This document shows, piece by piece, positions 1 through 33,051 of a stretch of DNA of 33,051 nt. This DNA comes from Geobacter sp. (GTDB lineage: Bacteria > Desulfobacterota > Desulfuromonadia > Geobacterales > Pseudopelobacteraceae): contig VFJM01000099.1 in NCBI GenBank assembly GCA_009886055.1, positions 1-33,051 of the forward strand. Direction: 5' to 3'. The position numbers and the translations under genes are program-made. Within the stretch, counting starts at the first letter, position 1, and the number at the start of each line of letters is the position of its first letter. The notes beneath the pieces are model-generated. The model had not been told where the DNA came from and made no database searches. It was given only the letters and a program-made list of their open reading frames with translations.

Positions 1-558
1 ACCTGCCCGATGGGGATCGATATCCGCGCCGGCTTTCAGATCGAATGTATCGGCTGCGGGCGCTGCATCGACGCCTGCCGCGCCGTCATGGAGGATAAGC
101 CGGGCGGAACCGGGCTGATTGATTATCGTTTTGGAACCGTAAAAGGGAGCCGTTTCAGGGTGGGGAACACGACCGCTGTGCTGCTGCTCGTTACACTGCT
201 GCTTGCGGCCGGGTTCGTCTGGGGTGTGTTGAGCAGGAGCCAGACCGCCTTTGCGGTGCAGCGAGTTGCAACCGCTGAATCGCGAACTCTGCCTGACGGT
301 TCCGTGGCACAGCCGTGGCGGGCGATTATCGGTAACCGTTCCGAGACCCCCCGGCTTTATTCCATCCGGGTTGCCGGTGAATCGTCTGGGAGAGTCGAGC
401 TGCTCGGTCCGGTACGCGACATCAAGGTAGCGCCCAATCAACATCAGGAAGTCACCTTCATGATCCTCGTTTCAAAAAACTCCCTTCCGCACGATAAGTT
501 TCTGCTCCAGCTGGTGAGCGGTGACCGGCCGGCAGCGTCGGTAACGGTTTTACCATGA
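1..558 (+). CDS. ccoG: CcoG/FixG, cbb3 oxidase maturation ferredoxin-like protein (3' part)
   Basis: The reading frame is open from base 1, so the start lies outside the window; 185 residues are visible. They begin in the last part of a bacterial ferredoxin-type domain: CP, then CIGCGRCIDAC, which supplies Fe-S cluster cysteines. A single membrane helix follows (about residues 56-76). After it comes a beta-rich tail matching the Ig-like C-terminal domain of FixG/CcoG. In the family CcoG is a membrane Fe-S protein, proposed to reduce copper for delivery to cbb3-type cytochrome oxidase. The stop codon overlaps the ccoI start as ATGA, and ccoI-ccoS follow, which is the classical ccoGIS order. 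The missing N-terminal part should carry further membrane helices. Confidence 0.93.
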   Translation, partial: TCPMGIDIRAGFQIECIGCGRCIDACRAVMEDKPGGTGLIDYRFGTVKGSRFRVGNTTAVLLLVTLLLAAGFVWGVLSRSQTAFAVQRVATAESRTLPDGSVAQPWRAIIGNRSETPRLYSIRVAGESSGRVELLGPVRDIKVAPNQHQEVTFMILVSKNSLPHDKFLLQLVSGDRPAASVTVLP

Positions 559-2981
559 GCGCTCTGCCGGAACGTATCTGCAGCCACTGCGGCATCAGCT
601 TCCGCTGGAAAGCGGTCAGCAGCAGCGGTGATGACGGCAGTCAGGCCATTTTCTGCTGCAGGGGGTGTCAAGGCGCCTATCGCATGATCTGTGATGCCGG
701 ACTGGGGAGCTTTTATGATCGCTCCGAGCGCGCGACTCCGACGGTAGCGGAAGCAGCTACTTCAAGCTATACCGAAAGAGACCTTGCCCAACATATTGTT
801 TCCGATGATGATCTCTGCAGAATAGATGTTCTTGTCTCCGGCATCACCTGTCCATCCTGCGTCTGGCTGCTGGAGCGGATGCTCGGCCGGGTTCCGGGTG
901 TCGAATATGTCAGCATCTCCTACAGCGGCGGAATCGCCTCGCTCCGTTTCGACCCGGAGCGGGTCGCGCCGCTGGAGCTGTTCTCCGTCATCGCCCGCCT
1001 CGGCTACTCTCCGCGCCCCTATTCGGCCGATCAGTCGGAAAAGGAAGCGCGGCGCGAGCGGGATGATCTGCTGCTCCGCTTCGGTACGGCGCTCTTTCTG
1101 ACCATGCAGCTGATGGCCTACTCCTATGCCCTGTACGCCGGCTATTTCCAGGGGATGGGTGAGGGGATGAAGCAGTTTCTGCAGTATGTATCCTTGTTGG
1201 TAACGACTCCCGTAGTGTTCTACTCAGGGTGGCCGTTTATCGTCGGCGCCTGGCGTTCCCTTAAAACCGCCGCGCCGGGAATGGATCTGCTGATTGCGAT
1301 GGGGGCGCTCTCGGCCTGGCTCTACAGCGTATGGGCGCTTTTCGGCGGCCAGGAGACCTATTTCGAGAGTGCGGCGATGATTGTGACGTTCGTCCTGATC
1401 GGCCGTCTGCTTGAGCTTTCGGTGCGCCGCCGCGCCATGTCCGGCATCAGCTCCCTTTATGCCGCTGCCCCGCAGCGGGCAACGGTGGTGGGGGTTGGGG
1501 GGAATCGTACGGTTGAAGTTGATGAGGTCCGGCCGGGAGATATGCTGCTGGTCCGGCAGGGGGAGCGTTTCCCGGTTGACTGCCTGATTGTCGAGGGGGA
1601 GACGGAGGTCGATCAGTCGCTGGCCACCGGTGAGAGCCGGCCGGTCCTGTTCGTCAGCGGTGATGACGTGCGCTCCGGCTGTGTCAACGTGGCGGCTCCG
1701 GTGACCGTGCAGGCGCTCAGGCCGGCCGGCCAGAGCTATCTGATGCGGGTCGCATCCCTTGTGCAGATGGCACAGGCCGGAAAACCTGACCTGCAGCAGC
1801 TGGCCGACCGGGTCTCCGGCTGGTTCGTGCCGGCGGTGATTCTGCTGGCGCTGCTGGTCTGTGCGGGACGTCTCCTGTTTTTAGGAGAGAGCGCCGCTGC
1901 GGCAATCATGTCGGCCCTGTCGGTCGTCCTGATCGCCTGCCCCTGCGCGATGGGGCTGGCGGTTCCGGCGGCGGTGCTGGCGGGGTGCAGCCGCTCGGCC
2001 TCGCTCGGCATCATCCTGCGCGGAGGGGATGTCATCGAACGGCTGGCATCGGTCGACACTGCGCTGTTCGACAAAACCGGCACGATAACCTGCGGTCTCC
2101 CCGGCATCATCCGGCTCGAAACGTATGCCGGCTATGACGCGGCGGCCGTCCTCCAGGCGGCGGCCACAGTCGAAGAACAGGCGTCTCACCCGATCGCCCG
2201 GGCCATCGTCCGGCATGCGGCCGAACATGGCTATCAGCCCGAATCGTGCCGTGATTTCCGCGCGATTCCGGGGCGGGGTATTTCAGGAGTGCTGCCAAAT
2301 GGTGAGCGGGTGCTGTGCGGAAGCCGGTCGTTCCTCCGGGAACAGGGGGTCTCTTTGGAGGTTGACAGCCGGTATGACAGCGCCGCTACCGCCGTTCTGA
2401 TCGCGATAGACGGGTGTCTGGCGGGATGCTTTCTGCTGTCCGATCAGCTGCGGGAGGGGGCCCGGGGGGTGATTTCCGGTCTTGCTGCAGAGCGGATGGA
2501 TATCTGTCTGATCAGTGGCGACCACCAGACAACGGTGGACCGCATCGCCGCAGAAATCGGTGTTTCATCAGCCTTTGGCGGCATGACGCCGGATCAGAAA
2601 CTGGCACATGCCACCGAACTTCAGCAGCGGGGGCGCCGGGTGCTGATGGTTGGCGACGGCGTCAACGATGCACCGGCCCTGGCCTCCGCCACGGTCAGCT
2701 GCTCGCTCTCCGGTTCAAGCGACATTGCTCTCGAAAATGCGGATGTGATCATTACCGGCGATGACCTTTCGCGCATTGCTACAGCGTACCGCATCAGCCG
2801 GGCCACGATGACAATCATAAAGCAGAACCTTGCCTGGGCTTTCGTGTATAATATCATCGGCATACCGCTGGCGATGACCGGTCTTCTGACTCCCGTCTAC
2901 GCCGCCGTCGCCATGACCGCCAGTTCACTGCTGGTTTCGCTTAACTCGCTGCGCCTGATGAGGTTCAAACACAATGGATGA
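555..2981 (+). CDS. ccoI: CcoI/FixI copper-translocating P1B-type ATPase
   Basis: 808 residues, normal for CcoI. It exports Cu from the cytoplasm for assembly of the CuB site of cbb3 oxidase. Domains in order: an N-terminal Cys-rich metal-binding segment (CSHCG and CCRGC within the first 40 residues), a heavy-metal-associated domain with C99-P-S-C102, and a membrane region with the P1B signature C462-P-C464. The phosphorylation motif DKTGT has its aspartate at D506, TGES is the actuator loop, SHP is the P1B nucleotide-domain motif, and G700-D-G-V-N-D705 is the hinge. All catalytic motifs are intact. The start is ATG in an ATGA overlap with ccoG. The extra N-terminal Cys region together with ccoG/ccoS neighbours separates it from a CopA detoxification pump. 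Confidence 0.95.
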   Translation: MSALPERICSHCGISFRWKAVSSSGDDGSQAIFCCRGCQGAYRMICDAGLGSFYDRSERATPTVAEAATSSYTERDLAQHIVSDDDLCRIDVLVSGITCPSCVWLLERMLGRVPGVEYVSISYSGGIASLRFDPERVAPLELFSVIARLGYSPRPYSADQSEKEARRERDDLLLRFGTALFLTMQLMAYSYALYAGYFQGMGEGMKQFLQYVSLLVTTPVVFYSGWPFIVGAWRSLKTAAPGMDLLIAMGALSAWLYSVWALFGGQETYFESAAMIVTFVLIGRLLELSVRRRAMSGISSLYAAAPQRATVVGVGGNRTVEVDEVRPGDMLLVRQGERFPVDCLIVEGETEVDQSLATGESRPVLFVSGDDVRSGCVNVAAPVTVQALRPAGQSYLMRVASLVQMAQAGKPDLQQLADRVSGWFVPAVILLALLVCAGRLLFLGESAAAAIMSALSVVLIACPCAMGLAVPAAVLAGCSRSASLGIILRGGDVIERLASVDTALFDKTGTITCGLPGIIRLETYAGYDAAAVLQAAATVEEQASHPIARAIVRHAAEHGYQPESCRDFRAIPGRGISGVLPNGERVLCGSRSFLREQGVSLEVDSRYDSAATAVLIAIDGCLAGCFLLSDQLREGARGVISGLAAERMDICLISGDHQTTVDRIAAEIGVSSAFGGMTPDQKLAHATELQQRGRRVLMVGDGVNDAPALASATVSCSLSGSSDIALENADVIITGDDLSRIATAYRISRATMTIIKQNLAWAFVYNIIGIPLAMTGLLTPVYAAVAMTASSLLVSLNSLRLMRFKHNG

Positions 2982-3114
2982 AAGCCTGATAATTCTGATA
3001 GTTCTGTCGCTCTGCCTGGGGGCGGGGTGCTGGCTGATATTTATCTGGGCGGTCAAGAAGGGTCAGTTCGAGGATGTGGAGAAGCCGAAACACCGCATGC
3101 TGGATGACGATTGA
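2974..3114 (+). CDS. ccoS: CcoS, small cbb3 oxidase maturation protein
   Basis: This 46-residue gene reads MDESLIILIVLSLCLGAGCW, then continues through a hydrophobic helix into WAVKKGQFEDVEKPKHRML and ends DDD. That is the CcoS pattern: one N-terminal membrane helix, a W-x-x-(K/R)-x-G-Q-F/Y-(D/E)-D motif and an acidic tail. CcoS is needed to insert heme and copper cofactors into the CcoN subunit. It overlaps the end of ccoI by 8 bp, so translational coupling is likely. It closes the cco operon; the next gene lies 47 bp further on the opposite strand. Confidence 0.9.
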   Translation: MDESLIILIVLSLCLGAGCWLIFIWAVKKGQFEDVEKPKHRMLDDD

Positions 3115-3161
3115 CGTTGTTATGATGGGTGGGATCATCTGACAGGGTGTGGTAAGCGGGT

Positions 3162-3422
3162 TCAACTCCGATAAACTTCGCGGCGATGACCGATCTTGAC
3201 AACCCATACGGTAAGCTCGATATCCTGTATCGAATACACGATACGGTAATTACCCTGCCGGATGCGGTACCGCTCCTGCCCCGAGAGCTTTTCCGAACCA
3301 TATGGTCGTGGATCATCAGTCAGCCCGGCAACTCGTTCCATAATGCGCTGCAGGTCTCGCCTGGGTATGGTCTCAAGCTCTTTTCTGGCTGATTCTTTGA
3401 AAAAAATGCTATATACGGCCAC
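3162..3422 (-). CDS. RelE/ParE-family toxin
   Basis: 86 residues with the RelE/ParE fold signature: an N-terminal strand (VYSIFFKESARKEL), two helices with IPRRDLQRIMERVAGL, then the beta-sheet core with the family motif KLSGQERYRIRQGNYRIVY. It ends in a strand and a short tail with VVKIGHRREVY. RelE members cleave ribosome-bound mRNA and ParE members inhibit gyrase; the sequence alone does not separate the two well. The R-x-R-x-G-x-Y-R-I-v-Y pattern and the H-R-x-x-x-Y tail resemble mRNA-cleaving RelE more. It overlaps the upstream antitoxin by 14 bp. The pair sits convergent to ccoS and is probably an independently acquired cassette. Confidence 0.9.
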   Translation of the reverse strand: MAVYSIFFKESARKELETIPRRDLQRIMERVAGLTDDPRPYGSEKLSGQERYRIRQGNYRIVYSIQDIELTVWVVKIGHRREVYRS

Positions 3423-3642
3423 TGGCTTTTAGTTCTTTCAGTACTGTTTCATAGGAAATCAGCGGTTCGTTGACGCGCTCTGCAAAAGCGGCCAGGTCTT
3501 CTGCATCTTCGGACAAGGCCTGCTGCACGGCGGCATTAACGATATCTGAAAGCGACCTAGATGTTTCCAGCGCCTTATGCTGAAGCGCCCGGTGCATGGT
3601 CGGGTCGAAATAGACGGTTGCCCGTTTGGTAAGTGCTCCCAT
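3409..3642 (-). CDS. Ribbon-helix-helix (CopG/RHH-type) antitoxin
   Basis: 77 residues. The N-terminal strand KRATVYFDPTMHRALQHKA followed by two helices (SLSDIVNAAVQQAL) is a ribbon-helix-helix DNA-binding unit. The acidic C-terminal half (DAEDLAAFAERVNEPL...) is the expected toxin-binding arm. The start ATG is fixed by a strong site on the minus strand, AAGGAGG followed by eight bases. RHH antitoxins usually bind a dyad in their own promoter, alone or with the toxin, and such a dyad lies just upstream (3675-3690). The toxin gene follows with a 14-bp overlap. Confidence 0.88.
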   Translation of the reverse strand: MGALTKRATVYFDPTMHRALQHKALETSRSLSDIVNAAVQQALSEDAEDLAAFAERVNEPLISYETVLKELKASGRI

Positions 3643-3662
3643 ATCTGTTACCTCCTTATGGC

Positions 3663-3691
3663 ATGATAGCGTTATGACGTTGTGGCGTCAA
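3663..3691 (-). promoter_or_regulatory. TA-module promoter (TTGACG-17-TATCAT)
   Basis: On the minus strand a -35 box TTGACG (3686-3691) and a -10 box TATCAT (3663-3668) are separated by exactly 17 bases. They lie about 20 bases upstream of the antitoxin start, with AAGGAGG in between. This is a good match to a housekeeping sigma-70 promoter. Confidence 0.7.
3675..3690. promoter_or_regulatory. Operator-like inverted repeat of the TA module
   Basis: TGACG-ttgtgg-CGTCA is a perfect 5-bp inverted repeat lying inside the -35/spacer region of the TA promoter. Its position would let the RHH antitoxin block RNA polymerase, the usual autoregulation of such modules. Binding is inferred. Confidence 0.55.
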
Positions 3692-3796
3692 GCGCAATAA
3701 AACTGATATTCTGCAAAAACAAAATCAGGGCGGGCGCAAGGCACCGTCCCTGCATTCGAATAATGTTTCCTCGTTACCAAACGGAAAAAATCATAT

Positions 3797-6700
3797 ATGA
3801 AGCCATTCACTCGCAAAATAAATATCAAACGTGTATTCAAAGTCACGACACTGGCCATTGTCGGCATCTTGTCGCTGCTGCTGATCTGCCTTGCCTTCCT
3901 TCCGACCATCGTCAGCAGTCTCACAGTACAAACACGAATTCAGAAAACCCTCTCCATCTCCATGAAACGTCAGGTGGGCTGGTCGAATCTTGTCATGACC
4001 TGGTCCGAGGGCCTTACGCTTTCCGGACTCAAACTCGGCGACGGACCCGCGCCGCTCCTGAAAACTGATATCGATCAGATCGTTGTTGTTCCTTCTCTTG
4101 GTCGCGGCGCTGACGGGCACTTCGTTGTTGACCTTGTGGTCAGGATCAAAAACGTCCGGGCTGAACTCGCTCCCGGCCCGCCAAAACCACTCCCTCCACC
4201 ATCAACCAAAGATCCGCTGACTCTGCTGGCTGATTCGATCCAGCGCATTCAGGAACTCGACTTCCCGTTGCCGGCGGATCTGCGCGTTCAGATCGAGGTT
4301 GCGCCGCTGCAGCTGGCATATCGGGTTCCGGCACCGGGTAAAGAGCTGCGTCTGCAGGATTTTTCGTTCCGCTTTTTGATGCCGTCGCTGGCCGCCAAAC
4401 CGGTTACGGCGGAGCTGAAGGGCCGGTTATCGGTCGATGGTCGCGAGATGGGGAACGTCAGTTTCAACGCGAAGGTGAGTGACCTCGTGACCAAAGAGCG
4501 GCGGATTCGTCTCGCCTCTGCCCTCTTTGCCGTTGATGCGGCGGCGCCCGGCACGAGCATCACGCTCACCGGCGGGCTGGGTCAGGCGGACGGTTTTGCC
4601 GCACACTGGAAGCTTGACCTCCCCGGTCTGCTGGCGGTCGCAGGGCCGTTTATCCCCCCCATGGTTCCGAAGCTGGCGGGGAATGTCGAGCTTCTGCTCC
4701 TGGCAAAGACCGATGCGCAGCGCGATCTGCGCGCGACGCTGACGGTTGACGGAACCGGACTGGCCGCGAGCGGCGGTTCGCTGAAAACAAAGCGGGTCGG
4801 GCCGCTTGATCTGAAACTGCTGCAGCAGATCGCCACCGACCATGTCCGTCAGCGGGTCTATTTTCCGGGCGGAAAACTGTTCATGCCGGGGCTGATTGAT
4901 GCGGCGTGGAGCGCTTCGGTGGTCCGTCCAAATGTTCCGGAACGCTCGCTGGATCTCCAGTTCGGCCCTCTTCAACTGGATCTTGTCCGGGCGCTCTCAA
5001 TTGCCAAGCCTTTTCTCCCTCCCGATATTTCCATCAAGGATCTCGCCGGCGAAGCGTTTCTCCGCTCTCTCTCGCTGCATCTGAACGGCTCCGGAAACAA
5101 GGGTGATCTTGCCGTCACCGGTTTCGGCATCAAGCTCCCGCGCGTTCGTCTGGCGCTTAAAAAGGGGGATCTGGCCGCAGAGGACATTGATCTGCTCCTC
5201 GAAAAGGCTGAATGTCCGCTGTCAGCCAAACTGCCGACCAGACTGACGGCTGATCTTCTCTGGAGCATCAGGCGTGCAACCCTCTCCGGTGCCCAGCCGC
5301 TTGTCGTTCAGGGGGCGCGCGGAAAGGTCGGGGTGGCGGTCACCGACCTCAACCTGAAGAGCGCCTCGCCGCGCAAAGTTGCCGCTTCCGCTACGGTGAC
5401 ACAAACCATTGACCTTGACCGCGCGTCACTCGGAACACGGCTGACAATTGAAAAAGCCCATGAACAGCTCCGCTTCCTGGCCCGTGCCGCCGAGAACGGT
5501 GACATCGAGGCCTCTCTTCCTGAGTGTGTAGTAAATGCAGCCTCGCTTCAAGCTGCTCACTCCGGTAAAAAAATAACTCCGATTCCGATTTCCGCCTCTC
5601 TGACAGCGGCCGGACTTCGTCTTCCGGCCGGCAAAGGTGCGAATCCAACGCTGCAGAGCGCTGCGGCGGTGGTTTCGGCGGGTGATTTCCTGCAGCTCAC
5701 CGCCGATGCGGCCCTTTCGGGGTCGTCACCCCGGCGTGCCACTTCAAAAGGCACTGCCCGGCTTGACCTGCGGCGCGCCATGCCGTTTGCCGCCCCCTTT
5801 GTGCCGAAAGGTTTGAAGGGGGACGGAGTCGTGAGTGCGGTCTGGGATCTTGCAGCGCCGCTGCCGGAAAAGGCACTAGTCGCCGAGAAACATCCGCTCC
5901 GGAGTGCCAGAGCCGGATTATCGCTGTTTGACACACTTGAATTTGCTGTGAAGCTTGATACTATTTCTGCAACAGTTCCTTCGGCCACAGGGGAAATCCA
6001 CATGACAGGCCTGCGTAGCGGACCGGATCTGCGGCTTGTCTCAACAAAAAAAGGTGAATCAGTCAGGCTTGAAGGCGGGGTGCTGTTTTCCGCGCTGAGC
6101 GGCCTTCCGGGAGCCGCCGGGAAGTTCCCCCTCCAGCATGGCTCGTTTGCATTTACCGGCGAACTCTCCGGCTGGAATGAGTTGCGCCTGCACGAAGAGT
6201 TCCGGATTGGTCCGCTGGCTGTCTCGCACGAAGCCGAGTTGACCGTCGGCCGTATTGATTCGCTGCTGGACGAAAAACAGCCGTTCAGCACGGCGACACT
6301 GATCAAACGCCTCGACGCCACCCTGTTAGCCAATGTCGAGGGGGCGTTTTCACGCGAATTGAAGCAGCTGCTGCCGGGCATTGATGTGGCCGGAGATGTC
6401 AGCAGCAGCGCCCGTATCGACCTCAGCGCCGGTCGTGAGCTTGCGCTACGCTGCTCCGTGAAAACAAAGGATTTTGGTCTTCAGCTGGACAACGGAACCA
6501 AGGTCGAAGGGATGCGCGCCGATATTTTGATTAATCGGACCTATGCCCTGGCAGCTTCCCAGGGCGAACGCTGGACGCCGCTCTCGACGGCTCTTGTCCG
6601 GCCGGCGGCCGTGGTGACGCCCAACCCGGGTGCGGAGGGAATTGTCGGCCGGATCCATGACGATCTGCGCGGTGATCTGCGCGGGGCCCGTTCGTTCTCG

Positions 6701-7405
6701 ATCCGGCGCGTAACGACTAAGGCGTCCGGTGTGCCGCTGGTGATCACCGCGCTGGAGGGCGATCTGCTCTTTACGCCTGAAAAAACCGGTCTCAGCTTTT
6801 TTCAGGCGGATCTGATCGGGGGGACGATCCTTGCCCGCGGCCTGTTCGACCTGCGTCCGGAGGTTCCCGTTATCGCTGCGTCCAGTTCGTTCTCAAATCT
6901 TGATATTACCCATCTGCTGCCGAAGGAAACCAGAACGCGTGGGGGTGATCTGGATGCCGAGATCACCGGAGAGGTGAGTCTCACTGCACCATTGACCCCC
7001 GAACAGCGCGAGTTGTTTGAGCAACTCCGCCTTGCGCTGAATCTGCGCAAGATAGGGGCTAATACCATCGAACGGGCGCTCTTCAGCCTCGATCCGTACG
7101 AGCGCAACGAACAGCTGGTTAACCAGCGCAAAATGCTTCGCCTGGGGAGGCTGATGGGGCTGCGGGCCAATGCCGTTGATGGCGCTTTCAGCATGGAGGG
7201 TGAGGTTCAGATTAAAGGGGTGGCGGTTGATCTGCCGAAGGTTGAGCGCTTGCGGATTTCCGAGCTGCCGCTTCGTCAGGAGCTGGCCAGGAACAGGGGT
7301 GGAATCCTGGCATTACGCCGCGTTCTTGATCTGGTGCGGGCCGATACCCTTGTTGTCGGCCCGAAAGGTGAACTATCATTGAAGCGGAGGATGTATGCAC
7401 AATAG
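3797..7405 (+). CDS. AsmA/YdbH-like envelope protein (probable intermembrane bridge component)
   Basis: 1202 residues. A basic N-terminus (KINIKRVFK) and one membrane helix (about residues 14-38) anchor a very long periplasmic part. The first periplasmic stretch (QKTLSISMKRQVGWSNLVMTW) has the AsmA-like pattern of a repaired-beta-helix start. A Pro-rich linker (residues about 125-137) follows, then many repeated beta-strands with alternating hydrophobic residues. The C-terminal part (GGDLDAEITGEVSL, then GEVQIKGVAVDLPKVERL) looks like the last beta-groove segments. AsmA-like proteins (YhdP, TamB, YdbH) form hydrophobic grooves that move phospholipids between the inner and outer membranes. It overlaps the next gene, a YdbL-like lipoprotein, by 11 bp, and this gene pairing points to the YdbH branch. 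E. coli YdbH is shorter (about 880 residues), so the substrate may differ. No strong promoter was found in 3692-3796. Confidence 0.75.
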   Translation: MKPFTRKINIKRVFKVTTLAIVGILSLLLICLAFLPTIVSSLTVQTRIQKTLSISMKRQVGWSNLVMTWSEGLTLSGLKLGDGPAPLLKTDIDQIVVVPSLGRGADGHFVVDLVVRIKNVRAELAPGPPKPLPPPSTKDPLTLLADSIQRIQELDFPLPADLRVQIEVAPLQLAYRVPAPGKELRLQDFSFRFLMPSLAAKPVTAELKGRLSVDGREMGNVSFNAKVSDLVTKERRIRLASALFAVDAAAPGTSITLTGGLGQADGFAAHWKLDLPGLLAVAGPFIPPMVPKLAGNVELLLLAKTDAQRDLRATLTVDGTGLAASGGSLKTKRVGPLDLKLLQQIATDHVRQRVYFPGGKLFMPGLIDAAWSASVVRPNVPERSLDLQFGPLQLDLVRALSIAKPFLPPDISIKDLAGEAFLRSLSLHLNGSGNKGDLAVTGFGIKLPRVRLALKKGDLAAEDIDLLLEKAECPLSAKLPTRLTADLLWSIRRATLSGAQPLVVQGARGKVGVAVTDLNLKSASPRKVAASATVTQTIDLDRASLGTRLTIEKAHEQLRFLARAAENGDIEASLPECVVNAASLQAAHSGKKITPIPISASLTAAGLRLPAGKGANPTLQSAAAVVSAGDFLQLTADAALSGSSPRRATSKGTARLDLRRAMPFAAPFVPKGLKGDGVVSAVWDLAAPLPEKALVAEKHPLRSARAGLSLFDTLEFAVKLDTISATVPSATGEIHMTGLRSGPDLRLVSTKKGESVRLEGGVLFSALSGLPGAAGKFPLQHGSFAFTGELSGWNELRLHEEFRIGPLAVSHEAELTVGRIDSLLDEKQPFSTATLIKRLDATLLANVEGAFSRELKQLLPGIDVAGDVSSSARIDLSAGRELALRCSVKTKDFGLQLDNGTKVEGMRADILINRTYALAASQGERWTPLSTALVRPAAVVTPNPGAEGIVGRIHDDLRGDLRGARSFSIRRVTTKASGVPLVITALEGDLLFTPEKTGLSFFQADLIGGTILARGLFDLRPEVPVIAASSSFSNLDITHLLPKETRTRGGDLDAEITGEVSLTAPLTPEQRELFEQLRLALNLRKIGANTIERALFSLDPYERNEQLVNQRKMLRLGRLMGLRANAVDGAFSMEGEVQIKGVAVDLPKVERLRISELPLRQELARNRGGILALRRVLDLVRADTLVVGPKGELSLKRRMYAQ

Positions 7406-7994
7406 AATAGTAGCAGTGTCGCTGTTGCTCGGAACGGCTCTTGTCTTCTCCGGATGCACACTTGCCAAGGTTGATGTCAATGTCGTCAGCGAGCGGACGT
7501 CGCTTGAAAACCAGGTGCTCGGGACATACAACAGCCTGAGCGAGGATATGCTGCTGGTCGCATCGGTTCGGGGGGTCTCTCCGACCGGGAAGATCGAAGC
7601 GCCGCCCCGTCATACACCGGAGCAGGTCGATGCCACCCGGGCGATGGAGACAATCGCATTTCATGCCGATGATATCGAAACCTTTAAACGTTTCGGCTGG
7701 GTAGGTGAGAACCAGGAGGGACTGTTAACCCCGTTCACCCGCGAGACCCCGAAGGTGGCGTCTGCAGAGCTGAAGTCGTTTGCCGCCAACTACAGCGAAG
7801 CGGAATTTCAGCAGGTGGTGAAGGAGGTCAACCAGTCGCGGGAGACCCTGATGATGCGGGTGGTCCAGACCAATGAAAACTTTACGATCAAGGATCTGCC
7901 GGCAATCCGCAAGGTATTTGCCCGGATAAACCGTCAGAACAGCGCGCCAGGCTCCAAGGTGCAGGATGCCGATGGCCGGTGGCAGACGCTATGA
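7395..7994 (+). CDS. Lipoprotein with YdbL-like (DUF1318) C-terminal domain
   Basis: 199 residues. The signal peptide ends in a lipobox, V-F-S-G-C with C21 as lipidation site, so the mature protein is a lipoprotein, probably in the outer membrane since D does not follow the Cys. The segment after the Cys (about residues 22-50, KVDVNVVSERTSLENQVLGTY) resembles the short lipoprotein YnbE. The C-terminal half (GWVGENQEGLLT, VVKEVNQSRETLMMRV, IRKVFARINR, GRWQTL) follows the order and spacing of YdbL: VGE...GxL, a vxxxNxxR helix, and a final G-x-W. In E. coli ydbH-ynbE-ydbL form one operon in which YdbH and YnbE make an intermembrane bridge and YdbL modulates it. Here one protein seems to carry both small functions. 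It overlaps the AsmA-like gene by 11 bp and the giant CHAT gene by 4 bp. Confidence 0.72.
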   Translation: MHNRIVAVSLLLGTALVFSGCTLAKVDVNVVSERTSLENQVLGTYNSLSEDMLLVASVRGVSPTGKIEAPPRHTPEQVDATRAMETIAFHADDIETFKRFGWVGENQEGLLTPFTRETPKVASAELKSFAANYSEAEFQQVVKEVNQSRETLMMRVVQTNENFTIKDLPAIRKVFARINRQNSAPGSKVQDADGRWQTL

Positions 7995-10900
7995 AACGGC
8001 ATCGGGTGGGGGAGATACTCGGTCTGTTCGCGCTGGTTCTGTTGACCTGCTCTTCACCGGCAACAGCACTCCCGCTGGGCGATGAGCTGCTGGCGCCGGC
8101 TGTACCCCGTTCCACGCCCCGCTCCCGTCCGGAACTCTCCCCTCAGCCCGCCATCTTCAGCTCGCGCCAGGTTCTGTACGTTGCCCGGGCTGCCGACGGC
8201 ACACGAATGGTCACCGTTGAACGGGGGGACAAGGGGGATGAACTCTGGCTTTACTCCTTCGCCGCAGTTCCGGAGCTGCCGCGGCTGCTCCATTCAAGCC
8301 CGGTCCGTCTGGCCGCCCCCGCCCTCAATTCCGGCGGAACGCTCGTTGCCTTTGTTGATGCACAAGATGATGTCAAGGGTGATATCTGGCTGATAAACCT
8401 TGCAAAGTCTGATTCTGCTCCCCGGCGATTGACCGGCCGGGAATCTGCCGATGATGCGCCGGTGTTTATGGCTGATGGAGCAGCACTGGTGTATCAGAGA
8501 CAGATGCCGGGATCCGGGTTGCGTGAACTGGTGCGGATCCACCTCAAGGATAACCGGAGCGAACAGCTGAAGATCGGCATCGATGCCGCTTTTGCAGCCC
8601 CTTCTCCGGACGGGGGGAGGTGGCTGTTCGTGTCGCGGCACTCCGATCCGAACGGCGATCTCTGGCTCTGGAACGAACAAGGCGGACAGCTTACGCAGCT
8701 GACGGGTGGCGCAGGTCGCGATCTCTATCCGGCCTGGGAAACCCCGGATACGATCCTTTTTACCCGCCAGTCCGCCGCCTTTGGGGATGCCGTGACCGGC
8801 CAGGAGTCGGGGCAGATTTACCGGCTGTATCTGAAGCGGGACGGCGATGACGGCTTTCCGTTTGTTTCTCCTCTCACCTCAGCCGCATTGATGGCGGTGG
8901 CGCCGATTCCGGCGGGGGACCGATTTTACTTCGTTGCCGGTTTGGCCGGTGGCGGGCAGGTGATGTCTCTCCCCGTATCCGGCGAAATCCCGGATCGGCC
9001 GACCGTTGCTGAACAGTGGGCGCTGGCACGCATACTTCTGGAGCGTCAGCCCCCCGATCCGGCTCATGCCCGTTTGGCTTCCGCCCGTGTTTCGGCGCGT
9101 GAGGATTCGCCGACGCAGGAGGGGGCGCTTGCCGGGCTGGCGCTGGCCGGGCTGATGGAACAGGCGGGTGAAGCCGCTCAAGCCGGGGAGCAGTACGCTT
9201 CGGTGGCGCGTCGCTACGCCCGGTTCCCGCGGGAAGCGGCACTGGCCGGAATCGCGCGGATCAGAGTCCAGGCGGCCCAGCGCTGCAGCGATGTCGTTTT
9301 GCTGCAGCGGCGGCAGGAGATACTCCGCGAGGCGGCGCAGGAGATGAAGGCCGCTGCGGAGGGGAAAGGCGCCGATGCTGCGGCCCGCTATCTGATCGAT
9401 TCGGCCCGCCTGCTGACTGATTTCGGCGGAGGCGCCGCCGATCAACTGACCGCAGTCGGGTTGGCTGAACAGGTCGCCCGGCTGAAGGATGCCGCCAGGC
9501 CGCTCAAGGCGGAGGCTTCCCTGCGGCGCGCCTTGCTGCTGGCAAAGCTTGAGCAAGGCGAGGGGGCGCTTGGCGCTCTGGTAAACGTTGCAACTGAATA
9601 TGGTGACCAGGAAGAGTGGGCTGAAGCGGCGATTACCGCCGTTCTTGATCAGGTTTCTCCCCGTGATCGCTCGGATCAGGCGGCGCTCTCGGCGCTGGCA
9701 GAACGGTATCGATTATCTCTTCCCCGCCTGGCGATGGGAGCCTGGAACCGCCAGGGTGACGTGGCCTATCGCGCGAATGAGTGGGCCAAGGCCAAGGATG
9801 CCTATCGCACGGTTCTGGAAAATTTTCCCGTAGTACCGACTCCGACCGCTGCGGCGCGCTTTGCGCTGGCGGAAGTGCTCTATCGTGAGGAACGCTACGC
9901 GGAAGCAAAGGCGCTGTATGAAACGGAGATGAACGAGCAGCCGGAGGACACGCCGCTCTACCAGCTCGCCCGGGCCGCCTATATACGCAAAACGGTCGCG
10001 GCGGGTGAAAATCTGTACCGACTGGGGGAAGTCGCCGCTGCCCGTTCGATTTTTCTCGACCTTATCCGCTATGACGGGCGGAGCATCGAGGCGCATCGCG
10101 GCTACATCAAATCGGTTGCGGCGATGGGGCAGGCCGGGGAGCTGCTCGACCTGTACCGCAAGCTGCTCCACACCTATCCCGATGATCCGGTGCTGCTGTA
10201 TGCAACGGGGCTCACGCTGACCTATCTGCCGGGCAAGGAACGCCTGGAGGAGGCAGACCGTTTGATCTCCCGGGCGGCGGACAGGATGCCGTCATCGGAA
10301 TATCCTCCCCAGACCAGGGGGTATATTGCCGAAATCGCCGAAACGGTGCATGGCGAACGGGGCGGGCTGGAACGGGCGCTGGCACATTACCGCCGCGCCT
10401 GGCTGCTCAACCGGCCGTTGGAACAGCCGGAAAACCGGGCCAACCTGGATCTGAACATCGGCAATATTGCGTTTCTGCTCGGCAGCAAAGCAACCGCCTG
10501 GAAGTTTTACAGCCAGAGACTCGCCTCGGGTATACCGTTCGATAATCAGGATACCGAGCTGATCTTTCAGCAGCGCTATGCTGCGGTAGCGTTCCAGATG
10601 CGCGAGAAGGAAGCTCCTATCGCGGGCTATCTCAGGGCGCTTCAACTGGTCGAGGCACGATTGAATCCGTCCCGTCCGCTCGATCTGTTCGGCCGTCTGT
10701 CGAGGAGGGTCGTGGAACGGCTCTTTTCCGGAACGGGGCGCTCCAGGGCAGCGGAAGCGGCACTGGGCGAGCACCAGGCAATCAGCGCCGAACTTGAGCG
10801 ACTCGGTGCGTCCCCTCCCGAGGCACCCCCGTCGGCCGGGTGGAACAGTTTCGACAAGACGACCCGTTCTCTGCTTGAACGGCAGCGGGCACTCCTCTCC

Positions 10901-13900
10901 TCCTCACCTTCCTGGAGCAAGGATGCCGCCAAGAGCGCCGCCGAGCTGAGCGGCATGGCAGCCGCCGTGGAAAAGGAGCTGGATGCCGTTCCGCGCCTGG
11001 TGGAAACGGCTGCGGAGATCCACGACCGGCTCGGGCTGGCGTACCTCGAAGCTGATCGCTATGCCGCTGCCCGCGAGCAGTTTGATGCCGCCTTCAAACT
11101 GAATCAGGGGCTCGGCTTCACCGGCAACCTTGCCTCCAACCGGCGTTCCGCCAGCATTGCCGCCTATAAGGAGGCGCATCTCGCTTCCGGCGAGGAGCAG
11201 CAACGACTGCTGCGCCTGAGCCGTGACGGTTTCGCCCAGCTGTTGACGTTGATTGCCACGAACCCGCCCAAGTCGAAAGCACCGGCAAAGCGGAGCGGCG
11301 GTCTGGTGGAACTGTCCGCAAACCTGGCGCTGGACAAGGGCGGTTCAACCGAAGCAGCTTTCGGCTTCAGCGCCGAACAGGAAAAACGGCTGGCCGAAAT
11401 TTATCTGGCCCGCATTCAATCCGAGCTGGGTGACCCGGCAGCCGCTGCCGCCCTGCTGAGGAATCAGCTGAAGCAGTATCCGTCCGATAACAAAAAAATA
11501 GCTGTACCTGATCTGTACGGAGTCACGCTCCTCTCGCACCGCACCGCTCATATCGATTATGCGCTGGGTGACCTCAAAAATGCGGCTGCCGGCTTTCAGC
11601 GCTCTACGCTCCTGGCTCTGCAGGGGGGAAACCCGATCAGCGCCATGCTTAATCTTGTCAACTGGGGACAACTCCTGGCTGCAGACGGGAAACCGGGAGA
11701 TCTTGCCGGTTTTCTGAACGCCGAGGCGCGCGTTTCCCGACTGGCGGACGGCTCTCGCACTGCACTCCCGCCGCTCGTGTATGGCCGCTATCACAATGAC
11801 GCCGGGGCGCTTCTCGCCCGGCTTGCCACGACCGCAGCCGATGACGGCGCCCGTCAGGCGCTTCTGTACAAAGCACTGGAACAGTGGGACCGGACGCTCT
11901 TCATTGCCGCTGACAGCCGTGACAGAGATGTGCTCCATCAGCAGCGCCGTCAGCGGGCGGCGGCCCAGCTTAACCGCGCCGCAGTTCTTGCCGCTCTTGG
12001 TCTGACCGATGGCGCGAGAGCGGCCCGGAGTGCCGCCCTCGATGAAGCCCGCACCGTTGCGGCGTATTCGCTCGAATGGCGCGCTCTTGCCTTGCTCGGC
12101 CACTACGATGACGCGCTCGGACTGCTCTTTCATCTGCCGTTGACGGAGTATGACCTGCAGCGGGGAGAGCTCCTGGAGCGCTTTGCACCGCATCTTGAGA
12201 CGCTCGCCGCCAGGAACCCCGAACAGTCGTTTGCGCTGCTGGAAAAGTTGAGTGAGATCGAACGGGTCCAGCTTCTCGCGCGGGGCGCTCTCGGGCTGAG
12301 TGATCCGGCTACAGTCGGCCAGTTCCGAGCCGCAGCGCCTCATCTGGTCGAAATCGACCGGCTCCGCGATGCGGCTGCCAAGGCAGCGGCTGCAGACAAG
12401 GAGTATCTGCAGCTTCGGCTTCAGCAGGAGCAGGCGGTCATGGACGATTTGTTCGGAGCCACGCTCGAACGAATCCCCTCTTTTTACGCACAGGGAGGAG
12501 AAAGTGCGCTCCGACTGGCGGCAGCATCGGTTGATCTGAGCGTGTTGTCCCGAGCCGGTGATGGTTCGCAAGCCCAAGGCGATGCCTTCAAGGTTGCAGA
12601 GCAGCGCTTCAGCACCATTTTGCTGATGTTCAACAAGGAGTGCGCCGCCGGGAAGGGTGGAAGGCTCTGCATGCTGATTTCACCGCAACCGGTCGAACTG
12701 ATCGATGTTCAGGAAACTCTCCCGGGAAAGACGCTGCTCCGCTTCACACCACTCGACAGCAGTCGCTGGCTGCTCTTTACAATCGGCGGCACGGCGGGGA
12801 TCATCGCCGAAACGGTTGACAGGAGTGCGCTCGATGTTCGACTCTCTGCTGTCCCGCCGATTCTGGCTGCCTATGAGGAACCCGGCCGTTTTAGCTCCGC
12901 TCCGGTGATCAGCTGGGGGCTCAGCGCCAGTCACCTTGTCCGGTCGGTTTCCGGGCGCAAACCGTTCCGCCGCCAGATCCTCGATCCGTCCGGCTGGTGG
13001 CCGGTCGCCGATCCGTTCTCAAAGCTGGTGTCACCGGCGATGACCGACCGACTACCCGATGCCCATACGCTGGTGCTCCCGGCCCGGGCCGGTCTGTTGC
13101 CTGAAGTCCCGTCACTCCCGGGTGGAAGCGGATACTCGCTGCCGTTGTGGGAAGATGAGAAAGGTCAGCGCCGTCCGTTTTCCGAACTGGCTGCAGCGGA
13201 AAATCTCTCTCTGGTTGTTGCCCCGAACGCCGGTTCACGACAGGCCTACAGCCTGGGGCAACTGGCGGCGCTGCAGGGTGTGCCGTCGCTCCTTCTCGCC
13301 GATGGCGCAACAGTAGAATCACGGGCGTTTGTCGAAGCGTATGCGCGGCAGTCTCTCGGTGATGCCCGCAAACAGCTGAAACCGGGCTGGCTGCTGATCG
13401 GCGACTGGGGTCCGGACGCAACCGAAGCGGCAAAGCTGGGGAAAAGCCGTTTCACCGAATACGGCAAGGCAGGGGTGCTGGCTCACAACGCCGGGTCATA
13501 CCCGAAAGCGCTCTCTCTCTTTGAAAATGCCCTGACAATCGTCGCCGAAAATCCCACTCTGGCAAAGCAGCGCACCCCGCTTCACCGTTATGCCCGCGAA
13601 AGCGCGTTTGCCGCCGGATTTACCGATCGGGCGATTATCCACGCCGATGCTCTGGTCAAGGGATTGGCCAAGGAGAAGCCGTATTCGGCTGAACATGCCG
13701 ATGCGCTGCTGAGGCTCGGTCTTCTGCAGGGGAATGCCGAACGGTTTTCCGATGCAGCCGTTTCATTGAAAGAGGGGGTCGGCATATTTGCCGATCTCGG
13801 TATGGCAAAGGAGCAGGCGGCTGCGCTGGCGGACTTCGGCGTCGTGATGGAGAATGCGGTCAATTTTGCGGCGGCCCGGACGTTTTTCGAGGAATCTGCC

Positions 13901-16282
13901 GGTCTGCGCCGGACGTTGAAGGATGACGTGTCTCTGGCCGAACAGTACCGGAATCTCGGTCGCATCTATGACCTCCGGCTCAACCAGTATGCCGTGGCCG
14001 AACAGTATTATGCCCAGGCCGGAGAAATCTACGCCAAGGGAGGCAACACGCCTCTTGAAGCCGAAACGCTTCTCGAGCGGGGGCGCTGCCAGCGCCTGCT
14101 CGGCAATTTCCCGGCCGCCGACAAACTCTACAGCGATGCGCTGGCAAAAGTCGGCGCAAAGGATCTGCGCACGAAGATGCGGATCGTGCTGGAGCAGGCC
14201 AATAACGCCTGGTTCCAGGGGCGTTATCAGGAGGCGTTTGACCTGCGCGAACAGGTGGAAAAGAGCGCAGTCGCTGAAAAATGGCCGCTTGAACAGGTCA
14301 TGGCGAAGAACACCGGCGGTCTGATCTGGTGGACGCTGGGGGACAATAAACGGGCTCAGCTGGAGCTGCGCGGGGCGCTGGAACGCGCCGAAAAACTGGC
14401 GGTCAGGCGTGATGAAGTTGCGACGACGCTCAACAACATCGGCCTCGTTCAGCGTGAGTCGGGAGAATATGCCACGGCGCTGGAGACGCTCGAAAAAGCG
14501 CTTGCCATCGATCGTAAACTCGGCTCCCGCTGGGCGATGGCGTACGATCTGCGCAATCTCGGCCAGACCCGCCTGAAGATGGGTGACGCCGCAGCCGCTC
14601 TGCCGCAGTTCACGGAGGCCGCCGGCATGGCCGCAGACATCGGTGACAAGGTCAACCTTGCCAAGATCCATCTCGCTCGCGGCGATGCCGAAGCAGAGCT
14701 GAAGCAGCCCGCTGCGGCCGCAGCGAGTTACCGGAACGCGCTTGAAATTGCCGATGCGCTGCTGTTGCGTGAAGTCAGGTGGCGGGCACTGTTCGGTTTG
14801 GCCCGGCTGCAGAAAAATGCCGGAGATCCGGTAAAGGCGGTCGCTTCGTATCAACAGGCGCTGGAAACGGTTGAAGGGCTGCGCGCCGAAATAAAGCTGG
14901 ACCGGCTCAAGGACGGTTTTCTTGCCGACAAGATGGATGTCTATTCCGGACTGGTCGGCCTGCTGGTTGATCTGCAGCGGAGTGACGAAGCGTTCGCCGT
15001 GGCGGAGCGTTCCCGCTCCCGCAACCTGATTGACATCCTCGGTCGTCAGCGACTGTCGCTCTCCGGATCGGTCGATCAGGAGCTCTATGACCGTCAAAAC
15101 CGTCTGAAAGAACGGATGCTTGAACAGGAAACGTTGTCGGTTCAGGCGGCGAACCCGAAAGAGCGGGCCCGCTATGCCCAGGCGCTTGAAAAACTGCGCG
15201 GCGATTATCAGGACCTGCTGATCGATATCGAGCGAAAGCGCCCGGAGCTGCTTGCCCTGGTGAAGGTGAACCCGACAACGCTTGACGATATCCGCGCACT
15301 TCTTGAGCCGGGGGTCGTCCTGCTTTCGTACTATCAGCTCCCCGACCGGCTCCTTTGCTGGAAGATCGACCGCGATCGGGCAACTCTGGTAATTCAGAAT
15401 ATTCCGGCTAAGGAGCTCTCCTCGAAAATATCATCTTACCGCCGAATGCTGCAAAATCTGGAGCCGCTTGAAAAACAGTCACGCGAACTGTATGACCTGC
15501 TGGTTGCGCAGCCGCTTGCGGGGAGCGGGCCGCTGCGTGCGGTCGGCATCATCCCGCACGGCAGTCTCCACTATCTGGCGTTTGCAACCCTGAGTGACGG
15601 GCGGGATTACCTGATCGACCGGCAGAAGATGTTTTATCTTCCGGCGGCATCGGTCTTGAAATACACGCTGGCGAGACGGAAATCCGGGAAGAAGCTTCAC
15701 ATTCTGGCAATCGGAAACCCCGATCTGGGGAATTCTTCCCTCGATCTCCCCTTCGCCGAGCGTGAAGCCGGAACCCTGCGCTGGAATTATCCCGATGTGA
15801 CGACCCTGACCCGCGAGCGCGCCACCGAGAGCTGGGTGCGGGAACATATCAGCGAATTCGGCGTCATACACATTGCATCTCATGGAGAATTTGATCCGGT
15901 CAATCCGCTCTTTTCGGCGATTCGACTGACTCGCGACAGCAAAGCTGACGGGAAGCTCCAGGCGGAAGAAATTTTCGGACTCGATATCCGGGCAGATCTT
16001 GTCGTGCTGAGCGCCTGTCAGACCGGTCTGGGAGATATACGGAGCGGTGATGATGTTGTCGGCATGAACCGTGCGTTTATTTTCGCCGGCACCCACTCGC
16101 TTATGTCGAGCCTTTGGAGGGTCAGCGACGTTTCGACGGCGATCATGATGAAACAGTTCTACCGCAATTACATGACCTACGGAAAAGCGGAGAGTCTGAC
16201 CCGCGCGATGCAGCACGTAAAAAACCGCTACCCTCATCCCGGCTATTGGGGGGCGTTTGTCCTGACAGGTGATTATCAATAG
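7991..16282 (+). CDS. Giant exported beta-propeller/TPR/CHAT (caspase-like) protein
   Basis: 2763 residues from ATG 7991, chosen because ATGA couples it to the previous stop; a GTG at 7979 would add four residues. Order: Sec signal peptide (1-26, ending PATA); WD40/TolB-like propeller (about 50-335: APSPDGGRWLFV, GDLWLWN, YPAWETPDTILF); long TPR array (about 340-1440); a CHAT-like domain without catalytic Cys (about 1545-1806); second TPR array (about 1815-2350: AEQYRNLGRIYDLRLNQYAVA); coiled linker; C-terminal CHAT domain (about 2430-2763). The last has the family's PHGSLHYLAF, catalytic H2631 (IASHGEF) and C2676 (LSACQTGLGD), and the closing WGAFVLTGDY, so it should be an active Cys peptidase. 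Most CHAT proteins work in the cytosol, so export is odd. Substrate unknown; neighbours suggest an envelope role. C20 in LLTC is a poor lipobox. Confidence 0.85.
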   Translation: MKRHRVGEILGLFALVLLTCSSPATALPLGDELLAPAVPRSTPRSRPELSPQPAIFSSRQVLYVARAADGTRMVTVERGDKGDELWLYSFAAVPELPRLLHSSPVRLAAPALNSGGTLVAFVDAQDDVKGDIWLINLAKSDSAPRRLTGRESADDAPVFMADGAALVYQRQMPGSGLRELVRIHLKDNRSEQLKIGIDAAFAAPSPDGGRWLFVSRHSDPNGDLWLWNEQGGQLTQLTGGAGRDLYPAWETPDTILFTRQSAAFGDAVTGQESGQIYRLYLKRDGDDGFPFVSPLTSAALMAVAPIPAGDRFYFVAGLAGGGQVMSLPVSGEIPDRPTVAEQWALARILLERQPPDPAHARLASARVSAREDSPTQEGALAGLALAGLMEQAGEAAQAGEQYASVARRYARFPREAALAGIARIRVQAAQRCSDVVLLQRRQEILREAAQEMKAAAEGKGADAAARYLIDSARLLTDFGGGAADQLTAVGLAEQVARLKDAARPLKAEASLRRALLLAKLEQGEGALGALVNVATEYGDQEEWAEAAITAVLDQVSPRDRSDQAALSALAERYRLSLPRLAMGAWNRQGDVAYRANEWAKAKDAYRTVLENFPVVPTPTAAARFALAEVLYREERYAEAKALYETEMNEQPEDTPLYQLARAAYIRKTVAAGENLYRLGEVAAARSIFLDLIRYDGRSIEAHRGYIKSVAAMGQAGELLDLYRKLLHTYPDDPVLLYATGLTLTYLPGKERLEEADRLISRAADRMPSSEYPPQTRGYIAEIAETVHGERGGLERALAHYRRAWLLNRPLEQPENRANLDLNIGNIAFLLGSKATAWKFYSQRLASGIPFDNQDTELIFQQRYAAVAFQMREKEAPIAGYLRALQLVEARLNPSRPLDLFGRLSRRVVERLFSGTGRSRAAEAALGEHQAISAELERLGASPPEAPPSAGWNSFDKTTRSLLERQRALLSSSPSWSKDAAKSAAELSGMAAAVEKELDAVPRLVETAAEIHDRLGLAYLEADRYAAAREQFDAAFKLNQGLGFTGNLASNRRSASIAAYKEAHLASGEEQQRLLRLSRDGFAQLLTLIATNPPKSKAPAKRSGGLVELSANLALDKGGSTEAAFGFSAEQEKRLAEIYLARIQSELGDPAAAAALLRNQLKQYPSDNKKIAVPDLYGVTLLSHRTAHIDYALGDLKNAAAGFQRSTLLALQGGNPISAMLNLVNWGQLLAADGKPGDLAGFLNAEARVSRLADGSRTALPPLVYGRYHNDAGALLARLATTAADDGARQALLYKALEQWDRTLFIAADSRDRDVLHQQRRQRAAAQLNRAAVLAALGLTDGARAARSAALDEARTVAAYSLEWRALALLGHYDDALGLLFHLPLTEYDLQRGELLERFAPHLETLAARNPEQSFALLEKLSEIERVQLLARGALGLSDPATVGQFRAAAPHLVEIDRLRDAAAKAAAADKEYLQLRLQQEQAVMDDLFGATLERIPSFYAQGGESALRLAAASVDLSVLSRAGDGSQAQGDAFKVAEQRFSTILLMFNKECAAGKGGRLCMLISPQPVELIDVQETLPGKTLLRFTPLDSSRWLLFTIGGTAGIIAETVDRSALDVRLSAVPPILAAYEEPGRFSSAPVISWGLSASHLVRSVSGRKPFRRQILDPSGWWPVADPFSKLVSPAMTDRLPDAHTLVLPARAGLLPEVPSLPGGSGYSLPLWEDEKGQRRPFSELAAAENLSLVVAPNAGSRQAYSLGQLAALQGVPSLLLADGATVESRAFVEAYARQSLGDARKQLKPGWLLIGDWGPDATEAAKLGKSRFTEYGKAGVLAHNAGSYPKALSLFENALTIVAENPTLAKQRTPLHRYARESAFAAGFTDRAIIHADALVKGLAKEKPYSAEHADALLRLGLLQGNAERFSDAAVSLKEGVGIFADLGMAKEQAAALADFGVVMENAVNFAAARTFFEESAGLRRTLKDDVSLAEQYRNLGRIYDLRLNQYAVAEQYYAQAGEIYAKGGNTPLEAETLLERGRCQRLLGNFPAADKLYSDALAKVGAKDLRTKMRIVLEQANNAWFQGRYQEAFDLREQVEKSAVAEKWPLEQVMAKNTGGLIWWTLGDNKRAQLELRGALERAEKLAVRRDEVATTLNNIGLVQRESGEYATALETLEKALAIDRKLGSRWAMAYDLRNLGQTRLKMGDAAAALPQFTEAAGMAADIGDKVNLAKIHLARGDAEAELKQPAAAAASYRNALEIADALLLREVRWRALFGLARLQKNAGDPVKAVASYQQALETVEGLRAEIKLDRLKDGFLADKMDVYSGLVGLLVDLQRSDEAFAVAERSRSRNLIDILGRQRLSLSGSVDQELYDRQNRLKERMLEQETLSVQAANPKERARYAQALEKLRGDYQDLLIDIERKRPELLALVKVNPTTLDDIRALLEPGVVLLSYYQLPDRLLCWKIDRDRATLVIQNIPAKELSSKISSYRRMLQNLEPLEKQSRELYDLLVAQPLAGSGPLRAVGIIPHGSLHYLAFATLSDGRDYLIDRQKMFYLPAASVLKYTLARRKSGKKLHILAIGNPDLGNSSLDLPFAEREAGTLRWNYPDVTTLTRERATESWVREHISEFGVIHIASHGEFDPVNPLFSAIRLTRDSKADGKLQAEEIFGLDIRADLVVLSACQTGLGDIRSGDDVVGMNRAFIFAGTHSLMSSLWRVSDVSTAIMMKQFYRNYMTYGKAESLTRAMQHVKNRYPHPGYWGAFVLTGDYQ
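12623..13408 (+). other. Internal degenerate CHAT-like domain within the giant protein
   Basis: Residues about 1545-1806 run through the same landmarks as the C-terminal CHAT domain. A strand pair with LLRFTPLDSSRWLLFTI matches the LLSYYQLPDRLLCWKI region. DPFSKLVSPAMTDRLPDAHT then LVLPARAGLLPEVPSL matches the VAQPL...AVGIIPHGSLHYLAF region. LVVAPNAGSR...SLGQLAALQGVPSLLLAD matches VLSACQTGLG...MNRAFIFAGTHSLMSSLW, and GWLLIGDWG matches the closing WGAFVLTGDY. The Cys position is replaced (APNAG for SACQTG) and no IASHG-type His is evident. This is a reading by eye; structure prediction would decide. Confidence 0.5.
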
Positions 16283-16393
16283 ATAAGCAAATTATAGACA
16301 GGGAGGGGGAGATGGTAACGTAATAAAGCGGAATAAAAACCGGCTGTGAAAGAATGTCGGATTTACACCGCTAAACCGAAGTGAAGCATCTAC

Positions 16394-16401
16394 AAAGGAG
16401 G
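16394..16401 (+). promoter_or_regulatory. Strong ribosome binding site deciding the SH3b gene start
   Basis: AAAGGAGG lies six bases before ATG 16408. An in-frame GTG at 16381 exists but would place this site inside the gene and has none of its own, so 16408 is the start. Confidence 0.8.
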
Positions 16402-16407
16402 TTCAAG

Positions 16408-16950
16408 ATGAGGATTACCCGTAGCATGACACGTAGTATGGTTGCCGTATTGGCCCTGTTGCTGGCCGCTTCAATTGCCATGGCCGAGGAAAAACGCTGG
16501 GTGTCCAGTGAGGGGACGGCGCTGAAAGCCGAGGCGTCAGCCACGTCCGAGAACGTTGCCGACCTGAGCGTCGGTACGGAGGTTGCCGTTGTCGAATCGG
16601 GCGGTCGTTGGCTGAAAGTCAGGACCTCTGCCGGTAAAGAAGGGTGGGTGTATGCCGGCCGGGTTTCCGAAACACCACCTGCTGCTGAAGTTGCCGGCGG
16701 CGACGGCGGTATTTTCGGAGACAGTATGAAAAGCAGTCAGATCAAAACGGCCAAGGCCGATAGCGCCCGCAGTATCCGTGGCCTTTCCCCCGGGGCGGCC
16801 CAGTACGCAAAAGATCGCGGCACTCCGGAAATGTACAGGAAGTCGCTCGATGTCGTTCTGGCGCGGAAAGTCAGTGCCAAGGAGTTGAAAGCCTTTCTGA
16901 AAGAGGGAAAAATCGGCGAATATGCCCAGGTTCAGGGAGGTGGCAAATGA
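16408..16950 (+). CDS. Secreted bacterial SH3-domain (SH3b) protein
   Basis: 180 residues. A Sec signal peptide (1-26, ending SIAMA) exports it. Residues about 28-90 form an SH3b domain: SEGTALKAEASATSENVADL is the first strand pair, followed by GTEVAVVESGGRWLKVRT and the GKEGWVYAGRV closing motif. SH3b domains in exported proteins often bind peptidoglycan or peptide stems. The C-terminal part (about 105-175: RSIRGLSPGAAQYAKDRGTP, EMYRKSLDVVLARKVSAKEL) is helical and unrecognised. It starts 125 bp after the CHAT gene behind its own strong ribosome site and ends in an ATGA overlap with the M48 peptidase gene, so those two are translationally coupled. It may help dock the peptidase at the cell wall (inference). 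Confidence 0.82.
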   Translation: MRITRSMTRSMVAVLALLLAASIAMAEEKRWVSSEGTALKAEASATSENVADLSVGTEVAVVESGGRWLKVRTSAGKEGWVYAGRVSETPPAAEVAGGDGGIFGDSMKSSQIKTAKADSARSIRGLSPGAAQYAKDRGTPEMYRKSLDVVLARKVSAKELKAFLKEGKIGEYAQVQGGGK

Positions 16951-17819
16951 GATTAATCCTATCCGTAGCATTGATAACTTTATCCATTTCGGCGACATCC
17001 GAATCGGCAGGCTTGTTTGATTCGTTACAGAAACTCACCGATCCGGCCTCAAAAGAGCGCCAAATATTATCAGGATCAAGCCAGGTTTTATCGAGCTCGA
17101 AGGAGATCGATTATCCGACCGAACGAACCATTGGTGAAAGCCTGGCGCTGGAAGGGTTGCAGCGTTTCGGGAATCCGGTGAAAAACGAAGCGTTGCAGCG
17201 GTATGTCAATCTGGTAGGTAACGCTGTTGCCACAAACAGCAAGCGCGCGACTATCCCGTATCAGTTCGCGGTACTGGACAGCCCGGTGCAGAACGCTTTC
17301 GCCGTCCCGGGAGGGGTTATTTTCGTCAGTCGCGCCCTGGTCTCCATTCTGGAAGACGAGGCTGAGCTGGCGGCCGTTCTTGCTCACGAAGTCGGGCATG
17401 TATCGGCGAAGCACGCATTGAAGAGCACGCAGCGCGCCCAGTTCTTCGAGGGTGTCGGTACGATTACCGCAGCAAGCGTCCGTGGTGACAAGGGGAAAAA
17501 ATTCGCCTCCGCCATTGGAGACATGCAGGCCGTGCTGTTTGACAAGGGGCTTGATAAGGATATGGAGTTCGAAGCGGATCTGGCGGCAATGGAAACGACC
17601 TATCGTACCGGGTACGATCCATCTGCCATGATCAGGGTGCTTGAGAAACTGCAGAAGCTGGAAGCATCGAGCACGAACAAGAAGGGGTCATGGTTCTCGA
17701 CGCATCCGCCGCTTGCCGAGCGTATTGCACGGCTTCAGGCCCAGTTGCAGAAATATCCGGATCATTCTTCGTTGGCGAGTGTGCATGACAGGTTTGCGAA
17801 AACTGCGAAAGTGAAATAG
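16947..17819 (+). CDS. Exported M48-family zinc metallopeptidase
   Basis: 290 residues with an N-terminal signal peptide (about 1-20) and no further membrane helices, so it is probably a soluble periplasmic enzyme like BepA/LoiP-type M48 peptidases. The zinc site is intact: H147-E-V-G-H151 in VLAHEVGHVSAKH, and the third ligand is E209 in EFEADLAAM. The SWFSTHPPLAERIARL motif near the C-terminus is typical of the family. These enzymes degrade misassembled outer-membrane proteins. Unlike BepA (about 487 residues) it has no C-terminal TPR; the TPR-rich giant protein is encoded just upstream. It overlaps the SH3b gene by 4 bp and is followed by a putative terminator, so it closes the locus. Confidence 0.92.
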   Translation: MRLILSVALITLSISATSESAGLFDSLQKLTDPASKERQILSGSSQVLSSSKEIDYPTERTIGESLALEGLQRFGNPVKNEALQRYVNLVGNAVATNSKRATIPYQFAVLDSPVQNAFAVPGGVIFVSRALVSILEDEAELAAVLAHEVGHVSAKHALKSTQRAQFFEGVGTITAASVRGDKGKKFASAIGDMQAVLFDKGLDKDMEFEADLAAMETTYRTGYDPSAMIRVLEKLQKLEASSTNKKGSWFSTHPPLAERIARLQAQLQKYPDHSSLASVHDRFAKTAKVK

Positions 17820-17852
17820 CCGTTACGCAGCTTCAATTCGGATAAAAGACTT

Positions 17853-17886
17853 CCCCCTGTACGCCGGTTCTGCCCACGGCAGGGGG
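17853..17886 (+). terminator. Putative rho-independent terminator after the M48 gene
   Basis: CCCCCTG (17853-17859) pairs with CAGGGGG (17880-17886). A 20-base loop separates them and CTTGTTTTT follows. The long loop makes it only moderately convincing, but its place 33 bases after the stop fits. Confidence 0.5.
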
Positions 17887-17953
17887 CTTGTTTTTGAAAG
17901 ACCTGACGTCTGTTTTTGTACCGCTTAACGCCGGGTTTCAGAACAATTATGAT

Positions 17954-17982
17954 TTGACAACCCATCTCTAAAAGTGTATACA
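17954..17982 (+). promoter_or_regulatory. acnB promoter (TTGACA-17-TATACA)
   Basis: A perfect -35 box TTGACA (17954-17959) is followed after 17 bases by TATACA (17977-17982). Transcription would start near 17989, leaving a leader of about 75 bases before acnB. This indicates that acnB is expressed apart from the upstream envelope locus. Confidence 0.65.
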
Positions 17983-18063
17983 GTATGCGATTTTCAGCCG
18001 CGTTCTTGTGGCTCGTACCCACCGCAGATTTGCAGAATATATCCCACGTAGGAGGAACAGTAG

Positions 18064-20595
18064 ATGATAGAAGCGTATCTTGCACATGAAAAGGAACGGG
18101 CTGCCCAAGGTATTCCCGCACTTCCGCTGACCCCCGAACAGACCACCGGCCTGTGTGAACTGCTGGTTAATCCCCCTGCGGGAAAAGAGGCGTTCCTGCT
18201 TGCCCTGATCAAGGATCGTGTTTCCCCCGGCGTTGATCCGGCTGCCGAAGTCAAGGCCGCGTTCCTTGCCGATATCGTTTCAGGAACAAAGAAATCGCCT
18301 CTGGTTTCTCCGGTTGATGCCATTCGCATGCTCGGCACCATGATGGGGGGCTACAACGTGGCTCCGCTGGTTGCCGCACTGACAAACGCAACGCTTGCTG
18401 ACGAAGCCGCCTGTGCCCTCTCCGGCATGACGCTCGTATATGACGGATTCGAGAAAGTTGTAGAGCTCTCCAAAACGAATGCCGCCGCTAAGAAAGTCCT
18501 TCAGTCCTGGGCCAACGCCGACTGGTTCACCAACAAGCCGGGCCTGGCCGAGATCATCAAGGTCAAGGTGTACAAGGTTGAAGGCGAAATCAACACCGAT
18601 GACTTCTCACCTGCAGGCGACGCCTGGAGCCGTCCAGACATCCCGCTGCACGCTCTGGCAATGGGTAAGACCCGTTTTCCCGACGGACTGGCAACCATTG
18701 CCAAGTTCCGCGCCGATGGGTTTCAGGTCGCTTTTGTCGGCGATGTCGTCGGAACCGGCTCCTCGCGCAAATCCGCCTGCAACTCGGTTCTCTGGTGCAT
18801 CGGCCAGGAAATCCCCTGCGTTCCGAACAAAAAAACGGCCGGCGTCATCATCGGCAGCGTCATCGCCCCGATTTTCTTCAATACCGCCCAGGATTCCGGC
18901 GCACTGCCGTTGAAAGCGGATGTTTCCAAGATGAATACCGGTGACGTGATCGTTATCGATACCAAAAAAGGGGAGATCAAGAGCGAAAAGGGCGAACTGC
19001 TCTCGACGTTCCAGATCGCTCCGAACACCCTGGCCGATGAATTCCGCGCCGGCGGCCGTATTCCGCTGATCATCGGTCGCGCCGTTACCGATCGCTCCCG
19101 TGCCGCACTGGGTCTTGGTGCCACCGAAATCTTCACACTGCCGGTCAACCCGGTAGCCAAAGCTGGTCAGGGGTACACCCAGGCGCAGAAAATGGTCGGC
19201 CAGGCGTGCGGAGTCAAGGGTATCCTTCCGGGCACCGCCTGCGAACCGAAAATGACCACGGTCGGTTCACAGGACACCACCGGTCCGATGACCGCCGACG
19301 AGCTGAAAGAGCTTGCCTGCCTCAAATTCCTGTCGCCGATGTTCATGCAGTCCTTCTGCCACACCGCCGCCTATCCGAAACCGGCCGACGTCAAGATGCA
19401 CAAGACCCTGCCGCAGTTCATCATCGAGCGTGGCGGCGTTCCCCTGAAGCCGGGCGACGGCGTTATCCACTCATGGCTGAACCGCCTGTTGCTCCCCGAT
19501 ACCGTCGGTACCGGCGGCGATTCCCATACCCGTTTCCCGATCGGCATCTCCTTCCCGGCCGGTTCCGGTCTGGTGGCTTTTGCCGGCGCGATGGGATTCA
19601 TGCCGCTTGATATGCCGGAATCCGTTCTGGTCCGTTTCAAGGGGAAGCTCAACTCCGGCATGACCCTGCGTGATGCGGTCAACGCCATTCCGTACTGGGC
19701 CATCAAGCAGGGGCATCTGACGGTGCCGAAGAAGAACAAGGTTAATATCTTCAACGGCCGTATTCTGGAAATGGAAGGTCTTCCCGACCTTTCAGTCGAG
19801 CAGGCTTTCGAGCTGACCGACGCCGCTGCAGAGCGCTCTGCCGCAGCCGGATGCATCAAGCTTTCCGAAGCTTCCGTTGCAACGTATCTCCGCTCCAACG
19901 TGGCGCTGATGAAGAACATGATCAAGGAAGGGTACAAGGACGCCCAGACCCTGCAGAACCGTATCGATGCCGTCAATGAATGGCTGAAAGCGCCCAAGCT
20001 GCTTGAAGCCGACAAAAACGCCGAATATGCCGCGATCATCGAGATCGACCTGTCGGAGATCACCGAGCCGATTCTGGCCTGCCCGAATGACCCGGATGAT
20101 GTCAAGCTCCTCTCGGAAGTCGCCGGAACGCAGATTCAGGATGTGTTCCTCGGTTCCTGCATGACCAACATCGGTCACTTCCGTGCTGCAGCCGAGATCT
20201 GGCGCGGCCAGAAGTTCAATCCGGCAGTTCGCACCTGGATCTGCCCGCCGACCCGCATGGATCAGCTGAAGCTGAAAGACGAGGCGTACTTCGCGGTCTA
20301 CAGCGCCTTCGGTGCCCGCATCGAAATCGCCGGCTGCTCGCTCTGCATGGGTAACCAGGCCCGCGTGCCTGATGGGGTCAACATGTTCTCCACCTCGACC
20401 CGTAACTTCGATGACCGTATCGGCAACGGCGCCAGGGTGTATCTCGGTTCCGCCGAGCTGGGCGCGGTAACGGCGCTGCTGGGAAGACTGCCGAAACCGG
20501 CTGAGTTCCTCGAAATCTACAAAGAGAAGATCGAGCCAAACAAGGACAAGATCTACAAGTACCTGCAGTTTGATGAGATGCCTGAATATAAGTAA
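18064..20595 (+). CDS. acnB: Aconitate hydratase B (bifunctional aconitase/2-methylisocitrate dehydratase)
   Basis: 843 residues, close to E. coli AcnB (865). It isomerises citrate to isocitrate in the TCA cycle, which in Geobacter-type organisms is used for acetate oxidation. The order is AcnB-specific: an N-terminal HEAT-like domain (MIEAYLAHEKERAAQGIPAL), then the swivel domain (DDFSPAGDAWSRPDIPLHAL; GTGSSRKSACNSV), then the catalytic domains (HSWLNRLLLPDTVGTGGDSH). The 4Fe-4S ligands are present: C699 in GSCMTNIGHF and C758/C761 in GCSLCMGNQARV. The start is set by AGGAGGA seven bases before ATG. AcnB can also act as an iron-responsive RNA-binding protein in some bacteria; nothing here tests that. 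Confidence 0.97.
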   Translation: MIEAYLAHEKERAAQGIPALPLTPEQTTGLCELLVNPPAGKEAFLLALIKDRVSPGVDPAAEVKAAFLADIVSGTKKSPLVSPVDAIRMLGTMMGGYNVAPLVAALTNATLADEAACALSGMTLVYDGFEKVVELSKTNAAAKKVLQSWANADWFTNKPGLAEIIKVKVYKVEGEINTDDFSPAGDAWSRPDIPLHALAMGKTRFPDGLATIAKFRADGFQVAFVGDVVGTGSSRKSACNSVLWCIGQEIPCVPNKKTAGVIIGSVIAPIFFNTAQDSGALPLKADVSKMNTGDVIVIDTKKGEIKSEKGELLSTFQIAPNTLADEFRAGGRIPLIIGRAVTDRSRAALGLGATEIFTLPVNPVAKAGQGYTQAQKMVGQACGVKGILPGTACEPKMTTVGSQDTTGPMTADELKELACLKFLSPMFMQSFCHTAAYPKPADVKMHKTLPQFIIERGGVPLKPGDGVIHSWLNRLLLPDTVGTGGDSHTRFPIGISFPAGSGLVAFAGAMGFMPLDMPESVLVRFKGKLNSGMTLRDAVNAIPYWAIKQGHLTVPKKNKVNIFNGRILEMEGLPDLSVEQAFELTDAAAERSAAAGCIKLSEASVATYLRSNVALMKNMIKEGYKDAQTLQNRIDAVNEWLKAPKLLEADKNAEYAAIIEIDLSEITEPILACPNDPDDVKLLSEVAGTQIQDVFLGSCMTNIGHFRAAAEIWRGQKFNPAVRTWICPPTRMDQLKLKDEAYFAVYSAFGARIEIAGCSLCMGNQARVPDGVNMFSTSTRNFDDRIGNGARVYLGSAELGAVTALLGRLPKPAEFLEIYKEKIEPNKDKIYKYLQFDEMPEYK

Positions 20596-20641
20596 GGTAT
20601 TATTAAAAAGCTTGAGGCTGAGAGGCTGAAAGCGTACTATG

Positions 20642-20673
20642 AACCCCCGTTCGGGCTTGCCCGGACGGGGGTT
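20642..20673 (+). terminator. Strong rho-independent terminator of acnB
   Basis: The arms AACCCCCGTTCGGGC (20642-20656) and GCCCGGACGGGGGTT (20659-20673) form a 15-bp stem with one G-U pair, and TGTCTTT follows. It lies 46 bases after the acnB stop. There is no T-run on the other strand, so it probably does not serve the convergent cytochrome gene. Confidence 0.88.
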
Positions 20674-20680
20674 TGTCTTT

Positions 20681-20896
20681 AATCTGTTGTTTGTTTGGTT
20701 TTGAACGTCTGATGCTTTGAGCTGACCCACTGGCGACACTGATAAAAGCTACTTATATCAAGCAGAAAATAAATCTGTCCCGGTTTTCTCTGTTGGTCGT
20801 TATTCAACCTAGCATTCCACAACAAACCATTACCTCTTCATCTTTCAGAACCAACAAACATCCATAACGCATCATAGGATACCGTATAGCCGGATA
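20681..20896. other. Gap between acnB terminator and the convergent cytochrome gene
   Basis: These 216 bases hold no convincing gene and no clear hairpin for the minus-strand cytochrome gene. Confidence 0.5.
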
Positions 20897-22993
20897 TCAG
20901 TAACTGTGACATACATTACATTCGTTATTCCACCAGCGGTATGGTGTTCCCCATTTAACCGTTGTCTGTTCTCTGTGACATGACACATTCGAGCAGTTCT
21001 TTGTGAGAGGCTCATATGTCGCATTGGCGAGACTCATGGAAACATCACCTCTTGACCATGTTGAGTAAACAAAGGGATTCTGCTTGTCAAAAGACACATC
21101 GTTGCTGCCGTTTACATGCTTGGAAAAATTACTGATCGGAACCTCGCTGAGAGTCCTCACGCCCATGTCGTCCACTGTATATGTGTTCAACTGATTGACG
21201 GTGTTATTGTGGCAGTACATGCAGCTTACCGGCGTTGAGCCCATATTGTAGGTGTGCAGGTTCTGATAACCATATTCATCGATCCATGAGTGGCTGTCCC
21301 CTGCACCGCCGTCGTTGGTGGTATATGACGTCTGAGTGGGATTCCCGTGGCATCCGGAGCAGGAGAGCGGGGTGCCACCCCAAGTGATGCTCTTGTAGTT
21401 TCTGGTGACAACAGTCTTTGCTTTCCAGTCTGGATCACTATCCGAAATGGCCTCCGTCGTCGTCCACTCATTGTAGCTATGACAGTAGACGCTGCTGCAT
21501 GTCCCTTTAGTATAGGGAACTCCTTTGCTGTCCGTGAAGATTTCTGGACCGGCGATATATGCAGCGGACACCGGGTTCAGGGCCTTGAGCGATCCGGTCG
21601 GCGCCAGCGGGCTGTACAGCTCCACATCCACCACACCGTTGTCGTGATTTACCGCATCCACGGGATGACAGTTGCCGCAACCGAAAATATACGCGCCGCT
21701 GTAGCTGCCGAAGGACTGGGTAATACGGGTATCGCCGTAGCGTGGCCGAGTGACACTGGCGCCGTAATGCTTCAGGTGGGAAGCTGTGGTCGGTGGACTT
21801 TCGTGACAGCTATCACAACCGCTCGAAACGGTTGTATGCGGGTTGTGACAGCTAACGCAGGTTTTTACACCGATTGCTAATGGATGGTTTGGGACATTTC
21901 CTTGAGCGTCGCTGTGGCAGTTTTGGCATATATTGACCATGGCTGCCAAGGGCGAATAGGCATGTGACAAGTTGTTGTCCGGGTTATGGCAGTTGACACA
22001 GCTTTTGATGCCGTAGTGCGGCGAACTGGTGAATCCGGGAACTGCCGGCCCGTTCGTGCCGTCGTGACATGAAAGGCAGATATTCGTCTCAACCAAAACT
22101 GGTGAAACAGTCGCGACAGTTGCATTCGCCTGCGGGCTGGGGGTTACACCTGCGGCGATGACCGTCAAAGTGACCGTGCAACTGCCGATAGTTGTGGGCG
22201 CGGCGTATGTTGCCGTTTTGGCGTTTGGCCCCGTCGGCGTTACCGTCCCGCAGGTGGCGGTCCAGTTATAAGTCGTCCCGGCGACGTTGGACGAGCTGGT
22301 CGAGCCGTCAATAGCGATCCCCGTCGTTCCGGTTGCGACGGTCTGCCCCGGCGTTGAGATGACTGCCGTCGCCGTGGGGAGTTGCGCGAATATGCCTTTT
22401 ATGGAGTGCGCTGCGTTTACCGCGAGAAATGTGTAGGTTGCCCCGCTCGCATCGCCGCTTTTGGTTACAAACGAGGGAAGGGGATCGGCAAGGGCATATG
22501 TGCTGTTGTCGATGAGTGCTCCGGTAAGGTGATACCCGTTGAAGGGCGTTGCAGTTACGCTCTGGTTCGTACCGGCCGGCGCACTCAATGACGAAGAAAT
22601 GTTTCCGCCTGTCGCGGCATAAGTGGTGATGACGTAACTTGCTGCAGCGTATGAGGCAACAATGGTATGGCTCAGCGTCGTCCCCTTTTGGACAGTGTAT
22701 GTCCCGGCTGTCGTACCTTTCACGGCCCCGTCGACTTTGACGTTCACCAGCTTATAGCCGATGGGAACGGTTGCGACGAAGTTAACGGAGGGGTACGGGG
22801 TTCGTATGACGTTAGTCATTGAGCCACCGTTCGGCGTCGTATAGTTGCCGAAATTTGCCGGACGGGCGGGAAGCAGGTTCGACTTGAGTGCCGCCGGTGA
22901 CGTGGATGCCGTTATCGCCCAGTAGGTGGTTGCATTGACGAAGGCCGGCAGAAGTAATAGAAGCGTGCAGTATAAGCCTGTCTTTTTCAGCAT
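20897..22993 (-). CDS. Secreted multiheme c-type cytochrome (9 CXXCH + 2 CX4CH) with Ig/repeat-like N-terminal domains
   Basis: 698 residues. A Sec signal peptide ends near VNA. Residues about 25-300 lack heme motifs and form beta-rich domains: a bacterial-repeat-type pair (VVASYAAASYVITTYAATGG; VTATPFNGYHLTGA) and a PKD/Ig-like unit (STPGQTVATGTTGIAIDGS...TYNWTATCG). From C306 on there are nine CXXCH motifs (CLSCH, CVNCH, CQNCH, CVSCH, CDSCH, CGNCH, CSGCH, CMYCH, CNVCH) and two CX4CH motifs (CSSVYCH, CSNVSCH), each of the latter followed by a CXXCH, as in the Geobacter CxxxxCH...CXXCH domain family. Up to eleven hemes could be bound, suiting extracellular electron transfer. No lipobox is present. 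The ribosome site AAGGAG on the minus strand lies seven bases before ATG. It stands alone, convergent to acnB. Confidence 0.9.
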   Translation of the reverse strand: MLKKTGLYCTLLLLLPAFVNATTYWAITASTSPAALKSNLLPARPANFGNYTTPNGGSMTNVIRTPYPSVNFVATVPIGYKLVNVKVDGAVKGTTAGTYTVQKGTTLSHTIVASYAAASYVITTYAATGGNISSSLSAPAGTNQSVTATPFNGYHLTGALIDNSTYALADPLPSFVTKSGDASGATYTFLAVNAAHSIKGIFAQLPTATAVISTPGQTVATGTTGIAIDGSTSSSNVAGTTYNWTATCGTVTPTGPNAKTATYAAPTTIGSCTVTLTVIAAGVTPSPQANATVATVSPVLVETNICLSCHDGTNGPAVPGFTSSPHYGIKSCVNCHNPDNNLSHAYSPLAAMVNICQNCHSDAQGNVPNHPLAIGVKTCVSCHNPHTTVSSGCDSCHESPPTTASHLKHYGASVTRPRYGDTRITQSFGSYSGAYIFGCGNCHPVDAVNHDNGVVDVELYSPLAPTGSLKALNPVSAAYIAGPEIFTDSKGVPYTKGTCSSVYCHSYNEWTTTEAISDSDPDWKAKTVVTRNYKSITWGGTPLSCSGCHGNPTQTSYTTNDGGAGDSHSWIDEYGYQNLHTYNMGSTPVSCMYCHNNTVNQLNTYTVDDMGVRTLSEVPISNFSKHVNGSNDVSFDKQNPFVYSTWSRGDVSMSLANATYEPLTKNCSNVSCHREQTTVKWGTPYRWWNNECNVCHSY

Positions 22994-23496
22994 GTTGCTC
23001 TCCTTTTAAAGAAAGAGAAAATCCTGGTTATCCGCTTTGCTCAATATGGAACGATACATATGACCTGAATCTGATCGTAAAACTTAGGATATCAGTTAAT
23101 TCCGAGTCCATAAGGCTTATTTTCAGGATTACTGCCCATATTATAACTTCACAATATATGCCAAAATCAAGGCGGCTAAAATGGTTTGTAAACACAGTAA
23201 TTATGCTGTGTTAAGGCGATAGCGGGGAGGTGGATGATTGTTATAGAATTACGGGAGGAATGTTTCTTGTTGCAGTAACTGATTAGAAAATAACATGAAA
23301 CAGGAGTGTTAGCTATTTTGCAGGTGATTGTTTTTGGAGCGGGAGGCCCGGTGGGCGGTGTCTGGTTGCGGCATTGACCTCGGCTAGACCAAACGTAACT
23401 CACAATCGAAGTAATTCATATTCATCTGAACGGGACAACATGCATTACTGTCCCATCTGCATCCTCAACCAGTCAATCATTTTGTGTAAAGTTCTT
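22994..23496. other. 503-bp gap between the cytochrome gene and recC
   Basis: No credible gene is seen. On the minus strand a TATAAT box with a TTGATT about 19 bases upstream (within 23142-23172) could be the cytochrome promoter, but the spacing is long; TTGGCA at the same place also partly resembles a sigma-54 -24 element without a proper -12 GC. An inverted repeat at 23191-23212 lies upstream. No terminator for recC was recognised and no part of recB is evident. Confidence 0.45.
23191..23212. promoter_or_regulatory. Inverted repeat, possible operator upstream of the cytochrome gene
   Basis: AACACAG-taattatg-CTGTGTT is a perfect 7-bp inverted repeat with an A/T-rich 8-base centre, the size of a typical dimeric regulator site. 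It lies just upstream of the possible cytochrome promoter. It has no T-run, so it is not a terminator. The regulator is unknown. Confidence 0.35.
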
Positions 23497-26400
23497 TTAC
23501 TTAATTGCAGCAATAAGCGGCCCGTATATCCGCTCCGCCAGCGCATTGAACTCTTCCCCCCACGGATTCTCGCCGCCAAAACAGAGAGCCACCGCCTGAT
23601 TATCGCATTCTCCGGGGAACCCCATCCTCTGATCACCACGCCAGGATCTTTCCGCCTTCTGCTGCCCCTCTTTCAGAAAAGCCCAGGATGTTTCAGGAAA
23701 AAAGCGGAGCGGACGCGTCATCCCTTCGCAGTAGAGATCAAGCAGATCGGACAGAATATCTGCCGCATGATCAATCTGCGGCAGCTCCAGAGTCATGTCA
23801 TTTGCTATTAACATGCTTTGCAGCGGGTAGCCTTCTGCCTTGGCGATGTTAAGAAGAAGGTGATCAAGCCAGAGTGCAAGCCGATCCTTTCCCTTCATCC
23901 CCGCGCAGCGCCAGCGCAGATGCGTCCCGCTCCGGCAGTTTTCGAGAACCGCATGCAGCTGCACCCTGTCACCTGCAAACGTAATCGTAAGCGGATCCAG
24001 CGGGAAGCCCAGCTGCGGTTCAAGCGCCGCGGCAAACAGCCGACTCCGCTCCCAGACGGCATCAAATGCCGCCTTGCCGGCCGACAGCGGCGGCAGAATA
24101 CCGCGTGATCGTGCCGCCGACAGGGAGTCGTCATACCCTGCCCCTTTCAACAGCTGGCTGACAAGCTCCTGTGAAAGGGTGTAGCGTGAGAGTGCATCCA
24201 GGGCAAACGGTTCGGATTCATCAGGCTCTTCAGCCGGGTTGAATGGTTTGACTCGAAGTCGCTGTTCAAGAAACGCGGCGGCGGGATTTGCCAGGAAGCG
24301 CCGCAACTGCTGCAGGTCGAGCTGCAGGACCGAAGCGCCGTCAAGCGGCAGCGGCTTACCTGTAAACTCTCGACGGGAGCGTCCTGACACCCTTCCGGCT
24401 TCAATTGCCTGGCAGCTCTCCCGGTCGTAACTGAAAAGGTGTGCAGGGTCGGAATTATCAAAGTAGGTGGGACTGAACCCCTGAAGGCGGTGCCTGGTCA
24501 GAACAGACGCCGGAGTTGTGCCGTCCGACCGTACAAATCCGTTCGTAACATAGTCGTTCAGTTCGGCAACCAGAACCGACGGCGGCATGCTGCTGTTGTC
24601 TCGATTATTCTGGCCGTTATAGCTGATGCAGAAGCGGTCCTCTGCCGCCATGAACGCTTCTAAAAACAGGTAGCGGTCTTCATCGCGCAGTGATCGGTCT
24701 CCGCGCCGCCTCGCACCGTTCATCAGGCTGAATCCGGGCGGCTTCTCGGTACGCGGAAACTGTCCGTCATTCATGCCTGCCAGCCAGATTACCCGCATCG
24801 GGATACTCCGCATCGGCAGCATTGCACAGAACGTAATCGAGCCCCCCATGAATCCGTAGCCTCCCCCGCTTCCGGCCAGGCTCTCGGCAAGGTGGTCCCG
24901 CACGGCATCGAGCGCAATCGGCTGTTTGAAACCGTGGAGCCTGCAGGCTTCGCGGAGTGAATTAAGGGCTTTGGCAACGGCGAGCGGCCCCCCGGAATCG
25001 CTATCGTCAGGCAGCAACATCCGATCAACCGTTGCGGTAAATATATCTGCCCATTCGGGCAGTGTATGACGTACGCTCAAACGGGCGTTGTTCTCCCGGA
25101 CGGTAGCCATGAATTCAGCCAGTTTTCCCAGTGCCTCTGCCTGGCGCCCCGAGCATGCGGGGTAGGGGAGAATACCGCTGAATGTAGAAGAATCATCCGG
25201 CGACATGGCATAGCCGAGAAACAGCCGGTCAAGACCTGCCTGCCAGCTGAAGTCGGTGTAGCGAGGAAAACCTAAATCGGCACGGTGATCGGCGTCAAAC
25301 CCCCAGCGGACGTTACAGTCATGCAGCCAGCTTCTGATATCAATAAGCTCGTCTTCATCAAGATCAAAACGGCTCATAATGGCGGGAGTTTCCAGGAGAT
25401 CCAGGATTTCATGGAGAGCAAAACGGCCGGGCGCGGTGTCGAGGATTTTGAGGAATGCATCGACAAAAAAACTCTCACGGCGGATACTGCGGTCGGCAAT
25501 TGTATAGGGGAGCGGCGGCCGGCCTGATGATCTGCTGCCGAAAACGGAGCTGATATAGGGTGCGTAGGTTTCAATATCCGGGATCATTACGACGATGTGA
25601 CGCGGCTCCAGCCCGGGAAGTTCGTCAAACTGCGACAGCAGGTTATCGTAAAGGATCTCCATCTCGCGCAGCGTCCCGTGGCATGAGTGGATCTGCAGCG
25701 AACGGTCATCTGCCGAAACGACCCCCTTTGTGCTCCCTGCAGGGCGGTCGAAAAGGGTGAGAATGTCGTTTTGAATGGCGGACAGAATAGAGGGGGAGGT
25801 GGTATACTTGTTTTGGAGCGCCCCTTCCGGCACACTGTCCAACTCTTCGACTTCAAAACCGTATTCCAGCAGTGTCTCGAAAAATTCCTGACCTAAGGTG
25901 CCGAGTGACGAAAGAAGCGGATTGCCGGTTTCGTAATACTCTTCCGCGTCCGCAGGAAGTGCTGATCGGACTGTTATCTGGGACTTTTTCTTCTCCGAGA
26001 TGATCGTTCCCCAGTACTGCCCGCAGGGGTTAAGCAGATAGCAGGTCACGTCGCAATAGGCCGAAAGCAGCCGCAAAGCTTCCAGGTGGAACGGGGGGAG
26101 ATAGGAAATCCCAAACAGGGTGACACGGCGGGGCAATGTGCCGACAGGCGGAGCGCCGCTGGAAACGTGATTGTGTAACGCTTTCAGCAGCGCCGCCCGG
26201 TGACTCCCCTGGCAGTCGCGGTTGATCGCGCGCCATAACTGCGCCTGCCAATCGTTGTCGTCACCATTGTCCCAGGCACAAACCATTTCCGGCCGGAATA
26301 TGGTATATTGATCGAAACAGTCGGCCAGTGAGCGGGAAATCTGGAGCAGGCGGCGATCATCACGGCCATCACCAAGATAGGATGCAATCTGTTCAAAGCC

Positions 26401-26721
26401 TTTCAGTTGCGAGAGACGAGGAAGCTGTGAAGCGATGCGCCAGCTCAGCGAAGTGTGAGTAAACGGAAACGATGAATGAGACTCGGGAAGTACCGATGAG
26501 AAGCTCCGGTCGAGGAGGTCGTTGGGAAAACTGAACTCAAGGCCGGCAGATACGCCGAGACGAGCGGCAAGCTCCATCGATATCCAGCGAGCCATGCCAG
26601 GGCTGAGGATAACGATACTCTCTTTTTCCAGTGGTGACAGCGGCGAGGAACAGAAATTGTCGGCAACTGCCTCAAGCAGGCGTCGTTGCGAACAGCTGGT
26701 TATGAGTCTAAGTGTCGGCAT
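23497..26721 (-). CDS. recC: RecC, exodeoxyribonuclease V gamma subunit
   Basis: 1074 residues, near the usual size (E. coli RecC 1122). RecC is the Chi-recognising scaffold of the RecBCD helicase-nuclease for double-strand break repair. The N-terminus reads LRLITSCSQRRLLEAVADNF, then IVILSPGMARWISMELAARLGV, the inactivated helicase motif I region of RecC. Further landmarks are FGISYLPPFHLEALRLL, IHSCHGTLREMEILYDNLL, PDIETYAPYISSVF and IWLAGMNDGQFPR, all RecC-typical, and the C-terminal part resembles the nuclease-like fold. No internal stop or frameshift. Unusually, no recB or recD follows it; a cytochrome gene lies 503 bp downstream. It is divergent from yicC with about 200 bp between them. 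Confidence 0.93.
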   Translation of the reverse strand: MPTLRLITSCSQRRLLEAVADNFCSSPLSPLEKESIVILSPGMARWISMELAARLGVSAGLEFSFPNDLLDRSFSSVLPESHSSFPFTHTSLSWRIASQLPRLSQLKGFEQIASYLGDGRDDRRLLQISRSLADCFDQYTIFRPEMVCAWDNGDDNDWQAQLWRAINRDCQGSHRAALLKALHNHVSSGAPPVGTLPRRVTLFGISYLPPFHLEALRLLSAYCDVTCYLLNPCGQYWGTIISEKKKSQITVRSALPADAEEYYETGNPLLSSLGTLGQEFFETLLEYGFEVEELDSVPEGALQNKYTTSPSILSAIQNDILTLFDRPAGSTKGVVSADDRSLQIHSCHGTLREMEILYDNLLSQFDELPGLEPRHIVVMIPDIETYAPYISSVFGSRSSGRPPLPYTIADRSIRRESFFVDAFLKILDTAPGRFALHEILDLLETPAIMSRFDLDEDELIDIRSWLHDCNVRWGFDADHRADLGFPRYTDFSWQAGLDRLFLGYAMSPDDSSTFSGILPYPACSGRQAEALGKLAEFMATVRENNARLSVRHTLPEWADIFTATVDRMLLPDDSDSGGPLAVAKALNSLREACRLHGFKQPIALDAVRDHLAESLAGSGGGYGFMGGSITFCAMLPMRSIPMRVIWLAGMNDGQFPRTEKPPGFSLMNGARRRGDRSLRDEDRYLFLEAFMAAEDRFCISYNGQNNRDNSSMPPSVLVAELNDYVTNGFVRSDGTTPASVLTRHRLQGFSPTYFDNSDPAHLFSYDRESCQAIEAGRVSGRSRREFTGKPLPLDGASVLQLDLQQLRRFLANPAAAFLEQRLRVKPFNPAEEPDESEPFALDALSRYTLSQELVSQLLKGAGYDDSLSAARSRGILPPLSAGKAAFDAVWERSRLFAAALEPQLGFPLDPLTITFAGDRVQLHAVLENCRSGTHLRWRCAGMKGKDRLALWLDHLLLNIAKAEGYPLQSMLIANDMTLELPQIDHAADILSDLLDLYCEGMTRPLRFFPETSWAFLKEGQQKAERSWRGDQRMGFPGECDNQAVALCFGGENPWGEEFNALAERIYGPLIAAIK

Positions 26722-26908
26722 GCCCGGAACTATACCGGAATTGGCTGGACAAACAAGCAGGAATTACGGTATGTGAACGTAAATTTATAGTAAAATACGG
26801 ATTGTTTCTGCGGTTTATTTAAGAAATCATTTTTGAACGTACTTGTTCCGTTTGCCGGGACTTGCAAAAAATAACTTCGGTAACGCATGTATCCTGTTTA
26901 TCAGGGTT

Positions 26909-26914
26909 AGGAGG
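26909..26914 (+). promoter_or_regulatory. Ribosome binding site deciding the yicC GTG start
   Basis: AGGAGG lies eight bases before GTG 26923. An in-frame GTG at 26914 overlaps the site itself and is therefore unlikely. Confidence 0.75.
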
Positions 26915-26922
26915 TGGTTTTA

Positions 26923-27801
26923 GTGCTCAAAAGCATGACAGGGTATGGTAAAGGGGAAATATCCACCCCGCAGGGCAATTTTGTTGTCGAGATCCGCTCC
27001 GTCAATCATCGTTACGGTGAAATTTCCGTGCGGCTGCCGCGCTCGTTTTATGCGTTTGAAAACGAGGTGAAACGTGTGGCCTCCTCAGTTCTGAAGCGGG
27101 GCAAGATCGACATTTCTGTGCAGTGGGATGAAACGGCTGCCGCAAATACCGCGCCGCAACTGGATATGGCTGTCGCTCGGGGCTATTATGATGCCTATTC
27201 CCGTTTGGCAAAAGAACTCAATCTGCCGCAGGATGCCCCCCCCTCGTTTATAATGTCACAAAAGGGTGTAATGAAAGAGGTGGCCGCCCCTGTTGATGAA
27301 ACAGAACTACAGCCGCAGCTCCTTTCCGCCGTGCAGGCCGCCGTCGACGCGCTGGATGGTATGCGGACCAAGGAAGGCAAGGCACTTGCTGAAGACATTC
27401 AGGCCAGGCGGAGGCAGGTTGCCGAGTGGTCGACGTTGATAGGTGTGAGGACTCCGCAGGTGGTGGTGGAGTACCGCCAGAAACTGAAGGCACGTCTTGA
27501 ACAGCTGCTTGAAGGAGCTGAAATGGATGAAAGCCGGCTTTCCCAGGAAGTAGCGCTGCTGGCTGATCGCTGCGATATAACGGAAGAACTGGTCCGACTT
27601 TCAAGCCATTTCGATCAGTTTGACGAGGCGCTCCGCGCTTCGGAGCCGGTAGGTCGAAAACTTGATTTCCTGATGCAGGAGATGAATCGGGAGGTCAACA
27701 CGATCGGATCAAAATCAAATGATGCCGGTATTACGACCCTGGTCATTCAGATCAAGGCCGAAATGGAAAAAATGCGGGAACAGGTTCAGAATGTGGAGTA
27801 A
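26923..27801 (+). CDS. yicC: YicC/YloC-family endoribonuclease
   Basis: 292 residues starting MLKSMTGYGKGEIST, the family's hallmark N-terminus (SMTGYG). The second hallmark is the C-terminal block KLDFLMQEMNREVNTIGSKS, followed by a helix ending in KAEMEKMREQVQNVE. EVRSVNHRY-type sequence (EIRSVNHRYGEI) is also present. YicC proteins are endoribonucleases taking part in RNA turnover (in E. coli YicC promotes decay of the RyhB small RNA). Length fits the family (about 290). In many bacteria yicC is followed by remA (DUF370), gmk and rpoZ. Here a toxin-antitoxin pair starts 40 bp after the stop instead. Confidence 0.95.
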   Translation: MLKSMTGYGKGEISTPQGNFVVEIRSVNHRYGEISVRLPRSFYAFENEVKRVASSVLKRGKIDISVQWDETAAANTAPQLDMAVARGYYDAYSRLAKELNLPQDAPPSFIMSQKGVMKEVAAPVDETELQPQLLSAVQAAVDALDGMRTKEGKALAEDIQARRRQVAEWSTLIGVRTPQVVVEYRQKLKARLEQLLEGAEMDESRLSQEVALLADRCDITEELVRLSSHFDQFDEALRASEPVGRKLDFLMQEMNREVNTIGSKSNDAGITTLVIQIKAEMEKMREQVQNVE

Positions 27802-27841
27802 ATAGTGGCGATTACAGGAAGCCAAATTATTGGGGACTAGT

Positions 27842-28081
27842 ATGCTTGCTTACAAACAATACATAACCATCGATGATCCGGCGAAGGTTGAATTGACGTG
27901 TCTTCCTTTTCGTAAGGGACAGCGGGTTGAGGTGGTGATGATCGCCGAAGATGATGACAGGTCGGTGCGGGTTGATGAACTACGGGGGCTTTTCAAAAGC
28001 ACCCAGGCGCTGCCAAAGGTTCAGGCCATTTCAGAGGATATGATTGCCGAAGAGATCGAAAAGTATCGGTCTGAACGATGA
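27842..28081 (+). CDS. Antitoxin partner of the PIN toxin
   Basis: 79 residues. The start is ATG 27842, with GGGG about seven bases before it; an upstream in-frame TTG is less likely. The N-terminal half is beta-rich (QYITIDDPAKVELTCLPFRKG, VEVVMIAED). The C-terminal half has VDELRGLFKSTQALPKVQAI, then SEDMIAEEIEKYRSER, a pattern I recall from antitoxins encoded just before COG1569-type PIN toxins. It overlaps the toxin start by 4 bp (ATGA). The charged C-terminal helix is the probable toxin-neutralising arm. No DNA-binding fold could be named with confidence. Confidence 0.75.
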   Translation: MLAYKQYITIDDPAKVELTCLPFRKGQRVEVVMIAEDDDRSVRVDELRGLFKSTQALPKVQAISEDMIAEEIEKYRSER

Positions 28082-28482
28082 AGGTAGTTATTGACACAAA
28101 TGTACTGGTTTCGGCGATACTTAAAGATCGTGACCCAGAAACGGTCATTCTGTTTGTGGCAGAACGCAACGATATCGAATGGATTGTATCGCCGGAAATA
28201 ATGACTGAATATCGGCAGGTGCTTTGCCGTCCAAAGTTCGGATTGCCTCAAAATATACTGGACGCCTGGTTTTCTCTGCTGGATCGGTTTACGGTGATTT
28301 GGCCGGTCGATCTTGTTATTGATTTTCCCCGTGATCAGAAAGATGCCCTGTTCCTTTCCTGTGCTATTGCTGCTGGTGCCGATTACTTTATTACCGGTGA
28401 CCGGGACTTTAGTCAGGCACAAAAACTCCTCTCAACAACAATCATCTCTGTGTCACTATTCAAAAAGCATGTATGCGAGTAA
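28078..28482 (+). CDS. PIN-domain toxin (COG1569-like ribonuclease)
   Basis: 134 residues. VIDTNVLVSAIL at the N-terminus gives catalytic D6; E44 lies in MTEYRQVL, D89 in QKDALFLSCA, and D108/D110 in TGDRDF. These are the acidic residues that bind Mg2+ in PIN ribonucleases, so the active site looks complete. VapC-type PIN toxins cleave tRNA or rRNA. It is coupled to the antitoxin gene by an ATGA overlap. The module lies directly behind yicC, at the left edge of the A/T-richer accessory region. Target RNA cannot be told from sequence. Confidence 0.9.
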   Translation: MKVVIDTNVLVSAILKDRDPETVILFVAERNDIEWIVSPEIMTEYRQVLCRPKFGLPQNILDAWFSLLDRFTVIWPVDLVIDFPRDQKDALFLSCAIAAGADYFITGDRDFSQAQKLLSTTIISVSLFKKHVCE

Positions 28483-28525
28483 CCCCCTGTGCGGGGGAGA
28501 TTGGGTTGGTTGAGATTGACCGGTG

Positions 28526-28543
28526 GTGGTAAGGTAATACCAC
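28526..28543. promoter_or_regulatory. Inverted repeat upstream of the regulator remnant
   Basis: GTGGTA-aggtaa-TACCAC is a perfect 6-bp inverted repeat about 50 bases before the start of the broken WYL-type regulator gene. It may be the regulator's old operator. There is no T-run, so not a terminator. Confidence 0.35.
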
Positions 28544-28595
28544 GAGGGATGCTGGAGCAAATTTAATGTCATGAAGCAGCGCAGAGGGGTAATAC

Positions 28596-28791
28596 ATGGG
28601 AGACCAGCTTTATTTGGAGCTTTGACAACGAAGCACGCCGCGAGCGGTTCCCCAATGCAAATAAGCTGGGTGAACATTTTGAAATTGCGCCCAAGACAGC
28701 CCAGCGCTCAATTGACCACTTTCGTGACCGACTACAAGCACCTTTTGAATATGACAAGTCACATAAAGGCTATTACTACAATGAACGTTGA
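28596..28791 (+). pseudogene. Remnant of a WYL-type transcriptional regulator (HTH part only)
   Basis: ATG 28596, preceded by an AGGGG-type ribosome site, gives MGDQLYLEL and stops at 28623-28625. The +1 frame continues as FDNEARRERFPNANKLGEHF, then EIAPKTAQRSIDHFRDRL, QAPFEYDKSHKGYYYNER and a stop at 28789-28791. Joined, this is the N-terminal winged-HTH of regulators that start MGDQLYLER and carry a WYL ligand-binding domain further on; KTAQRSIDHFRDRL is the recognition helix region. The family is about 300 residues or longer, so both a frameshift after codon 8 and loss of everything beyond about residue 65 are seen. Such regulators often control defence islands. It lies upstream of the HEPN-helicase. 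Confidence 0.7.
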
Positions 28792-28958
28792 AATAAAAGA
28801 CAACAAAATTCTGTATTGAAATTGATTTAGAAAAACCGACTCCATCCGCATCCGGTAAAACTCTTGTTGTTGCCAGCTCGCGGGGGAACGCTGTCACTAC
28901 CGCTGAAATTGACGGTAAGGCAATTACAATCGGGTTGAATGCTTATATCAAGCCGTAA
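28781..28958 (+). pseudogene. Frameshifted small hypothetical gene
   Basis: ATG 28781 gives MNVEIKDNKILY and stops at 28817-28819. The +1 frame then reads IEIDLEKPTPSASGKTLVVA, SSRGNAVTTAEIDGKAITIG, LNAYIKP and stops at 28956-28958. One base deleted near 28809-28812 would restore a protein of about 58 residues. The joined sequence resembles small uncharacterised proteins I recall with the PTPSASGKTLVVAS motif; their function is unknown to me. Its start overlaps the end of the WYL-regulator fragment, as if a deletion had joined the two genes. A sequencing error could also explain the single-base shift. Confidence 0.55.
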
Positions 28959-29025
28959 TAGATGTAACAGTGAAATGTAGCTTCCAATTGATTATGTAAA
29001 TTCATTGTGTTCCAGGAGCGAATAA

Positions 29026-32000
29026 ATGTTTTCACTACTATCAAATGAGACTGCGGAATCTGTTCGCAGTTTTTTAAACTCGGTTCTCCCGGAAGTTTCA
29101 ACAGATTGGTGGTCCTCAAATGTAGTGCCTTCCCTGTCTTTTCAACAACAGCGGATGGTTGAAGAAAAAAATATCGTCAGCCTCTCCGGTCTTGACCTAG
29201 CTGCCTTACTCCGTATCCTTGATAAAAGCTGGTTTGATATTTCAGCTAAGCGCAACCTTGGCAATGAATCACGCATCTGGACACGCGAGATGCAGCAAAT
29301 TCGTAACAAATGGGCACATGTTGCTGGAACCTCACCTGAAGCGGAAGATTTGTATCGAGATCTTGATACCCTGCAACGCTTTCTGGGAGCAATTCATGCT
29401 GATAATTTGCTAGTTGAGACAGTGAGGGGGAGAAAACAGAGTTGTCTGGCAATCACTACGCAACCTTCAACAGGCTCTGACATCCCATTGAAAGAAGAAC
29501 AGATGCCGGCTGTAACGGAATTTGTCCCCGGCGATCTGGTCTGTCTCAAATCAGATCCAAATATTACCGGCGCGGTGATCCAGGTGATACAAGCCCAGCC
29601 GGAAAACCGTTACCTGGTTTTTACAGGCATAAAACCGACTCCCTACTATGCCAGACAGCTCGTCAAGTGTGAGGACTCTGAGGACAATGATTCTGAGCCA
29701 GTTCCTCTTGAAACCTTCCATGCCCATCTGACAGCCTTGCACCTCCAGCACCCGGGCTTAGCCAATCTCTATTCGCTTCACTCTGCGCGAATTGATTACA
29801 TCCCCTATCAGTTCAAACCGGTAATGAAGCTGATTCGTTCGGATCGGCCACGTATCCTGATTGCCGATGAAGTCGGCGTTGGTAAGACGATTGAGGCAGG
29901 ATTGATCCTGAAGGAGCTCCAGGCCCGGCGTGATGTCTCGTCAGTTTTGATTATCTGCCCACGTCCTCTTGTGTCGGAAAATAAGTGGCGCAACGAAATG
30001 AAGCGTTTTGATGAAGATTTTGCCCATATTGATGGTGCAACGCTACGTTACTGTATTGATGAAACTGACAAGGACGGTGAATGGCCATCCCGATATACCA
30101 AGGCAATTCTGCCGTTCTCCCTCTTCAACGAGGAATTGTTGACCGGTTCTGCGGACGGGAAAAAACGTCGTAATAAAGGACTGCTTGATCTTGACCCGCC
30201 GCCTCATTTTGATCTGGTGATAGTAGACGAAGCACATCATCTACGGAATTCTGCAACGTGGTTGCATCGGGGCATAGAATATCTTTGCTCCAATGCTGAG
30301 GCAGTGGTGTTTCTGACGGCAACACCGGTTCAACTTGGTGCAAACGACCTGTTTGTACTGCTCAACCTGCTACGCCCTGATTACATACTCGATTCAGCAT
30401 CGTTTCAGGAAATGTCCGCACCCAATCCTTTTATCAATCAGGCAATTGAGTTTGCACGCCGCGCTGCCACTGGCTGGGATAGTGAAGCTGCCGAACTTTT
30501 GATGCAGGCGGCGGACACCTCTTGGGGCAAGGCGATACTCCAGCAGAATCCGGATTTTCAACGGATGTTTGACCAACTTGGGGTTTGTGATCTGTCAGAC
30601 AAGGAAAGAATCGCCTTCATTCGCGGTATGGAACGTCAGCATACCTTCTCAAACATCATCAACCGAACCCGAAGGCGGGATATAGGAACCTTCACTACAC
30701 GTAAACCTGAAACAGTTGAAGTACCTTTTACAACTCCGCAACAGGTTCTGCATGACGGTTTAATGGAAGTGCAGAGACAGATTCTCAAACAGATGCATGG
30801 GGAAAAAAGCCTTCTGTTTATGATGACCACAATCAGACGGCAAGCAGCCAGCTGCATCTACGGCCTTGCTCCGTTGTTGAAGGATATTTTGAGCCGTAAG
30901 CTGGATTTTATTGAACTGGATGAAATTGATTACGAATTGGATATCTCCGTGCTGAACGGGGCAACGCTGGAGGAGCGGATTTTAGAGGTTATGGAACGCG
31001 CCGAGCAGCTTGACCCAAATGATCCAAAGTTGGAGGCTCTCCAAAAAATCATCATCAATAAGCAAAAACAGCCTAACAATAAAATTCTACTCTTCAGCAG
31101 TTTCCGCCACACTCTGGCGTATCTGCAAGATAGTTTAAAGAAAACCAGTGGTCTGCGCATTGGCTACATCCATGGTGGAACGCCTGACGAAGAGCGTCGT
31201 CAGCAGCGCAACCGTTTTAGTCTGGAGCGCGAAGACAGAGAAGCACTTGACCTCCTGCTTTCCTCAGAAGTTGGCTGCGAAGGCCTCGATTATCAGTTCT
31301 GTGATTGCCTGGTAAATTACGATCTCCCATGGAACCCAATGAGAGTGGAGCAGCGTATAGGTCGAATTGATCGATACGGTCAGAAGAGTGACACCGTTGC
31401 CATCTATAACCTGATCACCCCCGGCACAGTGGATTCTGATATCTATCACCGTTGTCTCTGGCGAATAGGTGTTTTTCATGCGGCGATAGGAGGCAGCGAA
31501 GAAATAATCGGCAAGCTGACCTCTGAAATCAGGGATGTTGCAGAAAATCTGACTCTGACTGATGAAGAACGCCAAGCCAGGTTGCAGCAATTGTCGGATA
31601 ATGAGATCCGGATTGTTCAGGAACAGTCCGAACTGGAAGAGCAGCAGGGGGAACTTTTCGGTCTTCGACTGCCGCAGCAAAAGAGTGATGAAGAAGTCGA
31701 AGATGCAGAGAGTTTCTGGCTTACTCCAAATTCACTGGTACGGCTGGTCAGGCAGTATCTTGGCCTGTTATGCGGTGAAAATCAGGAGTATCTCTTGGGA
31801 GATAAACCACTTAAAACCTTGCGTATTGGACAGGAAGGACGAGAAGCGTTACTTGCTGATTTCAGGCGGCTTCCACGTAAGACAGGCTCAATCCATCGCG
31901 ATTGGGAAAAATGGCTGAAAGGAAGTAATCCACATCTTTCAATCACCTTTGATGCAAAGGCGGCTGCTGAAACTCGCTCTGCTCTGTTCGTCACACCGGT

Positions 32001-32574
32001 GCATCCGCTTGCTTTACAAGCATCACGGGCAATTTCAGCGGAGACGGCTCTTCATACCGTATTCCATGTCAAGGATGAGTTGTTAAAGCCGGGGAGTTAT
32101 CCTTTTGCCATCTACCACTGGCAGAAAACCGGAATCCGGGATGATGTCTCGTTTCAGCCTGTGATTGATTATCCCGAGGCAAGTTCCCGCTTTCTGCAAT
32201 TGCTTGAACAGGGAGAGGAACTGCCGGAAAATTCCGTAGTGCTACCCGATAAGGCAGTGTTTGATGCGCTGGATACTCAACATCATGCCCTGTGGGTTGC
32301 GGCAAGACTTGAGCATGTATCATACAACAGTGAACTGGTTAGATTCCGACGCCAGAGTTTGACCTCCAGCCATGCTGCCCGTATGGCAATTCTTCAAGGG
32401 GTGCTACAAAGCAATAAAGACAGCAAGATACAGGTAATGAAAAAATCGGAATGTGGGCGAGCTGAGGCGGATTTTGCGCGGCGAATGACAGAACTGGACA
32501 AGGCAGAGCAGCAGGTGGACATGGCTGCACGACCTGTGGCGTTCGGGGTTATGGTGGTGGAAACTGCACACTGA
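29026..32574 (+). CDS. HEPN (Swt1-like) - SNF2/RapA-like helicase fusion protein
   Basis: 1182 residues; AGGAG seven bases before ATG fixes the start. Residues 1-130 look like a Swt1-type HEPN domain: LSFQQQRMVEEKNIVSLSGL, LDLAALLRILDKSW, and the HEPN RNase motif R93-N-K-W-A-H98 (Rx4H) in MQQIRNKWAHVAG. A linker follows, then an SF2 helicase: Walker A GVGKT with K287, D401-E-A-H404, T431-A-T-P434 (FLTATPVQLG), and motif VI Q776-RIGRIDR783 followed by YGQ, the RapA/SNF2 pattern. Residues about 880-1182 are unrecognised. Related helicases occur in DISARM (DrmD) and other anti-phage loci. Immunity is inferred from architecture and neighbours; transcription-recycling (RapA-like) is an alternative. 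The gene is visibly richer in A/T than the left part of the window. Confidence 0.85.
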   Translation: MFSLLSNETAESVRSFLNSVLPEVSTDWWSSNVVPSLSFQQQRMVEEKNIVSLSGLDLAALLRILDKSWFDISAKRNLGNESRIWTREMQQIRNKWAHVAGTSPEAEDLYRDLDTLQRFLGAIHADNLLVETVRGRKQSCLAITTQPSTGSDIPLKEEQMPAVTEFVPGDLVCLKSDPNITGAVIQVIQAQPENRYLVFTGIKPTPYYARQLVKCEDSEDNDSEPVPLETFHAHLTALHLQHPGLANLYSLHSARIDYIPYQFKPVMKLIRSDRPRILIADEVGVGKTIEAGLILKELQARRDVSSVLIICPRPLVSENKWRNEMKRFDEDFAHIDGATLRYCIDETDKDGEWPSRYTKAILPFSLFNEELLTGSADGKKRRNKGLLDLDPPPHFDLVIVDEAHHLRNSATWLHRGIEYLCSNAEAVVFLTATPVQLGANDLFVLLNLLRPDYILDSASFQEMSAPNPFINQAIEFARRAATGWDSEAAELLMQAADTSWGKAILQQNPDFQRMFDQLGVCDLSDKERIAFIRGMERQHTFSNIINRTRRRDIGTFTTRKPETVEVPFTTPQQVLHDGLMEVQRQILKQMHGEKSLLFMMTTIRRQAASCIYGLAPLLKDILSRKLDFIELDEIDYELDISVLNGATLEERILEVMERAEQLDPNDPKLEALQKIIINKQKQPNNKILLFSSFRHTLAYLQDSLKKTSGLRIGYIHGGTPDEERRQQRNRFSLEREDREALDLLLSSEVGCEGLDYQFCDCLVNYDLPWNPMRVEQRIGRIDRYGQKSDTVAIYNLITPGTVDSDIYHRCLWRIGVFHAAIGGSEEIIGKLTSEIRDVAENLTLTDEERQARLQQLSDNEIRIVQEQSELEEQQGELFGLRLPQQKSDEEVEDAESFWLTPNSLVRLVRQYLGLLCGENQEYLLGDKPLKTLRIGQEGREALLADFRRLPRKTGSIHRDWEKWLKGSNPHLSITFDAKAAAETRSALFVTPVHPLALQASRAISAETALHTVFHVKDELLKPGSYPFAIYHWQKTGIRDDVSFQPVIDYPEASSRFLQLLEQGEELPENSVVLPDKAVFDALDTQHHALWVAARLEHVSYNSELVRFRRQSLTSSHAARMAILQGVLQSNKDSKIQVMKKSECGRAEADFARRMTELDKAEQQVDMAARPVAFGVMVVETAH

Positions 32575-32951
32575 CTATGTCGGTCCCAGCCAAAGGCAAG
32601 GAGTTGTATCGCGTTTCTGCTGATATAAAAGACTTAGTTTCAGCGCCAAAATCAGAACCCGTCGTGCCGGAATCAAGAAGGTTGAGTATGTGGTGCGCCC
32701 TATCAACCGTTTGGCGTGGCTAAATATTCTCTGACCAAGGACTTGCCGAGGGAGTTGGCTAGCAAGCAAGCATATAGAGTAATGAGATTCTGCGAGAGAT
32801 TGGGATGGAGGAAGGTGCAAATTAAATATATGTAGGACACTGGACGGGGGAGGTCGTTTGGTATCGTGTTGTATATTCGTCTGGTTATTTAATTACGCAA
32901 CTGTGATCTAGTTGCATATTTGATGATCAATTTGATTCAAGGAGACCGTTC
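32575..32951 (+). other. 377-bp gap with decayed coding-like fragments and dyads
   Basis: A 48-codon frame (32577-32723, MSVPAKGKELYRVSADIKDL...) starts two bases after the helicase stop. Natural-looking peptide continues in the other two plus frames: AKIRTRRAGIKKVEYVV, and further on PYQPFGVAKYSLTKDLPREL then ASKQAYRVMRFCERLGWRKV, ending at 32833-32835. This suggests one frameshifted, decayed gene that I cannot name, but chance is possible. The last 115 bases hold two dyads and the ribosome site of the next gene. Confidence 0.3.
32897..32915. promoter_or_regulatory. Inverted repeat upstream of the last gene
   Basis: GCAACT-gtgatct-AGTTGC is a perfect 6-bp inverted repeat. A second dyad, TTGAT-g-ATCAA, follows at 32920-32930, about 20 bases before the next gene's start. 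Together they could be operator sites; no regulator is known. Confidence 0.35.
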
Positions 32952-33051
32952 ATGCAATCGACTGTTCAATTTCTCGAAGACTTAAGGACTAAACGTCTTA
33001 AATGGATAGAAGCAAACAGAGAAAACAACTTTGAGGGCGGGATACTTAACC
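32952..33051 (+). CDS. Probable sacsin-like (HSP90-type ATPase) protein, N-terminal 33 codons
   Basis: The start is ATG 32952 with AAGGAG seven bases before it; the gene runs off the window. The visible residues MQSTVQFLEDLRTKRLKWIE and ANRENNFEGGILN match the opening helix I recall from large proteins whose next segment is LLTDLYPDNAHFIYELLQNA-like, the GHKL/HSP90-type ATP-binding motif of sacsin N-terminal domains (often with a C-terminal DUF3883 nuclease-like domain). Such proteins are common in defence islands. The ATPase motif itself is beyond the edge, so this is recognition from a short stretch only. Confidence 0.55.
   Translation, partial: MQSTVQFLEDLRTKRLKWIEANRENNFEGGILN

Follow-up and report, generated by a model that had tools for sequence, protein, structure and literature searches.

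A five-gene envelope locus conserved in Desulfobacterota links an AsmA-clan protein and a YdbL-like lipoprotein to a giant protein with predicted tandem CHAT domains

Five consecutive genes of Geobacter sp., encoding an AsmA-like protein, a DUF1318 lipoprotein, a giant CHAT protein, an SH3b protein and an M48 metallopeptidase, very probably specify one machine, because sulfate- and metal-reducing bacteria nearly always retain the whole set, even when its genes are scattered over the chromosome. The partnership of the five components is well supported. We put the probability of the full explanation that we favor, i.e., an AsmA-YdbL lipid bridge between the two membranes under the control of a dedicated periplasmic tandem-CHAT protease, at roughly 0.5; lipid transport and protease control are what we infer here. 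No description of the five-gene system was found in the open-access literature, and it is apparently undescribed.

The window, i.e., the whole stretch of DNA that was analyzed, comprises 33,051 nt of the forward strand (contig VFJM01000099.1, positions 1 to 33,051; assembly GCA_009886055.1) from Geobacter sp. (GTDB lineage Bacteria; Desulfobacterota; Desulfuromonadia; Geobacterales; Pseudopelobacteraceae). As an earlier sequence-only reading had described, the ORF list places five consecutive genes on the (+) strand at 3797-17819, with overlaps of 11, 4 and 4 bp, and all of their products are exported or anchored (Table 1). Signal peptides are present in the giant CHAT, SH3b and M48 proteins, a lipobox in the DUF1318 protein and an N-terminal hydrophobic anchor in the AsmA-like protein. 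The giant-CHAT gene most likely starts at the in-frame ATG at 7991, where the sequence ATGA gives the 4-bp overlap with the lipoprotein gene; an alternative GTG at 7979 would yield a protein of 2767 aa. Profile searches with the window proteins matched DUF1318 (7.6e-9), CHAT (PF12770, 8e-57), SH3_3 (2.9e-9) and M48 (PF01435, 2.2e-35). Against sister genomes, dN/dS was 0.07-0.21 for all five genes, which are therefore real and under purifying selection.

Table 1. Features of the five-gene locus, in coordinates of the window
Feature	Position	Strand	Details
Putative AsmA-clan periplasmic bridge protein	3797..7405	+	1202 aa; N-terminal hydrophobic membrane anchor
DUF1318 (YdbL-like) lipoprotein	7395..7994	+	199 aa; 11-bp overlap with AsmA gene; lipobox VFSGC, Cys at 7455
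Conserved N-terminal segment of mature lipoprotein	7455..7574	+	CTLAxVxVxVVSERTALENQVLGTYN...SVRG; predicted unstructured strand-like stretch, then helix
Giant TolB-like propeller / TPR / tandem-CHAT protein (predicted)	7991..16282	+	exported; 2763 aa
Predicted pseudo-CHAT, second CHAT / clan-CD-like domain	12692..13420	+	no conserved His/Cys; AlphaFold pLDDT 79
Predicted active-type CHAT domain	15476..16273	+	His codon 15881-15883, Cys codon 16016-16018
SH3b protein	16408..16950	+	exported; ORF 16381-16950, start probably 16408
Half-DUF1318-like segment of SH3b protein	residues ~121-172 (16768-16923)	+	related to lipoprotein residues 56-107
M48 zinc metallopeptidase	16947..17819	+	exported; 290 aa; 4-bp overlap with SH3b gene; HEVGH at about 17385

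In a family sample of 76 genomes, AsmA, the lipoprotein and full-length giant CHAT were all confined to one genus (30 of its 39 genomes for AsmA), and the genus genomes that missed single members were incomplete or fragmented assemblies. The order AsmA - lipoprotein - CHAT - SH3b - M48 was kept in 19 of 20 genus loci; in the exception (G028), SH3b-M48 lies on a separate contig, ahead of acnB. Within the family sample SH3b was restricted to set-bearing genomes (28/30). Six of the genus genomes had none of AsmA, lipoprotein and CHAT; a genome search found no SH3b in any of them, nor was SH3b-M48 found upstream of acnB (with a few kilobases covered in two of the six). CopA and AcnB, which flank the locus, are likewise conserved within the genus, as would be expected if the genes were adjacent without any joint function (neutral synteny).

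The sequence-only reading had suggested a survey of gene neighborhoods, and the gene order proved to be conserved well beyond close strains. The lipoprotein alignment was used as the query in a scan of about 85,000 species, with one genome per species, and the best 80 of 129 relatives were analyzed. All were labeled Desulfobacterota-type or Deltaproteobacteria, apart from one labeled just Proteobacteria, and they include Geomonas, Citrifermentans, strain NaphS2, Desulfonema, Deferrisomatales and Magnetocorallium. Among these best 80 of 129, the five-gene order recurs in Geobacterales, Desulfobacterales, Deferrisomatales and others: AsmA lies immediately 5′ of the lipoprotein in 72 of the 74 loci with enough flank, CHAT follows immediately 3′ in 70/77, and after CHAT come SH3b (42/48) and M48 (40/48). 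All five genes also stand in this order in a distant genome (G100), the linked case that has diverged furthest. The lipoprotein and CHAT genes overlap, or are separated by no more than 10 bp, in 32 of 47 loci.

Eight genomes in which the lipoprotein locus lacked an adjacent CHAT gene, or lacked AsmA, were searched whole. A full-type giant CHAT was present elsewhere in all eight, and an AsmA match was obtained in all three of those chosen for a missing or truncated AsmA gene next to the lipoprotein, as a truncated neighboring copy in G471 and at another position in G470 and G472. SH3b and M48 lay side by side at another site in six of the eight (G465, G467, G468, G470, G471 and G472) and were not found in the draft assemblies G466 and G469. 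The complete chromosome of Desulfonema magnum carries AsmA-lipoprotein, CHAT and SH3b-M48 far apart (at 7.51, 0.42 and 1.56 Mb, respectively), and in another genome (G135) diverged members are spread over four contigs. A Magnetocorallium locus with AsmA unlinked from the lipoprotein (L251, 7512-11990) has an M48-like gene (E 5e-15) immediately 5′ of AsmA.

In a phylum sample of 395 genomes, giant CHAT occurred in 12 of 12 lipoprotein-bearing versus 3 of 383 lipoprotein-less genomes (Fisher p about 2e-20, a value that ignores relatedness and in part reflects shared ancestry). Two of the three CHAT-only genomes are incomplete (79 and 86%). In the third (G315), the AsmA contig ends right after AsmA and the CHAT contig begins within CHAT; because both contigs break there, the lipoprotein may lie in the gap between them. 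The distance matrices of the three main proteins correlate with r of 0.96-0.98, which vertical descent alone could also yield. The unlinked cases are evidence for co-inheritance independent of the Fisher test. They contradict neutral synteny, and the order is moreover kept across orders of the phylum with differing flanks, so that this explanation is barely credible. The joint system of AsmA bridge, lipoprotein, CHAT, SH3b and M48 that the sequence-only reading had put forward is thus borne out by order and co-occurrence across the phylum, including unlinked genes.

A Pfam search with the window's own AsmA-like protein gave zero matches. We assign it to the AsmA clan because its homologues match families of that clan: of 27 diverse homologues, 15 matched DUF748, 12 AsmA and 10 YhdP. 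The earlier description of a YdbH-like bridge is therefore supported for the clan, but not for YdbH specifically, an identity that is not demonstrable from sequence: hhalign of the AsmA-like alignment against E. coli YdbH returned a probability of 0.4% (with a single-sequence target), and the YdbH family was absent among the Pfam matches of the homologues. Solved-structure searches with the AsmA profile yielded nothing useful. The best-conserved stretch in the conservation profile is formed by the last ~200 residues (about 6797-7396). In Geobacter sp. OR-1 (L155, 6294-9978) and in a MAG (L164, 6536-9861), the AsmA gene is represented by two ORFs, perhaps through a frameshift or a sequencing error. 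In a Desulfobulbaceae MAG (L187, 8706-10001), about 1.3 kb separates AsmA from the lipoprotein gene; the two usually abut.

The label YdbL-like was upheld for the lipoprotein. PF07027 matched 31 of 31 members, hhalign gave a probability of 92, and a fold search with the AlphaFold model produced one good match, E. coli YdbL (28oj), with a Foldseek probability of 1.00 and a TM-score by target of 0.82. By profile and predicted fold, the protein is a lipidated, extended YdbL. The first 40 residues after the lipidated Cys have a mean pairwise identity of 0.75-0.80, versus about 0.5 in the DUF1318 part, and the AlphaFold pLDDT falls below 50 at residues 27-30. Because the strand-like stretch is conserved yet predicted to be unstructured, it would fit a segment that is ordered by its partner. 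That the lipoprotein might be a YnbE-YdbL fusion was suggested just by position and by the strand-like N-terminus; hhalign gave this no support, aligning YnbE with 12 signal-peptide residues only.

Generic DUF1318 lipoproteins of Desulfobacterota (CVTVNVYFPA... type) share the lipidated DUF1318 domain and sometimes adjoin an AsmA-like gene, but they do not have the SERTALENQVLG N-terminal segment, and no giant CHAT was found in the eight loci inspected. Two loci (L264, 7935-11196; L266, 7776-12024) have CVTVNVYFP-type lipoproteins beside an AsmA-like gene without giant CHAT, the neighbor being identified by an AsmA profile match in L266 and by reading, as an 880-aa ORF, in L264. The AsmA-DUF1318 pairing may thus be more general than the five-gene system.

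The giant protein begins with a signal peptide, in place of which a few relatives have a lipobox; it further comprises a TolB-like propeller, extended TPR arrays and, at its C-terminus, a CHAT domain. This domain is active-type, with catalytic His and Cys present: H2631 and C2676 (numbered from the ATG) do not vary among 20 diverse members with identities as low as about 35%. Conservation is highest in this domain, although the propeller and TPR portion is conserved too. Solved-structure searches with the active-CHAT profile yielded nothing useful. A second CHAT domain was weakly indicated by profile comparison (probability 14-31%), and the assignment was settled by a fold search. The divergent region, i.e., residues 1480-1830, was modeled with AlphaFold (pLDDT 79), and VIA-align gave the model Z scores of 13.2 to ctSPD separase, 11.9 to Csx29, about 10 to gingipain and 9.3 to SAVED-CHAT, the following folds being at Z 6.8 and below. 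The alignment contains no conserved His/Cys pair in this domain. By alignment and model, the giant protein is thus a tandem CHAT protein, with one dead and one active-type domain.

CHAT domains can serve as signaling scaffolds without known protease activity. The giant protein might thus be a structural assembly scaffold or a sensor of the AsmA-YdbL bridge, with its protease activity incidental or lost and any control coming from M48. Conservation of the large propeller and TPR portion, retention of a non-catalytic CHAT fold in the pseudo-CHAT, and the presence of the transmembrane anti-sigma factor DdvA among the structural matches of its model are consistent with such a role, whereas the invariance of H2631 and C2676 and the conservation of the active CHAT above all other parts argue against it. 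We consider a pure scaffold rather unlikely, and prefer a protease.

The M48 protein matches the M48 profile and has HEVGH as its HEXXH motif. It shares an exported M48 catalytic domain with BepA and LoiP, but lacks the TPR domain of BepA and the lipobox of LoiP, and its scores against the NCBIfam models of BepA (88 bits, cutoff 570) and LoiP (65 bits, cutoff 365) are far below the cutoffs. This partial resemblance, together with the TolB-like propeller and the inclusion of TamB in the AsmA clan, would suit quality control of the envelope or of outer-membrane proteins, in which CHAT, M48 and propeller would act on misfolded outer-membrane proteins (BepA/TamB-like) and AsmA would be a TamB-like assembly factor, not a lipid conduit. 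However, the presence of a DUF1318 partner speaks for the YdbH-YnbE-YdbL type, the Pfam matches are to DUF748, AsmA and YhdP rather than TamB, and no TamA-like barrel gene was noticed beside the locus, making quality control an improbable account.

The C-terminus of the SH3b protein scored 30.5 against lipoprotein residues 56-107 in a profile comparison, versus at most 18.3 in 60 shuffles, so that two proteins with different probable anchors bear related segments. The motif S[VI]RG[VL] is common to both (SVRGV or SVRGI in 76 of 80 lipoproteins, with SVR in 80/80; 44 of 44 SH3b proteins), compared with a single match in 727,000 aa of background ORFs. It had been entertained as a CHAT cleavage site and was demoted, since the homology of the two segments accounts for it.

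Given the role of the AsmA clan in outer-membrane lipid homeostasis, the YdbL fold of the lipoprotein and the order of the genes in E. coli, we read the core as a lipid bridge between the two membranes. We infer the complex, the locations of its parts, its lipid cargo, and the cleavage with its target and purpose as follows. The AsmA-clan protein would be anchored in the inner membrane and span the periplasm with a hydrophobic groove for lipids, and the DUF1318 lipoprotein, in the outer membrane, would cap or license the C-terminal end of the bridge. In E. coli, YnbE caps YdbH; here one chain may do the job of YnbE plus YdbL, which are two chains in E. coli. The giant protein would be a periplasmic sensor-protease, with its TolB-like propeller and TPR arrays monitoring the bridge or envelope and its two CHAT domains (dead plus active, like Csx29) cleaving a component, such that the bridge is switched on or off or jammed complexes are removed. 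The M48 peptidase might clear the cleavage products, and the half-DUF1318 segment of the SH3b protein, on a probable peptidoglycan anchor, could let the same partner dock at a second place. A further, tentative possibility is that a caspase/separase-type protease gates the bridge, so that phospholipid traffic to the outer membrane is set by regulated proteolysis of the AsmA-YdbL conduit, carried out by a dedicated tandem-CHAT enzyme of the periplasm.

A defense or programmed-death system using a periplasmic CHAT protein was also considered, given that CHAT proteases are known in CRISPR type III-E (PMC10028731) and that the distribution is patchy (12-15 of 395 genomes in the phylum sample). Against this, PADLOC models gave generic TPR hits and, at 17 bits, a weak one to BovA, none of them system-defining; the set is kept by 30 of 39 genomes of the genus, between conserved housekeeping genes; its members are retained even where they lie apart on the chromosome; and every part is exported. 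We regard a defense role as most improbable.

Elsewhere in the window, a SNF2/DEAD helicase (29026-32574) whose N-terminus bears a Swt1-like HEPN domain (Pfam HEPN_Swt1 2.5e-15) may be part of a defense or repair locus, and a PIN-domain-like protein, by reading, is encoded just 5′ of it (28078-28482). There are also a multihaem c-type cytochrome (20897-22993), which has GSu C4xC/C2xCH motifs as well as a divergent InlB-like repeat, and, on the minus strand, a 1074-aa ORF that by reading resembles the exonuclease V gamma (RecC) subunit (23497-26721).

The five-gene set offers a genetic handle on the control and anchoring of AsmA-like bridges, and it is found in cultured species (Geomonas, Citrifermentans bremense and Desulfonema magnum). 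It would give the CHAT/separase protease family a role in the envelope, and a YdbL-type protein converted to an outer-membrane lipoprotein would aid the interpretation of many unstudied DUF1318 lipoproteins.

The tandem arrangement resembles that of Csx29 of the type III-E CRISPR Craspase, which has TPRs, a pseudo-caspase CHAT1 and an active separase-like CHAT2 (PMC10028731). Both have a dead and an active CHAT with TPRs, and Csx29 matches the fold of the predicted dead domain, but the window protein is exported, about four times larger, and has an N-terminal propeller and TPRs between its two CHATs. It scored 45 bits against the Csx29 model (cutoff 300), and no Cas genes were recognized on inspection of the window. 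Eukaryotic separase, the best fold match of the dead CHAT, likewise has a helical-repeat region followed by a clan-CD protease; the window protein differs in being a bacterial, probably periplasmic protein, with no cohesin and two CHAT-like domains. AsmA-like proteins are required for outer-membrane lipid homeostasis in E. coli (PMC8593681). As in the E. coli order ydbH-ynbE-ydbL, an AsmA-like gene precedes a lipoprotein/DUF1318 gene with an overlapping start, and the YdbL fold and AsmA clan are in common. The window AsmA protein is longer than E. coli YdbH (1202 versus 879 aa), with no detectable sequence similarity; YnbE is missing, the YdbL-type protein has a lipid anchor of its own and an extension, and dedicated CHAT, SH3b and M48 partners are added. 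The core is thus a variant of the AsmA-YdbL kind, and the new element is its coupling to a dedicated tandem-CHAT protein.
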